This document shows positions 1 through 64,000 of a stretch of 64,000 bases of DNA, in pieces. Within the stretch, counting starts at the first letter, position 1; each line of letters starts with the position of its first letter. The DNA lies in the NCBI RefSeq assembly GCF_000153305.1, contig NZ_CH724108.1, forward strand, positions 186,036-250,035. Direction: 5' to 3'. The translations under genes were made by a program, and so were the position numbers. Under the pieces are notes generated by a model. The model was given only the letters and a program-made list of their open reading frames with translations, ran no database searches and had not been told where the DNA came from. This DNA is from Oceanicola granulosus HTCC2516. GTDB lineage: Bacteria; Pseudomonadota; Alphaproteobacteria; Rhodobacterales; Rhodobacteraceae.

Positions 1-2
1 TC

Positions 3-749
3 GATTGCGGCGGCGGCGAGGCGCGGGTCGCCAGCGTCACCCCGCCCGCCGCCGCCGCGCCCGCCGCGCCGGTGCGCATCGCGCGCGCCACCGCCACGAC
101 CGAGGCGCCCGTCGCCGGATCCGGCCCGATCCGCGCCTCGCGCAGCCAGGTCTGCCGCTGGATCGCCGAAACCGGCATCGCCTACGTCAACCAGGCCACC
201 GGCGAGCCCGTCGTCTGCCCCGCACAGCCCGCTCCGCCGGCCACCACCACCGTCGCCAGCGCGCCGCGCATCATCGCCCCCGGCCCGGCGCCGGTCTCCG
301 GTCCGCGCACCGTCCGCGCCGCCGCCGCGCCGGTGGCCGCCGGGACGGCCGTCGACAGCACCGTCACCGCCTCGCCGGGCTGCAGCAACGTCAGCCCGCT
401 GGCGCAGCAATACCTCGGCGCCTCGGGCCGCCCGGTGCGTTGCGGTCCGCAGGTGCAGGGGATCGGCGAGTACCGCTCCGCCCTCGTCGCCGCCCGCGCC
501 GCCGACGCCACCCTCTCGACCTCCGGCCGCATTGTCTTCCGCGAGCCGGTCCCGGCCTCCAACGCCGTCACCACGACGATCCCGAGCCCGCCCCCGGGCT
601 ACGAGCGGGTCTGGGACGACGGGCGCATCAATCCCGCCCGCGGTCTCGTCCGCGGCACGTCCTACCTCACGAGCGGTGCCGTCCCCGCGCCGCGCGCGGC
701 GACGGGCTTCGCCCTCGTCGGCGGCGCGGGCTACGCGGCCCTCCGCTGA
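3..749 (+). CDS. 3' part of an unrecognised Pro/Ala-rich, cysteine-containing protein
   Basis: The reading frame is open from the left edge of the window, so the N-terminus is missing; 248 codons are visible up to a TGA at 747-749. The visible part begins with an Ala/Pro-rich low-complexity linker, then a stretch with several cysteines (VCRWIAETG, VVCP, PGCSNVS, VRCGPQ) and ends in a segment containing GYERVWDDGRINPARG, which resembles the C-terminal tail of Rhodobacteraceae secreted or envelope proteins. The linker-plus-cysteine layout suggests an exported protein, but the signal peptide would lie outside the window. I do not recognise an enzyme family. Other frames here are also open because of the high GC; this one was chosen for its tail motif and regular composition. 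Confidence 0.55.
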   Translation, partial: DCGGGEARVASVTPPAAAAPAAPVRIARATATTEAPVAGSGPIRASRSQVCRWIAETGIAYVNQATGEPVVCPAQPAPPATTTVASAPRIIAPGPAPVSGPRTVRAAAAPVAAGTAVDSTVTASPGCSNVSPLAQQYLGASGRPVRCGPQVQGIGEYRSALVAARAADATLSTSGRIVFREPVPASNAVTTTIPSPPPGYERVWDDGRINPARGLVRGTSYLTSGAVPAPRAATGFALVGGAGYAALR

Positions 750-777
750 GCCCCCGGGACGGGCGGTTCGACCGCCC

Positions 778-1797
778 TCAGGGGCCGCAGATGCCCTGCA
801 GCCCGATCCAGTCCGCATCCGACAGGATCAGCGGCGGCTGGCGGCCCGCCATGGGATCGGCCTCGATCAGTTCCAGCGTCTCCTCGCCGGTCTCGTCGCG
901 CGCGTAGGCGTAGGGCGAGGTCGCGATCTCGGCGGCCGCGAAGAGCGGCACCAGAACCTCGGCCGGCGGCGGCGGCGGCGGCGCGGCGAGCAGCCGCTCG
1001 GCGGGTTGGACGAGCGCGGCAGTGGGGACGTCGCCGGTGGTGTAGAGGCGGAAGGTGGCGCGCAGCCCGGCGTCGCGCAGCACCGCCTCGAGCGGGTCGC
1101 GCTGCTGCACCTGCGCCGCGGTGGCGAGCACGTGGCCCGCGACGACCGCCGGGTCCTCGTGCTCCTCCACGAGGGCGCGGCTCACCGCGATGATCCCGCC
1201 GGGCAGGTAGAGCGCGTCGAAGGCCTGCGTCGGCAGCACCACGATCTGGCCGCCCGCGTCCGGCCCGAACACCCGCGCCCCGAGCTTGGCCAGCGCCTCG
1301 ACCCCGGCCGGCGAGCGGCAGCTCGGGCCGGTCAGGCGCTGGATGTGGCCGAGCAGCTTGGCCCCGATCTCGGTCCGCTTGACGGCGGGCACCGCCGAGA
1401 GCGACTGCGAGATCAGCGCGTTGGGCAGCCAGAACACCCCGAGCGCGCCCACCAGCGCGACCGAGGCGGCGACGCCGAGCAGCCGCAGCCGGTAGGGCCG
1501 CGGCCGCGCGCGGGCGACGGTGCGCCGGATCGTCTCCAGCGCCTGCACCATGTCGCTGTCCTCGACCTCGAGGCTCTCCAGCCCGTCCGGGTCGGGCCCG
1601 TAGAGCGGCGGCGTCTCGCCGGGGTTGAGCCGCTCGATGGCGGGCAGCGACCAGTGGGTGAGGGGACGGCCCTGCACGTCGGAGAGCACGAGCGTCGCGT
1701 CGCCGAACGACACGATCACGTCGCGCCGCTGGGCCTCGGGATCGGGCCGCCACAGCCCGGTGCTCTCGAGCCGGGCATATCTCGTCAGTGCCGTCAT
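778..1797 (-). CDS. M48-like membrane-anchored protein lacking the HExxH zinc motif
   Basis: A 339-residue protein starting at the ATG at 1797 (MTALTRYARL); the frame stays open further upstream but with shadow-like sequence. Residues about 1-100 are cytoplasmic, 106-127 form one transmembrane segment, and the remainder resembles the periplasmic domain of M48-type peptidases, including the segment LYLPGGIIAVSRALVEE that in M48 enzymes precedes the zinc helix. Where HExxH is expected (about residues 217-227) the sequence reads AVVAGHVLATA, so the metal ligands and catalytic Glu are missing. A polyproline run occurs near residue 280. Family knowledge gives the fold; loss of protease activity is inference. 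It follows the short P-loop ORF and metK on the same strand. Confidence 0.7.
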   Translation of the reverse strand: MTALTRYARLESTGLWRPDPEAQRRDVIVSFGDATLVLSDVQGRPLTHWSLPAIERLNPGETPPLYGPDPDGLESLEVEDSDMVQALETIRRTVARARPRPYRLRLLGVAASVALVGALGVFWLPNALISQSLSAVPAVKRTEIGAKLLGHIQRLTGPSCRSPAGVEALAKLGARVFGPDAGGQIVVLPTQAFDALYLPGGIIAVSRALVEEHEDPAVVAGHVLATAAQVQQRDPLEAVLRDAGLRATFRLYTTGDVPTAALVQPAERLLAAPPPPPPAEVLVPLFAAAEIATSPYAYARDETGEETLELIEADPMAGRQPPLILSDADWIGLQGICGP

Positions 1798-1876
1798 CGG
1801 GCGGGCTGCTCTGCCTCCAGGATCTCTCCGTTGATAGGACAGGCCCGCCGGGATTGACAGGGCGCGCGCGCCGCTC

Positions 1877-2047
1877 TCACGCCCGGACTCGGGCGAGGAA
1901 GGCGGCGATCTCGGCCCCGCTCGTCGGGTGGAGCGCGCCATCAGGAGGGCCGATGTGGATCCCCGGCAGCCCGGTCCGCGTGCCGGGCGCACGGGCCAGG
2001 GTCGATTTGCCCGACCCCGGCCCGCCGATGATCATGATCCGCTCCAT
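1877..2047 (-). CDS. 56-residue P-loop ORF, probable internally deleted adenylate-kinase-like (FlaR-type) protein
   Basis: A short ORF from the ATG at 2047 to a TGA at 1877-1879. It opens MERIMIIGGPGSGKSTLA, a good Walker A loop preceded by a beta strand, as in the DNA-topology-modulation/adenylate-kinase-like kinases of about 170-180 residues. After TGLPGIHIG the sequence jumps to LHPTSGAEIAAFLARVRA, which resembles the extreme C-terminus of the same proteins. The whole middle, including lid and catalytic arginines, is absent without a frameshift. It is therefore best read as a remnant left by an internal in-frame deletion, although expression as a mini-protein cannot be excluded. It sits 16 nt beyond the metK stop, where many relatives carry other genes. 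Confidence 0.5.
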   Translation of the reverse strand: MERIMIIGGPGSGKSTLARAPGTRTGLPGIHIGPPDGALHPTSGAEIAAFLARVRA

Positions 2048-2063
2048 CGGGAGCCGAGCCGCT

Positions 2064-3230
2064 TCAGACGGCCTTCTTCAGCGCCTCGGCGAGGTCGGTC
2101 TTCTCCCAGGAGAAACCGCCGTCGGCCTCGGGCTCGCGGCCGAAATGGCCGTAGGCGGCGGTGCGCTGGTAGATCGGGCGGTTGAGCTGCAGGTGCTCGC
2201 GGATGCCGCGCGGGGTGAGGTCGATGATCTGCGGGATCGCCCGCTCGATGGCCGCGTCCTCGATCTCGCCGGTGCCGTGGGTGTCGACGTAGATCGACAG
2301 CGGCTTGGCGACGCCGATGGCGTAGGAGAGCTGCAGCGTGCAGCGCCGGGCCATGCCCGAGGCGACCACGTTCTTGGCGAGGTAGCGCGCGACGTAGGCG
2401 GCGGAGCGGTCGACCTTGGTCGGATCCTTGCCGGAGAAGGCCCCGCCGCCGTGCGGGGCGGCCCCGCCGTAGGTGTCGACGATGATCTTGCGCCCGGTCA
2501 GCCCGGCATCGCCGTCGGGCCCGCCGATGACGAAGGTGCCGGTCGGGTTCACCCACCACTCGGTGTTGTCGGTCAGCCAGTCGGCCGGGAGCACCTCGCG
2601 GATGTAGGGCTCGACGATGGCGCGGATGTCGTCGGAGGATTGCGCCTCGCTGGCGTGCTGGGTCGACAGCACGATCGACGTCACCTCGACGGGCTTGCCG
2701 TCCTCGTAGCGCACCGACAGCTGGCTCTTGGCGTCGGGCCGCAGCGTGGGCTCGGCGCCGCTCTTGCGGGCCTCGGCGAGGCGGCGCAGGATCGCGTGGC
2801 TGTACTGGATCGGCGCGGGCATCAGGTCGGGCGTCTCGTCGACGGCGTAGCCGAACATGATCCCCTGGTCGCCGGCCCCGTCCTTGTCGACGCCCTTGGC
2901 AATATGGGCCGACTGCTGGTGCAGGAAGTTGAGCACGTGGCAGGTGTTCCAGTGGAACTTGTCCTGCTCGTATCCGATGTCGCGGATGCAGTCGCGCGCG
3001 ATCTGGCTGATGTTGCCCATGAAGGACTTCAGCCGCTCCGTGTCGGACAGGCCGACCTCGCCGCCGATCACCACCATGCCCGTCGTCGCCATGGTCTCGC
3101 AGGCGACGCGGGCGTTGGCTTCCTCGGCGAGGAAGGTGTCGAGCACGGCGTCGGAAATGCGATCGCAGACCTTGTCCGGGTGGCCCTCCGAGACGCTCTC
3201 GGAGGTGAAGGTGTAGTTGTTTCGGGACAT
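2064..3230 (-). CDS. metK: S-adenosylmethionine synthetase
   Basis: MetK makes S-adenosylmethionine from methionine and ATP in the cytoplasm. The 388-residue protein matches the family over its full length: [10 protein letters not shown] at the N-terminus, the ATP/Mg segment [12 protein letters not shown], the loop [19 protein letters not shown] and the C-terminal FSWEKTD. The start is the ATG at 3230 (MSRNNYTF), chosen because a GGAG sequence lies 6-8 nt upstream; an in-frame ATG at 3242 would place the ribosome site inside the coding region. Expression is very probably controlled by the SAM/SAH riboswitch that sequesters this same GGAG. It follows lnt on the same strand with a 64-nt gap. 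Confidence 0.97.
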
Positions 3231-3233
3231 TTG

Positions 3234-3278
3234 ACGCTCCATTGGGATCTTACCGCCACGCCAGGAAGCCGTTGTGAC
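3234..3278 (-). promoter_or_regulatory. SAM/SAH riboswitch in front of metK
   Basis: Read on the minus strand, the leader contains ACAACGGCTTCCTGGCGTG, the hallmark core of the SAM/SAH riboswitch class known upstream of metK in Rhodobacterales. GTCAC (3274-3278) pairs with GTGGC (3255-3259) to form the first helix. GCTTC (3265-3269) can pair with GGAGC (3236-3240), which contains the metK Shine-Dalgarno sequence, forming an H-type pseudoknot. Ligand binding would hide the ribosome site, so high SAM (or SAH) would lower MetK translation. Pairing is read directly from the sequence; the regulatory sense is established for this class. Confidence 0.93.
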
Positions 3279-3294
3279 AGCGAACGTTACGCGC

Positions 3295-4818
3295 CTATGC
3301 CGCGGCGTCGGCCGGGTCAAGCCGCCACCGGCGGCGGCGCAGCAGACCGAGCAGGAGCGTGGCGGCAATGACGCCGAGGGCGAGCCAGTCGCCGACGATC
3401 GTGTAGAGCGTCGGCGCGGCGGCCGGGGGCAGGGCCACGTCGCGCGCCTCGGCCACGCCGAGCGGGATCGTCTCGAGCACGCCGCCGCGCGCGTCGATGA
3501 GGCCGGAGATGCCGGTATTGGCGGCGCGCACCATCGGCAGGCCCTGCTCGATGGCCCGCAGGCGGGCCTGGGCGAAGTGCTGCTGCGGGCCGGCGAACTC
3601 GCCGAACCAGGCGTCGTTCGTGATGAGCAGCAGCAGGCGCGGGCGCGGATCGGCGGCGTTGATCTCGGCGGCGAAGATGCCCTCGTAGCAGATCAGCGGC
3701 AGCGCGTTGCCGATGCCGGGAATGACGATCTGGTCGCCCGCCTCGCCGGGAGTGTAGCCGCCGCCGTCCTGCGCGGCGAGGCCGTGGATGCCGAAGCGGC
3801 CGAGCAGGTCGGCGAAGGGGACGTATTCGCCCCAGGGCACGAGGTGGGCCTTGTCGTAGATCGACTGCGCCGCGCCGTCGGGGCCGACGAGGATCATCGA
3901 GTTGAAGTAGCGCGGGTTCTCGTAGCGCTGGATGCCAACCACGGCGGGCGCGCCGCCGGCGGCGTCCGCGACCTGCTCCAGCGCCTCGGGAGCGTACTCG
4001 TAGAAATAGGGCACCGAGGTCTCGGGCCAGACGACAAGGTCGGGGCGGGCCGCGTCCTCGGCGGTCAGGTCGAGCGCCCGGCGGAAGAACAGGTCGGCCT
4101 TGCCGGGCTGCCATTTCTCGTCCTGCGGCGCGTTGGGCTGGACGATGCGCACCAGCGGCGCGTCCGCCCCGGCGCGGGGCGCGGGGGTGGCCGACGACCA
4201 GAGCGCGCTGGCGCCGTAGACCGCGGCGACGGCGAGCGCCGCGACGAGGGGCGGCGCGTAGCGGGGCAGATGGCGGGGCAGGGCGAGGGGCAGGGCGGCG
4301 AGGAACAGGGTCAGCAGCGTCAGCCCGTGCGGCCCGGCGAGGCGGGCGAGCTGGGCGACGGGCGTGTCGATCCAGACGTGGCCGGGCAGGCCCCATGGAA
4401 AGCCGGTGAACAGCAGCCCGCGCGCGTACTCGGCCGCCGTGACGGCCGCCGCCAGCGCGAAGACGCCGAAGCGTGCCGCGAGGAAGGCGACGCCCCAGTA
4501 GAGCGCGAGGCTCCCCGACAGCAGCACCAGCGCGAACGGCGCCATCCAGCCGTCGCGCGCGGCGTCGACCATGAACGGCTCGACCAGCCAGTGCAGGCCC
4601 ACCAGCAGGTAGCCGAAGCCCGCCATCCAGCCGCGGATCAGCGCGGCGCGGGTGGTGGGGGCGGTGAGGCCGAGATGGAGGATGCCGGCCAGCGCCAGCA
4701 GCGTCAGCGGCCAGAGGCCGAACGGCACCTGGCCGAGCGACGCCGCGCCGCCGAGCGCCAGCGGCGCAAGCCAGGTCCGGGCGCGGTCGGCGCGCCGGGC
4801 CGCGATGGCTTGGATCAT
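3295..4818 (-). CDS. lnt: Apolipoprotein N-acyltransferase
   Basis: Lnt is the inner-membrane enzyme that adds the third acyl chain to the N-terminal cysteine of lipoproteins, the last maturation step before Lol sorting. The 507-residue protein has about six N-terminal hydrophobic segments (residues 15-205), then a periplasmic nitrilase domain and a final transmembrane helix near 475-495. The catalytic triad is intact: Glu266 in WPETSVP, Lys323 in [14 protein letters not shown] and Cys377 in LICYEG. The start ATG overlaps the corC stop as TGATG, so the two are translationally coupled. Candidate substrates in this window are the small lipoproteins at 7435-7734 and 60841-60981. Confidence 0.96.
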
Positions 4819-5723
4819 CAGTGCTCCGCCGTCGGCAACCGCACCCGCAGCCGCTTGATCCGGCGCGGGTCGGCCTCGATCACCTCGAACTCCGGCCCGG
4901 CCGGGTGCGGCACGATCTCGCCGCGTGCGGGGACGTGGCCGGCCAGCATGAAGACGAGGCCGCCGAGCGTGTCGATCTCCTCCTCGTCGATCTCCTCGTG
5001 ATCGGTCAGGGGTATCCCGATCGCGGCCTCGAATTCGTCCAGCGGCGTCTTGGCGCGGGCGAGATAGACGCCGGGGCGCTCGCGCGACCAGGTCCGGGCC
5101 TCCTCGACATCGTGCTCGTCCTCGATGTCGCCGACCACCTGCTCGAGCAGGTCCTCGATCGTCACGAGCCCGTCGGTGCCGCCGTACTCGTCGATCACCA
5201 GCGCCATGTGGATGCGCTCGGCCTGCATCTTCTGCAGCAGCACGCCCAGCGGCATCGAGGGCGGCACGTAGAGCAGCGGGCGCAGGATTGGGCGGATGTC
5301 GAACTCGTGCCCGTTGCCGTTGAAGCCGTGCTTGAGGGCGAAGTCTTTGAGGTTGACGAAGCCGACGGGGGTGTCGAGCGTGCCGTCGAAGACCGGCAGC
5401 CGGGTCATGCCGCTCTCGCGGAACACCGAGACGAGCTCGTCCTTCGTCGTGGTCACCGGCACGGCAACGATGTCGGCCTGCGGGATCGATACCTCCTCGA
5501 CGCGCATCCGGCGCAGGTTGGCCATGCCCAGCAGCGCGGTCGCGGCCGCGGGTTCGCTGGCACCGTTGCTCGGCGCGTCGGCGTGGTCTTCGTCGGCCGG
5601 GCTCAAGGCGTCGAATATCCTCGTGAAGAACCCGCGGGGCGGGTCGGGTTGCGGCGCTTCGTCCGCCGGGCCGGGTTGCGCGCGCTGCGCAGCCGCTTGC
5701 GAGCCCTCAGCAGTATCTGACAT
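4818..5723 (-). CDS. corC: CorC/HlyC-family CBS-domain protein
   Basis: A 301-residue protein with two CBS domains (about residues 75-205; conserved segments [20 protein letters not shown] and the typical [27 protein letters not shown]) followed by the C-terminal CorC_HlyC domain (about 215-300, with [19 protein letters not shown]). No transmembrane DUF21 domain is present, so it is the soluble CorC type rather than a full CNNM/TlyC transporter. Proteins of this type are linked to divalent cation (Mg/Co) handling; the precise biochemical role is uncertain. It lies between ybeY and lnt in the conserved Rhodobacteraceae order and overlaps the lnt start by one base. Confidence 0.92.
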
Positions 5724-5775
5724 CGTCTCCTACCATTGTGCGGGGCGCGGATCGAACACCGCGCGCCGCTTCGTT

Positions 5776-6267
5776 TCACATACCATATGGGTCCGGCAGA
5801 CCGAGTTTGCCAAGTATCTCCACCTCGAGACCTTCCATGAGCGTGGCATCGCCGTCGCGTTCGTGATCGTAGCCCAGCAGGTGCAGGGTGCCGTGCACGA
5901 TCAGGTGGGTCGCGTGGGTTTCCAAGGGCTTGCCGGCCTCCGAGGCTTCGCGCGCGCAGGTCTCGTAGGCGATGGCGATGTCGCCGAGCTCGGGGTCGGT
6001 CGGCTCCGGCGGCAGCGGAGTTTCGCCGGCGATGCGCGCGCCGCGCTCCTCGGAGGGCCACGACAGCACGTTGGTCGGCGCGGGCTTGCCGCGGAAGTCG
6101 CCGTTGAGCGCCGCGATGCGGGCGTCGTCGCAGCCCAGCAGCGTCACCTCGTAGAGGTCCGGGTCGAGGCCGAGCCGCTCCAGCGTCGCGGCCACGGCGG
6201 GCTCGGCCAGCGCGGCCAGCCCGACGGCCTCCCAGCGCGCCTCCTCGACGATGACATCGACGCTCAT
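5776..6267 (-). CDS. ybeY: Endoribonuclease YbeY (rRNA maturation factor)
   Basis: YbeY is a zinc-dependent endoribonuclease needed for 16S rRNA 3'-end maturation and ribosome quality control. The 163-residue protein carries the diagnostic H3xH5xH zinc motif in HGTLHLLGYDH (His125, His129, His135) and the upstream TNVLSWP segment. Length is slightly above the usual 150-160. The start ATG at 6267 lies 9 nt beyond the phoH stop, and the two proteins are a classic functional and genomic pair. Confidence 0.95.
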   Translation of the reverse strand: MSVDVIVEEARWEAVGLAALAEPAVAATLERLGLDPDLYEVTLLGCDDARIAALNGDFRGKPAPTNVLSWPSEERGARIAGETPLPPEPTDPELGDIAIAYETCAREASEAGKPLETHATHLIVHGTLHLLGYDHERDGDATLMEGLEVEILGKLGLPDPYGM

Positions 6268-6276
6268 CGGACGGTC

Positions 6277-7287
6277 TCAGGCCTCGTCGGCATCGTAGGC
6301 TTCGATGATCGCCGCCACGAGCGGATGGCGGACCACGTCCTTGGAGGTGAAGTAGTTGAAGCTGATCTTCGGGATGTGCTTGAGCAGCCGCTCCGCGTCG
6401 GCCAGCCCCGACGACACCCCGCGCGGCAGGTCGACCTGCGAGCGGTCGCCGGTGATGACCATCCGCGAGCCCTCGCCGAGGCGGGTGAGAAACATCTTCA
6501 TCTGCATCGTCGTCGCGTTCTGCGCCTCGTCGAGCACCACGAAGGCGCGGCTCAGGGTGCGGCCCCGCATGAAGGCGAGGGGCGCGATCTCGATCTGCTT
6601 CTCCTCCATGAGCTTCGCCGCCTGCTTGCCCGGCAGGAAGTCGTTCAGCGCATCGTAGAGCGGCTGCATGTACGGATCGACCTTGTCCTTCATGTCGCCC
6701 GGCAGGTAGCCGAGCTTCTCGCCCGCCTCCACGGCGGGGCGCGACAGGATGATCCGGTCGACCTGGCCCTGCATGAACATGTTCACCCCGACGGCGACGG
6801 CGAGGTAGGTCTTGCCGGTGCCGGCGGGGCCGATGCCGAAGGCGAGCTCGTTGTCGAACAGCGACTTGACGTAGGCCTTCTGGGCGTCGGTGCGCGGCTC
6901 GACCAGCTTCTTGCGGGTCTTGATCTCGACGGGGCCGCCCTGGAACATCTCGATCTGCTCCTCGCCGCCCGGGTCGGCGGCGGGCTCGGCGGCGGGACCC
7001 ATGCGGACCTCGCGCTCGATGTCGGCGGGCTCGACGCCCTTGCCCGACTCGAGCCGGTTGTAGAGCGCCTGCAGGATCTCCGCGGCGCGGGCGCGCGAGT
7101 CGGGGTCGCCCAGCACCGAGAGCTGGTTGCCCCGGCGCAGGATCTGCACCGCGAGACGTTCCTCTATGTCGGTGAGATTGCGGTCGTATTCGCCGCAAAG
7201 GTCGATCAGCAGGTAGTTGTCGGGAAACTCGAGCACCGTCTCGGCAAGCGGCGGGGCGGCGGACGGGGGCAGAGTGGTGGTGGCCAA
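6277..7287 (-). CDS. phoH: PhoH-family ATPase
   Basis: A 336-residue PhoH-like (PhoL/YbeZ type) P-loop ATPase with a Walker A motif GPAGTGKT (residues 153-160), the segment SRPAVEAGEKLGYLPGDM, a Walker B AFVVLDEAQNAT and the sensor-like TGDRSQVDLP. An N-terminal KH-like region precedes the ATPase core. These proteins work with YbeY in RNA/ribosome metabolism. The start is a TTG at 7287: AGGAG lies 6 nt upstream and no ATG fits as well. It is the first gene of the phoH-ybeY-corC-lnt run; the preceding lipoprotein gene ends in a terminator. Confidence 0.94.
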   Translation of the reverse strand: MATTTLPPSAAPPLAETVLEFPDNYLLIDLCGEYDRNLTDIEERLAVQILRRGNQLSVLGDPDSRARAAEILQALYNRLESGKGVEPADIEREVRMGPAAEPAADPGGEEQIEMFQGGPVEIKTRKKLVEPRTDAQKAYVKSLFDNELAFGIGPAGTGKTYLAVAVGVNMFMQGQVDRIILSRPAVEAGEKLGYLPGDMKDKVDPYMQPLYDALNDFLPGKQAAKLMEEKQIEIAPLAFMRGRTLSRAFVVLDEAQNATTMQMKMFLTRLGEGSRMVITGDRSQVDLPRGVSSGLADAERLLKHIPKISFNYFTSKDVVRHPLVAAIIEAYDADEA

Positions 7288-7375
7288 TAGGTTCTCCTGC
7301 TCTCGGGCCTCGGGTCATGTTCGCAACTCGCGCAGAGCGGCGCAAGGCGCGTGGAGCCCATCGGAGGAAATGTCA

Positions 7376-7405
7376 CGAAAAAGGCCGCGGGCAATGCCGC
7401 GGCCT
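7376..7405 (-). terminator. Rho-independent terminator after the lipoprotein gene
   Basis: On the minus strand the 9-bp stem AGGCCGCGG / CCGCGGCCT with a 6-nt loop is followed directly by a run of T residues. It lies about 30 nt after the stop of the lipoprotein gene and before phoH, so phoH probably has its own promoter in 7288-7375. On the plus strand the T run is only three long. Confidence 0.85.
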
Positions 7406-7434
7406 CTTTGGGACTTGAGACGCTGCCGGAGGCG

Positions 7435-7734
7435 TCAGAGCGGGTCCGGGATCGGCGAGCCGCTCTTGAACGGGCCGACGACCGTGGTCGGGGCCGCGAC
7501 GCCGGAGCAGACCGGGGTCCCGTCGGGCTGGAGCCGCTCGGAGAGGTAGCCCTCGACGCCGTCGTCGATGATCCAGTGATCGCAGCCTTCCGGGTCGACC
7601 CAGACGCCGGCGACCATGGTTGACAGGTCATGGCTGTTGATGCCGCGGTCGAACGACTTGTCGGGGCCGACCGGGCTGCAGGCCGTGGCGGCGGTGCCGA
7701 GGGCCAGGAGGCCGAGTACCTTGAACTTGTTCAT
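7435..7734 (-). CDS. Small lipoprotein sharing a W-DP-GC-HW module with its OmpA neighbour
   Basis: A 99-residue protein with a lipoprotein signal peptide (lipobox LGTAATAC, Cys19). The mature part contains GVWVDPEGCDHWIIDDGVE followed by GYLS and DGTPVC. The same pattern occurs at the N-terminus of the OmpA-like protein just upstream (GIWIDPDGCEHWAMDDGAE, GYMS, DGRPVC), with both cysteines conserved. The two genes are adjacent on one strand with a 13-nt gap, so they are probably co-transcribed and derive from duplication of the module. Function is unknown; an outer-membrane/peptidoglycan envelope role is inferred from the neighbour. Confidence 0.85.
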   Translation of the reverse strand: MNKFKVLGLLALGTAATACSPVGPDKSFDRGINSHDLSTMVAGVWVDPEGCDHWIIDDGVEGYLSERLQPDGTPVCSGVAAPTTVVGPFKSGSPIPDPL

Positions 7735-7747
7735 CGCTTCGATCCTC

Positions 7748-8305
7748 TCAGCGCAGGCAGTAGATTTCGACGCGCCGGTTCTGCTGCCAGGCGGCCGGGT
7801 TGCTGCCCTCGGCGCGGGGCTGCGACTCGCTGAAGCCCTTCACGTCGACGATGCGGGCCCCGACGGAGGCGGCGACCTCGGCGACCGCGCGGGCGCGGTT
7901 CTCGCTGAGACGCACGTTGTACTCGTAGGAGGCGCGCTCGTCGGTGTGGCCGTAGATCAGGTAGCCGAAGGCGTTGGCCTGCTGGAAGAACTGGGCCAGC
8001 CGCTGCTTGTTGGCATGGCTGATCCGGTAGCTGTCGGTGGCGAAGAGCTGCTCGTTGGGCATCACGCCGCAGATCTCGCTGCGGTGGCAGACCGGGCGGC
8101 CGTCGCGGGTGCGGTGGGGGCTCATGTAGCCCTCGGCACCGTCGTCCATCGCCCAGTGCTCGCACCCGTCGGGGTCGATCCAGATGCCGGGGCGGTAAAT
8201 CTCCTGCGCGTCCGCCGGCGTGCCGGTCAGCGAAATGCCGACCACGATGGCCGACGCGAACGCCCCCAGCGCCGTCACGGCCTGTCCGAATTTAAGTTTG
8301 GCCAA
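7748..8305 (-). CDS. OmpA-family peptidoglycan-binding protein
   Basis: A 185-residue secreted protein. The start is taken as a TTG at 8305 (MAKLKFGQAV), with AGAGGACG about 6 nt upstream; the frame continues to 8470 but that extension is not signal-like. A signal peptide ends near ADAQ, followed by the W-DP-GC-HW module and then an OmpA C-terminal domain: IYGHTDERASYEYNVRLSEN, RARAVAE and NRRVEIYC with the conserved Asp and Arg that contact meso-diaminopimelate. It probably tethers the outer membrane or an envelope complex to peptidoglycan. No beta-barrel region is present, so it is not a porin. Confidence 0.88.
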   Translation of the reverse strand: MAKLKFGQAVTALGAFASAIVVGISLTGTPADAQEIYRPGIWIDPDGCEHWAMDDGAEGYMSPHRTRDGRPVCHRSEICGVMPNEQLFATDSYRISHANKQRLAQFFQQANAFGYLIYGHTDERASYEYNVRLSENRARAVAEVAASVGARIVDVKGFSESQPRAEGSNPAAWQQNRRVEIYCLR

Positions 8306-8400
8306 TGCTACGTCCTCTGTCTTGATTCCCCTGCTGGACCGGCCGTCTCGGGCAGCGGCGTCAGCCAGCCGACTTGCGTCGCATAACGTTAAAAAGCTTA

Positions 8401-8445
8401 GCAAAATTTTGCCACAATGGAAGGCGTTTCCGCCACATATTGTGG
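8401..8445. repeat. Nested inverted repeats in the A+T-rich gap upstream of the OmpA-like gene
   Basis: A perfect 12-bp palindrome GCAAAATTTTGC (8401-8412) abuts a hairpin with outer arms CCACAAT (8412-8418) and ATTGTGG (8439-8445) and inner arms GGCG / CGCC (8423-8434). The gap 8306-8544 lies between the miaB stop and the OmpA-like start. It could be the miaB terminator, an operator, or part of the promoter for the OmpA-lipoprotein pair; there is no clean T run, so I do not call it a terminator. Confidence 0.5.
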
Positions 8446-8544
8446 AAGATGCGGAAACAGCCGGGAGCATCTGGTGGCTTTGGCGCGCCCGCGAGGCGAA
8501 ATGGTTAAGCGCGGCGAAGTCGCGTGCCGGCCCCGGCCGTGCCG

Positions 8545-9858
8545 TCAGGCCAGCGTGCCGGCCAGCGAATTCGGCGCGGAGGCGGTGATTCTGACCCGTG
8601 CGATCTCGCCCTTCAGCGCCTCCGGCGCCTCCACGTGGACGGCGCAGAGGTGGTCGGACCTGCCGACCATCTGCCCCGGCAGCCGGCCCGGCTTCTCGAA
8701 CAGCACGCCCACCTCGCGGCCCACCATCGCCTCCTGTGCGGCGGTCTGCTGCGCCTTGAGCAGCGCCTGCAGGCGGGCGAGCCGATCGGACATGACGTCC
8801 CCGGGCAGCTGCGGCTTCTCCGCCGCCGGGGTGCCGGGGCGGGTGGAGTACTTGAACGAGTAGGCCTGCGCGTAGCCCACCGCCTCGACCAGGCCCATCG
8901 TGTCGGCGAAGTCGGCCTCGGTCTCGCCGGGGAAGCCGACGATGAAGTCGCCCGACAGCGCCAGGTCGGGGCGGGCGTCGCGCAGCCGTTCGATCAGCCG
9001 CAGGTAGGCTTCGGCGGTGTGCTTGCGGTTCATTGCCTTCAGGATGCGGTCCGAGCCCGACTGCACCGGCAGGTGCAGGTAGGGCATCAGCTCGGGGCAG
9101 TCGCCGTGCGCCGCGATCAGCGCGTCGTCCATGTCGTTGGGGTGGCTGGTGGTGTAGCGGATCCGCTCGAGCCCGTCGATCGCGGCCAGCGTGCGCACGA
9201 GCCCGGCGAGGCCGCCCTCGTGGCCGTGGTAGGCGTTGACGTTCTGGCCCAGCAGGGTGATCTCGCGCACCCCCGCCTCGACCAGCGCCCGCGCCTCGTC
9301 GACGACCCGCTCGGCGGGCCGCGAGACCTCGGCGCCGCGGGTGTAGGGGACGACGCAGAAGGCGCAGAACTTGTCGCAGCCCTCCTGCACGGTCAGGAAG
9401 GCGGTGGGCCCGCGCTGCGCCCTGGGCCGAGCGGCGAGGCCACTGAACTTGTCCTCGGCGGGGAAATCGGTGTCGAGCGCCTTGCCCCCGGTGGCGAGCG
9501 CGGCGTCCATCGCCGGCAGCCGGTGGTAGCTCTGCGGGCCGACCACCAGGTCGACCAGCGGCTGGCGGCGCATGATCTCCTCACCCTCGGCCTGGGCGAC
9601 GCAGCCGGCGACGCCGATCTTCAGGTCGGGCTTTTCCGCCTTGAGCGGCTTCAGCCGGCCGAGCTCGGAATAGACCTTCTCCGCCGCCTTCTCGCGGATG
9701 TGGCAGGTGTTGAGCAGGATCATGTCCGCCTCTTCGGCGACCTGCGTCTCGACATAGCCGCGCCCGCCCAGGGCCTCGGCCATGCGCTCGCTGTCGTAGA
9801 CGTTCATCTGGCAGCCGTAGGTCTTGATGAACAGCTTCTTGGGGGCATGATCGGTCAT
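8545..9858 (-). CDS. miaB: tRNA-2-methylthio-N6-dimethylallyladenosine synthase
   Basis: MiaB is a radical-SAM methylthiotransferase modifying i6A37 of tRNAs reading UNN codons. The 437-residue protein shows the full architecture: N-terminal UPF0004 domain with cluster cysteines 16, 52 and 86 ([25 protein letters not shown]), radical-SAM domain with CDKFCAFC (Cys161, 165, 168), and a C-terminal TRAM domain ([10 protein letters not shown] to the end). It begins with an ATG at 9858 and faces the glycosyltransferase-like gene across a 150-bp divergent region. MiaB before phoH-ybeY-lnt is the usual order in the group. Confidence 0.97.
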
Positions 9859-10008
9859 GGGCGCGGGCCTTAGCAGAGTTCGCGCAGGCTGGGAACTGGT
9901 GCGACGCGCCGTTCACGCGATGGCGACGAAAATGCGCGAGGACGGGGCAGCGGGTTGCCAGCGCCGCCATTCGGCGGCAGCTTCGCGGCCCGACGGACAG
10001 GAGCGGAC

Positions 10009-10869
10009 ATGCGCCACGCCGACCTCAGATCGCTGCTCGCCTCCGACGCGCTCGCCCGCGGGCCGGTGGCGCTGCTGATCGCCGAGGACGAGGTCGAGGT
10101 GGCGAGCACCCTACGCCACCACCTCGCGCGCGGCTTCCGTTCGGTGGTGCTGTTCGCGCCGCCCGGGCTCGAGGTGCCCGACGATCTCGCGGCGCGCATC
10201 CACCGGGTCGATCACGACACGCTCGAGGACCGGGCGCTGACCAACATCGTCAACCCGGTCATCGCCGCCGCGCCGGTGGGGACGTGGTTCTACTACGGCT
10301 ACAACGCCGAGTACCTGTTCTACCCGTTCTGCGAATACCGCACCGTCGGCGAGGCGACGACCTTCGTCACCGAGGAGCGGCGCGACACGGCGATGTGCTA
10401 CGTGGTCGACCTCTACGCCGCCGATCTCGCCGCCCATCCCGGCGCGGTGTCCATCGAGAACGCCCACCTCGACAAGTCGGGCTACTACGCGCTGGTGCGG
10501 CGCGACCGGTGGAACAACGACATCGAGCGGCAGATGGATTTCTTCGGGGGCCTGCGCTGGCGCTTCGAGGAGCACGTGCCGCCGGTGCGCCGCCGGATCG
10601 ACCGGGTGGCGCTGTTCCGCGCCGCCAAGGGGCTGAAGCTCGACGAGGACCACACGTTCAACATCCCCGAGTACAACACCTACGCCTGCCCGTGGCACCA
10701 CAGCCTGACGGCCGCCGTCTGCTCCTTCCGCACCGCCAAGGCGCTCAAGCGCAACCCGGGCTCGACCTTCGACATCCCGACCTTCTGGTGGCACAACTCG
10801 ATCCGCTTCGACTGGCACTCCCAGCAGCTCCTCGATCTCGGGCTGATGGAGCCGGGGCAGTGGTTCTGA
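10009..10869 (+). CDS. Glycosyltransferase-2-like protein (tentative)
   Basis: A 286-residue soluble protein, started at the ATG at 10009 because AGGAG lies 5-6 nt upstream. The beginning (PVALLIAEDEVEVASTLRHHLARGFRSVVLF) resembles the first beta-alpha unit of GT2-like glycosyltransferases of alphaproteobacteria that carry an acidic DE pair in that position; the middle is rich in aromatic residues (WFYYGYNAEYLFYPF). No signal peptide or membrane segment is evident. The next gene, a sulfotransferase, starts one base after its stop, so both probably modify the same surface or exported glycan. Family assignment is from pattern memory only. Confidence 0.55.
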   Translation: MRHADLRSLLASDALARGPVALLIAEDEVEVASTLRHHLARGFRSVVLFAPPGLEVPDDLAARIHRVDHDTLEDRALTNIVNPVIAAAPVGTWFYYGYNAEYLFYPFCEYRTVGEATTFVTEERRDTAMCYVVDLYAADLAAHPGAVSIENAHLDKSGYYALVRRDRWNNDIERQMDFFGGLRWRFEEHVPPVRRRIDRVALFRAAKGLKLDEDHTFNIPEYNTYACPWHHSLTAAVCSFRTAKALKRNPGSTFDIPTFWWHNSIRFDWHSQQLLDLGLMEPGQWF

Positions 10870-10870
10870 G

Positions 10871-11548
10871 ATGATCCTGTCACGCGGGCGGCGCTACCTG
10901 TTCGTGCACATCCCCAAGACCGGCGGCACCGCGATGGCGCTGGCGCTCGAGGCGCGGGCGATGGCGGACGATGTGCTCGTGGGCGACACGCCCAAGGCGC
11001 GGCGGCGCAAGAGGCGGTTGGCGGGGGTGAGGACGGCAGGGCGGCTGTGGAAGCACGCCACGCTGGCCGACGCCGAGGGGCTCTACACCCGCGCCGAGCT
11101 GGACGAACTGTTCGTCTTCACGCTGGTGCGCAACCCGTGGGACCGGCTGGTGAGCTATTACCACTGGCTGCGCGCGCAGAGCTTCGATCACCCCGCGGTG
11201 CGGCTCGCCGCCGCGCACGACTTCTCCGGCTTCCTCAACGCCGACCACACCCGCCGCTCCATCGCCGCCGCGCCCTATGGCAGCTACGTCACCGACGGCG
11301 CCGGGCGGGAGCGGGCCGACCTGTTCCTCCGGCTCGAACACCTCGCCGAGGATGCCGCGCCGCTCGAGGCGCATCTCGGCTTCCTGCTCGACATGCCCCG
11401 CGCCAACGCCAGCGCGCGGCCGCGCGACTGGCGGCCGCTCTACTCTGACGCCGACGCCGCGCTCGTCGGCGAGCTCTGCGCCGCCGACATCGCCCGCTTC
11501 GGCTACCGCTTCGATCAGGCCGCGTCGGCGGCTCCGAAGCGGTCGTAG
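10871..11548 (+). CDS. Sulfotransferase family protein
   Basis: A 225-residue protein with the PAPS 5'-phosphate-binding motif HIPKTGGT (residues 13-20) and the 3'-phosphate-binding segment VRNPWDRLVSYYHWLR (around residue 85), as in the Sulfotransfer_2 family, which transfers sulfate from PAPS to carbohydrate hydroxyls. It directly follows the glycosyltransferase-like gene. The last 34 nt overlap the 3' end of the convergent fadJ-like gene, so the C-termini of both proteins are encoded on opposite strands of the same DNA. Confidence 0.82.
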   Translation: MILSRGRRYLFVHIPKTGGTAMALALEARAMADDVLVGDTPKARRRKRRLAGVRTAGRLWKHATLADAEGLYTRAELDELFVFTLVRNPWDRLVSYYHWLRAQSFDHPAVRLAAAHDFSGFLNADHTRRSIAAAPYGSYVTDGAGRERADLFLRLEHLAEDAAPLEAHLGFLLDMPRANASARPRDWRPLYSDADAALVGELCAADIARFGYRFDQAASAAPKRS

Positions 11549-13710
11549 AAGCGCGCGCCGCTCTCGGCCATCTCGCGCAGCAGCGCCGGGCAGGCGAAGC
11601 GCTCGCCGTAGGCCGCCGCGAGCTGGTCGCAACGCTCCGCCGCCCAGGGCGCGCCGACCATGTCGAGCCAGGAGAACGGCCCGCCCGACCACGGCGCGAA
11701 GCCCCAGCCGAGGATCGCGCCCACGTCGCCCTCGCGGATGTCGGTGAGCACGCCCTCCTCGAGCGCCTTCACCGCCTCGAGCACCTGCGCGAAGAGCAGC
11801 CGGTGCTGGACGTCGAGCAGCTCGGCCTCGGCCGCGGGCGGGTGCCGCTCGGCGAGGCCGGGCCAGAGCCCAGTGCGCTTGCCGGCGTCGTCGTAGGCAT
11901 AGAAGCCCGCCCTCGCCTTGCGCCCGAGCCGGCCCTCGCCGGCGAGCCACGCCATGAGGTCGTCCACCGGCGCCATGTCGGCGGGGTAGGCGTCGCCCAT
12001 CGCGGCGCGGGTGGCGGCCGAGATCTTCACCGCCAGGTCGATCGAGGTCTCGTCGATCAGCTGCAGCGGGCCGAGCGGGAAGCCGAGCAGCTTGGCGGCG
12101 TTCTCCACCAGCGCCGGCGGCACCCCCTCGGTCACCATCCGCGCGCCCTCGTTGAGGTAGGGGATGATGCAGCGGTTGGCGTAGAAGAACCGCGCGTCGT
12201 TGACCACGATCGGCGTCTTGCGGATCTGGCGCACGAAGTCGAGCGCCTTGGCCACCGCCCGGTCCCCGGTCTCGCGGCCCTTGATGATCTCGACCAGCAT
12301 CATCTTTTCCACCGGCGAGAAGAAGTGGATGCCGATGAATTGCTCGGGCCGCGCGCTGGCCTTGGCCAGGCCGGTGATCGGCAGGGTCGAGGTGTTGGTG
12401 GCGAAGATGCAGTCCTCGCCGATCACCGCCTCGACGCGGGCGGTGATCTCGGCCTTCACCTTCGGGTCCTCGAACACCGCCTCGACGATCAGGTCGCAGC
12501 CCGCGAGGTCCTCGACCCGGTCGGTCGGCGTGATCCGCGCCAGCATCGCCTCGGCGGCCTCGGGCGTGGTCTTGCCGCGCTTGGCGCCCTTCTCGGCATA
12601 GCTCTGGCTGTAGGCCTTGCCCTTCTCCGCGGCCTCCCGGCTCTGGTCGAGCAGCACCACTTCGATCCCGGCCTGCGCCGCGACCAGCGCGATCCCCGCG
12701 CCCATCATCCCGGCACCGAGCACGCCCAGCCGCTGCACGCTCTGATCGGGCGCCTTGGGCCGGTTGGCGCCCTTCTCGAGCGCCTGCTTGTCGAGGAACA
12801 GCGCGCGGATCATCGCGCTCGAGGTCGGGTCCATCAGCACCTTGGTGAACCAGCGCGCCTCGACCCGCAAAGCGGTGTCGAAGGGCACCTGCGCGCCCTC
12901 GTAGATCGCCGAGAGCAGCGCCTTTGCGGCGGGGTACACGCCCTGGGTCTGGTGGTTCACCATCGCGCTGGCGCCGACGAAGGTCATGAAGCCGGCCGGG
13001 TGGTAGGGCGCGCCGCCGGGCATCTTCCAGCCCTTCTGGTCCCACGGCTTGACGATGTCGCCGTCGCCGGCCTCGCGCACCCAGGCCTTGGCCCGCTCGA
13101 GCAGCGCGTCGGCCGGCACCACCTCGTCCACCAGCTGCGCCGCCTTGGCCGCCTTGGCGTCGAGCATCCGCCCCTCGAGCAGCACCGGCGCCGCCGCCAT
13201 CGCGCCGACCATGCGCGAGTAGCGCGTGGTGCCGCCGGCGCCGGGGAACAGGCCGACCTTGATCTCGGGCAGGCCGACCTTGCCCTTGCCCTCGGCCATG
13301 AACCGGCGGTGACAGGCGAGCGCGATCTCGGTGCCGATCCCGGCGGCGGTCCCGGGCAGGGCGCAGGCGACGGGCTTGCCGCCCTTGTTTGTCTTGGGGT
13401 CCATGCCGGCGCGCTCGATCTTGCGCAGCACCGCGTGGCCCGACATCGTGAAGTCGAACAGCGCCTGCGCCGGCGCCTCGCCGGCCTGGTCGCGCACGCT
13501 CGCCAGCACGCCGAGATCCATGCCGCCGGCAAAGTCCTTCTTGGCGCTGGTGATGACGATGCCGCGCACCCCGTCGTCGGCCAGCGCCTCGTCGACCAGC
13601 CGGTCGAGCGCGGCGAAGGCGTCGCGGGTCATCACGTTCATCGACCGCCCCTCGGCGTCCCAGACGATCACCGCGACGTCGCCGTCGCGCTCGATGCGGA
13701 AGTCGGTCAT
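11515..13710 (-). CDS. fadJ: Bifunctional enoyl-CoA hydratase/3-hydroxyacyl-CoA dehydrogenase (FadJ/FadB alpha type)
   Basis: A 731-residue multifunctional beta-oxidation enzyme. Residues about 1-190 form a crotonase domain (KKDFAGGMDLGVL; oxyanion region CALPGTAAGIGTEIALACH; catalytic region GLFPGAGGTTR). The dehydrogenase part begins with the NAD-binding GVLGAGMMGAGIA (about residue 328), has IHFFSPVEKM with the catalytic His, and ends in two 3HCDH C-terminal domains. It hydrates enoyl-CoA and oxidises 3-hydroxyacyl-CoA for the thiolase encoded two genes upstream. The start ATG at 13710 overlaps the cupin stop as ATGA. Confidence 0.92.
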   Translation of the reverse strand: MTDFRIERDGDVAVIVWDAEGRSMNVMTRDAFAALDRLVDEALADDGVRGIVITSAKKDFAGGMDLGVLASVRDQAGEAPAQALFDFTMSGHAVLRKIERAGMDPKTNKGGKPVACALPGTAAGIGTEIALACHRRFMAEGKGKVGLPEIKVGLFPGAGGTTRYSRMVGAMAAAPVLLEGRMLDAKAAKAAQLVDEVVPADALLERAKAWVREAGDGDIVKPWDQKGWKMPGGAPYHPAGFMTFVGASAMVNHQTQGVYPAAKALLSAIYEGAQVPFDTALRVEARWFTKVLMDPTSSAMIRALFLDKQALEKGANRPKAPDQSVQRLGVLGAGMMGAGIALVAAQAGIEVVLLDQSREAAEKGKAYSQSYAEKGAKRGKTTPEAAEAMLARITPTDRVEDLAGCDLIVEAVFEDPKVKAEITARVEAVIGEDCIFATNTSTLPITGLAKASARPEQFIGIHFFSPVEKMMLVEIIKGRETGDRAVAKALDFVRQIRKTPIVVNDARFFYANRCIIPYLNEGARMVTEGVPPALVENAAKLLGFPLGPLQLIDETSIDLAVKISAATRAAMGDAYPADMAPVDDLMAWLAGEGRLGRKARAGFYAYDDAGKRTGLWPGLAERHPPAAEAELLDVQHRLLFAQVLEAVKALEEGVLTDIREGDVGAILGWGFAPWSGGPFSWLDMVGAPWAAERCDQLAAAYGERFACPALLREMAESGARFYDRFGAADAA

Positions 13711-14176
13711 GAGCTCGTGTCCTTCTTCGGGTAGGGCGTGCCGTCGAGCCGGGTGAAGCCCTCGGGCGTCGCCAGCAGGTCGAGGCCGGGATAGGTGGCG
13801 ACGTTGGTCTCGCGCCGGCGGCTGCCGACGATCAGGTAGCGGGCCGGCGCGTCGCTGTCGTTGCGCAGGCAGTGACCGACGGCGACGCCGGCCTTCCAGG
13901 CGCAGGCGTCGCCGGGGCCGATCTCGGTCTGTGCGCCGTCCTCGATCACGGTAAGCCGGCCTTCGAGCATGTAGAGGAACTCGTCCTCGTCGCTCTCCCA
14001 GTGCATCAGGCTCGACTGGGTGCCGGGCAGCAGCGTCTCGTGGGCGGCGCCGAACTGGGTCAGCCCGCCGGCATCCGACAGCGGCTCCCATTCCAGGTGG
14101 CCGGGCAGGGTGTGGGGCGCGGGGTAGCGCGACTCGTGGCGCACCGTCTCGACGCTGCCCTTGCGGATCACGGTCA

Positions 14177-14177
<1 letters not shown>
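13707..14177 (-). CDS. Cupin-domain protein within the beta-oxidation operon
   Basis: A 156-residue single-cupin protein: the first cupin motif is around GTQSSLMHWESDEDEFLYMLEG and the second around GDACAWKAGVAVGHCLRN. His, Glu and His positions compatible with metal binding are present, but the substrate is unknown. It is coupled on both sides (TGATG with the thiolase, ATGA with fadJ), so it is made together with the beta-oxidation enzymes; a role as a sensor or accessory isomerase/hydrolase would be speculation. Confidence 0.85.
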
Positions 14178-15384
<1,207 letters not shown>

Positions 15385-15388
<4 letters not shown>

Positions 15389-16020
15389 GTCTCCTCCTTG
15401 GGCGGGAAGGCCCGGGGCATGAGGTCATAGGGATGGGCCCAGCCGGGCAGCGCCTCGAGCCGGCCGAGCCAGGCGTCGATGGCCGGCCACTCGGCGCGGG
15501 CGAAGGTGAAGGGCTCCTCGTAGAAGAGATAGCCGCAGCAGGCGAAATCGGCGAGGGTGGCCTCCGGCCCCGCGATCCAGTCACGCCCCTCCAGGTGCGC
15601 CTCCAGCACCTTGAGCGCCGCCGCGAGCCGGCCGGCGAGCCAGCCGTTGATCTCGGCGCTGCGCCTGGCCTCGGGCAGGAAGTTCATGTTGAAGCGAAGC
15701 GGCCCGGCGAGGCCCGAGAGCTTGTGCGCGTCGAACAGCAGCCAGCGCAGAACCTCGCGCCGCGCGTCCGCGTCGCGCCCGCCGAAGCGGCCGGTCTTCT
15801 CGGCCAGGTAGTCGAGGATCGCGCCCGACTGGCTGAGCGTCACCGCGCCATCCTCGAGCACCGGCACCTCGCCCATGGCGTTGAGCGCGCGGAACTCGGG
15901 CGTACGGGTCGCGCCGCCGAAGAAGCCGACCGGCACCGCCTCCCAGTCCGCGCCGGTCAGGTTCAGCATCAGCGCGACCTTGTAGGCGTTGCCGCTCTCG
16001 CCGAAGCAGTGGAGTCTCAT
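15385..16020 (-). CDS. Glutathione S-transferase family protein
   Basis: A 211-residue GST starting at the ATG at 16020 (MRLHCFGESGNAYKV), with GAAGGCG 7-8 nt upstream. The N-terminal thioredoxin-like half has the cis-Pro and substrate-binding region GEVPVLEDGAVTLSQSGAI; the C-terminal helical half contains WIAGPEATLADFACCGYLF. It heads the run GST-thiolase-cupin-fadJ, in which all junctions overlap. It may detoxify or process CoA-derived electrophiles, but the substrate is not known. Confidence 0.9.
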
Positions 16021-16068
16021 GTGTGCGCCTTCTTCTGGAGTGTCGGGGCAGGGGGTGGGCGTTCGGCC

Positions 16069-16094
16069 GTGCATATTTTTGGCCAGATGAAGCG
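16069..16094 (+). repeat. Interspersed repeat, copy A (GCATATTT…GGCCAGATGAAG)
   Basis: Reads GTGCATATTTTT then GGCCAGATGAAGCG, just upstream of the GST gene. Together with copy B it forms a 28-nt inverted repeat (arms GGCCGTGCATATTT.. GGCCAGATGAAG, two mismatches) around about 150 bp of non-coding DNA (16095-16243). It is one of eight related intergenic elements in this window. Confidence 0.75.
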
Positions 16095-16243
16095 ATAGCG
16101 CCGCGCCTCTTTACCGCCCGTTAAGGTTAATCGGCGAGGGTGGGTCCCGCGGTACAGGCTGGCAAGCCGATGACCGCGCCAGGTGAAGCCCCGTCTCCGT
16201 CCCCGCCGTTCTCGGCCGGGCGGGGGCGGGGTGATGGCCTGGT

Positions 16244-16270
16244 CTTCATCTGGCCCCAAATATGCACGGC
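16244..16270 (-). repeat. Interspersed repeat, copy B (inverted relative to copy A)
   Basis: The minus strand reads GGCCGTGCATATTT followed by GGGGCCAGATGAAG, nearly identical to copy A in the opposite orientation. It lies just after the stop of the 70-residue conserved gene. The A/B pair could form a large stem-loop between the two beta-oxidation transcription units. Confidence 0.75.
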
Positions 16271-16294
16271 CGTCCGCCTCAGCCCGCGCTCCGC

Positions 16295-16507
16295 TCACCG
16301 TTTCCGCGCCTCCAGCTCCGAGTTGAACAGCCGCAGCCGGTGCGTGAACGTGTCCTCGTCGATCACGCTGTCGAAGTGCTCGAACAGGAACGACAGCGCC
16401 TCGCCCTCGTCGAGCCCCGCCTCGCGGGAGAAGCGGCGCAGGCGGCGGTAGGCATCCTCGGTCATCGCGACGGGGAAGCGGCGGGTCAGGCGGAAGCGTT
16501 TGGGCAT
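16295..16507 (-). CDS. Small conserved-type protein of unknown function downstream of acyl-CoA dehydrogenase
   Basis: A 70-residue basic/helical protein (MPKRFRLTRRFPVAMTEDAYRRLRRF...) without signal peptide or membrane segment. The N-terminal FRLTRRFPVAMTEDAYRRLR has the strand-then-helix look of a ribbon-helix-helix-type protein, but no family is assigned with certainty. It starts 31 nt beyond the acyl-CoA dehydrogenase stop with GGAGGAGAC upstream of the ATG, so it probably belongs to the same transcript. Confidence 0.65.
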   Translation of the reverse strand: MPKRFRLTRRFPVAMTEDAYRRLRRFSREAGLDEGEALSFLFEHFDSVIDEDTFTHRLRLFNSELEARKR

Positions 16508-16538
16508 GTCTCCTCCGGGATCGGACGTCGGGGAGAGC

Positions 16539-18317
16539 CTAGAAGCTCTCCGCGTCGAGCGCCATCACCGGCTCGGCCCCGGTCTCGATCCGCGCCAGGT
16601 GAGTGGCGACCATCGGCAGCTGGCGGGCCATGTAGTAGCGCCCCGTCGCGACCTTCGCCTCGTAGAACGCCCTGTCGCCCTCGCCGGCGGCGAGCGCGGC
16701 GCGGGCGGCCTGCGCCATCTGCGCCCACATGAAGCCGACCGAGACGTGGCCCATCATGTGCAGGAAGTCGTAGCTCCCGGCGAGCGCGTTCTCGGGCGCC
16801 GTCGCGCCTTGCTGCATGAAGTACATGCCCGCCTGCTGGAGCTGCTTGGACGCCGTCTTGAGCGGCTCGACGAAGGCGGCGTCGAAGTCGGGGTCGCCCG
16901 CCGCCTCGCGGCACCAGGTCTTGATCAGCTCGAAGTACGCCATGATGTACTTGCCACCGCCCGCCCCGAGCTTGCGACCGACGAGGTCGAGCGCCTGCAC
17001 GCCGTTGGTGCCCTCGTAGATCATGGTGATCCGCGCGTCCCGCACGAACTGCTCGACGCCCGTCTCCCGCACGAAGCCGGCGCCGCCGAAGGTCTGCTGG
17101 GCGAGCACGGTCGTCTCGAAGCCCTTGTCGGTCAGGAAGCCCTTGATGACCGGCGTGAGCAGCGAGACCAGCCCCTCGGCGTCGGCATCCCGGCCGCGGT
17201 GGGCGCGGTCGATCAGCGAGGCGCCCCAGAGCAGGAAGGCGCGTCCGCCCTCGACGAAGGCCTTCTGGTCCATCAGGTTGCGGCGCACGTCGGGGTGGAC
17301 GATGATCGGGTCGGCGGGCCGCTCGGGCGCGGCGGCGCCGGCCAGCGCGCGGCCCTGAAGGCGGTCGCGGGCGAAGGCGGCGGCGTTCTCGTAGGCGACG
17401 GCGGCCTGCGCCACGCCCTGCAGGCCGACGCCGATGCGGGCCTCGTTCATCATCGTGAACATCGCCCGCATGCCGGCGTTCTCCTCGCCGAGCAGGTAGC
17501 CCGTGGCGCCGTCGTGGTTGATGACGCAGGTGGCGTTGCCGTGGAAGCCCATCTTGTGCTCGACCCCGCCGCAGCTCACCGCGTTGCGCGGGCCCGGCCG
17601 GCCGTCGTCGTCTAGCAGGAACTTCGGCACGATGAACAGCGACAGCCCGCGCGTCCCCTCGGGCGCGCCGGGGATGCGGGCCAGCACGAGGTGGACGATG
17701 TTCTCGGTGAGGTCGTGTTCGCCGGCCGAGATCCAGATCTTCTGCCCCGTGATCCGGTAGCTGCCGTCGCCGGCGGGCTCGGCCCTGGTGCGGATCAGCC
17801 CGAGATCGGTGCCGCATTGCGGCTCGGTGAGGTTCATCGTCCCCGACCATTGGCCCGAGATCATGTTGGGCAGCCACGTCGTCTTCTGGGCGTCGGTGCC
17901 GTGGGCGTGGATCGTGGAATAGGCCGCGTGGGTGAGGCCCTGGTAGGTGTTGAAGGCCATGTTGGCCGACAGGAACATCTCACCGGTGGCGCAATTCATC
18001 AGGTAGGGCATGCCTTGGCCGCCGTACTCGGGGTCGGCGTCGAGGCCCATCCAGCCGCCCTCGCGCATCCGGGCGTAGGCGTCGGCGAAGCCGGGGGGCG
18101 TGCGCACGACGCCGTTCTCGAAGGTGCAGCCCACCGCGTCGCCGGCCTGGTTCAGCGGTGCCAGCACGCCCGCCGCGAGCTTGCCGGATTCGTCGAGGAT
18201 CGCGCGTGTGGTGTCGCGGTCGAGCTCGTCGTAGCCGGGGATGTCGAGGCTGCCGACCTTGAGCAGGTCGTGCAGCACGAAGTCGAGATCGCGGGCGGGC
18301 GGCGTGTAGGTCGGCAT
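16539..18317 (-). CDS. Acyl-CoA dehydrogenase (about 590-residue AcdA/DmdC-like type)
   Basis: A 592-residue FAD enzyme that forms the 2,3-double bond in acyl-CoA. It is longer than classical 380-residue enzymes and has the extra C-terminal region seen in the family that includes DmdC (3-methylmercaptopropionyl-CoA dehydrogenase). Landmarks are [19 protein letters not shown] (FAD/substrate region), [20 protein letters not shown] and [13 protein letters not shown] with the probable catalytic Glu near residue 436. Fatty acyl-CoA versus DMSP-derived substrate cannot be decided from sequence reading. Its gene follows a MerR regulator by 37 nt. Confidence 0.9.
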
Positions 18318-18354
18318 GTGTTCAGGTCTCTCCTGTCCCTGCCGACCTCGCGCG

Positions 18355-18750
18355 TCAGGCCACGGCCGGCTTCACGTTCAGTTTGTCGAGCTCACGGGCT
18401 CCCCACTCGAGCTGCACTTTCAGCTCGCGGATCGCTTCGTTCAAGTCGTCACGCTGCGTCTCCATCTCGCGCAGGTGCTGCTGGGCGATCTCGTAGGTGC
18501 GCACGAGCTGGGTCTCGCGTTCGCCCGCGTCGTAGAGGTCGAGCAGCTGGCGGATCTCCTCGAGGCTGAAGCCGAAGCGCTTGCCGCGCAGGATCAGCTT
18601 GAGCCGGGCGCGGTCGCGCCGGGTGAACAGCCGTTTCTGCCCCTGCCGGATCGGGGCGAGCAGCTCCTTGGCCTCGTAGAAGCGAAGCGTCCGCGGCGTC
18701 ACTTCGAACGTGTCGCACATCTCGCGGATCGTCATCGTGTCTTCGGTCAT
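18355..18750 (-). CDS. MerR-family regulator, probably of the acyl-CoA dehydrogenase operon
   Basis: A 131-residue MerR protein started at the ATG at 18750 ([11 protein letters not shown]). The winged-helix N-terminus contains [35 protein letters not shown], followed by a long coiled-coil dimerisation helix (about residues 80-120). No metal-binding cysteines are present, as expected for the LiuR/AcdR-like subgroup that controls acyl-CoA metabolism. It directly precedes the acyl-CoA dehydrogenase gene and is a close paralogue of the regulator at 19008-19373. Confidence 0.9.
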
Positions 18751-18859
18751 TCTCGTTGCCTCATCTTGTCCGTGAGCGGAATTACGGAAGGGCAAGTGAC
18801 CAAGCGGGACGCGCGACACAAGCGAAGCTTTCGCGAGCGTGAAGTCGACGCGGCGTCAC

Positions 18860-18873
18860 TCGTCAATTGACGA
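18860..18873. promoter_or_regulatory. Perfect palindrome TCGTCAATTGACGA, candidate MerR operator
   Basis: A 14-bp perfect dyad in the 257-bp gap between the two merR genes, about 110 nt upstream of the acyl-CoA dehydrogenase-linked regulator. Position and symmetry suit autoregulation by one of the MerR proteins; the core CGTCAA resembles operators known for LiuR-like regulators, but this is inference. Confidence 0.45.
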
Positions 18874-19007
18874 AACGACAGGAAAATCCCGGTCGAATGC
18901 TTGGCAATTTTGTTATGCCCTAGCGGAAGGGCGCTGTCGGCGCGCATCTCTCGCTAGCCGCGAGGCGGCCGCGGCGCATGCCCGCGCGGGTTGCTGGCGC
19001 GCTCGCG

Positions 19008-19373
19008 TCAGCCGAGGGTGCCGACGGTCTCGTCGCGCAGCTCCTTCAGCTCGCGGATCGTGTCCTCGATCTGGCGCCGCTGCTCCTCCAGCTCCTTGAG
19101 CTGGCGGTCGGCGCGGACGATCCAGTCGCGCATCTGCGCCTCGGTGCCCTCGTGCTCGTAGATCTGCAGCCACTGGCGGATCTCCTCGAGCGGGAAGCCG
19201 AACTTGCGCCCGCGCAGGATGAGCGTCATCCGCGCGAACTCGCGCGGGCCGTAGAATCGCGACCGGCCCTCGCGCTCGGGCGAAAGCAGTTCGATGTACT
19301 CGTAGTAGCGCAGCGTCCTCGGGGTGACGTCGAAACGCTCGCACATCTCCTTGAAACTGAGCCGTTGAGTCAT
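19008..19373 (-). CDS. Second MerR-family regulator, paralogue of the first
   Basis: A 121-residue MerR protein (MTQRLSFKEMCERFDVTPRTL...) with a strong AGGAGG five nt before the ATG. The DNA-binding half (TPRTLRYYEYIELLSPEREGRSRFYGPREFARM) and the LILRGRKFGFPLEEIRQWL segment are strongly similar to the adjacent MerR, pointing to tandem duplication. The C-terminal half is a predicted coiled coil and lacks cysteines. Target unknown; beta-oxidation genes are the obvious candidates. Confidence 0.9.
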   Translation of the reverse strand: MTQRLSFKEMCERFDVTPRTLRYYEYIELLSPEREGRSRFYGPREFARMTLILRGRKFGFPLEEIRQWLQIYEHEGTEAQMRDWIVRADRQLKELEEQRRQIEDTIRELKELRDETVGTLG

Positions 19374-19431
19374 CCTGCCTCCTAATGCCCCTTCCCATAG
19401 GTAAGACGCTTCAGAAGCGGTCGCAACGTTC

Positions 19432-20577
19432 CTAGTTCATGAAGCCGGGCGCGAGGAAGTAGAAGGCGTAGGCGACGATGAACGCCGGGATGGCGGAGAA
19501 CAGCGTCGCCCACACCGCCGCCCTGGGGTTGAGCGCGATGGCGGGGAACAGCGCGTCGCCGTCGTTGGAGATGGCGTTGCCGATCAGGCCCGCGAAGGGC
19601 ACGAGGCCGTTGAGGTAGAGCGTGCAGACCAGCACCTGCGGGCCGCAGCCCGGCACGAAGCCGATCAGGATCGCGATCAGCGGCAGCAGCGGGGCGACGG
19701 TGGCGAACATCGCCTCGAGGTCGAGCCCGCCGTAGGCCACGGCGTAGTCGTAGAGCAGGAAGGCGCCGATCACCCAGACCGAGATGAACGCCGTCTCCTC
19801 CGCCATGCGGGTGACGGGGTGGTCGGCGGCGTTGGTCATCGCGGCGATGCGCGAGGTGGCCCAGATGAACAGCCCGATGGCGGTGCCGGTGAGGGCGATG
19901 GCGGTCTCGGTCTCGCCGCCGATGAGCGCGGCGGTGTCGACGGCGGCGAGCTGGGCGATGCCGAGGGCGAGGCCGGGCATGGCGCAGGCGAGGTACGCCC
20001 AGTCGCGCAGGCGGACCTTGCCGATGCGCGGCGCGAGGTCGCAGGCGGCGCTGGGGTTGGCCACGAGGAACTTCGGGCCGAAGGCGTCGATGAGCCAGCC
20101 CGAGACGATGCCCACGGCGAAGGACAGCGGCAGTACCACGGCCGCGGCGTCGGGGCGGGTGGCGATCAGCAGGAAGGCGGCGTCGCCCATGGTGGCGGTC
20201 AGCGTCGCCACCACCGCGCCGAAGCCGACGTTGCCCGAGGAATACGCGGCCACCACCACGACCGCGCCGCCGCAGCCCGGCGTCGCGCCGAGCAGGGCGG
20301 CCATCGGCACCTGCCAGCCGCGCGCGGTGCGCAGCTTGGCGCCAATCTCGAAGTTGAAGACGCGCTCGGCGCCGTAGAACAGCAGCAGCGTCGCCGCGAC
20401 GAAGGCGGAGACGGCGATGTAGGCGTCGGTCATCAGCTCGCGGGTCAGCGCGCCGAGGCCGCCGGGCGCCGCGGCCAGCACCAGCAGCAGGCTCGCCACC
20501 GCCAGCCGGCGGAGCCGGAACGGCCCGGAGCGGCCGGTTGCGGCGAGCGCGACGGTCGGGTCGGTGGTGGCGGTCAT
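19432..20577 (-). CDS. Putative 10-TM manganese/heavy-metal transporter (ArsP_2-like)
   Basis: A 381-residue polytopic membrane protein with about ten hydrophobic segments in two related halves. Each half carries a proline-glycine-cysteine motif: ATPGCGGAVVV (about residue 98) and GFVPGCGPQVLVC (about residue 307), a pattern I associate with the putative 10TM heavy-metal exporter family. The start ATG at 20577 follows GGGGAG. Directly upstream is a near-ideal promoter with a palindrome over the start region, suggesting a metal-responsive Fur-family repressor. Direction of transport and metal are not certain. Confidence 0.65.
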   Translation of the reverse strand: MTATTDPTVALAATGRSGPFRLRRLAVASLLLVLAAAPGGLGALTRELMTDAYIAVSAFVAATLLLFYGAERVFNFEIGAKLRTARGWQVPMAALLGATPGCGGAVVVVAAYSSGNVGFGAVVATLTATMGDAAFLLIATRPDAAAVVLPLSFAVGIVSGWLIDAFGPKFLVANPSAACDLAPRIGKVRLRDWAYLACAMPGLALGIAQLAAVDTAALIGGETETAIALTGTAIGLFIWATSRIAAMTNAADHPVTRMAEETAFISVWVIGAFLLYDYAVAYGGLDLEAMFATVAPLLPLIAILIGFVPGCGPQVLVCTLYLNGLVPFAGLIGNAISNDGDALFPAIALNPRAAVWATLFSAIPAFIVAYAFYFLAPGFMN

Positions 20578-20593
20578 CTGCAGAGCTCCCCGA

Positions 20594-20620
20594 TGCAATT
20601 GCGAATAATTCGCAATTGCA
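20594..20620. promoter_or_regulatory. 27-bp perfect palindromic operator of the putative metal transporter
   Basis: Twelve-base arms TGCAATTGCGAA and TTCGCAATTGCA are separated by three bases. The palindrome begins immediately downstream of the -10 element of the minus-strand promoter, so a bound protein would cover the transcription start. Shape and AT-rich centre resemble Fur/Mur/Zur-type boxes; the exact regulator is inferred. Confidence 0.7.
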
Positions 20621-20652
20621 CATATAGCACTTGCACCGGCTCTGGCAAGTGC
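20621..20652 (-). promoter_or_regulatory. Sigma70-type promoter of the putative metal transporter
   Basis: On the minus strand TTGCCA (20643-20648) and TATATG (20621-20626) are separated by 16 nt. GCACTTGC (20627-20634) and GCAAGTGC (20645-20652) form a second inverted repeat across the spacer, possibly another regulator site. The divergent thioesterase gene starts at 20685. Confidence 0.55.
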
Positions 20653-20684
20653 GTTCCTTGGCCTGCGGAAACGGGGAGTAGGCG

Positions 20685-21131
20685 ATGCCGCAAGACACCG
20701 ACAAGCTCGCGCTGGCGCGCCAGTTCCTCGCGGCGCTGCCCCATGCCCGCGCGCTGGGAATGGAGCTCACCGCGCTGGGGGCGGGGACGGCGGTGATCGA
20801 GATGCCCTACGACACCCGCTTCGTCGGCGACCCGGAGACCGGCGTGATCCACGGCGGCGCGGTGTCGGCGCTGATGGACACCTGCAGCGGCACCGCGGTG
20901 ATGGCGCATCCGAGCGGGCCGGGGAGCACCGCGACGCTCGACCTGCGCATCGACTACATGCGCGCCGCGACGCCTGGCCGAACCATCGTCGCCGAGGCCG
21001 AATGCTACCACATCACCCGCTCCGTCGCCTTCGTGCGCGCCGTCGCCCGCGACGGTGACGCGGAGCGGCCGGTGGCGACGGCGGCCGGGGCCTTCACCGT
21101 CGACGGGCTGCGCGGCGAGGTGGCGACGTGA
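20685..21131 (+). CDS. PaaI-type hotdog thioesterase
   Basis: A 148-residue hotdog-fold protein. The segment [21 protein letters not shown] is the PaaI/4HBT signature in which the HGG loop and following acidic residue position the thioester. [12 protein letters not shown] forms the next conserved strand. It probably hydrolyses acyl- or aryl-CoA in the cytoplasm. The stop overlaps the GTG start of a second hotdog gene (GTGA), suggesting a heteromeric or coupled pair. Confidence 0.85.
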
Positions 21132-21625
21132 GGCCGCGTCCGGAGCCGGTGCAGGTCGTCAAGCAGCGCCGCGATGCCGCGCTCGACGCGCTGGTGGCGC
21201 ACAGCCCCTACGTCCGCTTCCTCGGCATCCGCTTCGACCGGCGCGGCGACGAGCTGACGGCGCTGCTGCCCTACGCCGACCACCTGATCGGCAACCCGGC
21301 GCTGCCGGCGATCCACGGCGGCGTGACGGCGGCGTTCCTCGAGACGACGGCGCTGGTGGTGCTGGCCTGGAGCCTGATGTGGGAGCGCATGGAGACCGGC
21401 CCGCCGCCGGAGCCGCCCGAGCCGCCGCGCTGGCCCAAGACCATCGACTTCACCGTCGACTACCTGCGCACCGGCCTGCCGCGCGACGCCTACGCCCGCG
21501 CCCGGGTCAACCGCTCGGGGCGGCGCTACGCGAGCGTCCATGTCGAGGGCTGGCAGGACAACCGGGAGCGGCTCTTCGCGCAGGCGACGGGGCACTTCCT
21601 GATGCCGCCGCCCGCGGGCGATTGA
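21128..21625 (+). CDS. Second PaaI-type hotdog thioesterase
   Basis: A 165-residue protein starting at GTG 21128, overlapping the upstream stop. [19 protein letters not shown] carries the HGG signature, and [22 protein letters not shown] the next strands; it has an insertion rich in Pro and Glu (about residues 95-105) absent from its neighbour. Likely an acyl-CoA thioesterase acting with the preceding gene product. The following 87-nt gap holds a 10-codon mini-ORF that overlaps the MATE start. Confidence 0.83.
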
Positions 21626-21712
21626 CCCCCGCAGAGGGCGGCGCGACAAGTCGGGCACCCGCCCCGACCAGAGAGCCCGCGCCATGACCGTCCGCTCCCG
21701 CTCCGCCGCGCC

Positions 21713-23056
21713 ATGAGCGCCGCCGCGCCCGATCCGGCGCCGCCGCCCGAGCGGGCGGTGACGCACCGGCGCGTGCTCGCCATCGCGCTGCCCATCGTGC
21801 TGTCCAACGCCACGGTGCCGATCCTCGGGATCGTCGACACCGGCGTCGTCGGCCAGCTCGGCGCGGCGGCCCCGATCGGCGCGGTCGGCATCGGCGCGAT
21901 CATCCTGACGGCGATCTACTGGGTGTTCGGCTTCCTGCGCATGGGCACCGCCGGGCTCACCTCGCAGGCCGAGGGCCGGGGCGAGGCGGGCGAGGTCGCG
22001 GCGCTGCTGAGCCGGGTGCTGATCGTCGGCGCGGCGGCGGGGGCGGGGATCATCCTGCTGCAATGGCCGCTCTTCGCCGGCGCCTTCCTCGTCTCCCCCG
22101 CGAGCGAGGAGGTCGAGACGCTGGCGCGCGGCTACATGGGCATCCGGGTCTGGTCGTCGCCGGCGGCGATCTCGCTCTACGGCATCACCGGCTGGCTCAT
22201 CGCGCTGGAGCGGACGCGGGCGGTGCTGGCGATCCAGCTCTGGATGAACGGCCTCAACATCGTCCTCGACCTTCTGTTCGTGCTCGGCTTCGGCTGGGGC
22301 GTCAACGGCGTCGCCGTGGCCACCTTCCTCGCCGAATGGTCGGGCCTCGGCCTCGGCCTGTGGCTCTGCCGCGACGCCTTCGCCCGCCCGGCCTGGCGCG
22401 ACTGGCCGCGGGTGTTCGACCGGGCGCGGCTCAAGCGGATGGCACAGGTCAATTCGGACATCCTGATCCGCTCGGTGCTGCTGCAGGCGATCTTCGTCAG
22501 CTTCCTGCTGTTCGGCTCGGGGATGGGCGACGTGCAGCTGGCGGCCAACCAGATCCTGCTGCAGTTCCTCTACGTGACCTCCTACGCGCTCGACGGCTTC
22601 GCCTTCGCGGCCGAGGCGCTGGTGGGGCAGGCGCTGGGCGCGCGCCGCCGGGCGGCGCTGCGGCGGGGGGCGCTGCTGACGTCGGCCTGGGCGGCGGGGA
22701 TCTGCCTCGTGCTGGCGCTGGTGTTCGCGCTGGCGGGCGGCGCGGTGATCGACGTGCTGACCACGGCGCCCGAGGTGCGCGCGGCGGCGCGGGGCTACCT
22801 CGTCTACATGGTCGCCGCGCCCGTCGTCGGCGTCGCCGCCTGGATGTTCGACGGCATCTTCATCGGCGCCACCCGCACCGGCGACATGCGCGACATGATG
22901 GTCGTCTCCGCCGCCACCTACTTCGCCGCGATCTACCCGCTGATGTGGGCCTTCGGCAATCACGGTCTCTGGCTCGGCCTGCTGCTCAGCTTCGCCGTCC
23001 GCGGCCTCACCCTCGCCCTGCGCTACCCCGCCCTGGAGCGGGAGGCGGAGGCCTAG
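21713..23056 (+). CDS. MATE-family (DinF-like) multidrug/toxin efflux transporter
   Basis: A 447-residue membrane protein with twelve hydrophobic segments typical of the MATE fold. Features include LPIVLSNATVPILGIVDTGVVGQLG in TM1 and [20 protein letters not shown] in the second half, as in the DinF branch. It would export cationic or toxic compounds using a Na+ or H+ gradient. The start ATG at 21713 has no good ribosome site of its own but overlaps the stop of a short upstream ORF (ATGA). Its stop codon TAG shares the palindrome CTAG with the stop of the convergent giant gene. Confidence 0.9.
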   Translation: MSAAAPDPAPPPERAVTHRRVLAIALPIVLSNATVPILGIVDTGVVGQLGAAAPIGAVGIGAIILTAIYWVFGFLRMGTAGLTSQAEGRGEAGEVAALLSRVLIVGAAAGAGIILLQWPLFAGAFLVSPASEEVETLARGYMGIRVWSSPAAISLYGITGWLIALERTRAVLAIQLWMNGLNIVLDLLFVLGFGWGVNGVAVATFLAEWSGLGLGLWLCRDAFARPAWRDWPRVFDRARLKRMAQVNSDILIRSVLLQAIFVSFLLFGSGMGDVQLAANQILLQFLYVTSYALDGFAFAAEALVGQALGARRRAALRRGALLTSAWAAGICLVLALVFALAGGAVIDVLTTAPEVRAAARGYLVYMVAAPVVGVAAWMFDGIFIGATRTGDMRDMMVVSAATYFAAIYPLMWAFGNHGLWLGLLLSFAVRGLTLALRYPALEREAEA

Positions 23057-26000
23057 GGGAGGACGGGCAGGACGCAGGTCGCTTCGTAGGAAGCGCCTTC
23101 CCCAAGGACGGACAGGATGATGTTGGTGTTGGTCGCATGGAGGTCCGCTTCAGTTCCAGCGATCCTATAAGTTCCGTTATTGTTGAACAGCGTGGCGGAA
23201 CCGATAGTCGTCATCGAGTTGTTCGAGACGTTGACGCAGATCGCCCCGTTGGTGGTGTGCAGATAGATACTGTCAGTTACCGTGCTTGGGACAATCGTAT
23301 TGTCGGTGATGGTGGCGTTCAGGGTCGTGCCCGCTTTCCCAAAGACGTCGATGGTTTCGAGGAATTCCGTAGTGATGTCGTTGTTGTCTATCTCCAGGCG
23401 CGCGTCGCTGTTTCCGGTGAAGGTGAACGACATGGCGGTGGCAGGAGACGGTGCCGACGGACCGCTGATCGTCGTGTTCCGGACAATGATGTCCGTGCCG
23501 TTCTGCTGGTTGTCGCTGTTGCCGAAGACGTCGATCGCGCGCCCGCCGGCGACGCTGATCGAAGCCCCGTCCACGAGAGCAACCAGCGACGAGCGGCTTC
23601 CCTCGTTGCGCAGGCGCAGGCCGGCCCCGGTGAGGCTGCCTCCGCTGAGCTCGAAGCCGAGCGTGGCGGTGTCCTGGACCAGCGTTTCCACCAGCCAGGG
23701 GGCACTGTTGGAGCGGCTGAGCGTGACGCCGCTGAGCGTCAAGTCGAGATCCGACTGGCCTCGCGCCTTGGCGAAGATCCCGCCGATCGAACTGTTCGCC
23801 GATGTCAGGGAGCCGCCGGTGACAGTGACACCGAGCGACGCGGTGCCTGCCGTGTCCGCGTAGATCGCGTACTGGCCGTTGCTGCCGAAGCTCGACACGT
23901 CGACGCCGGAAATCGTCAGGACATCCGGCCCGCTGCTGCCCGCGATACCCTTCACGACATAGATCGCGTTGCCGTTCGTCTCCTCGAAGCTGACGTTGCT
24001 GATCGACGAGCTGCCGAACGGGCTCACCAGCTTGAACATCTCGTCGCCGACGTAGATGCCGGACGTGGTCGCGCCGTTGATCGTCGCGTTGCTGTAGTCG
24101 AGCCCCGTCACGTTCATCGCATGAAGCTGGCTGCCTGTGCCGAAGCTCGTGCTGATGCCGTTGTCGGTCAGGTCGAGCTGGTCGAAGCTCGGGCCGTAGG
24201 TGTTCGTCAGCAGGATCGCCTGCGCGCCGGTCTGCCGGATCAGGCCGCCCGAGCCGTTGTTCGCGGACCCGGCGTCGCCGGTGACGGAGAAGCTGCCGCT
24301 GGTGCCGGTGTTCTCGAGAACGATGGCGTGGGTGCCGCCGGTCTGGTTGATCTGCTGGAACGTGACGCCGCCGGTGCCGAACGTCGCGTTCTTGATGTCG
24401 ACGGCCCGGCCCGTCGACGAGACGTCGATGGTGCTGCCCGCGCCCGTCGCGGTCAGGGTGGCGTTGCTGGACGCGCTCAGGGCGGTGCCCGTGCTGACGT
24501 CGAGGTCGAGACCGCCGGTCAGGGCGACGGCCCCGCCGCCGGTGATGTCGATCGCGTCGTTGGCGCCGGAATTGGCGCTGATCGGGCCGTTGATCGTGAC
24601 CTGGCCGCCGTTGAGGCTCGCCACGAGGCCCGACAGGCCGGACGTGGTGACGCTGCCGTTGAAGGTGAAGGTCGGTGCCGCGGCGGCGTTGCTGCCGATG
24701 TGGATGCCCGCGGACCCGCCGGTGCTGTTCACCGACGAGCCGCTGGCGAACGTGACGGTGCCGGTCGAACCGCCGGCGACGTCGATCCGCGAGCCCGATC
24801 CGGAGAGCGTGACGGGGGAGGCGAAGCTGGCAGTCCCGGTGAAGGGGACGCTCGACACGCCGATGGCGATCCGTCCGCCCCCGGTGTTGGTGATCGTCTC
24901 GCCGAAGGTGATGTTCCCCGTCCCGCTCATCCGCAGGAACGCCGCCGGAGCGCTCGACGTGATGGCCGCGTCGATCGTGACGGCCGCCACGTTGTACAGC
25001 GACGCGACCGCGGCATCGGCGAAGGTCGTGGACATGGTCCCGTTGCCGATCCGGATGGTGCCGGTCTGATTGTTGATGACGAAGTCCGTCGCCTTCAGCT
25101 CGTCGCCGGCCCCGGTCGCGATGTCGAGGTTGGCGGAGCCGGACATCAACTTGACGGCGCCACCGACGAGCCGGTTGACGTCGAGCGTGAGCGCCGTGGC
25201 GCTGGCCAGGCTCAGCGACGTGATCTGCCCGGTCTGCGGCGCTTGCAGATCGTGGATCGTGAGGCTGCCGCCGCTCGCGCCCTCCACCAGCAGCGCCGTC
25301 GCCCGGCCGCTCGCGGTCATCACGAGCGGCTGGTTCGGCGCGCCGAGGACGAGGTGCTCCCCCGTCGCCAGGTCGGCGACCTTGATGGCCTCGGCAGCGG
25401 TCTTCAGGATCACGTTCGTGATGCTGTTGTTGCCGGCCGCGGTCACGGTCGTGGCGTTGCCGAAGACCTGGTCGTTGTCCAGGGTGGCCGCGCCGTTGCC
25501 CGGATCGGTGACCGTGACCGTCCCGCCACCGGTCACGCCGAGGAAGTTGCTCGGCACGGCGGTGGTCACCGAGATGCTGTTGTTGTTGCCGAAGCCGTCG
25601 ATGTTCTGGCCGTTCTCGAGCGTGAAGCCGCCCGAGCGCACGATGTCCGCCCCGTCGTCGATGAGCACGAAGGTGACGCCGCTGCCGGTGATCGCGTCGG
25701 CGGTGGCGATGCTGGCGCGGTTGTCGACGTCGCGGCCCGAGCCGTCGCCGGTCGCGGTCGCGGCGACGAACACCTTCGAGCCGTCGCTCGGCAGGACGAG
25801 CCGCGGGGTGGCGCCGAAGTCGACGTCGCGGAAGTCGTAGCTGCCGCCCGCCGGCGCCGCCGGCAGGTCGAGCTGGATCGTGGCCCCGATCCCGGAAACC
25901 TTGTCCACGTCGCCTTCGGCGTCGCCGTACTGGAAGGCCAGGTCGGTCGCCGCCGAGGTGCGCACGCCGACCGCATAGGTCCCGCCGATGTCGGCGCTCT

Positions 26001-29000
26001 GCCCGTCCGCGGCGCCGACGCTGACGGTCCCGCTGCCGGTGGCGCCGGAGAGATCGATGCCGACGGTGTCGGCGATGAGGCGGGCTCCCCCGGAAAGGTC
26101 GAGCGACCCGATGGTGATGTCGTCGTTGACGGTGGCGCCGGCGAGGTCGAGGCCGACGGTCCCGTCCCGGCTGAACTGGTTGCTCATGATCAGCGCGCCG
26201 ATGTCGATCGGACGGTTGACGATGCCCGTGATGCGCACCCCGCTGGAGACCGGCAGCGCGGCATTGACGGTGGCGTCGTCGACCTCGTCCGCCGGCCAGA
26301 GCACCAGTTGGTTGATGTCGACCGTTCCTGCGGAGTCGAGGATGACGCCTTCCTCCAGCGTCAGCTTGATGTCGGCGGTGCCGGTGACGGTGAAGCTGCC
26401 GGTGTTGTCGCGCAGGTGCAGACCGACCGTCGGGTGGCCGCTGGTTTCTCCCGCGCCGCCACCGGACGTTCCGGTCGAGAAGCCCCCCATCGTCACCGCG
26501 AGGGCGGAGTCGGCGATGGTGAGGGCGGTGGTGGTGGTGCGGGTCGTGCCCGAGATCGTCTCCGGGGCGATGAGGCGCATCTCGTTGGTGACCGACAGGC
26601 TGCCCCATAGGTTCCGGAGCAGCACGGGGCGCGTGGTATCGATCCCGCTGAAGGTCGCGTTCAATGTCGTGCCGGCGCCGGACCCGATGATGTCGATCCC
26701 GCCGCCATCGACGAAGCCACCGACGATGTTGAGGGTGAAGTGCTCCGCATCGACCTGGAACGCTTGCCCGCTCGTCCGCGCCCCGACCTCAGCGAAGCGG
26801 AGGCTGCCGCCGGTGGTGGGCTGAAGGATCCGCAGGAAATTCTCCGCCACGCCGGTCAGCACGCCCGACGTTCCGCCATCGACCGCCTGCATCCCGACGG
26901 TCTCGGGCTCGCTGTCGAAGGTGACCCCCTCGAAATGGAAGCCGTCGTTGAACCCGGCGACGCTGTCGCTGCCCCGCAGGCTGTTGTTGCGCAGGCTGGT
27001 GACGGTGAGCGCGCCGGTGCCGGAGTTGACGGCGTGGATCGCCGCTTCGTCGGTCTCGAAAGTGGAGTTCTGGACGTTCAGCGTGAGTCTGTCGTCATCC
27101 TCGACGAGGGCGAGGATGCCGTACTGCGCGCCGGGCGCCGAGGGCGCCTGGGTGATGTCGAGCAGGCCGAGTCCGACGGCGACGGACCGGGTCTGCGTCA
27201 CGTCCCCCTGGGCGATCCTGATGCCGGAGACGGCCGTGGTCGCGGTCTGGACGATGGTGGCCGTGGTCAAGTTGAAGGTGCCGTCGACGTTGCTCAGCGA
27301 GATCGCGTCCGAGGTGCCGGCCGTCTGCGTCACCTCGTCGAGCGTCACGTCGATGGTGCCCGTCACGCTGAAGGCGGTGTTCGTCGTGGTCGCGATCCTG
27401 TTTGCGCTGGAGCCGTTGATGGTCAGCGTGCCGTCGCTGACCACGCCGTGCCTGCCGCCGGACGAGATGTCGATGCCGCCGCTGAACGTGGCCTGCCCGC
27501 GCGTGACGTTGATCCCGCCGGCGCCGACGGTGGTCAGCGAGCCGGTGAATGTCGCGTTCCCGTCCGTGAGGGAGACGGCGTCGCTCGTTCCGGCGTGGTC
27601 GATCGTTCCTGCGTAGGTGAGGACGTGCGATCCCAAAGTGACGAGGGCGGAGTTGCCGCTTCCGGCGATCGAGCTTGCGGCGTCGAACGTGACGGTGGCG
27701 GTGTTGCCGGAGATGTAGAGGCCGGTTGCGGCGTTGCGGATGTCCACGTTCGAGCCGGTGATCGTCCCCCCGGCGCCGGTGAGGTCGAGGCCGCCGCCGT
27801 CGAGGCTGACGTCGGTCAGGGCCGTGCTGCCGGTGGTGTTGTGCAGCTCGATCCCGCCGGTGCCGGTGATGCCCGACAGGGTGCTGTCGGCGGCGTTGAG
27901 CAGGATGTCCCTGCCGTTGCCGGAGAAGTCCACGTCGCGGATGGTGGTGCGCGTCGAGGGGGTGATCTCGATGGCGGTGCCGGTGAAGTTCCTGACATCG
28001 AGCGTCTCGAGCAGCGTGTCGCTCGCGCCGCCCGCGTCGACGACGGCCCCCGCTGCCGACGAGCTGCCGTCGAAGGTCAGCCCGGCGATCCGGTTGCGCT
28101 CGCTGGCGAGGGTCACGACCGTCGCGCCCGAGGTGGTGGTCAGCGTCGCGGCGCCCCGGCTGTCGGGGGCGGCGATGGTGTAGGCGTTGTCGGGCAGCAG
28201 GATGTTGGCCGGCCCGTTCAGACGCACGTTGACCGCCTGCGAGCCGCCCGCGCCGTCGCCGAAGCCGAGCAGCTGCACGCCGTTCAGCAGGGTGAAGGTG
28301 TTGTCGCCGTTGGTCGCGCCGGCGCTGATCGTGCCGCCGTCGTCGACGGCGATCACCACGTCGTTGACGGCGAGCAGCGGCTCGATGTCGCCGAGCCGCG
28401 CGGCGTTGGTGGCATCGCGACCCGATCCGTCGCTGCCGAAGGCGTCGCCGCCCTGGGAGCTGACCCAGTAGACCTCGCCCACCCCGAAGCCGGTGCCGGG
28501 CCCGTTGGCGAAGGCGACGTCCTGGAAATCATAGCTGCCCGAGGCCGGGGCGCTGCCGGCGTCGATGGCGACGGTCGCGGCGATGCTGGAGCCCTGGTCG
28601 ACGCCGGTCTCGCCGTCGCCGAACACGAAGGCGAGGTCGGTGCCGGTGCCGAGGCGCACACCCGTGGCGAAGCCCGCGCCGATGCTGGCGCTCGCGCCGG
28701 AGGCGTCGCTGTCGCCGAGGGTGAGGCTGCCGCCGCCGGTCGCGGCGGCGAGGTTGACGGCGATGGTGTCGGCGCCGGTGGAGGTGGCGTCGAAGTCGGT
28801 GGCGATGACGCTGCCGGAGAAGCCGCTGAGCACGGCGAAGGCCGTCTGGTTATCGCGGGTGACGGCGATATCGAGGTCCTCGAAGGTGACGTCGAGCGCC
28901 CCGGGCGCCGCCAGCATGATGCCGCCCACGGTGGACGAGCCGCCGGTGGTGATGTCGACGCTGCCGAACCTGAGCGCGCCGTCGTTGCCGGTGTAGTTGC

Positions 29001-32000
29001 CGATGTTCAGCGCGGTCTGCCCGGCGCCGCTGACGGTGAGGTCGCGGATGTCGATGGTGCCGGTGTTGCCGGAGAGCAGGACGCCGTTGGCGCCGGCGCC
29101 GGTCACGGTGGCCGGGCCGACGATGTCGATGGCGGCGCTGTTGTCGCGCAGCTCGATGCCGGTGCCGGTGGTGTCGGAGATAGTCACCGGCGCGTTGCCC
29201 GCGCCGAGGGTGATCCCGCTGCCGCTCGCCCCGACGATCTCGATGCCGTGCTCGCCGCCGCTCGCGGTGACGCTGCCGATGGCGAGCCCGGGTGCGCCGA
29301 TGGCGGTGTCGACGAGGTTCAGCGCCAGCCCGTTCGTCGCGCTCAGGCTGTTGGCGCCGCCGGTCGGCACGCTGGCGGAGACGGTGCCGCCCGCGCTGAC
29401 CTTCAGGGCGTCGCCGCCGCTCGCGGTGATGTCGAGGCCGCCGGTGAAGCTCGTCACGGTGCCGGTGTTGGTGTCGATCTCGATCCCGTTGCTTCCGCTC
29501 ACGTCCGCCGTGATCCGGCCGCCGAAGGTGACGGCACCGCCGGTGTTGTTGGCCACGGAGAGCGCCGGCGCACCGCCGGTCTGGGAGATCGTGCCGTCGT
29601 AGGTGACGGTCGCGCCGCTGTTGCCGGTGATGCGGACCGCCTCGGTCGGATTGGTGATGGTGGCGCCGTCGCCGAACCCGAACGTGCCGTCCGAATTGCG
29701 GATCAGGAGGCCCGCGCCGCCGCTCAGGCCCATCGAGCCGAGCAGATTGTAGGTGCCGCTCGCTTGCGCGAAGCGCACCCCGGCGCCGTCGGAGGCGGTG
29801 ATCGTGAAGCCGGCCTCGAAGTCGAGCGTGCCGGAGTGGTCGGCGACGTCGAGGATGTAGGCGAGGCCGGTCGAGGTGGACTGGCTCAACGTGCCGGCGA
29901 AACTGGCGTTCACCTGTCCCGAGACTTCGAGCGTCGCCCCCTGGGCGCCGCTGAAGGTGGTATCGTCGGTGAAGGTGAGCAGGGTGGCGCCCGTCCCATC
30001 GAGCACCGCGGCGCGGCTGGTGCCGGAAATCGCGATCCGGTCGTGGTCCTCGCCGCCGAAGGTGACGGGCCGGGTGCTGCCCGTCATGAGCAGGCCCGTG
30101 CTCGCGCCGCTGATGTCGAGCTGGTCGGCGTCGAAGCTGCCGGAGGCGTCGGTGCGCAGGTTGAGCGCGAGGCCGGTCATGAAGCCGCCGGTGATGTCGA
30201 CGTCCGCCAGCGTGAGCTGGGCGGAGCTGTCGGCGGCGTTGATGCCGGTGGCGTTGGAGCCGGCGGAATGCGCCACGACGAGCGCCCCCTCGGCGCTGCC
30301 CAGCCGGATCGCGCCGGTGGCGGTCGTGGCGTCGATGGCCGCCCCGTTCGAGCCGGACGTGTACTCGATGCGCACGTTGGCGACGCTGTTCTCGCCGGCC
30401 AGCGACAAGACCGAGTTGCCCGAGAGGCTGGTGTTGATGAGCGTCGCCGCACCGTTGCCGGTCGGGTCGCTGATCGTGCCCTCCGCGCCCGGCACGCCGG
30501 TGAACGATTCGGGGATGCGCAGGCCGCCCGTCACCTCGTTGCCGTTGCCGAAGCCGTCGATGTGCTGGCCCGCGTCGAGCCTGAAGCCGCTCCGGTCGTT
30601 GATCGGGCTGCCGTCGTTGACGAGCACGAAGGTCAGCACGCCGCTCATGGCGTCGGCCTGGTCGATGGTGGTGAGGTTCCACTGGTCGCGGCCCGAGCCG
30701 TCGCCCGTCGGGTTGGCGGCGACGAAGACGACGGGGGCGGAGGGGAACACGTTGGTCGGGGTGCGGCTGACGCCGGCCCGGTGGGTCCGGGTGAAGTCGA
30801 CGTCGGTGAAGTCGTAGCTGCCGCCGAGCGGCGCGTTCTCGGCGAAGATCTGCACCGGGCTGGCGAGGACCGAATCGCGGCTCGTCGCGTCGCCGTCGCC
30901 GTAGGTGAAGTTGATGTTGGTCGCGCTGTCGAAGGCGACGCCGACATTGACGTTGGAGGTGACGGTCGCGCCGGCGGTCGCGCCGAGCTGGACTAGGGCG
31001 GTGCTGCCGGTGACGGCGCCGGCGAGGTCGACCGCGACGATGCCGCTGCCGCCGGTCTTGCCGCTCGCGGTGAAGGTCTGCGTGCTCAGCGTGCCGTCGA
31101 GGGTGACGCCCGCGAGGTCCAGGCCGGTGCTGTCGTCGGTCGGGAGCTGGAGCCGGAGATCGGAGAAGCTCACGCTGCCGTCGATGCTGCCGGTGGTCGA
31201 GCCGACAGCCGAACCGCCGCTCGCGGTGACGAAGGTCGAGCCGCCGAAGGTGACGGTGCCGATTGCGCCGTTCAGCACGATCCCGGTCTTGCCCGTCCCG
31301 ACACCGTTGATGCCCATGCCGGCGGTCGTGACACTCGACGTGGCGCTGTCGGCGATCTCGAACGTGCCGCCGACGAGGGAGGCGTGGGTGCCGATGTTGA
31401 CGGTCGTGTTCGCCAGGCCGCTCAGCACGACGCCGCGGCCGGCGCCCGTGCTGCTCTGGTCGTTGATCGGGCCGCTGACGGTGATGGTGCCGCCGGTGGT
31501 GTCGGAGATCTCCAGTGCCGCCTCGTCGGTCGCGTTGCCGAGGGTGGCGCCGATGGTGTGATCTGCGCCTCCGGAGATGTGCAAGCTGCCGATCGCGCCG
31601 CGCTGCAGCTGCACATCGCCGCTCACGGGCGTCAGCGTCGCGTCGTCGGCGGTGACGGAGGCGAGCGTGATGTTTCCGCTCGTCCCGATCAGCCCGAGGC
31701 TGCCGTCGAGCGTGCCGGTGGTGGTGCTGAACGACAGCCCCGCCGACCCGCCGACCAGCACCGCGGTCCCCGCGGCCCAGACCTGAAGGTCGGCGATCCG
31801 GAGCGCACCGGTGCTCTGGGATCCGGGAGCGAGGATGAAGAAGCCCTCGCCGACCTTGTCCGTTTCGCTGCCGAAGACGAACGTCCCGGCGTCGACACTC
31901 TGGGCCCCGTCCGTCGACGGATCGGCGTCGAGGTGCACGCCGCTGAAGATGGCGTCCAGGACGCTGCTGCCGATCGTGAGGTCGCCGATCTCCGTCACGG

Positions 32001-35000
32001 TCAGGGCGGAGGTGTCGGCGGTCTCGTTGCTCAGGGCGAGGCCCAGGTGCCCGGCGGCGATGGTCAGATCGCCGAGCGCGAGGGTCAGCGTGCCGCCCGT
32101 GGTCTCCGCCACGATCCCCGCCATCTCGCTGGTGGTCGGGCCGGGATCCTGCGTGACGACGATGTCGGCCAGCGTCAGGTCGAGGTCGCGCCCGACGACC
32201 GTCTGCGCGATCTCGATGCTGTCGACGTCGTCCGGGCCGTTCGTCGTCTCGAGGGTGCCGCCGAGGATCGAGAGGCTGCCGTCGAGATCGAACAGCCGCA
32301 CGGAGCCGAGGCCGACATTGGTCGCCGAGACCGCGTCGAGCGTCACGTCCACGTCGATGTCGCGCAGGTCGAGCGCCACGGCGTCGCCGGTGACGACGGA
32401 GCCGCCGCCGATGGCCAGGTCGAACGCGTCGGTGCCCGACGCGAGGATGCCGGGGTCGTCGCCGGAGGCGATATCGACCGACCCCACCGTGAGCGCGCCC
32501 GTGGTGTCGCTCACCAGGAGGCCGGTGCCGCCGGCGGTGGTCAGGCTCGTGACGCCGAAGCCGTCCGCGCCGATGGTGACTCCGTCGAGCGTCAGGCCGG
32601 TCGCGTCCACCGACGACAGGTGCGCCACGCCGGTGGATGTGAGCGTGACGGGGCCCGTGGCCTTGAAGGCCTCCAGGTCCTCGCTGGCCACCGACAGCGG
32701 GCCGGTGAAGGCGACGCTGACCGGATCGCTCTGCGAGATCAGCACCCCCGACCGGCCCACGACGTCGATCTCGCCACCGAACGTCACCGAGCCGCCCTTC
32801 CAGTCGAAGATGCCGATGCCGCCGCCGAGGGACGCGTCGGTCTTCGTGATCGTGCCGTCGAAGGTGACGTCGCCCGAGCCATCGATGAGCGAGACGACGT
32901 TGATGCTCGACTCGCTGGCCGAGCTGTCGGCGTCGAACTGTGCCGCGCCGGTCGATCGCCGGAGGTTGATGCCGGTCCACTGGTCGGCGATGTCGAGGTC
33001 GATGCCGCGGAGGGCCGAGGAACTCTGGAAGGCCTCCAGGCCGGTGCTGAAGGCGCCGCCGTCCTCGATGTCCACGTCGCGGATCGTGACCGCTCCGGCC
33101 GATCCGTCGAGGCGGATCCCCGTGCTCATGTCGCTGGCGATCTTCAGCGAGCCGATCGTGTGGTCGCCCGTCGTGGTCGAGACGACCGTGCCGATTCCCG
33201 ACACCAGCGTCGCGTCGTTCTGGGTCAGCGTGCCGCCGGTGCCGCCGAGGGTGCCGCGGATGTTGACCGGCTGGTTCGGGTTGAGCACCACGCTGTTGCC
33301 GTTGCTCAGGCCGTAGAGGCTCTGGCCCTGCTTCAGCGCGAAGCCCCTCAGGTTGTCGGAACCGGCCCCGGCGACGCTGATCTCGCCGCTCGCGTCGTGG
33401 GCGATGAGCACGAAGGTCTGCCCGTCGTTGTCCAGCGCCAGCGCCTCGTCGACGGAAATCGTGACCACGTCGCTCGACAGCCCGTGGGTGCCGGCGGCGA
33501 TGAGCCCGCCGGTCTCGCTGACGAGGGTGAGGTCGCTGACGACAGGGAAGTTCGACAGGTCGCGCGCGCCGACGGTGACGTCGGAGAAGTCGAAGAACGA
33601 GGCGGCGTGGGTGCCGTCGGGGGCGTCGATGACGGCCGCGTCGGCCTGGCCGTTGACGTCGATCACGGAGCCCATGTCGACGGTGCTCTCGCCGTCGCCG
33701 AACGTGAACTGGACCAGCGCGGTCTCGTCGATGACGACGCCGCGGTGGAGCCCTTCGATCCGGCTCGAGGCGCCGCCGGCGTCGGTGTCGCCGAGCCGGA
33801 CGTCCCGGTTGCCCTGCAGCCCGGTGAGGTCGATGCCCACCGAGTTGGTCGAGCTGTCGGGCCCGGTGATCTCGAGTGCGGTGAGGCCGGTGGCCCCGGT
33901 GAGGGTGGCCCCGGCGAGGTCGAACCCGACCTGTCCGGCCCCCGCGCCGACCTCGGCGATGGTGACGCTGCCGAAGGTCATCGCGTCGTTGGTGCCGGAG
34001 ACCTCCACGCCGCGCAGGCCGTCGCCGTCGGCGAGGGTGATGTCCACGTCGCCGAAGGTGACGCCGCCCGCGTTGCCGGCGAGGTCGATGCCGATGCCGC
34101 TGTTGTCGGCGAGCGTGACGGGGGCGGTGATGGCGACGTCGCCGGCGTTGCCGGTCACGGTGATGCCGCTGCCGCTGTTGCCGGTGATGGCGAGCCCGGT
34201 GCCGCCGATGCCGACCGTCGCGCCCTCGGCGACGTCGGTGACGCGCAGGCCGCCGTCGGCGCTGCCGGTGATCGTGGCGTCGCCGAGGTCGACGGTGAGG
34301 TCGCCGCCGTCGATCCGCACGCCCTCCGCGCCGCTGTCGGTGATCGTGAGCGTGTCGATGCGCAGGACGGCCGACTCCCCCGTGAGGGCGGCGCCGGTGA
34401 CCCCGTCGAGGCCGATCCCCGCGCCGCTGCCGCCGCTGGCGGCGACGAAGTCGAGGGTGACGGTGCCGAGGGTCGTGTCCGTCAGGCTGAGCGCGGCGGC
34501 GCCGGTCGTGTCGATGCCGCCCCCCGCGATGGAGAGCGCGGCGCTGTTGTCGCGCGCGACGAGTCCGGGCGTGTCGGCGGTGAAGATCTCGACGCTGTCG
34601 AAGCCGATGCTGCCGCCGCTGTTGCCGGTGATCGTGATGCCGCCGCCGGTGGCGGGGTCGAGCGCATCGCCGAGCGCGACGTCGCCGAAGCCGAGCGTGC
34701 TGTCGGTGTTGTCCGAGACGAGCAGCCCGCCGTCCGTGCCCGCGCCGAAGAAGGCGCCGCCGAAGTCGAGCGTCGCGCCGTCGTTGCCGGTGATCGTCAG
34801 CAGCCGTCCGTCGCCGACATGGGTGACGACGCCGTCGAAGTCGACCGTGGCGCTGCTGTTGGTGACGCTGATCGTGTCGCCGTCGTCGGTGGCGACGAGC
34901 GCGTCACGGATCGTGTAGTGGCCGCTGCCCCCGGTGATCTCGAGGCGCGACAGGACGACGCTCGCGAAGGCGACGTCCCCGTCGACGTTCGACAGCTCGA

Positions 35001-37035
35001 CGGACTCGCCGTCGATGACGCCGCCGAACAGCAGCCCGGAACCCGCGGCGGCGGTGTCGCGGATGCGCACGGCGGTGGAGAGCGTGGTGGCGAGACCGGA
35101 GAAGCTCAGCGTCGGGGCGCTGGCGCCGTCGCCGCGGATGTCGATGGCGGGGCCGGTGGTGTCGGCGATGAGGGTGTCGTCGCCGAACGCGAAGATGCCG
35201 CTCGAGCCGCCCCGGATGTCGATGCCGCGCTCGGTCTCCGCCAGCAGCACCTCGCCGGTGAAGTCGTAGATGCCGTCGGCGTCGTCGAAGACGAGGCCCG
35301 CGCCGGCCGAGGCGAAGAGCTCGCCGGCGAAGTCGAGCGCGCCGGAATGGCCGTCCTCGACGCGCACCGCGGCGCCGGTCCCGACGTGCTCGATGTTCGA
35401 GGCGGCGTCGAGGTCGACGCTGACGCTGCCGCCGCCGACCACCAGCCCGTCACCGCCGGCGTCGATGATCGACAGGCCGGAGCCGGTGACGGTGCCGCGC
35501 GCGTCGCGCAGCTCGAGGCCCGTGCCGCCGGTGTCGCGGATCGTCACGTTGCGCAGGGTCGCGCCGTCGATGCCGCGCCCGAAGATGCCGCCGCCGTCGC
35601 CGGTGATGGTGACGTCGGCGATCAGGTTGCCGTCGGCGAGGTTGATGGCGTTGTGGCCGTCCACGCCCTCGATGGTTCCGGCGCGGCCGGGCAGGTCGAA
35701 ATCGATCAGCGCGTCGCCGACCTTCACGGTGATCTCGCCGCCGCCGCCGATCAGCGTCTGCCGGTCGGCGAGGGTGACGCCGGCCGAACGGATGGTGCCG
35801 TCGCCGTTTTCGAGCGCGACGACGATCCCGTCCTCGCCCGCCGCGCGGGTGGCGTGGGCGAGGGTGGTGGGATCCTCGAGCGTGCCCGCCCCGCGGCTGT
35901 TGTCGTCGTCGGCGAAGTAGAACGCGCCGATGCTGCGGTCGGTCTCGGGATCGAGGATCGGGGCGGTCAGCTCCTCGGTGCGGGTGACGGTGACGATGCC
36001 GAGCGGGCGCACGCGGGCGTTCATCCGCTCGAGCAGCGCCTGCGGGATCGCGCCGGGCGCGCCGCTGCCGGGGCGGTTCTGCGAGCTGACGCGCACGTTG
36101 CCGCGGCTGGTGCCGCTCTCGGCGGCGGCCATGCCGCCGAGCGGGATCGTCAGGCCGAGATGGGCGGTGGTCAGGGTGTCGTTGTGGTTGTCGTGGCTGA
36201 CGCTCGCGCCGACGGTGACGCGCGGCGCGTCGCGCCGGTCGGGCTCGCGGAACTCGAACTCGAAGCCGGCGCGCGCGCCGGTGATGTCGGCCTCCGGACC
36301 GCCGTCGTTGAAATAGTGGTAGGCCCCGCCGTAGAGGCGCAGCGACGAGCCGGGGCCGGCGATGCCGTCGAAGCGGCGGCCGATCTCGGCGTCGACGGCG
36401 TAGAGCGTGCGGTTGGCGACCACGTCGAAATCGCCCTGCAGGGTGTTGCCGACGATCTGCAGCGCCGAGGCGCCGCCGAGCACGGAGCCGACCTCGTCCT
36501 CGCTGCGCGGGATGTGCACGTTGACGCGCCCGTCCCACTCCGCGGTCATCGCCTCGGCCCCGAGCGAGAAGCCGCGGAAGGTGCGGCCGTCGACGCGCTC
36601 GTTGTTGTAGAAGGCGTAGCCGCCGAGGATCAGGTCGTTGTTGACGATGTGGCGCGTGCCCACCCCGTAGGAGCCGAGCCCGCCGCCGCGCTGATCGAGG
36701 CGCAGGTCGACGTAGTAGAGGCTGTCGGCGTCCTGCAGGACCGGGAAGAACACCCGCAGCTCGGAGAGCGCGCGGTTGGGGCCGATGTCGGTCGCGACGC
36801 CGACGGAGGGCTGCCAGATATCGTCGGCCGCCGCGCGGCCCGACATCGCCAGCACCGACAGCGACGTCGCCAGCGTCAGCGCCGTGGAGGTGTGGAGCAC
36901 CCGGGAGATGTGCAGCTTCAGCGGCGGCGCGGGGAGCGGCGGGACCGACGGTTGGCGCTTGTCCTGCTTGCGGCGTCGCCCGGCCGCGCGCGATTTGCGC
37001 ATCATCGACGTCGTCCGGTCCCTGTTCCCCTGCAA
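23053..37035 (-). CDS. Giant inverse autotransporter (type Ve, intimin/invasin-type barrel) with multi-module beta-helix passenger
   Basis: A single uninterrupted 4,660-residue ORF. Residues 1-70 are a long basic N-region plus hydrophobic signal core ending in SGRAAAD. Residues about 73-295 match an inverse-autotransporter barrel: LRVFFPVLQDADSLYYVDLR, GVGTRHIVNNDLILGGYAFY, NNERVDGRTFRGFSLGAEA. From about residue 370 to the end runs a Gly/Thr/Asp/Ser-rich passenger of short beta-helix-like rungs, arranged in five modules of roughly 760-930 residues. Four internal boundaries carry an F-GDGE-like segment followed by a YDF-DV or FDF-DV box (near nt 33590, 30810, 28520 and 25830). Only two cysteines were found, residues 4600 and 4654. 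No Ig-like or LysM domain is evident. The start is a TTG at 37035 with GGGGGGA 6 nt upstream; ATG 37005 is an alternative. Probably a surface adhesin; ligand unknown. Confidence 0.9.
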   Translation of the reverse strand: MQGNRDRTTSMMRKSRAAGRRRKQDKRQPSVPPLPAPPLKLHISRVLHTSTALTLATSLSVLAMSGRAAADDIWQPSVGVATDIGPNRALSELRVFFPVLQDADSLYYVDLRLDQRGGGLGSYGVGTRHIVNNDLILGGYAFYNNERVDGRTFRGFSLGAEAMTAEWDGRVNVHIPRSEDEVGSVLGGASALQIVGNTLQGDFDVVANRTLYAVDAEIGRRFDGIAGPGSSLRLYGGAYHYFNDGGPEADITGARAGFEFEFREPDRRDAPRVTVGASVSHDNHNDTLTTAHLGLTIPLGGMAAAESGTSRGNVRVSSQNRPGSGAPGAIPQALLERMNARVRPLGIVTVTRTEELTAPILDPETDRSIGAFYFADDDNSRGAGTLEDPTTLAHATRAAGEDGIVVALENGDGTIRSAGVTLADRQTLIGGGGEITVKVGDALIDFDLPGRAGTIEGVDGHNAINLADGNLIADVTITGDGGGIFGRGIDGATLRNVTIRDTGGTGLELRDARGTVTGSGLSIIDAGGDGLVVGGGSVSVDLDAASNIEHVGTGAAVRVEDGHSGALDFAGELFASAGAGLVFDDADGIYDFTGEVLLAETERGIDIRGGSSGIFAFGDDTLIADTTGPAIDIRGDGASAPTLSFSGLATTLSTAVRIRDTAAAGSGLLFGGVIDGESVELSNVDGDVAFASVVLSRLEITGGSGHYTIRDALVATDDGDTISVTNSSATVDFDGVVTHVGDGRLLTITGNDGATLDFGGAFFGAGTDGGLLVSDNTDSTLGFGDVALGDALDPATGGGITITGNSGGSIGFDSVEIFTADTPGLVARDNSAALSIAGGGIDTTGAAALSLTDTTLGTVTLDFVAASGGSGAGIGLDGVTGAALTGESAVLRIDTLTITDSGAEGVRIDGGDLTVDLGDATITGSADGGLRVTDVAEGATVGIGGTGLAITGNSGSGITVTGNAGDVAITAPVTLADNSGIGIDLAGNAGGVTFGDVDITLADGDGLRGVEVSGTNDAMTFGSVTIAEVGAGAGQVGFDLAGATLTGATGLTALEITGPDSSTNSVGIDLTGLQGNRDVRLGDTDAGGASSRIEGLHRGVVIDETALVQFTFGDGESTVDMGSVIDVNGQADAAVIDAPDGTHAASFFDFSDVTVGARDLSNFPVVSDLTLVSETGGLIAAGTHGLSSDVVTISVDEALALDNDGQTFVLIAHDASGEISVAGAGSDNLRGFALKQGQSLYGLSNGNSVVLNPNQPVNIRGTLGGTGGTLTQNDATLVSGIGTVVSTTTGDHTIGSLKIASDMSTGIRLDGSAGAVTIRDVDIEDGGAFSTGLEAFQSSSALRGIDLDIADQWTGINLRRSTGAAQFDADSSASESSINVVSLIDGSGDVTFDGTITKTDASLGGGIGIFDWKGGSVTFGGEIDVVGRSGVLISQSDPVSVAFTGPLSVASEDLEAFKATGPVTLTSTGVAHLSSVDATGLTLDGVTIGADGFGVTSLTTAGGTGLLVSDTTGALTVGSVDIASGDDPGILASGTDAFDLAIGGGSVVTGDAVALDLRDIDVDVTLDAVSATNVGLGSVRLFDLDGSLSILGGTLETTNGPDDVDSIEIAQTVVGRDLDLTLADIVVTQDPGPTTSEMAGIVAETTGGTLTLALGDLTIAAGHLGLALSNETADTSALTVTEIGDLTIGSSVLDAIFSGVHLDADPSTDGAQSVDAGTFVFGSETDKVGEGFFILAPGSQSTGALRIADLQVWAAGTAVLVGGSAGLSFSTTTGTLDGSLGLIGTSGNITLASVTADDATLTPVSGDVQLQRGAIGSLHISGGADHTIGATLGNATDEAALEISDTTGGTITVSGPINDQSSTGAGRGVVLSGLANTTVNIGTHASLVGGTFEIADSATSSVTTAGMGINGVGTGKTGIVLNGAIGTVTFGGSTFVTASGGSAVGSTTGSIDGSVSFSDLRLQLPTDDSTGLDLAGVTLDGTLSTQTFTASGKTGGSGIVAVDLAGAVTGSTALVQLGATAGATVTSNVNVGVAFDSATNINFTYGDGDATSRDSVLASPVQIFAENAPLGGSYDFTDVDFTRTHRAGVSRTPTNVFPSAPVVFVAANPTGDGSGRDQWNLTTIDQADAMSGVLTFVLVNDGSPINDRSGFRLDAGQHIDGFGNGNEVTGGLRIPESFTGVPGAEGTISDPTGNGAATLINTSLSGNSVLSLAGENSVANVRIEYTSGSNGAAIDATTATGAIRLGSAEGALVVAHSAGSNATGINAADSSAQLTLADVDITGGFMTGLALNLRTDASGSFDADQLDISGASTGLLMTGSTRPVTFGGEDHDRIAISGTSRAAVLDGTGATLLTFTDDTTFSGAQGATLEVSGQVNASFAGTLSQSTSTGLAYILDVADHSGTLDFEAGFTITASDGAGVRFAQASGTYNLLGSMGLSGGAGLLIRNSDGTFGFGDGATITNPTEAVRITGNSGATVTYDGTISQTGGAPALSVANNTGGAVTFGGRITADVSGSNGIEIDTNTGTVTSFTGGLDITASGGDALKVSAGGTVSASVPTGGANSLSATNGLALNLVDTAIGAPGLAIGSVTASGGEHGIEIVGASGSGITLGAGNAPVTISDTTGTGIELRDNSAAIDIVGPATVTGAGANGVLLSGNTGTIDIRDLTVSGAGQTALNIGNYTGNDGALRFGSVDITTGGSSTVGGIMLAAPGALDVTFEDLDIAVTRDNQTAFAVLSGFSGSVIATDFDATSTGADTIAVNLAAATGGGSLTLGDSDASGASASIGAGFATGVRLGTGTDLAFVFGDGETGVDQGSSIAATVAIDAGSAPASGSYDFQDVAFANGPGTGFGVGEVYWVSSQGGDAFGSDGSGRDATNAARLGDIEPLLAVNDVVIAVDDGGTISAGATNGDNTFTLLNGVQLLGFGDGAGGSQAVNVRLNGPANILLPDNAYTIAAPDSRGAATLTTTSGATVVTLASERNRIAGLTFDGSSSAAGAVVDAGGASDTLLETLDVRNFTGTAIEITPSTRTTIRDVDFSGNGRDILLNAADSTLSGITGTGGIELHNTTGSTALTDVSLDGGGLDLTGAGGTITGSNVDIRNAATGLYISGNTATVTFDAASSIAGSGNSALVTLGSHVLTYAGTIDHAGTSDAVSLTDGNATFTGSLTTVGAGGINVTRGQATFSGGIDISSGGRHGVVSDGTLTINGSSANRIATTTNTAFSVTGTIDVTLDEVTQTAGTSDAISLSNVDGTFNLTTATIVQTATTAVSGIRIAQGDVTQTRSVAVGLGLLDITQAPSAPGAQYGILALVEDDDRLTLNVQNSTFETDEAAIHAVNSGTGALTVTSLRNNSLRGSDSVAGFNDGFHFEGVTFDSEPETVGMQAVDGGTSGVLTGVAENFLRILQPTTGGSLRFAEVGARTSGQAFQVDAEHFTLNIVGGFVDGGGIDIIGSGAGTTLNATFSGIDTTRPVLLRNLWGSLSVTNEMRLIAPETISGTTRTTTTALTIADSALAVTMGGFSTGTSGGGAGETSGHPTVGLHLRDNTGSFTVTGTADIKLTLEEGVILDSAGTVDINQLVLWPADEVDDATVNAALPVSSGVRITGIVNRPIDIGALIMSNQFSRDGTVGLDLAGATVNDDITIGSLDLSGGARLIADTVGIDLSGATGSGTVSVGAADGQSADIGGTYAVGVRTSAATDLAFQYGDAEGDVDKVSGIGATIQLDLPAAPAGGSYDFRDVDFGATPRLVLPSDGSKVFVAATATGDGSGRDVDNRASIATADAITGSGVTFVLIDDGADIVRSGGFTLENGQNIDGFGNNNSISVTTAVPSNFLGVTGGGTVTVTDPGNGAATLDNDQVFGNATTVTAAGNNSITNVILKTAAEAIKVADLATGEHLVLGAPNQPLVMTASGRATALLVEGASGGSLTIHDLQAPQTGQITSLSLASATALTLDVNRLVGGAVKLMSGSANLDIATGAGDELKATDFVINNQTGTIRIGNGTMSTTFADAAVASLYNVAAVTIDAAITSSAPAAFLRMSGTGNITFGETITNTGGGRIAIGVSSVPFTGTASFASPVTLSGSGSRIDVAGGSTGTVTFASGSSVNSTGGSAGIHIGSNAAAAPTFTFNGSVTTSGLSGLVASLNGGQVTINGPISANSGANDAIDITGGGAVALTGGLDLDVSTGTALSASSNATLTATGAGSTIDVSSTGRAVDIKNATFGTGGVTFQQINQTGGTHAIVLENTGTSGSFSVTGDAGSANNGSGGLIRQTGAQAILLTNTYGPSFDQLDLTDNGISTSFGTGSQLHAMNVTGLDYSNATINGATTSGIYVGDEMFKLVSPFGSSSISNVSFEETNGNAIYVVKGIAGSSGPDVLTISGVDVSSFGSNGQYAIYADTAGTASLGVTVTGGSLTSANSSIGGIFAKARGQSDLDLTLSGVTLSRSNSAPWLVETLVQDTATLGFELSGGSLTGAGLRLRNEGSRSSLVALVDGASISVAGGRAIDVFGNSDNQQNGTDIIVRNTTISGPSAPSPATAMSFTFTGNSDARLEIDNNDITTEFLETIDVFGKAGTTLNATITDNTIVPSTVTDSIYLHTTNGAICVNVSNNSMTTIGSATLFNNNGTYRIAGTEADLHATNTNIILSVLGEGASYEATCVLPVLP

Positions 37036-37221
37036 CCCCTAATCCCCCCGGCAGACTGCGGAAATCCGCATGCATCTTCAACGGAGACCACATGCCGTCG
37101 CGGCAAGTGAAGGCAAAAATCCAGTTCTGCGGGAACCGATGCCGATGCGCCACAGGTCGGACTGCCGACCGCGCGCGCCGCCTGCTTGACTGCGCCGCGC
37201 CCTTCCGCTTCCCTGCCGCTC

Positions 37222-37707
37222 ATGTCCGCCCGCCGCGCCCTCCTGCTGCCGCTCGCGCTCTGCCTGCTGGCCACCGGCGCCGCCGCACAGCTGCGCGACT
37301 GGGCGGTGGTCTGCCAGGCCGAGAGCGAAGGCGAGGGGATGCGGTGCCAGATGTCGCAGACCCTGCTCGAGCCCGGTACCGGCGAGACGATCCTGTCGCT
37401 GGTGATCCGCCCCTCGCCCGACGGGGCGGGGCTGTCGATGCTCATGGCGCTGCCGCACGGGCTCGACCTCGCGGCGGGGGTGCGCTTCGACATCGACGGC
37501 GCCGACGCCGGCGCGGCGCCGTTCCAGACCAGCGACCGCAACGGCGTCTACGTGGCGCTGCCACTGCCGGAGCCGGCCGTCGACGCGATGCGCGCGGGCA
37601 ACGCCTTCAACGTGCGCGTGACGACGCTGCAGGGGGAGGAGGCCGAGATCCCGGCCTCGCTGCTCGGCTTCACCGCCGCCGTGGCCCGGCTGGCGCGCGA
37701 GGAGTAG
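37222..37707 (+). CDS. IalB-family periplasmic protein (divergent copy)
   Basis: A 161-residue exported protein (signal peptide MSARRALLLPLALCLLATGAAAQ) of the invasion-associated locus B family: LRDWAVVCQAESEGEGMRCQM (first Cys pair), LPHGLDLAAGVRFDIDG, and a final LLGFTAAVARL. The family's second Cys pair is missing; the position reads FQTSDRNGVYVAL. The ATG at 37222 is preferred over an in-frame TTG at 37186 because it starts the signal peptide directly. It is transcribed divergently from the giant autotransporter gene across about 190 bp. Confidence 0.83.
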   Translation: MSARRALLLPLALCLLATGAAAQLRDWAVVCQAESEGEGMRCQMSQTLLEPGTGETILSLVIRPSPDGAGLSMLMALPHGLDLAAGVRFDIDGADAGAAPFQTSDRNGVYVALPLPEPAVDAMRAGNAFNVRVTTLQGEEAEIPASLLGFTAAVARLAREE

Positions 37708-37726
37708 GCCGCGCGCCCGGCGGCGG

Positions 37727-37780
37727 CCCCGGGGGCTGTCTGCCCCCGGACCCCCGAGGATATTGCGAGGACAGAGAGGG
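37727..37780 (+). repeat. Interspersed repeat, copy C, with GC-rich hairpin
   Basis: A hairpin with arms CCGGGGGC / GCCCCCGG and loop TGTCT is followed by ACCCCCGAGGATATTGCGAGG and ACAGAGAGGG. It fills the gap between the two convergent IalB genes and is almost identical to copy E at 44138-44190. The hairpin may act as a bidirectional transcription end signal. Confidence 0.8.
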
Positions 37781-37794
37781 GCGCGGCGCGGCGC

Positions 37795-38316
37795 TCAGTA
37801 CCAGCCGGTCTCGGTGAAGGCGGCGTCGAGGCCGGCGAGGGAGCCGGCGATCTCGAGCGACTGGCCGTTGCCGTACAGCGCGAATCCGACGTTCATCTGC
37901 GCCCCCTCGCGCAGGGCGGCGACGATCTCGTCGGTGACGGGCGCGGTCAGCAGGCAGCCCTGCTGGACGCAGGTGGCGACGCTCAGGGGCAGTGTGGTGC
38001 CGGTGTCGGTGCTGGCGGTGACGCCGGCCTGCAGGTCGAGCCCGAGCGGCAGCAGCACCGACAGCTGGCCCGGCGTGGCGGCCGCGTCCTCGGCGGCGGG
38101 CTCGGCCGGGCCGGTGATGCGGAAGCGGGCGATCGGCTCGCGGCTCTCGGCGATCACGACGAGCTGGGCGAGGCCGCAATCGATGCGGGTGGCGGACTGC
38201 GCGGTGCACTCGAAGGACCAGTCGCCGAAGCGGTCGCCGACCTGCGGCTCGGCGCCGGCGGAGGCGGGAAGAAGGAGCAGCGCGGCGAGGGCCGAGCGGG
38301 CGTAAGTAACTGACAT
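37795..38316 (-). CDS. IalB-family periplasmic protein
   Basis: A 173-residue exported protein with a signal peptide ending near ASAGA, then the IalB pattern FGDWSFECTAQSATRIDC, VLLPLGLDLQAGV, ATCVQQGCLL and a terminal SLAGLDAAF. Both cysteine pairs are present, as in the Bartonella IalB family. AGGAGG lies about 9 nt before the ATG at 38316. It converges with the other IalB gene and lies next to the giant inverse autotransporter, which suggests an envelope role, possibly in secretion or stability of surface proteins (inference). Confidence 0.87.
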   Translation of the reverse strand: MSVTYARSALAALLLLPASAGAEPQVGDRFGDWSFECTAQSATRIDCGLAQLVVIAESREPIARFRITGPAEPAAEDAAATPGQLSVLLPLGLDLQAGVTASTDTGTTLPLSVATCVQQGCLLTAPVTDEIVAALREGAQMNVGFALYGNGQSLEIAGSLAGLDAAFTETGWY

Positions 38317-38401
38317 CTGGACCTGCCTCCTGTTGGACCGACGACAGGTCTAGCGGCTCGCCCGGCGCATGGCAAACGCCGGGCGCGGCCGGTCGGGAGG
38401 C

Positions 38402-39496
38402 TCAGGCGCCGGCGATGGCGCTCTCGGCGAGCGGCGCGGGGCGGGCGCAGCTGGTGGTGAGGGCGATCACCCGGCGCTCCTCGGAGGCGCGCAGGATGCT
38501 CTCCATCACCTCGAGCACGTGCAGCGCGAGCGCGCCGCTGGCGCGGTGCGGCCGGTCCTCGAGGATCGCGTGCGCCATGTCGGCGAGGCCGAGCGAGCGG
38601 TAGTTGCCGTCGCCGAAGGGCTGGGTCACCTCCTGCTCGGCCCACGCGCCGTGCGCGGGCAGCAGCTCGGGCGCGCCGTCGAAGCGGTTCGGATCGGGCA
38701 CCGAGAGCACGCCGTCGGTGCCCCAGAGCTCGATGCGCGGGTGGCGGGTGCCCTCCACGTCGAAGGTCATCAGCATCTGCACCACCGCGCCCGAGGCGAA
38801 TTCGAGCATCCCCGTCACGTGGGTCGGCACCTTCACCTCGATCGACGTGCCCTTGAGCGGCTCGGAGCCGATGGTGCGCGTCGCGCGGGGGGTGGTGGCG
38901 AAGCCGCTGACCGCCGCCACCGGGCCGAGCAGGTTGACGAGGTCGGTGATGTAGTAGGGCCCCATGTCGAGCATCGGGCCGCCGCCGATGTCGTAGTAGA
39001 AGCCGGGCGCCGGGTGCCAGCGCTCGTGGCCCGGGCAGGCCATGGTCGCCGAGCCGCCCACGGGCGTGCCGATCCTGCCGGCGTCCACCAGCGCCCGCGC
39101 CGCCTGGTGCGCGCCGCCGAGGAAGGTGTCGGGCGCGCAGCCGACCCGCAGCCCGGCGGCGTCGGCGGCCTCGATCAGCGTCTTCGCCTCGGCGAAGTCG
39201 ATGCCCAGCGGCTTCTCCGAATAGACGTGCTTGCCGCCGCCAATCGCGCGCAGGCCCACCTCGACGTGCGCGCGCGGGATCGTCAGGTTGAGCACGATGT
39301 CCACGTCGGGATCGTCGAACATCGCGTCGAGCGGCACCGCGCGCACGCCGTGCTCGGCAGCGACGGCCTCCGCGCGGGACTGGTCGAGGTCGGCGACCGC
39401 GCGGATGTCGAGCACCGGGAAGTGCTTCGCGGCGGTGAAGTAGGCGCCCGAGATGTTGCCGAGCCCGACGATGCCGATGCCGATTTTCTTGTCCAA
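38402..39496 (-). CDS. Gfo/Idh/MocA-family NAD(P)-dependent oxidoreductase
   Basis: A 364-residue oxidoreductase with the Rossmann motif GIVGLGNISGAY, the EKPLG motif (HVYSEKPLGIDFAEA) whose Lys is catalytic, and the downstream DIGGGPMLDMGPYYITDLVNLLG segment containing Asp/His-type active-site residues. It likely oxidises a sugar or inositol-like polyol. The start is taken as TTG 39496 because GAGGAG lies 7 nt upstream; ATG 39514 is possible but precedes that site. It is the last gene of the operon with alcohol dehydrogenase, VOC and cupin genes. Confidence 0.88.
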   Translation of the reverse strand: MDKKIGIGIVGLGNISGAYFTAAKHFPVLDIRAVADLDQSRAEAVAAEHGVRAVPLDAMFDDPDVDIVLNLTIPRAHVEVGLRAIGGGKHVYSEKPLGIDFAEAKTLIEAADAAGLRVGCAPDTFLGGAHQAARALVDAGRIGTPVGGSATMACPGHERWHPAPGFYYDIGGGPMLDMGPYYITDLVNLLGPVAAVSGFATTPRATRTIGSEPLKGTSIEVKVPTHVTGMLEFASGAVVQMLMTFDVEGTRHPRIELWGTDGVLSVPDPNRFDGAPELLPAHGAWAEQEVTQPFGDGNYRSLGLADMAHAILEDRPHRASGALALHVLEVMESILRASEERRVIALTTSCARPAPLAESAIAGA

Positions 39497-39581
39497 GACG
39501 TGTCTCCTCATCACGGTGACGCGCCGCGCGGTGCCGCCCGCCGGCGTCGCCGGGAGCCTGCCGTCGCGCGGTCGCGGAAGG

Positions 39582-39872
39582 TTACTTGATCTCCGTCTCG
39601 ACGAACTCGACGACGGCGTCGCTCAGGTTGACGACGTTGTGGGCGACGCCGGAGGGGCGGTAATACGCCTCGCCGGTCGTCAGCGTGTGTTCGGTGGCGT
39701 TGCCCTCGGCGTCGACCATCGTCAGCACGCCGCCCACCGTCGGGGTGACGACGTAGGCGTGGGCGTGGACGTGCCAGCCCGTCTCGCCCCGCGGCGGAAA
39801 GCGGAAGCGGGTGACGCGGACACGGTCGTCGTCGGCGAAGACGGTGACCTCGGCGGGGACGTAATCGCTCAT
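39582..39872 (-). CDS. Small cupin-domain protein
   Basis: A 96-residue single cupin. The first motif is GETGWHVHAHAYVVTPTVGGVLTMVD with metal-type His residues, and the second is GEAYYRPSGVAHNVVNLSD. The substrate is unknown. It lies 35 nt after the VOC gene and 85 nt before the Gfo/Idh/MocA gene on the same strand, so it is probably part of the same catabolic pathway. Confidence 0.82.
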   Translation of the reverse strand: MSDYVPAEVTVFADDDRVRVTRFRFPPRGETGWHVHAHAYVVTPTVGGVLTMVDAEGNATEHTLTTGEAYYRPSGVAHNVVNLSDAVVEFVETEIK

Positions 39873-39907
39873 GGCGTCTCCGGGGCGGGGGCGGCTGCGC
39901 GGCGATC

Positions 39908-40327
39908 CTACCAGTTCGCCTCGCGATCGCCACCGGTGAACTGCGCGCTGCGGTCGGTATATTCGAACAGCTCGATCTTCACCCCGTTCGGATCGGTGAC
40001 CCAGGCCTGGTAGGTCTCGTCCACCCCCTTCGTCGGCTCCGTCACCTCCACGCCCTTGCCGCGGATGTGCATCGCGGCGTCGAGGATGTTCTCCACCTCG
40101 AGGCACATGTGGTCGATCGGCCGGCTGTCGCCGCGCGCCGCCCCGGACGCCTCGAAGACCTCCACGTGGCTGCGCCCGCCGATGGCGAGGTAGAAGCCGA
40201 ACACCCGGCCCTCGCGGGTGAAGTCGAACACCGTCTTCATGCCGAGCACGTCCTCGTAGAAGGCCCGGGTGGCGTCGAGGTCGTGGGCGAAGATGCAGAC
40301 GTGGGCGAGCTGCTTGAGCTTGATCAT
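39908..40327 (-). CDS. VOC-family protein (glyoxalase/dioxygenase-like)
   Basis: A 139-residue vicinal-oxygen-chelate protein with two beta-alpha-beta-beta-beta units: LAHVCIFAHDLDATRAFYEDVLGM and IDHMCLEVENILDAAMHI, ending TDPNGVKIELFEYTD. Candidate metal ligands are His9, His120-region residues and the Glu in KIELFEY. Members include lactoylglutathione lyases and ring-cleaving enzymes. It begins 13 nt after the alcohol dehydrogenase stop. Confidence 0.87.
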   Translation of the reverse strand: MIKLKQLAHVCIFAHDLDATRAFYEDVLGMKTVFDFTREGRVFGFYLAIGGRSHVEVFEASGAARGDSRPIDHMCLEVENILDAAMHIRGKGVEVTEPTKGVDETYQAWVTDPNGVKIELFEYTDRSAQFTGGDREANW

Positions 40328-40340
40328 GGGCGGGGGTCCT

Positions 40341-41456
40341 TCAGGGCTGGAGCGCGGCGGCGAGCAGGGCGCGGTAGCCCTCGGCGTCGATGTCGCGCGG
40401 GTTGGTGGCGTGGCTGTGGTCGGCGAGCGCGCCGGCGACGACGCGGTCGACATGCGCCTCCGTCACCCCGAGCGCCCCGAGCCCGTCCGGGAGGGCGAGG
40501 CGGCGGTTCAGCGCATCGAGCGCGGCGGCGATGTCGCCCTCGGTCCCGAGCGCGGCGGCGAGGCGGGGGAGCTTGTCGGCGACGGCAGGGGCGTTGTAGC
40601 GCATCACGTGGGGCATCAGGATGGCGTTGAGCGTGCCGTGGTGCAGCGACAGCTCGCGCAGCGCGCCGAGCGCGTGGCTGAGCGAGTGGACCGCGCCGAG
40701 GCCCTTCTGGAACGCCAGCCCGCCCATCAGCGCGCCGGTCGCCATCTCGCTGCGGGCGGCGAGGTCGCCGGGCGCGGCGTGGGCGCGGGGCAGGGCGGCC
40801 ATGATCCGGCGCGCGCCGTCGAGCGCGATGGCGTCGGCGACGGGGTTGTCGCGCGGGGAGAGGTAGGTCTCGATGCAGTGCGACAGCGCGTCGAGCCCGG
40901 TGGCGGCGGTCAGGTGGGGCGGCAGGCCGAGGGTCAGCTCCGGGTCGACGATGGCGCGGCGCGGGATCAGGTGCGGGCTGATGAGGCCGAGCTTGCGCCC
41001 GTCGGACAGGGTGATGAGCGCGGCGCGCCCGACCTCCGCGCCGGTCCCGGCGGTGGTGGCGACGGCGACGAGCGGCGCGACCGGGCCGATGCGGTCGAGC
41101 CCGCCCTCGATGACGGCGTACTGCGCCAGCGGCGCCGGGTGGGTGGCGAGCAGGGCGACGGCTTTGGCGAGGTCGATGGGCGAGCCGCCCCCGATGGCGG
41201 CGATGCCGTCGCAGCCCTCGGCGCGGTAGAGCGCCAGCGCGGCGCGCGCGGCCTCCTCCGTCGGGTTGGTCGGCACGTCGAGGAACGCCGGTGCGGCGAG
41301 CGGCCCGGCGACGCGCTCGAGCAGGCCGGCGGCGGCGATGCCGTGGTCGGCGATCACGAGCGGACGCGCGACGCCGAGCTCCGCCAGCGCGGCGGGCAGG
41401 CCCGCGGCCGCGCCGGGGCCGAGGTCGATGTTCGTCAGGTAGCTGATCCGGCCCAT
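40341..41456 (-). CDS. Iron-containing (type III) alcohol dehydrogenase
   Basis: A 371-residue enzyme started at the ATG at 41456 (MGRISYL). It has the NAD-binding GGGSPIDLAKAVALL, the conserved ATTAGTGAEVGRAALIT, and metal-site segments ATGLDALSHCIETYLS and HSLSHALGALRELSLHHGTLNA with Asp and His ligands. Type III enzymes oxidise primary alcohols, glycerol-like polyols, or reduce aldehydes. It is the promoter-proximal gene of the VOC-cupin-Gfo/Idh operon; a LacI-type palindrome lies 65 nt upstream. Confidence 0.9.
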   Translation of the reverse strand: MGRISYLTNIDLGPGAAAGLPAALAELGVARPLVIADHGIAAAGLLERVAGPLAAPAFLDVPTNPTEEAARAALALYRAEGCDGIAAIGGGSPIDLAKAVALLATHPAPLAQYAVIEGGLDRIGPVAPLVAVATTAGTGAEVGRAALITLSDGRKLGLISPHLIPRRAIVDPELTLGLPPHLTAATGLDALSHCIETYLSPRDNPVADAIALDGARRIMAALPRAHAAPGDLAARSEMATGALMGGLAFQKGLGAVHSLSHALGALRELSLHHGTLNAILMPHVMRYNAPAVADKLPRLAAALGTEGDIAAALDALNRRLALPDGLGALGVTEAHVDRVVAGALADHSHATNPRDIDAEGYRALLAAALQP

Positions 41457-41520
41457 CCGCGCCCTCCCTGCGGCTCGCGGCGTCACCCTAGCGCAACGTC
41501 CGGCGGCCGCAACAACAGTA

Positions 41521-41530
41521 TTAACGTTAA
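41521..41530. promoter_or_regulatory. LacI-type operator palindrome TTAACGTTAA
   Basis: A perfect 10-bp palindrome with a central CG, the hallmark of many LacI/GalR-family operators, located 65 nt before the alcohol dehydrogenase start in an otherwise GC-rich region. No LacI-family gene is present in the window, so the regulator would be encoded elsewhere. Assignment is inference from the symmetry and central CpG. Confidence 0.45.
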
Positions 41531-41754
41531 CGCAGATTCGGCGGCGTCGGGCACGGCGGGCGTTGACATCGGTGCACGCGGTGCGCATGTGCAGTGCACG
41601 TCGACGCGCTGCCGCGTGAGCAGGCGGGCCCGCTGAAGAAGAGCCCGCGCGATCCGCCTCGACCCACAGTTTCCCGCATCACGCGAGGGGGACGCCGCCC
41701 GTGAGCGGCTCGCGCGGCAATGAGGCCGCCCGGGCGTCGCCATGGCGGACCCCG

Positions 41755-41799
41755 GCGCCACCAGGCCGAAAGGCCGGCGCGACCCGGACCGATGTCCGG
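41755..41799 (+). promoter_or_regulatory. Two tandem hairpins directly before the helicase ribosome site
   Basis: Hairpin 1 has arms GCGCC (41755-41759) and GGCGC (41776-41780) enclosing GGCC-GAAA-GGCC, a GNRA tetraloop. Hairpin 2 has arms CCGGAC (41784-41789) and GTCCGG (41794-41799) with loop CGAT. The Shine-Dalgarno AAGGAAG starts at 41801. Such structure at a helicase gene suggests translational autoregulation or temperature response, but this is inference. Confidence 0.45.
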
Positions 41800-41812
41800 T
41801 AAGGAAGTATCT

Positions 41813-43033
41813 ATGACGTTCGAAAACCTGGGGCTGTCGCCCCGCCTCGCCGCCCGCCTCGCCGAGCAGGGCCTCACCGCGCCGACCCCGATCCAGACCC
41901 AGGCGATCCCGCACGCGCTCGAGGGCCGCGACGTGCTCGGGCTGGCGCAGACCGGTACCGGCAAGACCGCCGCCTTCGGCCTGCCGCTGATCCAGGCGCT
42001 GACCGCCGCCGGCACCCACGCCGCGCCCAACACCGTGCTCGCGCTGATCCTCGCCCCGACCCGCGAACTCGCCGCGCAGATCGTCGATTCGCTGCGCGCC
42101 TTCGCCGGCAACGGCGGCAGCCCGCGCATCGGGCTCGTCGTGGGCGGCAAGTCGATCAACGCGCAGGCCAACGCGCTGCGCCGCGGCACCGACATCCTCG
42201 TCGCCACGCCCGGCCGGCTGATCGACCTGCTCGACCGCAAGGCGCTGACCCTCGGCAAGGCCCGCTACCTGGTGCTCGACGAGGCCGATCAGATGCTCGA
42301 CCTCGGCTTCATCCACGCCCTGCGCCGGATCGCGCCGCTGCTGCCGAAGGAGCGGCAGACGATGCTGTTCTCGGCGACGATGCCCAAGCAGATGTCGGAG
42401 ATCGCCGGCGCCTACCTGACCGACCCGGTCCGGGTGCAGGTCTCGCCCCCCGGCAAGCCGGCCGACAAGGTCGACCAGTCGGTGCACTTCGTCGCCAAGG
42501 ACGCCAAGCAGGCGCTGCTGATCGACCTGCTCGACGCGCACCGCGACGAGCGCGCGCTCGTCTTCGCGCGCACCAAGCACGGCGCCGAGCGGCTGATGAA
42601 GCAGCTCGACCGGGCCGGCTTCGCCGCTTCCTCGATCCACGGCAACAAGAGCCAGGGCCAGCGCAACCGCGCCCTCGACGGCTTCCGCGAGGGCAAGGTG
42701 CGGGTGCTGGTGGCGACCGACGTCGCCGCGCGCGGGATCGACATCCCCGGCGTCGGCTACGTCTACAATTACGAGCTGCCCAACGTGCCCGAGAACTACG
42801 TCCACCGCATCGGCCGCACCGCGCGCGCCGGGGCCGACGGCCGGGCCGTGGCGTTCTGCGGCGAGGAGGAGATGGGCGAGCTGCGCGACATCGAGAAGGT
42901 TCTCGGCAAGCCGATCGCCATCGCCGGCGGCAGCCCCTGGCAGGTGGCGGGCGGCGGCAAGCCCGGCAAGCCCCGCGGTCAGCAGCCGCCCCGCCGCCGT
43001 CGCAGCCGCCGTCCGGCGCGCAAGGCGGCCTGA
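41813..43033 (+). CDS. rhlE: DEAD-box RNA helicase (RhlE-like)
   Basis: A 406-residue ATP-dependent RNA helicase. Motifs in order: Q motif TAPTPIQTQAIP, motif I AQTGTGKT (45-52), APTRELA, ATPGRL, motif II DEAD (156-159), SAT in MLFSATMPKQM, ARTKHGAERL, ATDVAARGID and HRIGRTARAG. The C-terminal tail is short, basic and Gly/Pro/Arg-rich, typical of RhlE-type proteins that act on ribosome assembly or mRNA decay. The ATG at 41813 has AAGGAAG 5 nt upstream and directly follows two leader hairpins. Confidence 0.93.
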   Translation: MTFENLGLSPRLAARLAEQGLTAPTPIQTQAIPHALEGRDVLGLAQTGTGKTAAFGLPLIQALTAAGTHAAPNTVLALILAPTRELAAQIVDSLRAFAGNGGSPRIGLVVGGKSINAQANALRRGTDILVATPGRLIDLLDRKALTLGKARYLVLDEADQMLDLGFIHALRRIAPLLPKERQTMLFSATMPKQMSEIAGAYLTDPVRVQVSPPGKPADKVDQSVHFVAKDAKQALLIDLLDAHRDERALVFARTKHGAERLMKQLDRAGFAASSIHGNKSQGQRNRALDGFREGKVRVLVATDVAARGIDIPGVGYVYNYELPNVPENYVHRIGRTARAGADGRAVAFCGEEEMGELRDIEKVLGKPIAIAGGSPWQVAGGGKPGKPRGQQPPRRRRSRRPARKAA

Positions 43034-43087
43034 CCCCTCTGTCCTGAAAATATCCCGCCGGAGGCAGCCGACGTTGCCACCGGCGGG
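43034..43087 (-). repeat. Interspersed repeat, copy D, with hairpin after the helicase gene
   Basis: On the minus strand it reads CCGGCGGGATATTTTCAGG then ACAGAGGGG, matching the ATATTT…GGACAGAG half of copies C, E and G. Arms CCCGCCGG and CCGGCGGG enclose a 20-nt inner hairpin (43054-43087), probably the transcription end of the helicase gene, whose stop codon touches the repeat. Confidence 0.72.
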
Positions 43088-43180
43088 ACGCCGCGGCGCG
43101 GATTGATCGCCTGCCGCCGCCGGGCTACTCCCGTTGCCAGCAGGAGGAGCCGCCGATGTCCCGCCATTCCGAGCCCGCCG

Positions 43181-44110
43181 ATGCCGCTGCCTGACTGGAG
43201 CGGCCTGCGGCTGCCGGCGATCGCCGCCCCGATGTTCCTCACCTCCGGCCCCGACCTGGTGGTGGAGGCCTGCAACAACGGCGTCGTCGGCACCTTCCCG
43301 GCGCTCAACCAGCGCACGACCGACGGCTTCGGGGCCTGGCTCGACGAGATCGAGGCCCGCCGCGCGCCCGGCGCCGCGCCCTACGGCGTCAACCTCATCG
43401 TCCACCGCTCCAACCCGCGCCTCGCCGCCGATCTCGAGGTGGTGGTGCGCCGCAGGGTGCCGCTCGTCATCACCTCGCTCGGCGCCGCGCGCGAGGTGGT
43501 GGCCGAGGTGCAGGGCTATGGCGGCGTCGTCTTCCACGACGTCATCAACCGCCGCCACGGCGAGAAGGCCGCCGCCGCCGGTGTCGACGGGCTGATCGCC
43601 GTCGCCGCCGGCGCGGGCGGGCACGGCGGCACGATCAGCCCGTTCGCGCTGCTCGCCGAGCTGCGGCAGGTCTTCGCCGGCACGCTGGTCCTGTCGGGCG
43701 CGCTCAACACCGGCGCCCAGGTCGCCGCGGCGCGGCTGATGGGCGCGGACATGGGCTACCTCGGCACCCGCTTCATCGCCACCCGCGAGGCGATGGTGCC
43801 CGAGGCGCAGAAGCAGATGATCCTCGCCGCCCGCGCCAGGGACATCCTCTACACCCCCGCCATCTCCGGCGTCGCCGCCAACTTCCTGCGCCCCTCCATC
43901 GAGGCGGCGGGGCTCGACCCCGACCACCTGCCGCCGGCCGGGCGGATGAACCTCGAGAAGGAGGCGAAGGCCTGGAGCCGGGTCTGGTCGGCGGGGCAGG
44001 GGGTCGGGGGGATCGACGACGTGCCCTCCGTGGCGGAGCTCTGCGAGCGGCTCGCCGCGGAGTACCGGGCGGCGATGCAGGCGGCGGCGGGGGATCCGTT
44101 CGCGCGGTAG
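43181..44110 (+). CDS. Nitronate monooxygenase-like FMN enzyme
   Basis: A 309-residue TIM-barrel flavoprotein of the nitronate monooxygenase/2-nitropropane dioxygenase family: LPAIAAPMFLTSGPDLVVEACNNG, PYGVNLIVHRSN, VAAGAGGHGGTISPFALLAE (phosphate/FMN loops) and LGTRFIATREAMVPEAQKQM. It probably oxidises alkyl nitronates such as propionate 3-nitronate. The start at ATG 43181 is preferred by homology; the strong AGGAGGAG upstream instead sits at the right distance from a 12-codon ORF (43156-43194) that overlaps the start out of frame, implying coupled translation. Confidence 0.88.
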   Translation: MPLPDWSGLRLPAIAAPMFLTSGPDLVVEACNNGVVGTFPALNQRTTDGFGAWLDEIEARRAPGAAPYGVNLIVHRSNPRLAADLEVVVRRRVPLVITSLGAAREVVAEVQGYGGVVFHDVINRRHGEKAAAAGVDGLIAVAAGAGGHGGTISPFALLAELRQVFAGTLVLSGALNTGAQVAAARLMGADMGYLGTRFIATREAMVPEAQKQMILAARARDILYTPAISGVAANFLRPSIEAAGLDPDHLPPAGRMNLEKEAKAWSRVWSAGQGVGGIDDVPSVAELCERLAAEYRAAMQAAAGDPFAR

Positions 44111-44137
44111 CGGCGGCCGGAGCGCCGGCGGCGAGCG

Positions 44138-44190
44138 CCGGGGGCTGTCTGCCCCCGGACCCCCGAAGATATTTGCAGAACAGAGGAGGG
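44138..44190 (+). repeat. Interspersed repeat, copy E, with GC-rich hairpin
   Basis: Arms CCGGGGGC / GCCCCCGG with loop TGTCT, then ACCCCCGAAGATATTTGCAG and AACAGAGGAGGG. Nearly identical to copy C at 37727-37780 and positioned after the nitronate monooxygenase-like gene, again at an operon end. Confidence 0.8.
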
Positions 44191-44212
44191 GGCGCGGTGC
44201 GTGATTGTCAGA

Positions 44213-44245
44213 TTGTCCGGCAAAGGAATTGACTTTGTCGGACAT
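44213..44245. promoter_or_regulatory. Two GntR/FadR-type operator half-palindromes upstream of the GntR gene
   Basis: TTGTCCGGCAA (44213-44223) and TTGTCGGACAT (44235-44245) are both near-palindromes of the TTGTCnGACAA kind bound by FCD-type GntR regulators, spaced 22 nt (about two helical turns) and ending 17 nt before the gntR start. This suggests autoregulation by the encoded repressor. Confidence 0.6.
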
Positions 44246-44262
44246 TCGGGCAGGTTGGCGCC

Positions 44263-44961
44263 ATGGATGGTCGGGTGAAAGCAGGCGGATCGGGGCGGGA
44301 CGTGGTCGAGGACCTCGTGGCGCTGATCGTCGAGGCGGGGCTCGAGCCGGGAGACCGGCTGCCGCCCGAGGTGAAGATCGCCGAGACGCTGGGCGTCAGC
44401 CGCGCCAAGCTGCGCGAGGCGCTGACCGGCTGGAGCCGGATGGGCATCGTGCGCCGCAACCGGGGCGGCGGCACCATCCTGACCGCGCCGGTGGCCGGGC
44501 GGACGATGGCGATCCCGCTGGCGGTGTCGGTCGAGGCCGAGAGCCTGCTGCGGACGCTCGCGGTGCGCCGGCCGCTCGAGATCGAGGCGGTGCGCATCGC
44601 CGCGCTCGAGGCGACGCCGACGGCGCGCGACCGGGTGACGGCGCGGATGCTCGACCTGATGGCGGTCTGGGAGGCCGGCGAGGACTGGCGCGCGGCCGAC
44701 GCGCTCTTTCACGCCGCGATCCACGACGCGACGGGCAACCCCCTTTTCGGGCAGCTCATCGTGCAGCTCCAGCGCGCCTTCAACGAGGTCTACGAGGCAC
44801 CCTTCGGGATGCCGCAGCTCGGCGCCGAGACGATCCCGCTGCACCGCGACCTCGCCGGCGCGGTGACCGGCGGCGACGCCGAGGCGGGCGCGCGGCTGAT
44901 GGCCGAGATCCTCGACGAGACCGCGGCGGCGGCGCGCGCGGTGGTGGAGGCGTCGGCATGA
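44263..44961 (+). CDS. GntR-family (FadR/FCD subfamily) transcriptional regulator
   Basis: A 232-residue repressor-type protein. The N-terminal winged helix contains LEPGDRLPPEVKIAETLGVSRAKLREALTGWSRMGIVRRNRGGGT, and the C-terminal FCD all-helical domain (about residues 95-225) has the metal-type positions in DALFHAAIHDATGN and PLHRDLAGAVTGGD. It probably senses the substrate of the downstream PLP enzyme or ABC importer. Its stop overlaps the next start as ATGA, and two matching operators lie in its promoter region. Confidence 0.92.
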   Translation: MDGRVKAGGSGRDVVEDLVALIVEAGLEPGDRLPPEVKIAETLGVSRAKLREALTGWSRMGIVRRNRGGGTILTAPVAGRTMAIPLAVSVEAESLLRTLAVRRPLEIEAVRIAALEATPTARDRVTARMLDLMAVWEAGEDWRAADALFHAAIHDATGNPLFGQLIVQLQRAFNEVYEAPFGMPQLGAETIPLHRDLAGAVTGGDAEAGARLMAEILDETAAAARAVVEASA

Positions 44962-46103
44962 GCAAGCCCACGATCGCCACCCGCCTCGCCCGGCCCTGGG
45001 CCGAGTCCGCCGGCTCGGTGACGCCGCCGATCCACCAGACTTCGCTGTTCACCTTCGACGACTACGCCGCCTTCGCGGCGCGCATGGCCGGGGCCAGCGA
45101 CGAGCCGCTTTACACGCGGGTGCAGAACCCGACCGTCGCCTGCTTCGAGGAGATGATGGCCGATCTCGAGGGCGGCGAGGCGGCGGTGGCCTTCGCCTCG
45201 GGCATGGGCGCGATCTCGGCGGCGCTGCTGGCGCTGGCGAAGCCGGGGATGCGGGTGGCCTGCGTGGAGCACGTCTACCCCGACGCCTACCGCCTGATCG
45301 AGCGGATGCTGATCCCGTCGGGCGTGCGGGTGGAGTACTTTCCCGTCCAGGCCTTCGCCGACGATCCCGACCTGCTCGCGGGCTACGACATCGCCTACCT
45401 CGAGAGCCCGACGACGATGATGCTCGAGGTCGTCGACCTCGCCCGCGTCGCCGCCAACGCGCGCGCGCAGGGGGTGCTGACGATCATCGACAACAGCTGG
45501 GCGACGCCGCTGCACCAGCGCCCGCTGGACCTCGGGATCGACATGGTGATCCACTCGGCCTCGAAGTACATCTCGGGCCATTCCGACACCGTCGCCGGCG
45601 TCGTCGTCGCGAGCCGGGTGCTGATCGCGCGGCTGCGCGACCTGAGCCTGCCGCTGGTGGGCGCCAAGCTCGCGCCGTTCGAGGCGTGGCTGCTGGTGCG
45701 GGGCCTGCGCACGCTGGTGCCGCGGATGCGGATGCACGAGGCGACGGCGAACCTGTTCGTCGACCGCCTCGCGGGCCGGGCGGAGGTGACGAAGGTGCGC
45801 TCGCCGGGGCCGAACTCGGTGCCGGGCCTGAACGGGCGCTCGGGGCTGCTGTCGATCGAGTTGGCCGAGGGCGTCGACATCCCGCGCTTCGCCGACACTC
45901 TCAAGCACTTCCGGCTCGGCGTCAGCTGGGGCGGGTTCGAGAGCCTCGTCGTGCCGGCGGCGATCTCGCTGGGGCAGGCGGGCGAGAAGAACGCCGCGCA
46001 GCGCTTCGGCGTGCCGCCGCGGCTGGTGCGGCTGTCGCTGGGGCTGGAGGACGCCGAGGAGCTCTGGAGCGATTTCGAAGCCGCCCTGGAGGGGGCGGTG
46101 TGA
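44958..46103 (+). CDS. PLP-dependent Cys/Met-metabolism enzyme (cystathionine beta-lyase-like)
   Basis: A 381-residue fold-type I PLP enzyme. YTRVQNPTVACFEEMMADLEGGEAAVAFASGMGAISAAL holds the phosphate-binding region, LTIIDNSWATP the Asp contacting the pyridine N, and HSASKYISGHSD the Schiff-base Lys203. The family includes cystathionine beta/gamma-lyases, methionine gamma-lyase and O-acetylhomoserine sulfhydrylase; which one is unclear. Coupling to a GntR regulator and a carbohydrate-type ABC importer is unusual and hints at a dedicated catabolic role rather than methionine biosynthesis. Confidence 0.87.
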   Translation: MSKPTIATRLARPWAESAGSVTPPIHQTSLFTFDDYAAFAARMAGASDEPLYTRVQNPTVACFEEMMADLEGGEAAVAFASGMGAISAALLALAKPGMRVACVEHVYPDAYRLIERMLIPSGVRVEYFPVQAFADDPDLLAGYDIAYLESPTTMMLEVVDLARVAANARAQGVLTIIDNSWATPLHQRPLDLGIDMVIHSASKYISGHSDTVAGVVVASRVLIARLRDLSLPLVGAKLAPFEAWLLVRGLRTLVPRMRMHEATANLFVDRLAGRAEVTKVRSPGPNSVPGLNGRSGLLSIELAEGVDIPRFADTLKHFRLGVSWGGFESLVVPAAISLGQAGEKNAAQRFGVPPRLVRLSLGLEDAEELWSDFEAALEGAV

Positions 46104-46171
46104 CTGGCGGAGGGACCACCGAGCAGGGCCCGCGAAGAGGCCGCAACGACCAACCGAAGGGAGAGATACGG

Positions 46172-47443
46172 ATGAAACTGCACAGACTGATCGCGGGAAC
46201 CTCGCTGCTGGCGCTGGGCGCCGGAATGGCGGGGGCCGAGGAGCTGACGCTGGTCGAGGTGATCACCTCGCCCGAGCGCACCGAGGTGCTCGAGAGCCTC
46301 GTCGGGGCCTGGGAGGAGGAGAGCGGCCACAGCGTCGAGATCGTCAGCCTGCCCTGGGGCCAGGCGTTCGAGACGCTGGCCACGATGGTCGCCGGCGGCG
46401 ACATTCCCGACGTCGTCGAGATGCCGGAGCGGTGGATGGCGCTCTACACGGGGGCCGACCAGCTCGTCGACCTCGGGCCGATGGTGGCGGCGTGGGAGGA
46501 CGGCGAGACGCTGACCGACCAGACGGTGAACATGGGCTCGATGACCGCGTCGGGCGAGCTCAACATGATCCCCTACGGCTTCTACCTGCGGGCGATGTTC
46601 TACAACAAGGACCTGCTCGCGGAGGCGGGGGTCGAGTCGCCGCCCGAGACGATGGAGGAGTTTGTCGCCGCGGCCGAGGCGGTGAGCGCGCTCGACGGCA
46701 AGTCCGGCTACTGCCTGCGCGGCGGGCCCGGCGGCACCAACGGCTGGCTGATGTTCGCCGCCACGATGAACGACAGCGACCGGTTCTTCACCGACGCCGG
46801 GCAGTCCACCATCACCGAGCCCGGCTCCGTCGAGGGGCTGCAGATGATGATCGACCTTTACCAGTCGGGCGGCGCGCCGCGCGACAGCGTCAACTGGGGC
46901 TTCAACGAGATCGTCGCCGGCTTCTACTCGGGCACCTGCGCCTTCCTCGACCAGGACCCGGACGCGCTGATCGGTATCGCCGACCGGATGGACCCGGAGA
47001 GCTTCGCGGTCATGCCGATGCCGACCGGGCCGGGCGGCCACGCCTTCCCGACGATCGGCTATGCCGGCTGGTCGATCTTCAAGGCCACCGAGCATCCCGA
47101 CGCCGCCTTCGACCTCGTCGCGCATCTCTCGAGCCCCGAGAGCAACTCGACCTGGGCGCAGCGCGTCGGCGTGATCCCGATCCACGAGGGGGCCGACCAG
47201 GATCCGTACTTCCAGACCGAGCAGTTCGCCGGCTGGTTCGACACGCTCAACGACCCCGACACCTACAGGCCGCTGATAGTGCCGTCCTACCTCGAGGGCT
47301 ACGGCTACTTCGCCGACTCGCTCTCCATCGAGACGGCGCAGCAGGCCCTGCTCGGCGAGATTACGGCCGAGCAACTCGCCAACATCTGGGGCGACTTCCT
47401 CACCGAGGAATACGCCAAGTACCAGGCGGCCGGCGGCCAGTGA
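46172..47443 (+). CDS. ABC transporter extracellular solute-binding protein (family 1, carbohydrate type)
   Basis: A 423-residue periplasmic protein with signal peptide MKLHRLIAGTSLLALGAGMAGA. The mature region has the family-1 binding-protein layout: VEIVSLPWGQAFETLATMVAGGDIPDVVEM, YGFYLRAMFYNKDLLAEAGV, and GYAGWSIFKATEHPDAAFDLVAHLSSPE. Such proteins bind sugars, oligosaccharides, glycerophosphodiesters or polyols. AAGGGAGAG precedes the ATG. The next gene, a permease, starts in the GTGA overlap with its stop. Confidence 0.92.
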   Translation: MKLHRLIAGTSLLALGAGMAGAEELTLVEVITSPERTEVLESLVGAWEEESGHSVEIVSLPWGQAFETLATMVAGGDIPDVVEMPERWMALYTGADQLVDLGPMVAAWEDGETLTDQTVNMGSMTASGELNMIPYGFYLRAMFYNKDLLAEAGVESPPETMEEFVAAAEAVSALDGKSGYCLRGGPGGTNGWLMFAATMNDSDRFFTDAGQSTITEPGSVEGLQMMIDLYQSGGAPRDSVNWGFNEIVAGFYSGTCAFLDQDPDALIGIADRMDPESFAVMPMPTGPGGHAFPTIGYAGWSIFKATEHPDAAFDLVAHLSSPESNSTWAQRVGVIPIHEGADQDPYFQTEQFAGWFDTLNDPDTYRPLIVPSYLEGYGYFADSLSIETAQQALLGEITAEQLANIWGDFLTEEYAKYQAAGGQ

Positions 47444-48375
47444 CCACCCATCTGCCAACTCCCGTCCCCGGATCGCTCCGGGGACGGCTCAGCCGCGGCT
47501 ACGTGCACCTCGCGGTCGAGCCGTGGCTCTACCTCGGGCCGGCGCTCGCGCTGATCGGGCTCGTCATCATCGTGCCGCTGGGCATCGGCATCGGCTACTC
47601 GTTCCGCGAGTTCAGCCTGCTGCGCCCGAACGACGCCGAGTGGGTCGGGCTGGCCAACTACCGCGACCTCTGGGGCGACGCGAAGTTCTGGCGCTCGCTC
47701 AACAACACGCTGGTCTGGACCTTCGCCAGCCTGTTCTTCCAGTTCTTCCTCGGGCTCGGCCTCGCGCTGCTGCTCAACACCGCCTTCGTGGGCAAGAAGC
47801 TCGTGCAGGCGCTCGTCTTCCTGCCGTGGGCGGTGCCGACCTTCCTGATCGGGCTCAACTTCTCCTGGCTGTTCAACCCGGTGATCGGGCCGTTCCCGCA
47901 CTGGATGTTCGCGCTCGGCATCCTCGACGAGCCCTACAACATCCTCGGCAATCCCGAGACGGCACTGTGGGGGCCGATCCTCGCCAACGTCTGGTACGGC
48001 GTGCCGTTCTTCGCGATCACCCTGCTGGCGGCGCTGTCGTCGATCCCGGGCGAGCTCTACGAGGCCGCCGAGATCGACGGGGCGAGCGCGTGGCAGAAGT
48101 TCACCAAGATCACGCTGCCGTTCCTCGGGCCGATGATCGCGATCACGGTGATGCTGCGGGCGATCTGGATTGCCAACTTCGCCGACCTGATCTACGTGAT
48201 GACCGGCGGCGGGCCGGCGAACTCGACGCAGATCCTGTCGTCCTACATCTTCACCACCGCCTTTCGGAAGCTCGACTTCGGCCACGCATCGGCGATCGCG
48301 GTGGCGCTGCTGATCCTGCTGATGATCTACGCCACGCTGCTGCTGTTCGTGCGCTCCAAGCTGGTGCGGACCTGA
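47440..48375 (+). CDS. ABC transporter permease (MalF/UgpA type)
   Basis: A 311-residue inner-membrane protein with six transmembrane segments and the EAA loop YEAAEIDGASAWQKFTKITLPFLGPM that contacts the ATPase. It is the MalF/UgpA-like partner of a carbohydrate importer. Start is GTG 47440, overlapping the binding-protein stop; its own stop overlaps the next permease start as TGATG. Confidence 0.92.
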   Translation: MTTHLPTPVPGSLRGRLSRGYVHLAVEPWLYLGPALALIGLVIIVPLGIGIGYSFREFSLLRPNDAEWVGLANYRDLWGDAKFWRSLNNTLVWTFASLFFQFFLGLGLALLLNTAFVGKKLVQALVFLPWAVPTFLIGLNFSWLFNPVIGPFPHWMFALGILDEPYNILGNPETALWGPILANVWYGVPFFAITLLAALSSIPGELYEAAEIDGASAWQKFTKITLPFLGPMIAITVMLRAIWIANFADLIYVMTGGGPANSTQILSSYIFTTAFRKLDFGHASAIAVALLILLMIYATLLLFVRSKLVRT

Positions 48376-49214
48376 TGGCCGCCGTCGGACGCCGCCGCCC
48401 GCTGCTCACGGCGGGGAAATACCTCGCGCTCGCGGGGTACGTGACCTTCGCGCTGTTCCCGCTCTACTGGCTGGTCAAGATCGCGATGACGCCCGAGCGG
48501 CTGATCTACAGCGAGGGCACCCGCCTGTGGCCCTCGGCGGCGACGCTGGACAACTTCCGCGCGGTGCTCGGGTCGGATTTCATGATCTTCTTCATGAACT
48601 CGGTGATCGTGTCGCTGTCGACCGCGGCGATCTGCGCCGCCATCGCCGGGGCGGGGGGCTATGCCTTCTCGCGCTTCCAGTTCCGCGGCAAGCGGCTGGT
48701 GGCGGCGCTGTTGCTGCTGACCCAGATGTTCCCGCTGCTGATGATCATCGCGCCGATCTACCGGATCGTCGCCTCGCTCGGCCTGCTCAACACGCTGACC
48801 TCGCTGATCGTCGTCTACACCGCCTTCAACATTCCTTTCGCCACCTTCCTGATGCAGTCGTTCTTCGACGGGATCCCCAAGGATCTCGAGGAGGCGGCGA
48901 TGATCGACGGCTGCACCCGCGCGCAGGCGCTGCGCAAGGTGATCCTGCCGCTGACCCTGCCGGGCCTCGGCGCGACGCTCGGCTTCGTCTTCACCGCCGC
49001 CTGGTCGGAGATCCTGTTCGCGCTGATGCTGGTCAAATCGGAGAGTACCATGACATTCCCTGTGGGCCTGCTGTCGTTCGTGTCCAAGTTCTCGGTCGAC
49101 TGGGGCCAGATGATGGCCGCCGGTGTGCTGGCGCTGATCCCCTCGTGCCTGTTCTTCGCCTTCATCCAGCGCTACTTGGTGCAGGGCCTCACCTCCGGCG
49201 CGGTGAAGGGGTAA
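48375..49214 (+). CDS. ABC transporter permease (MalG/UgpE type)
   Basis: A 279-residue six-TM permease with the EAA motif [30 protein letters not shown]. It pairs with the preceding MalF-type permease to form the membrane channel. TLWNFR-type N-terminal region is represented by [23 protein letters not shown]. The ATPase gene follows after 4 nt. Confidence 0.92.
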
Positions 49215-49218
49215 GGCC

Positions 49219-50259
49219 ATGGCGGACATGAGATTTTCCGGCGTCGCGAAGTCCTACGGCCGCACCGAGGTGCTGCGCGACATCGACCTCGAGGTGGCGG
49301 ACGGGGAGTTCGTCGTGCTGGTCGGGCCGTCGGGCTGCGGCAAGTCCACCTTGCTGCGCATGATCGCCGGCCTCGAGCCGATCAGTGCGGGCGAGTTCAC
49401 CATCGGCGGGCGGCGGATGAACGACGTCGCCCCGCGCGACCGCGACATCGCGATGGTGTTCCAGTCCTACGCGCTCTACCCGCACATGTCGGTCGCCCGC
49501 AACATGGGCTTCCCGATGGAGATCGCCCGCCGCCCCAAGACCGAGCGCGTCGGCCCCGTCGGCCAGGCCGCCGAGACGCTGGGGCTGACGCGGCTGCTCG
49601 ACCGGCTGCCCAAGGCGCTCTCGGGCGGGCAGCGCCAGCGGGTGGCGATGGGGCGGGCGCTGGTGCGCGAGCCGAAGGCGTTCCTGTTCGACGAGCCGCT
49701 CTCCAACCTCGACGCGGCGCTGCGGGTGGAGATGCGCCTCGAGATCGCCCGGCTGCACCAGCGGCTCGGCACCACGACGGTCTACGTCACCCACGACCAG
49801 GTGGAGGCGATGACGCTCGCCGACCGGATCGTGGTGATGAACGGCGGCCTGATCCAGCAGGTCGGCAGCCCGATGGACCTCTACGACCGCCCGGCGAACC
49901 GCTTCGTCGCCGGCTTCATCGGCTCGCCGACCATGAACCTCGTCGCCGGCACCGCCGAGGGCGGCGGGCTGCGGCTCGGCGACGGTACGCTCTGGCCGGC
50001 CCCGCCGGGGACGGTCGAGCTCGGCATCCGCCCCGAGCACCTGTCGCTCGCCCCGACCGGCGTGCCCGGCGTGCGCGCGGAGCTGCAGGTGGTGGAGCGG
50101 CTGGGCTCGGACACCAACCTGTTCTGCGAGGTTCCCGGCGTCGGACCGCTCCTCGCCCGGGTCAACGGCAACGTCGACCTGTCCCCCGGCGCCGTCATCG
50201 AGCTCGCGCCCGAGGACGGCCGCCTGCATGCCTTCGACGCGGGGGGCGGCCGCCTGTAG
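49219..50259 (+). CDS. ugpC: ABC transporter ATP-binding protein (MalK/UgpC type)
   Basis: A 346-residue ATPase: Walker A GPSGCGKST (36-44), Q-loop FQSYALYPHMSV, signature LSGGQRQRVAMGRAL, Walker B FLFDEPLSNLDA and H-loop YVTHDQVEAMT, followed by a TOBE/MalK-type regulatory C-terminus (about residues 235-346) including GIRPEHLSL. It powers the importer encoded just upstream, completing binding protein, two permeases and ATPase. MalK-type ATPases often serve more than one importer. The symbol is by subfamily resemblance. Confidence 0.92.
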   Translation: MADMRFSGVAKSYGRTEVLRDIDLEVADGEFVVLVGPSGCGKSTLLRMIAGLEPISAGEFTIGGRRMNDVAPRDRDIAMVFQSYALYPHMSVARNMGFPMEIARRPKTERVGPVGQAAETLGLTRLLDRLPKALSGGQRQRVAMGRALVREPKAFLFDEPLSNLDAALRVEMRLEIARLHQRLGTTTVYVTHDQVEAMTLADRIVVMNGGLIQQVGSPMDLYDRPANRFVAGFIGSPTMNLVAGTAEGGGLRLGDGTLWPAPPGTVELGIRPEHLSLAPTGVPGVRAELQVVERLGSDTNLFCEVPGVGPLLARVNGNVDLSPGAVIELAPEDGRLHAFDAGGGRL

Positions 50260-50329
50260 CGCCGGCGGCGCTCCCTTGAGAACCCCCGCCGGGAGGGCTA
50301 GCGTCGGCCGGCATCGACGAGGCAGCCCC

Positions 50330-51535
50330 ATGTTCGCAGGCAAGCGCATCCTACTCATCATCGGCGGCGGCATCGCCGCCTACAAGGCGCTCGACCTGAT
50401 CCGCCGGCTGACGGAGCGCGGCGCGGCGGTGACGCCGGTGCTGACGCGGGCGGGGGCGGAGTTCGTGACGCCGCTGTCGGTAGCCGCGCTGGCGGGGGAG
50501 AAGGTGTTCACCGAGCTGTTCGACCTGACCGCCGAGGCCGAGATGGGCCATATCGAGCTGTCGCGCAGCGCCGATCTCGTCGTCGTCGCGCCCGCCACGG
50601 CCGACCTGATGGCGAAGATGGCGACCGGGCAGGCCGACGACCTCGCCTCGACGCTGCTGATGGCGACCGACAAGCGGGTGCTGATCGCGCCGGCGATGAA
50701 CGTGCGGATGTGGCAGCACCCGGCCTGCCGGCGCAACGCCGCGACGCTCGCCGCCGACGGCATCCTGCAGGTCGGCCCCAACGAGGGCGGCATGGCCTGC
50801 GGCGAGTACGGGCCGGGGCGCCTGGCCGAGCCGCTCGAGATCGTCGACGCCATCGCCGCGGCGCTCGGCAACGGGCCGCTGCGGGGGCGGCGCATCGTCG
50901 TCACCTCGGGGCCGACGCACGAGCCGATCGATCCGGTGCGCTATATCGCCAACCGCTCGTCGGGCGCCCAGGGCGCGGCCATCGGCGCGGCGCTGGCGGC
51001 GCTGGGCGCGGAGGTGATCTTCGTCACCGGCCCCGCCGAGGTGCCGCCACCCGCCGGCGTCGAGGTCGTCGCCGTCGACACCGCCGCCGAGATGCGCGCC
51101 GCGGTGCACGAGGCGCTGCCCGCCGACGCCGCCATCTTCGCCGCCGCCGTCGCCGACTGGCGGATGAAGACGGCGCGGGCCGAGAAGATCAAGAAGACCC
51201 CGGACGGCCTGCCCGACCTCGCGCTCGAGGAGAACCCGGACATCCTCGCCGAGGTCGCCGCCGGGCCGGACCGGCCGGGGCTCGTCGTCGGGTTCGCGGC
51301 CGAGACGGAGAACGTGGTGGAGAACGCCACCGCCAAGCGCGCCCGCAAGGGGTGCGACTGGATCCTCGCCAACGACGTGTCGCCCGCGACCGGCATCATG
51401 GGCGGGCGCGACAACGCGGTGACGCTGATCACCGACGAGGGCGCTGAGGCGTGGGAGCGGATGGGCAAGGACGCGGTGGCGCGGCGGCTCGCGGAGCGCG
51501 TCGCCCGAGCGCTCGGCCCGGTCGGGGCGGCGTGA
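50330..51535 (+). CDS. coaBC: Bifunctional phosphopantothenoylcysteine decarboxylase/synthase
   Basis: CoaBC performs two consecutive steps of coenzyme A synthesis. The 401-residue protein has an FMN-dependent decarboxylase half (His74 in MGHIELS, APAMNVRMW motif, Cys157 in GGMACGEYGPGRL) and a CTP-dependent synthetase half (TSGPTHEPIDPVRYIANRSSG, KIKK, LEENPDILAEV, DWILANDV). Start ATG 50330 fits the family. It shares pathway output with panB and panC at 61-62.7 kb in this window. A repeat element separates it from dut. Confidence 0.96.
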   Translation: MFAGKRILLIIGGGIAAYKALDLIRRLTERGAAVTPVLTRAGAEFVTPLSVAALAGEKVFTELFDLTAEAEMGHIELSRSADLVVVAPATADLMAKMATGQADDLASTLLMATDKRVLIAPAMNVRMWQHPACRRNAATLAADGILQVGPNEGGMACGEYGPGRLAEPLEIVDAIAAALGNGPLRGRRIVVTSGPTHEPIDPVRYIANRSSGAQGAAIGAALAALGAEVIFVTGPAEVPPPAGVEVVAVDTAAEMRAAVHEALPADAAIFAAAVADWRMKTARAEKIKKTPDGLPDLALEENPDILAEVAAGPDRPGLVVGFAAETENVVENATAKRARKGCDWILANDVSPATGIMGGRDNAVTLITDEGAEAWERMGKDAVARRLAERVARALGPVGAA

Positions 51536-51536
51536 C

Positions 51537-51563
51537 GTGCATATTTGCGGCCAGATGAAGCGG
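51537..51563 (+). repeat. Interspersed repeat, copy F (GCATATTT…GGCCAGATGAAG)
   Basis: GTGCATATTTGCGGCCAGAT then GAAGCG, filling almost the entire 36-nt coaBC-dut gap. It begins immediately after the coaBC stop. Close to copies A, B and H. Confidence 0.75.
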
Positions 51564-51571
51564 GGGCACGC

Positions 51572-52033
51572 ATGACCTCGATCGTGATCGCCTGGCTCGA
51601 AGGGGCGGACCGGAACCTGCCGCCGCCGGCCTACCAGACGGCGGGGGCGGCGGGGGCGGATGTCTGCGCCAACTTTCCCGAGGCGGGGCGCGCGGGAATC
51701 TGGCTTGCGCCGGGGGCGCGGGCGCTGGTGCCGACGGGGCTGGCGATGGAGATCCCGGAGGGCTTCGAGGTGCAGGTGCGGCCGCGCTCGGGGCTGGCGC
51801 TGAAGCACGGGGTGACGGTGGCGAACGCGCCGGGCACCATCGACAGCGACTACCGCGGGCCGCTCGGGGTGATCCTGCTCAACGCGGGCGACGCGCCGTT
51901 CCACGTCGGCCACGGCGACCGGATCGCGCAGCTCGTCGTCGCGCCGGTGGTGCAGGCGCGCTTCGAGGCGGGCGCGCTCGGGCAGAGCGCGCGCGGCGCG
52001 GGCGGCTTCGGCTCGACGGGCGGGCGCGGGTGA
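51572..52033 (+). CDS. dut: Deoxyuridine 5'-triphosphate nucleotidohydrolase
   Basis: dUTPase converts dUTP to dUMP, keeping uracil out of DNA and supplying thymidylate synthesis. The 153-residue protein has the trimeric dUTPase motifs: [11 protein letters not shown] (I), [12 protein letters not shown] (II), [18 protein letters not shown] (III, with catalytic Asp), [12 protein letters not shown] (IV) and the C-terminal glycine-rich arm GAGGFGSTG (V). It follows coaBC, as in many alphaproteobacteria, and its stop overlaps the GTG start of moeB. Confidence 0.95.
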
Positions 52034-53103
52034 TCGGGGTTCTCGCCCTGGCGGGGGCGCTCTGGGGCGTGGCCACGCTCGCCGGCGCGCCGCGCGCGGC
52101 GCGGGTGGCGATGGTCGGGCTGCTGCTGGTGGCGGTGCTGGCGCTGCAGGTGGTCTTGCCCGAGGGGCACGTGCTGCGCGAGGCGACGGGCGGCTCTGCG
52201 GCGCGCTGGCTGGTGCTGCTCGGGGTGCTGGCGCTGGGCGCGGGCTACTGGCGCTTCGTGGCGCTGCTGAAGGGGCGGGCGCGGTCCGGCACGGCCGAGG
52301 CGGAGGTGGCGGCGGCGGCCGCGCCGGGGACGTTCGGCGAGACCGAGCTGCGCCGCTACGCGCGCCACATGGTGCTGCGCGAGATCGGCGGGCCGGGCCA
52401 GAAGGCGCTGGCGCGGGCGCGGGTGCTGGTCGTCGGCGCCGGCGGGCTCGGCGCGCCGGCGCTGCAGTACCTCGCCGCCGCCGGGATCGGGACCATCGGC
52501 GTGATCGACGACGACGTCGTCGAGGGCAGCAACCTGCAGCGGCAGGTGATCCACGGCGACGACGACATCGGCAGGGCCAAGGTGTTTTCCGCCGCCGACG
52601 CGATGACGCGGCTCAACCCGTTCATCACCGTCAGGCCCTACAACCGGCGGCTGACCGAGGAGATCGCGGCGGAGCTGATCGGTGAATACGACCTCGTGCT
52701 CGACGGCAGCGACAACTTTGCCACCCGCTACCTCGTCAACGCCGCCGCCGCGGCGGCCAAGGTGCCGCTGGTGGGCGGCGCGCTGAGCCAGTGGGAGGGG
52801 CAGCTTTCGGTCTGGGACCCGGCGCGGGGGGCGCCGTGCTATGCCTGCGTCTTCCCCGAGGCGCCGGCGGCGGGGCTGGCGCCGTCCTGCGCCGAGGCGG
52901 GGGTGCTGGGGCCGCTGCCCGGGGTGGTCGGGGCGATGATGTCGGTGGAGGCGGTCAAGTTGCTGGCGCAAGCGGGCGAGAGCCTGCGCGGGCGGCTGAT
53001 GATCTACGACGCGCTCTACGCCGAGACCCGCACCATCGCCGTCGCGCCGCGCCCGGGCTGCGCCGTCTGCGCGCCCTTGCAGGGGCAGGCGGACGGGTCA
53101 TAA
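52030..53103 (+). CDS. moeB: MoeB/ThiF-type adenylyltransferase with N-terminal membrane segments
   Basis: A 357-residue E1-like enzyme that adenylates the C-terminus of a sulfur-carrier protein (MoaD or ThiS type). The adenylation core starts near residue 103: nucleotide motif [15 protein letters not shown] (135-149), [24 protein letters not shown], zinc pairs CYAC and CAVC, and candidate catalytic Cys in [10 protein letters not shown]. Unlike E. coli MoeB, about 85 N-terminal residues form two hydrophobic segments (roughly 3-45 and 58-80), suggesting membrane anchoring. Start is GTG 52030 in a GTGA overlap with dut. Confidence 0.92.
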
Positions 53104-53132
53104 TCAGCCGGTAACCAACAGGGGGACCTGAG

Positions 53133-53936
53133 ATGAAGAAGTACGTCGCCATAGCCGCGCTGTCCGCCGCGGCCGCACTCGCGGGGCTCGCCGGGCCCGC
53201 CGCCGCGCAGGACCTGCCGGACCTCGGCGGCCGCGAGGTCGTCGTGGCCACCGAGAACGCCTACCCGCCGCTGCAGTTCGTCGAGCCGTCGAGCGGCGAG
53301 GCCGTGGGCTGGGAGTACGACGCGATGGCCGAGATCGCCGAGCGGCTCAACATCGAGGTCGTCTACGAGACCACCAGCTGGGACGCGATGATCCCGGCGG
53401 TCTCGGAAGGCCAGTACGACATGGGCATGACCGGGATCACCATCCGCGAGGACCGGGCCGAGGTGGTCGACTTCTCCGCCCCCTACATGACCAGCCAGAT
53501 GGTCATGCTGGTGCGCGGCGACGAGGAGCGCTTCGCCGACGCCGCCTCGTTCGCCGCCGACGACGACCTGCTGGTCGCCGCGCAGCCGGGGACGACGCCG
53601 TTCTACGTGGCCGTCTACGACCTGCTCGACGGCGACGAGGCGAACCCGCGGGTGGCGCTGTTCGAGACCTTCGGCGCGGGCGTGCAGGCGCTGCGGGCGG
53701 GGGACGTGGACATGGTGCTCACCGACGGGACCGCGGGCGAGGGCTACGTGGCGGCCTCGGAGGGGGCGCTGAAGATCGTCGGCGAGCCGCTCGGCACCGA
53801 GCAGTTCGGCTTCATCTTCCCGAAGGGATCCGACCTCGTCGCGCCGATCGACGCGGCGATCGCGTCGATGGAGGCCGACGGGACGCTGGCGGCGCTGAAC
53901 CAGCGCTGGTTCCTCGACTACAAGATGGGCGGGTGA
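53133..53936 (+). CDS. Amino-acid ABC transporter substrate-binding protein
   Basis: A 267-residue family-3 periplasmic binding protein with signal peptide ending AGPAAAQ. Family features: [64 protein letters not shown] and a C-terminal [16 protein letters not shown]. The GITIREDR segment with its Arg is the usual alpha-amino/carboxylate contact. Start ATG 53133 lies after GGGGGACC. It is followed by one permease gene, separated by repeat copy G. Confidence 0.93.
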
Positions 53937-53972
53937 GCCGGAGCGGGTCGACGCGCGAGGCGCGCCGACCCG

Positions 53973-54026
53973 GCGGGGGGCGCTGCCCCCCGCACCCCCC
54001 GGGATATTTCCAGGACAGAGACAGGG
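53973..54026 (+). repeat. Interspersed repeat, copy G, with GC-rich hairpin
   Basis: Arms GGGGGGC / GCCCCCC around GCT, then CGCACCCCCCGGGATATTTC followed by CAGGACAGAGACAGGG. Just before it, GGGTCG and CGACCC (53945-53970) form another stem. It separates the binding-protein and permease genes and may lower downstream expression (inference). Confidence 0.78.
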
Positions 54027-54036
54027 CGAGGCACTG

Positions 54037-54831
54037 ATGGCGCGGCCGTCGGCGGATCGGGATTTTCCGTACTGGCTGGTGCTCGTCGTGGCGCTGGGCC
54101 TGTGGTTCTGCTGGCGCATAGCCAGCACCGACATCTACCTGCAGGTGCTCGACGCGCTCGCCAAGGGGGTGCGGATCACGGTAATCGTGACCCTCGCGGG
54201 CTTCGCGCTGGCGAGCCTGATGGGGCTCGGGCTGGCGATGGCGTCGCTGTCGCGCCACCTGGCGCTGCGGCAGGCGGCGCGATTCTACATCGAGATCGTG
54301 CGCGGCGTGCCGATCATCGTGCTGCTGCTCTACGTCGCCTTCGTGCTCGCGCCGGCGCTGGTGGCGGGGTGGAACGAGATCGGCGCGCGGATCGGGCTGG
54401 AGCCGGTGCGGACCCGCGACTTCCCGTTCGTGTGGCGCGCGACGATGGCACTGAGCATCGGCTACTCGGCCTTCATCGCCGAGGTGTTCCGGGCCGGGCT
54501 GCAGAGCGTCGACGAGGGGCAGGTCGAGGCGGCCGAGGCGCTGGGGCTGTCGCCGTGGCGGCGCTTTCGCCACGTGGTCTTCCCGCAGGCCTTCCGGCGC
54601 ATCCTGCCGCCGCTGGGCAACGACTTCGTGGCGATGGTGAAGGATTCCTCGCTGGTCTCGGTGCTGGGCGTGGCCGACGTCACGCAGATGGGCAAGGTCA
54701 CCGCGGCGGGCAACTTCCGCTACTTCGAGACCTACAACATGGTCGCCTTCATCTACCTCGTGATGACGATCTCGCTGTCGCTGCTGCTGCGCCGGCTGGA
54801 GCGGCGGCTGCGGCGGAGCCACCCGGGCTAG
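54037..54831 (+). CDS. Amino-acid ABC transporter permease (HisM/GlnP family)
   Basis: A 264-residue inner-membrane protein with about five transmembrane helices. VLDALAKGVRITVIVTLAGFALAS is the typical first-helix region and VEAAEALGLSPWRRFRHVVFPQAFRRILPPLGNDFVAMVKDSSLVSVLGV the EAA loop and conserved C-terminal part. It is paired with the preceding binding protein. No ATPase gene follows, so it must use one encoded elsewhere. Confidence 0.92.
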   Translation: MARPSADRDFPYWLVLVVALGLWFCWRIASTDIYLQVLDALAKGVRITVIVTLAGFALASLMGLGLAMASLSRHLALRQAARFYIEIVRGVPIIVLLLYVAFVLAPALVAGWNEIGARIGLEPVRTRDFPFVWRATMALSIGYSAFIAEVFRAGLQSVDEGQVEAAEALGLSPWRRFRHVVFPQAFRRILPPLGNDFVAMVKDSSLVSVLGVADVTQMGKVTAAGNFRYFETYNMVAFIYLVMTISLSLLLRRLERRLRRSHPG

Positions 54832-54888
54832 GGGTGGCGGCCGGGCGGCAGGGAGCCTAGGCTCGCCGCCGAAACGGAGGCCGATCAC

Positions 54889-56916
54889 ATGACCAACCCG
54901 CTGCTCGAGACCTGGGACACGCCGTTCGGGGTGCCGCCCTGGGAGCAAATCGACGATTCCGACTTCGCGCCCGCGATCGATGCCGGCATGGAGGCGGCGC
55001 GGGCGGCGGTGGCGGCGATCTCGGCGAGCGACGCGGCGCCGACCTTCGCCAACACGATCGAGGCGCTGGAGCGGTCGGGGCGCGATCTCGACCGGGTGCT
55101 CGGCGCGTTCTTCGCCGCCGCCTCGGCCGACAGCAACGAGGCGCGCGAGGCGCTGATGCGCGAGGTGTCGCCCAAGCTCTCGGCCCACGCGTCGGCGATC
55201 CATTCGGACAAGGCGCTGTTCCGGCGCATCGAGACGCTGTGGCAGGACCGCGAGGAGCTCGGCCTGAGCGACGAGCAGGCGCGGGTGCTGTACCTGGTGC
55301 GGCGCGGCTTCGTGCGCGCCGGGGCCGGGCTTGAGGGGGCGACGGAGGCGCGGCTGACGGAGGTGAAGGCGCGGCTGTCAGTGCTGGGCACGGCGTTCAC
55401 GCAGAACCTGCTCGCCGACGAGCGCGGCTGGTACATGGAGCTCGACGAGGCCGAGCTCGAGGGGCTGCCGCCGTTCCTCGTCGCCGCCGCGCGGGCCGCG
55501 GGGCGCGACAACGGCCATGACGGGCCGGTCATCACCCTGTCGCGCTCGCTGATCGTGCCGTTCCTGCAATTCTCGCCGCTGCGCGCTTTGCGCCGGCGCG
55601 CCTGGGAGGCGTGGAGCGCACGCGGGGCCAACGGCGGCGAGACCGACAACCGGGCGCTGGCCGCCGAGATCCTCGCGCTGCGCGAGGAGCGGGCGGGGCT
55701 GCTCGGCTACGACAGCTTCGCCGACTACAAGCTCGAGACCGAGATGGCCGGCACCCCGGCGGCGGTGCGCGAGCTGCTGATGCGGGTCTGGCAGCCAGCG
55801 CGGGCGGCGGCCCTGGCCGACGAGGTGCGGCTGACGGCGATGCTCCATGCCGACGGCGAGGCGGGGCCGCTCGAGCCGTGGGACTGGCGCTACTACTCGG
55901 AGAAGCGGCGGCGCGAGGAGCACGATCTCGACGAGGCGGAGCTGAAGCCCTACCTGCAGCTCGACCGGATGGTGGAGGCGGCCTTCGGCTGTGCCAACCG
56001 CCTGTTCGGGCTGGAGTTCGCGCCCGCCGAGGTGCCGCACTACCACCCCGATTGCCGCGCCTGGGAGGTGCGGCGGGACGGCGAGCACGTCGGCCTGTTC
56101 ATCGCCGACTACTTCGCGCGCAGCGGCAAGCGCTCGGGCGCCTGGTGCACCACGATGCGCGACCAGTCGCGGCTCGACGGAGAGGTGCGCCCGCTGGTGC
56201 TCAACGTGTGCAACTTCGCCAGGCCCGCCGAGGGCGCGCCGGCGCTGCTGTCCTGGGACGACGCGCGCACGCTGTTTCACGAGTTCGGCCACGCGCTGCA
56301 CCAGCTCCTGTCGGACGTCACCTACGCCACGGTCTCGGGCACCTCGGTGGCGCGCGACTTCGTGGAGCTGCCGAGCCAGCTCTTCGAGCACTGGCTCGAG
56401 GTGCCCGAGGTACTGACGGAGTACGCCACCCACGCCGAGACGGGCGAGGCGATGCCCGGGGAGATGCTCCAGAAGGTGCTCGGCGCGGCGACCTACGACA
56501 TGGGCTTCCAGACGGTCGAGTACCTCGCCTCGGCGCTCGTCGATCTCGCCTTCCACGACGGCGAGGCGCCGGCCGACCCGATGCAGCGGCAGGCGGAGGT
56601 GCTCGAGGAGCTCGGCATGCCCCACGCGATCGGGATGCGCCACGCGACGCCGCACTTCGCCCACGTCTTCGCCGGCGACGGCTATTCCTGCGGCTATTAC
56701 AGCTACATGTGGTCGGAGGTCATGGATGCCGACGCGTTCGAGGCGTTCAAGGAGGCGGGCGGGCCGTTCGACCCGGAGATGGCGAAGGCGCTGGAGACGC
56801 ACGTGCTCTCGGCCGGCGGATCGGCGGAGGCGGCGGAGCTCTACCAGCGCTTCCGCGGCCGGATGCCGGGCGTCGAGGCGTTGCTCAAGGGGCGGGGGCT
56901 GGCGGACGCCGCGTGA
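54889..56916 (+). CDS. dcp: M3-family peptidyl-dipeptidase/oligopeptidase
   Basis: A 675-residue zinc metallopeptidase related to Dcp and oligopeptidase A, which degrade cytoplasmic peptides. The N-terminal part is largely helical; the catalytic motif TLFHEFGHALHQLLS places zinc ligands at His464 and His468 with catalytic Glu465, and the downstream DFVELPSQLFEHWL supplies the third ligand Glu. YSCGYYSYMWSEVMDADAF is the conserved substrate-binding tyrosine region. The ATG at 54889 is preceded by CGGAGG. It is likely monocistronic. Confidence 0.93.
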   Translation: MTNPLLETWDTPFGVPPWEQIDDSDFAPAIDAGMEAARAAVAAISASDAAPTFANTIEALERSGRDLDRVLGAFFAAASADSNEAREALMREVSPKLSAHASAIHSDKALFRRIETLWQDREELGLSDEQARVLYLVRRGFVRAGAGLEGATEARLTEVKARLSVLGTAFTQNLLADERGWYMELDEAELEGLPPFLVAAARAAGRDNGHDGPVITLSRSLIVPFLQFSPLRALRRRAWEAWSARGANGGETDNRALAAEILALREERAGLLGYDSFADYKLETEMAGTPAAVRELLMRVWQPARAAALADEVRLTAMLHADGEAGPLEPWDWRYYSEKRRREEHDLDEAELKPYLQLDRMVEAAFGCANRLFGLEFAPAEVPHYHPDCRAWEVRRDGEHVGLFIADYFARSGKRSGAWCTTMRDQSRLDGEVRPLVLNVCNFARPAEGAPALLSWDDARTLFHEFGHALHQLLSDVTYATVSGTSVARDFVELPSQLFEHWLEVPEVLTEYATHAETGEAMPGEMLQKVLGAATYDMGFQTVEYLASALVDLAFHDGEAPADPMQRQAEVLEELGMPHAIGMRHATPHFAHVFAGDGYSCGYYSYMWSEVMDADAFEAFKEAGGPFDPEMAKALETHVLSAGGSAEAAELYQRFRGRMPGVEALLKGRGLADAA

Positions 56917-57017
56917 ATTGCTACAGCAAGCGACGTCTGCGTGAGGTCTCCGGCTCGTGACTGGACCGTGAGGCGGGGGGCGGCATGTGATGGTCTTGCC
57001 ACCCAGGGAGGATCACC

Positions 57018-57557
57018 ATGCGCACGCTCATCGCCGCCGCCGCTCTCGGCGCGCTCGCCACCACCGCCATCGCCCAGCAAGCGGGCACCGAGGCCGACCA
57101 GGATTACGCCGCCCAGATCTGGGCGCAGATGATCGATAGCGGCTTTGCCGGGGAGGGGGCCGTGATGTCGCATCCCTACCCGGGCACCGATCCGCACGGC
57201 ATGATGCTCGAGACCTACTACACCGAGGCGACCGTCGACGGGCATACCGGCCAGCTCATCATCAAGCGCAACTACGGACCCGAAGGGGTCAGCGCCGACG
57301 AGGTCCTCGCGGCGCCCGAGGAGCATCTCGGCGCGGTCACGATCATGTTCCAGCGCGAGGCGGGCTACGATCCGGACACCAACAACTGGTTCTACGCCAA
57401 GTACCTGCCAGACGGCACGCTCGACCAGAACCCGGCCGGCATGGCGCTGGCCGGTCTCGTCGGCAAGGGCGCCGACGCCGGCTGCATCGCATGCCACTCG
57501 GCGGCCCCCGGCGAAGACTTCCTGTTCCTCACCGACCCGACCACCGGCAGCGAGTGA
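57018..57557 (+). CDS. Cytochrome P460-like c-type haem protein
   Basis: A 179-residue secreted protein with signal peptide MRTLIAAAALGALATTAIA. A single haem c motif CIACH (Cys156-His160) lies near the C-terminus, as in cytochrome P460 and cytochrome c'-beta proteins, which have a beta-sheet fold and can oxidise hydroxylamine or bind NO. The P460-specific cross-linking Lys cannot be assigned by eye (KYLPDG is a candidate region). AGGGAGGATC precedes the ATG. No nitrification genes are nearby, so an NO-binding or detoxifying role is a guess. Confidence 0.75.
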   Translation: MRTLIAAAALGALATTAIAQQAGTEADQDYAAQIWAQMIDSGFAGEGAVMSHPYPGTDPHGMMLETYYTEATVDGHTGQLIIKRNYGPEGVSADEVLAAPEEHLGAVTIMFQREAGYDPDTNNWFYAKYLPDGTLDQNPAGMALAGLVGKGADAGCIACHSAAPGEDFLFLTDPTTGSE

Positions 57558-57564
57558 GGGATCG

Positions 57565-57597
57565 GTCCGGGCCCTTGCCGTCCCCGAGGGCCCGGAC
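57565..57597. terminator. Bidirectional terminator-like hairpin
   Basis: Perfect 11-bp arms GTCCGGGCCCT (57565-57575) and AGGGCCCGGAC (57587-57597) with an 11-nt loop between two convergent genes. No T run follows on either strand, so termination may be factor-assisted. Confidence 0.65.
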
Positions 57598-57600
57598 GCG

Positions 57601-57852
57601 TCAGCCGGCGGCGTGTTCGCGCCGGATGCGGTCGGCTTCCTCGTCGATGCGGTGCAACTCGTCGGCCAGCGCGGCCTCGACGCCGTAGCCGGAGTCGGGC
57701 GAGGTGCCGGGGTCTTCCTCGTGGGCTTCGAGGTGGTCGCGCTCGGAGAGGAAGCGGTCGAGCCGCTCGGAGCCGATTTCGGCGACGATGCGGGCGAGCA
57801 GCTTGCGCTGGGCGAGCAGGCGGCCCTCGAGGGTTTCGACGGTTACGGTCAT
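57601..57852 (-). CDS. Small acidic helical protein of unknown function
   Basis: An 83-residue protein (ATG 57852) without signal peptide or membrane segment: MTVTVETLEGRLLAQRKLLARI begins a predicted long helix or coiled coil, followed by acidic, charged sequence with HRIDEEADRIRREHAAG at the end. It lies 56 nt downstream of the CDF transporter gene on the same strand and may share its transcript. No family is recognised. Confidence 0.65.
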   Translation of the reverse strand: MTVTVETLEGRLLAQRKLLARIVAEIGSERLDRFLSERDHLEAHEEDPGTSPDSGYGVEAALADELHRIDEEADRIRREHAAG

Positions 57853-57908
57853 CGGCGCGGTCTCCTCACTGCACTGGTGCGGCAAAGCTAACACGCCGGG
57901 GCGCCAGG

Positions 57909-58811
57909 TCACGCGTCGTCGCGCTCGGGGATGTCGCCGGCGGGGTCCTTGTGGATCAGCACGTCGGCGCGGGGGTAGGCCTTGAGAATCCTGCGGCGCA
58001 GCGCCGCGCCGATGGCGTGGGCCTCGTCGAGGGTCTGGGCGCCGTCGAGCTCGATGTGGAGGTTGACGAACAGCCGGCTGCCGGCGACGCGGGTCTTGAG
58101 GTCGTGGTGGCCGAGCACGCCGGGGTGGCTTGCGGCGATGGCGGTGATGCCGGCGACGGTGGCGTCGTCGGCGGCACGGTCCATCAGCGCGTCCCACGCG
58201 CCGCGCCAGATGCCGAGCGCGCCGACCGCGAGCAGCCCGGCGGCTGCGAGGGCGACGACGCTGTCGATCCGGGTCAGGCCGAAGGCGGCGGAGGCGGCGA
58301 GGGCGAAGATCGCGCCGAGATTGGGCAGCAGGTCGGCGAGGTAGTGCAGCCGGTCGGCGGCGACGACGCGGTTGCCCGTCCGCGCCGCGACCCGGCCCTG
58401 CCAGAGCACGAGCCCCGCCGTCAGCGCGACCGACAGCACCATCACCGCGATGCCACGGCCCTCGGCGGCCAGCTCGGGCGGCGTCGGCGCCAGCAGCCGC
58501 ATCACGGCGGCGACGGCGATGACGGCGGCCGACAGCAGGATCACCACTGCCTGCGCCAGCGCGGTGAGGTCCTCGACGGAGGAATGGCCGAAGGCGTGGT
58601 CGTCGTCGGGCGGACGCGCGGCGTAGGCGATGGCGGCCAGCCCGCCGAGCGACATCAGCAGGTCGAGCGCGCTGTCGGCGAGCGTCGCCGCGACGGAGAG
58701 CGAGGAGGTCGCGCCGAGCGCCCACAGCTTGGCGACGACGAGCACGAGCGCCACCGACGACGACAGAACGCCGGCGGAGAGGTTGAGCCTGGTGTCGTGA
58801 CGCGGGTCCAT
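57909..58811 (-). CDS. Cation diffusion facilitator (FieF-like) metal efflux protein
   Basis: A 300-residue CDF transporter with six predicted membrane helices. The intramembrane metal site is conserved as Asp46/Asp50 in TLADSALDLL and His156/Asp160 in RLHYLADLLPN, matching FieF (DD-HD type), which exports Zn, Fe or Cd against protons. The C-terminal cytoplasmic domain (about 215-290) contains GHHDLKTRVAGSRLFVNLHIELD. Start ATG 58811. Confidence 0.92.
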   Translation of the reverse strand: MDPRHDTRLNLSAGVLSSSVALVLVVAKLWALGATSSLSVAATLADSALDLLMSLGGLAAIAYAARPPDDDHAFGHSSVEDLTALAQAVVILLSAAVIAVAAVMRLLAPTPPELAAEGRGIAVMVLSVALTAGLVLWQGRVAARTGNRVVAADRLHYLADLLPNLGAIFALAASAAFGLTRIDSVVALAAAGLLAVGALGIWRGAWDALMDRAADDATVAGITAIAASHPGVLGHHDLKTRVAGSRLFVNLHIELDGAQTLDEAHAIGAALRRRILKAYPRADVLIHKDPAGDIPERDDA

Positions 58812-58839
58812 GTCCGCCCTCTAGCGCGGGCGGGGCGGG

Positions 58840-59331
58840 TCAGTCGAGCACTTCGCCCGGCTCCACGCCCCAGTACGCGCCCTTCGGCGCCCAGCCGCGG
58901 TAGCCGCCCGCGGAGAGGCGGCACCAGTCGGGCAGGCACTCGTCGATGCGCGCAACCACACCGCGCTCGAAACGGGCGACCTCGGGCGCGGCGGCGTCGG
59001 GGCGGCCGAGCAGGCTGAGCTCGTCGGCCTCGACGATGACCGTGCGCACCCCCGACAGCAGCGAGTAATGGACCCAGCCGCCGACGCCGTCGCGGTCGAT
59101 CACGCGGCGCCAGTGGCCGTACTCCGCCGTCACCCGCAGCGGCATGTTGCGCCGCGTCAGCACCCAGTCGATGCGGTGCGACAGCGAGGGCCCGCGCCGC
59201 AGGTTGCCCTCGGACGTCTTCAGCGAGACGTAGCGCGGCAGCGGAAGGTTCGTGACCGCGCCCACCTCCTGCGCCCCGGCGGCGGCGGCGGACAGGAACA
59301 GGGCGCTGACGAGGATTGCCAGTCGGATCAT
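58840..59331 (-). CDS. Secreted SH3-domain (YgiM/DUF1058-like) protein
   Basis: A 163-residue exported protein with signal peptide ending SAAAAGAQ. Two SH3b-like repeats follow: RYVSLKTSEGNLRRGPSLSHRIDWVLTRRNMPLRVTAEYGHWRRVID, then a second unit ending in CRLSAGGYRGWAPKGAYWGV. Such proteins are thought to bind cell-wall peptides. It is 28 nt upstream of the CDF gene on the same strand. Confidence 0.88.
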   Translation of the reverse strand: MIRLAILVSALFLSAAAAGAQEVGAVTNLPLPRYVSLKTSEGNLRRGPSLSHRIDWVLTRRNMPLRVTAEYGHWRRVIDRDGVGGWVHYSLLSGVRTVIVEADELSLLGRPDAAAPEVARFERGVVARIDECLPDWCRLSAGGYRGWAPKGAYWGVEPGEVLD

Positions 59332-59597
59332 GTGGGGTGGTCCTGGAAGACTGCTCTGGTTGCCGTTGACCGGGCGCTTCTTTGACCGTCGCCCGTGGCT
59401 TCAGCAGTGCCAGATCCGCGCTGCCGGCGGAAGCGGGAAGCGACGCGGCGCCGCGCCGGGTGTGCCCCGGGCGCGACGGTCGGCGGCGCGGGCCGCCCGT
59501 GCCGTTCCCCGCCGTCGGGGCGGCGCGCGGCGGAACTGCGCGGGCCGGGTGCGTGTTCTCTGGACGAGGCCGGCAGACGACGGAAGGGAGAGCCGCC
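59332..59597. other. 266-bp non-coding region upstream of the csbD locus, with a possible stress-sigma promoter
   Basis: No gene is evident between the divergent SH3 gene and the small ORF at 59598. GGAAC (59532-59536) followed after 17 nt by TGTT (59554-59557) resembles the GGAAC-N17-CGTT promoters of the alphaproteobacterial general stress sigma factor EcfG, which would suit the downstream csbD and stress-protein genes. The match is imperfect. Confidence 0.3.
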
Positions 59598-59732
59598 ATG
59601 ACAGACCCGGCGCGCGTTCCCTTCGCCGTCTCACGCGTCCCCGCGCTCCCCGGCTCCGGCCCGGGCGCGGCGGCCACGGCCCGGATCGCCCGGCGAGGCG
59701 GTCCGACTGTAAACCTGTTACCGGAAGGATGA
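59598..59732 (+). CDS. Possible 44-residue small ORF leading into csbD
   Basis: The ATG at 59598 has a strong AAGGGAGAG about 6 nt upstream and the frame runs to a TGA at 59730-59732, four nt before the csbD start. The peptide (MTDPARVPFAVSRVPALPG...) is Ala/Pro/Arg-rich with no known domain. Its last codons contain the csbD ribosome site, so it could be a translated leader coupled to csbD. Coding status is uncertain in this GC-rich sequence. Confidence 0.3.
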   Translation: MTDPARVPFAVSRVPALPGSGPGAAATARIARRGGPTVNLLPEG

Positions 59733-59736
59733 CGAC

Positions 59737-59934
59737 ATGGACTGGGACCAGATCAAAGGCAACTGGAAACAGATGAAGGGTGACATGCAGCGCCAGTGGG
59801 GCGAGCTCACCGACGACGATTACGACAAAGCCGCGGGCGACCGCGAGAAGTTCGAGGGCGCGATCCAGGAGCGCTACGGCCGCAGCAAGGACGAGGCCCG
59901 CCGCGACGTCGACGACTGGCTGGCCAAGCGCTGA
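59737..59934 (+). CDS. csbD: CsbD-family stress-response protein
   Basis: A 65-residue hydrophilic helical protein: MDWDQIKGNWKQMKGDMQRQ, then WGELTDDDYDKAAGDREKFE and GAIQERYGRSKDEAR, the standard CsbD pattern. CsbD proteins accumulate under general stress; molecular function is unknown. GGAAGG lies 8 nt before the ATG. Its stop overlaps the next gene as TGATG, tying it to another stress-type protein. Confidence 0.93.
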   Translation: MDWDQIKGNWKQMKGDMQRQWGELTDDDYDKAAGDREKFEGAIQERYGRSKDEARRDVDDWLAKR

Positions 59935-60434
59935 TGTCGGACACCAGCCGTCTGAAAGAAGACGCCAAGGGCCAGCTCTTCGACGAGCTGGCCCGGGTCC
60001 ATGCCGGGATGCTCGCCATCGACGGTGCCGGGCAGCATTTCCAGCCCATGACGCCCTACTGCGACCGCGACACCGGCGTGATCTGGTTCATCTCCTCCCG
60101 CGAGACCGACCTGGTGCGCACGCTGAGCGGCGCGATGAGCGCGCACTTCAACTTCATCGGCAAGGACGATGATTACTGGGCCTGCATGTCGGGGCGTCTG
60201 GAGCAGGTGGAGGACGAAGCGAAGATCGACGAGATCTGGAACGCCGTCGCCGCCGCCTGGTTCGAGGAGGGGCGGGAGGACCACGATGTCTGCCTGCTGC
60301 GCTTCTCGCTCGACGAGGCCGCGATCTGGGCGTCGTCGACCAACCCGATCACCTTCGGCTTCCAGATCGCCAAGGCGAACATGTCGCACGACACCGCCAA
60401 CCTGGGCGACCACCGGATCGTCAGCTGGACCTGA
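59934..60434 (+). CDS. Pyridoxamine-5'-phosphate-oxidase-fold general stress protein
   Basis: A 166-residue split-barrel flavin-binding-fold protein (general stress protein 26-like). Key segments are HFQPMTPYCDRDTGVIWFISSRETDLVRTL, AHFNFIGKDDDYWACMSGRLEQVEDEAKIDEIWNAVAAAWFEEG and LLRFSLDEAAIWASS. It is translationally coupled to csbD, supporting a joint stress role. A perfect 11-bp hairpin follows. Confidence 0.88.
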   Translation: MSDTSRLKEDAKGQLFDELARVHAGMLAIDGAGQHFQPMTPYCDRDTGVIWFISSRETDLVRTLSGAMSAHFNFIGKDDDYWACMSGRLEQVEDEAKIDEIWNAVAAAWFEEGREDHDVCLLRFSLDEAAIWASSTNPITFGFQIAKANMSHDTANLGDHRIVSWT

Positions 60435-60444
60435 CACCGACACC

Positions 60445-60472
60445 AGAGGGGAGCGGCCTCACGCTCCCCTCT
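60445..60472. terminator. Terminator-like hairpin between convergent genes
   Basis: Arms AGAGGGGAGCG (60445-60455) and CGCTCCCCTCT (60462-60472) pair perfectly around a 6-nt loop containing the DUF4260 stop codon. Only two extra T residues follow on the plus strand; it likely ends transcription of the csbD operon and perhaps of both strands. Confidence 0.65.
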
Positions 60473-60839
60473 TCCGCGCCTTCCGCCGCCCGATGGGGCC
60501 GAGGTGCGTGATCTCGAACCCCTCGACCGATTTCAGCCCGTAGCCCAGCATCCTGTCGAACCCGGCATGGGCCAGCCACAGCGCGCCGAGCGTGGCGACG
60601 AGGGGCGCGAAGAGCAGGGTGCCGAGGGCGAAGAGCAGCGCGCCGAAGGCGTAGAGGTGGACGATGTTGTAGGCGATCGCGCCGATGCGCGCGCCGAGCG
60701 CGTAGCCGGCGAAGCTGAGGTCGGGCGCGAAGAAGATCAGCACCGCCGCCCACCACGGCAGGAGGGGCGGCATCTGCCAGTAGAGCAGCAGCGCCGCCAG
60801 GAACACGAGCGCGCCCTCGGCGCGTTGCCAGCCGATCAT
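60459..60839 (-). CDS. DUF4260-family membrane protein
   Basis: A 126-residue protein with about four hydrophobic segments; PWWAAVLIFFAPDLSFAGYALGARIGAIAYNIVHLY and LAHAGFDRMLGYGLKSVEGFEITHLG are characteristic of the DUF4260 family of small integral membrane proteins. Function unknown. The start ATG at 60839 lies immediately after the stop of the small lipoprotein gene. Confidence 0.87.
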   Translation of the reverse strand: MIGWQRAEGALVFLAALLLYWQMPPLLPWWAAVLIFFAPDLSFAGYALGARIGAIAYNIVHLYAFGALLFALGTLLFAPLVATLGALWLAHAGFDRMLGYGLKSVEGFEITHLGPIGRRKARKRGA

Positions 60840-60840
60840 G

Positions 60841-60981
60841 TCAGCGGACCGGGCCGCCCCGGAAGTCGGGGACCGACACCGGCGAGAAGGCGTTGCGGGA
60901 GGAGAAGATCTCTCCGGGCGCGGGGGCGCAGGCGGACAGCGTCAGCGCGATGCCGAGTGCCGCGGTCAGGGTGCGGGTCAT
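60841..60981 (-). CDS. Tiny lipoprotein (46 residues)
   Basis: A short ORF from ATG 60981 with AGGACG about 7 nt upstream to a TGA at 60841-60843. The N-terminus MTRTLTAALGIALTLSAC is a complete lipoprotein signal with lipobox LSAC (Cys18); only about 28 mature residues follow (APAPGEIFSSRNAFSPVSV..., ending RGGPVR). It abuts the DUF4260 gene by one nucleotide and is probably co-transcribed with it. No function known; the signal is too good to be chance. Confidence 0.7.
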   Translation of the reverse strand: MTRTLTAALGIALTLSACAPAPGEIFSSRNAFSPVSVPDFRGGPVR

Positions 60982-61062
60982 GTCTGCTCGTCCTCGAATG
61001 CCCCGATTTGCCGGGGTCTGGTAAGGCGAGCCTAGCAGAAACGGGCCGCGCGCGATAGCCGC

Positions 61063-61875
61063 TCAGCGGTAGACGTTGTCCTCGCCGGGGAAGGCGCGCG
61101 ACTTCACCTCCTCGGCATAGTCCGAGACCGCGCGCTCGATCATCTCGCCGAGCTCGCCATAGACCTTCACGAACTTCGGCGGCGTCGACGGGTTCAGGCC
61201 CAGCATGTCCTCGAGCACGAGGATCTGGCCGTCGCATTCGGCCGAGGCGCCGATGCCGATGGTGGGGATCGCCACCTCGCGGGTGATGCGCGCGGCGAGC
61301 GGCTCGACCATGCCCTCGAGCACCAGCGCGAAGGCGCCGGCCTCGGCGACGGCGCGGGCGTCCTCGCTGTGCATGTCCCAGGTCTCCTCGTCGCGCCCCT
61401 GGGTCTTGAACCCGCCCATCACGTGCGACGATTGCGGCGTCAGGCCGATATGGGCCATCACCGGGATGCCGCGCTCGGTGAGGAAGCGGATCGTCTCCGC
61501 CATGCGCCGGCCGCCCTCGAGCTTGACCGCACCGCAGCCGGTCTCCTTCATGATCTGCGCGGCGTTGCGGAAGGCGACGTTGGGGCTTTCCTCGTAGGTG
61601 CCGAAGGGCATGTCAACGACGACCAGCGCCCGCCTGGTGCCGCGCACCACGGCGCGGCCGTGCATGATCATCAAGTCGAGCGGCACGCCCACCGTCGTCT
61701 CCATCCCGTGCATCACCATGCCGAGGCTGTCGCCGACGAGGATGAAGTCCGCGTGCCGGTCGACGATGGCGGCGGTGTGGGCGTGGTAGGAGGTGAGCGA
61801 CACGATCGGCTCGCCGCCCTTGCGGCGGGCGAGCTGCGGAACGGTCATGCGGCGGACGGGGGCCTGTGCGCTCAT
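61063..61875 (-). CDS. panB: 3-methyl-2-oxobutanoate hydroxymethyltransferase
   Basis: PanB makes ketopantoate from 2-oxoisovalerate and methylene-tetrahydrofolate in pantothenate synthesis. The 270-residue TIM-barrel protein has the Mg/substrate residues in [32 protein letters not shown], and the catalytic Glu region [14 protein letters not shown], ending in [25 protein letters not shown]. Its ATG overlaps the panC stop as ATGA. Confidence 0.96.
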
Positions 61876-62729
61876 GGGGCGAGCTCCATCTGGTCGATGA
61901 GAAGGACGGGATCGGCGGCGGGGCCGAAGCGGGCGGAGATCATCACCCCCACGGGGTGCGTCAGCGGGCCGGTGGCGGGCAGGAAGCTGTTGGGGTCGAC
62001 GATGTCGAGCTGCTCGAGCCGCGCGCGCGGCTCGGCGGCGACCACGTCGCGCATGGCGGCGGCGATGTCGGCGACGGCGACGCCGGGCCGGGCCAGCGCC
62101 GCGCCGGCGTCGAGCGCGCGCTTCAGCACCGGCGCGGCGGCGCGGTCTTCGGGCGCGAGGCGGGCGTTGCGCGACGACAGGGCGAGGCCGTCGGGCGCGC
62201 GCACGGTGGCGACGCCGCGGATCGCGAGGGGGAAGTGCAGGTCGCGGGTCATGCGGCGGATGACCGCGAGCTGCTGGTAGTCCTTCTCGCCGAAATAGGC
62301 GGCGTCGGGCAGCACGATGTTGAACAGCCGCGCCACCACCGTCGTCACGCCGCGGAAGTGGCCGGGCCGCACCGCGCCGTGGCCGATGCTGGCGAGGCGG
62401 GGGGTCTCGACGATGGTCTCGTCGTGCTCGGGGTAGATCTCGCCCGGCTCGGGGATCAGCACCGCGTCGACCCCGGCCGCCTCGAGCATCTCGATGTCGG
62501 CGGCCTCGGTGCGCGGGTAGGCGGCGAGATCGGCCGCTTCGCCGAACTGGGTCGGGTTGACGAAGATCGTCGCGACGACCCTGTCGTGCCCGCCCTTCGC
62601 CTCGGCCATCAGCGCCATGTGGCCCTCGTGCAGCGCGCCCATCGTCGTCACCAGCCCCACGCTCTCGCCGGCGGCCCGGAAGGCGGCGACGGCGGCGCGG
62701 ATGTCGGCAATGGTTCGGCAGATCTGCAA
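61872..62729 (-). CDS. panC: Pantothenate synthetase
   Basis: PanC condenses pantoate with beta-alanine using ATP. The 285-residue protein shows [18 protein letters not shown] (HIGH-like nucleotide motif), [53 protein letters not shown] and [12 protein letters not shown] (KMSKS-like region). The start is taken as TTG 62729, placing GAGG 6 nt upstream and giving [14 protein letters not shown]; a longer frame to 62783 exists but adds non-homologous residues. Together with panB and coaBC it supplies CoA. Confidence 0.95.
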
Positions 62730-62825
62730 GGGGCACCTCGGCGACGTCGCGCCATTCCTAGCCCCGCCGCGCCGGGGGGGCAACTGACCGCGCGGAGGCG
62801 CGTGCCGCGCCGCTTCATCCTCCCT

Positions 62826-62886
62826 GGCGCGGGCGGTGCCCGCGCCGGGGCCCCGTCGGCATATTTGGAGCCAGATGAAGCGCGGG
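62826..62886 (+). repeat. Interspersed repeat, copy H, preceded by a GC-rich hairpin
   Basis: Perfect arms GGCGCGGGC (62826-62834) and GCCCGCGCC (62838-62846) with a GGT loop are followed by GGCATATTTGGAGCCAGATG then AAGCGCGGGG, matching copies A, B and F. It lies in the 251-bp divergent gap between panC and the dehydrogenase-like gene, which holds no other evident feature. Confidence 0.75.
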
Positions 62887-62980
62887 GGATGTCGGTTTTC
62901 GCTTGCCGAGCGTCGGCGTGTTCGGGCGCGGTGGCGGGGAAATGCGCCAAGAGAGGGCGTCGAGTCAGGGAGCGTGTGCC

Positions 62981-64000
62981 ATGAAGACCCAAGTCAGAGC
63001 CCTCGTCGTCGGTGGCGGCGCCGTCGGCACGTCCATCGCCTACCACCTGGCGAAGGCCGGCTGGAGCGACGTGATGCTGCTCGAGCGCGACGAGCTGACC
63101 GCCGGCTCGACCTGGCACGCCGCGGGGCTGCTGCCGTACTTCAACATGTCCTACGCGACGACGTGGATCCACGACCACTCGATCAAGCTCTACAAGACGC
63201 TCGAGGCGGAGACGGGGCTCGACGCCGGCTTCTTCGTCGTCGGCAACCTGCGCATGGCGCAGACGAAGGCGCGGATGGACGAGTACATGCTCTACGCCGC
63301 CACCGCCGAGACGGTGGGCGTGCCGTTCGAGTGGATGAGCCCGGCGCAGATCAGGGAGCGCTGGCCGCTGGTGCGCACCGACGACCTGGAGGGCGCGATC
63401 TACCACCCGACGGACGGTTACATCAATCCCGCCGACGTCACCATGGCGATGGCCAAGGGCGCGCGGCAGCGCGGGGTGAGCATCGAGCGGCGCTGGCAGG
63501 TCGACGGCTACGAGTGGACCGGCAGCGCGTGGCGCGTCAGCTGCACGAAGATGGTGGAGAAGGGCGGCAATCTCGTCGCGGGCGACGAGCAGGTGGTCAT
63601 CGAGGCCGAGCATGTGGTCACCGCGACGGGCAACCACGCGCAGCGCACGGCGCGGCTGCTCGGCATCAGGATCCCCGCGATCCCGGTGGAGCACCAGTAC
63701 ATCGTCACCGAGCCGGACCCGGCGCTGGTGGCATGGCGCAAGGACAACCCGCAGCACCCGGTGCTGCGCGACGCCGACGCGAAGTGGTACGTCCGCGAGG
63801 AGCGCGGCGGCTGGATCCTCGGCCCCTACGAGCGCGGCGCCCCCGCGCGGTTCCTGTACGACGTGCCCGAGAGCTTCCGCGCCGATCTCTTCCCGCTCGA
63901 TCTCGACCGGATCGAGGAGGAGTACATGTCGATGATCCACCGCATCCCCTCGTCGGAGGAGGTGGGGCTGAAGGACGATTACAACGGCCCGATCTGCTAC
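62981..64000 (+). CDS. Dimethylglycine/sarcosine dehydrogenase-like FAD enzyme (5' part)
   Basis: The ORF starts at ATG 62981 and runs off the right edge, showing 340 residues of what is normally an about 810-residue protein with an N-terminal DAO oxidoreductase domain and C-terminal GcvT-like folate domains. The FAD-binding VVGGGAVGTSIAYHLAKAG (residues 9-27) and TAGSTWHAAGLLPYF are clear; His46 in STWHAAG is the position covalently linked to FAD in dimethylglycine dehydrogenase. PVEHQYIVTEPD follows later. It probably demethylates N-methylated glycines derived from glycine betaine, a common osmolyte nutrient. The folate domain is outside the window. Confidence 0.88.
   Translation, partial: MKTQVRALVVGGGAVGTSIAYHLAKAGWSDVMLLERDELTAGSTWHAAGLLPYFNMSYATTWIHDHSIKLYKTLEAETGLDAGFFVVGNLRMAQTKARMDEYMLYAATAETVGVPFEWMSPAQIRERWPLVRTDDLEGAIYHPTDGYINPADVTMAMAKGARQRGVSIERRWQVDGYEWTGSAWRVSCTKMVEKGGNLVAGDEQVVIEAEHVVTATGNHAQRTARLLGIRIPAIPVEHQYIVTEPDPALVAWRKDNPQHPVLRDADAKWYVREERGGWILGPYERGAPARFLYDVPESFRADLFPLDLDRIEEEYMSMIHRIPSSEEVGLKDDYNGPICY

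Follow-up and report, generated by a model that had tools for sequence, protein, structure and literature searches.

Which regulator recognises a perfectly symmetric DNA element in front of a metal-transporter gene of Oceanicola granulosus HTCC2516, which metal does it sense, and in which direction does the transporter move its cargo? The element lies in a stretch of 64,000 nucleotides that was analysed as a whole (“the window”). On the minus strand, a probable promoter, composed of the -35 box TTGCCA (20648-20643), a 16-nt spacer and the -10 box TATATG (20626-20621), is followed by the palindrome TGCAATTGCGAATAATTCGCAATTGCA (20620-20594), by a ribosome-binding-like GGGGAG (20591-20586; 8 nt before the start codon) and by the ATG at 20577 of a gene (19432-20577) for a 381-residue protein of family PF11449, which we take to be the MntX family. 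The palindrome reads TGCAATTGCGAAT-A-ATTCGCAATTGCA, with perfect arms of 13+1+13, and is the same site that the initial annotation had counted as 12+3+12 with a 3-nt centre; as described there, it begins right after the promoter, the -10 box ending at 20621. It contains a Fur-type inverted repeat with a GAATnATTC core, and the conserved operator core within 20594-20620 reads ATTGCGAATTATTCGCAA on the minus strand.

Within the window, the palindrome is the sole place with perfect arms of at least 12 nt and a spacer of 0-10 nt. When up to three mismatches are allowed, the 27-mer is expected 0.00 times (100 window shuffles), and its inner 25-mer occurs at one place only in the 4.05-Mb genome. By itself, the symmetry is only moderately improbable, because palindromes with arms of at least 12 nt and spacers of 0-10 nt arose in 15 of 60 window shuffles (arms of 13 with a spacer of 0-1 in 0 of 60); the real evidence is conservation in relatives. 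For this comparison, 29 homologous loci were taken, their genomes being titled Rhodobacteraceae or by genera such as Loktanella and Yoonia. Of these loci, 27 retain the operator core; it is missing in L025 and L030, whose best sites score 9 and 10 as compared with at least 14 elsewhere (N scored as a match). A column table of 28 sequences, including the window, displays conservation of the -35, -10 and operator columns and none of the columns further downstream. In 12 of these 28 sites, an exact TGAGAAT precedes the centre and an exact TGCGAAT follows it, and ten of the other 16 deviate from this pair by one base, including the fully symmetric TGCGAAT/TGCGAAT of the window.

Since the palindrome is positioned at or just past the expected transcription start, it could also be conceived to act in the RNA, as the hairpin of a leader, and not as an operator in the DNA. 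Against this speak the relatives, which keep the operator core and lose the long perfect arms, the lack of any Rfam match at E ≤ 1 between 20400 and 20800, and the box of sitA genes, which is found 5′ of the likely -35 box (by eye) and would there be untranscribed; we therefore give the hairpin next to no credence.

To see the operator in its wider genomic context, a sequence model (R1) was derived from 27 PF11449 promoter operators only, leaving out L017, which is identical to L011, and 149 family genomes were scanned at E ≤ 0.1 per genome; the E-values are rough, and nominally about 15 chance matches are expected. In the window's own genome, R1 matches this operator only (E ≤ 10), and its matches across the family amount to 81 distinct sites in 72 of the 149 genomes. 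A site was assigned to a gene when located within 450 nt of a profile match, and the remaining 20 sites were classified by inspection: 8 precede SitA genes of subgroup 2, one lies at the thioesterase gene TE1 of a genome without PF11449 (L132), and 11 are without a recognised Mn gene. Altogether, 69 of the 81 sites precede SitA-type (49; 41 before subgroup 1 and 8 before subgroup 2), PF11449 (13) or Nramp (7) genes. For the 13 sites at PF11449, R1 is no independent witness, since the 149 genomes include the window's own and, probably, some of those used in training; the SitA and MntH matches, by contrast, constitute independent evidence for a Mn-uptake regulon, because R1 was trained on PF11449 promoters only.

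At E ≤ 0.1, an R1 site is absent from 28 of 64 SitA subgroup-1, 38 of 46 SitA subgroup-2 and 19 of 26 Nramp genomes. A looser re-count, confined to SitA genes, covered 20 of the 28 subgroup-1 and 20 of the 38 subgroup-2 SitA genes without an R1 site and asked for a box with at least 13 of 16 positions (TTGC or TTGA type) within 450 nt upstream. Such a box is present at 17/20 and 19/20 genes, respectively (36/40 together, hence missing at four), and was found in none of 40 equal stretches inside coding genes; R1 itself gives weak matches at many of the re-counted SitA genes. Among the PF11449 loci, 15 of 20 have an R1 site upstream; it is missing in G003, G010, G012, G034 and G115, the first four of which all possess Nramp. 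By eye, degenerate operator look-alikes, GTGAGAATGCTTCGCAA and AATGAGAATGACTTGCAAG, are discernible at L142 (G034) and L144 (G003), respectively.

Two of the unassigned sites are at uvrB (L133; L124 by eye) and one precedes an aminotransferase gene (L127), and at L130 (G140:C2:18850-18866) a perfect palindrome, GTTGAGAATTATTCTCAAC, has no recognised Mn gene adjoining. In L037, the operator site is situated between sitA and a FUR-family gene. Several sitA loci, including L039, L048 and L050, carry two boxes (by eye), one 5′ of a TTGAC -35 box and one in the spacer, reaching the -10 box.

Whether the genes behind these sites encode Mn importers was judged from profile scores and gene order. Both Nramp proteins scanned at R1 sites pass the NCBIfam MntH cut-off. 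None of the five SitA proteins scanned (three of subgroup 1, two of subgroup 2) passes an NCBIfam cut-off, the best model for subgroup 1 being the zinc protein AztC. The sitABCD-like order of binding protein, ATPase, permease and permease is found in all three loci read, with the domains confirmed in two of two, and the one ATPase scanned (SitA subgroup 2) passes the NCBIfam manganese/iron transporter cut-off.

Recurrence of the motif in front of SitA-type and MntH genes lends comparative support to a repressor site of the Fur family at the metal-transporter promoter, as initially proposed, and allows it to be narrowed to a probable Mur (Mn) operator. According to PMC5575495, sitABCD and mntH of Rhizobium leguminosarum are under Mn-responsive repression by Mur. 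We consider it highly probable that the palindrome is the operator of the Mn-sensing repressor Mur, placed before a Mn-importing PF11449 gene.

Three Fur-family proteins are encoded in the genome, namely a Fur/Mur-type protein (L001), Irr (L002) and a Zur-like protein (L064); the first two were listed by a FUR profile search, which missed the Zur-like one. The candidate Mur gene (G000:C6:760514-760870) clearly belongs to the Fur family, within which NCBIfam draws no line between Mur and Fur; its product is nearest to the ferric uptake regulators, at 98.1 bits and below the cut-off of 146. This proximity would fit a variant in which the same protein binds, with iron rather than manganese as the main signal or cargo, and according to PMC3413700, Fur/Mur of Rhodobacter sphaeroides also affects iron metabolism. 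The variant is unlikely, however, given that the targets are of the Mn-import type (MntH over cut-off, sitABCD-like gene order) and that those R1-site neighbours which were looked at included no recognised iron-uptake gene.

Irr scores 208.9 bits in NCBIfam, above its cut-off of 150, and Irr boxes also have a GAAnnnTTC-like centre, so that binding of Irr, with the gene answering to iron or haem, has to be weighed. The assignable R1 sites, however, precede Mn importers, and for R. sphaeroides, PMC3413700 reports that Irr did not bind upstream of sitA, in a region predicted to be targeted by Mur; we judge the involvement of Irr very unlikely. A search for a VIT1-type mbfA for Irr-box comparison gave no match in the genome. 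The Zur-like protein (122.6 bits; cut-off 167) is encoded beside a ZnuA-type gene, which codes for the single ZnuA-family protein of the genome and adjoins, besides the zur-like gene, an apparent ABC ATPase gene. That the operator is a zinc-responsive Zur site is nevertheless exceedingly improbable, as the zur-znuA intergenic region contains a different palindromic stretch, GTTACGTTATAACATC, without a GAATnATTC core.

Returning to Mur, the following course of events is probable. When Mn(II) is sufficient, Mur would bind TTGCGAAT-n-ATTCGCAA. As the operator immediately follows the -10 box and includes the likely transcription start, bound Mur would block RNA polymerase at the mntX-type gene. 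Upon a drop in Mn, Mur would leave the operator and the PF11449 protein would be made, which would then import Mn(II) and probably be the main dedicated Mn importer of the cell.

The names under which the transporter is filed point the other way. It matches PF11449 (ArsP_2) with 338.9 bits (Pfam gathering cut-off 32.5), the Pfam label of the family being “heavy-metal exporter”, and NF037962, “arsenic efflux protein”, with 227 bits (NCBIfam cut-off 100); the latter is a subfamily model, whose “arsenic efflux” name is not proof of function. No ars gene was found among the five neighbouring genes scanned against Pfam and NCBIfam. The two PGCG motifs noted in the initial annotation are indeed present, at residues 100-103 and 309-312, and the P, G and C of both are invariant across 27 aligned proteins. 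The AlphaFold model (pLDDT 81.4, pTM 0.78) comes closest to ArsB (10tp_A; VIA Z 14.2, rmsd 4.6, 283 residues, 12% identity), followed by a match with Z 11.6, in a list of ion-transporter-type and other transporter folds. Foldseek with the same model returned no match at E ≤ 0.001 (best E 0.024), and a sequence search for solved relatives gave none at E ≤ 1. The comparison suggests an ArsB-like fold, which says nothing on cargo or direction; as a predicted feature of a PF11449 protein, this fold is possibly new. A kinship with Vibrio MneA was considered and rejected, MneA being a TMEM165/UPF0016 protein.

A further line of evidence is the distribution of the transporter families over the 149 genomes. 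PF11449 occurs in 20 of them (in G012 in pieces only) and SitA in 110 (64 with subgroup 1, 46 with subgroup 2, no overlap). Only one PF11449 genome (G006) has SitA, as compared with 109 of the 129 others, which amounts to near-exclusion (Fisher p = 2.4e-12, or 1.4e-11 without G012, in a test that ignores shared ancestry). Nramp, found above cut-off in 26 genomes, six of them with PF11449, displays no such exclusion (p = 0.12), and seven genomes are without PF11449, SitA and Nramp. Profile searches of the window's genome found PF11449, no Nramp, and no SitA of either subgroup; in G065, of the same genus, SitA is present and PF11449 absent.

An exporter of Mn, arsenic or another metal, with a regulator that relieves repression or activates at high metal, would agree with the family names, with the nearest predicted fold being that of ArsB, and with the Vibrio parahaemolyticus mntX homologue VP1164, which, according to a 2026 paper (PMC13274385), is up about 12-fold with added Mn and also up on Cu excess and Zn limitation; the same paper raises the possibility that an MntX homologue is an exporter. 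The rise of VP1164 with Mn may reflect different regulation in Vibrio, and a common fold gives no transport direction. Furthermore, the place of the operator, immediately behind the -10 box, is a repressing one, the same box precedes importers, PF11449 and SitA hardly ever occur together, and the genome was found to have neither SitA nor Nramp. Export is thus quite unlikely. Rather, because the operator is common to importer types and PF11449 is nearly exclusive with SitA across the 149 genomes, import is the probable direction in this lineage, and the gene is most likely an mntX-type Mn importer despite its “exporter” and “arsenic efflux” names. Its meaning beyond this locus is that a transporter named an arsenic or heavy-metal exporter in the family libraries would have a likely function in Mn import, which also bears on a disagreement, given the export role considered for an MntX homologue in Vibrio.

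The genes around the transporter are conserved as well. Divergently, on the plus strand, the hotdog thioesterases TE1 (4HBT; 20685-21131) and TE2 (21128-21625) are followed by a MATE (DinF-like) transporter gene (21713-23056); downstream, on the minus strand, are two genes for MerR-family regulators, MerR1 (19008-19373) and MerR2 (18355-18819). The order MATE-TE2-TE1/PF11449/MerR1-MerR2 is almost constant in 29 named loci, with TE1, TE2 and MerR2 present in all 29 and MATE and MerR1 in 28; in G115, the PF11449 gene is located elsewhere. The two MerR-type genes (18355-19373) adjoin a gene for an acyl-CoA dehydrogenase (16539-18317, minus strand), possibly forming a fatty-acid or branched-chain regulator module. 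On the other side, at 23053-37035 (minus strand), an open frame of 4660 residues is predicted to encode a giant repetitive surface protein, with matches to an inverse-autotransporter beta domain and to a right-handed beta helix in its first 1000 residues.

In four of six genomes without PF11449 that were examined (G126, G007, G011 and G065, all four with SitA), TE1 directly adjoins MerR1; in the other two, G001 and G004, the neighbour is a MerR2-type gene. One of the four, G126, still keeps a weakened promoter and operator at TE1 (L132/L138; R1 16 bits), with the PF11449 gene absent and SitA present. This decayed operator suggests that G126 has lost its PF11449 gene, and such a scar in a SitA genome is possibly a new observation.

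A second inverted repeat, GCACTTGC-N10-GCAAGTGC (20627-20652), spans the promoter spacer as originally remarked, its arms at 20627-20634 and 20645-20652 being 8/8 complementary with 10 nt in between. The simple pattern TTGC-N10-GCAA is matched in 23 of 30 promoters. A role as second Mur box was rejected, as the pattern is devoid of the GAATnATTC centre that the spacer boxes of sitA have. At several loci, inspection by eye shows CTTGC(A/G) on the strand of the thioesterase genes, with an AATAA-like or AAATT-like hexamer 17 nt further on. Two genomes without PF11449, G126 and G007, likewise retain this pattern, the partner arm being decayed or lost there; in G011 and G065, which also lack PF11449, it is not clear by eye. 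Because the GAATnATTC centre is missing and the thioesterase-strand pattern is retained in G126 and G007, the second repeat can be read as, probably, two opposing -35 boxes, one of the mntX-type gene and one of the thioesterase gene (putatively CTTGCA, 20630-20635, plus strand), belonging to overlapping divergent promoters. For the window itself, the reading is weak: 17 nt past CTTGCA stands GTTCCT, a poor -10 box for the thioesterase gene.

A tentative and, in our estimate, rather doubtful extension is that the region of about 60 bp functions as a two-way switch between the overlapping promoters of the mntX-type gene and of the thioesterase-thioesterase-MATE genes. If it did, the -35 boxes would sit within each other's spacers, operator-bound Mur would close the Mn importer and thereby free the thioesterase promoter, and the Mn status would set expression of the thioesterases and of MATE opposite in sense to Mn import. 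The reading of the second repeat as opposing -35 boxes, in promoters that the transporter gene would share with the thioesterase gene, is possibly new; among the matches listed for MntX/Mur and PF11449/ArsP_2 in the open-licence literature, titles and abstract beginnings describe no overlap with a thioesterase promoter. The overlap would be a new detail that is open to testing.

Compared with known systems, the transporter may resemble the ArsB/ion-transporter superfamily (PDB 10tp) in its predicted fold (Z 14.2), but the identity is 12% and the cargo is not implied. The classical Fur box is built as 7-1-7, and the operator is akin to it as an inverted repeat of the TGAGAAT-n-ATTCTCA type; exactly this form, however, is found in one of the 28 sites, TGCGAAT half-sites dominate one side, and the linked genes are of the Mn-import type. 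With the sitABCD and mntH systems of R. leguminosarum, the locus would share the kind of regulator, and the same classes of target genes carry the motif in the family studied here; the arrangements differ in that sitA of this family has a box 5′ of the -35 box (by eye) and frequently another within the spacer, whereas the mntX-type gene has one box 3′ of the -10 box. Closest of all is Roseobacter mntX, which, following Green, Todd and Johnston in 2013 (ISME J), is reportedly preceded by Mur-responsive sequences in strains without sitABCD. Common to both are a single membrane transporter in Rhodobacterales, a Fur-type Mur box and the lack of SitABCD (19 of the 20 PF11449 genomes are without SitA); by this likeness, the arrangement of Mur box and mntX is already described for Roseobacters, and the gene is not new as a kind. 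What sets the present locus apart from Roseobacter mntX is a box that is symmetric over 27 bp, in a region that is apparently common with a divergent thioesterase promoter.
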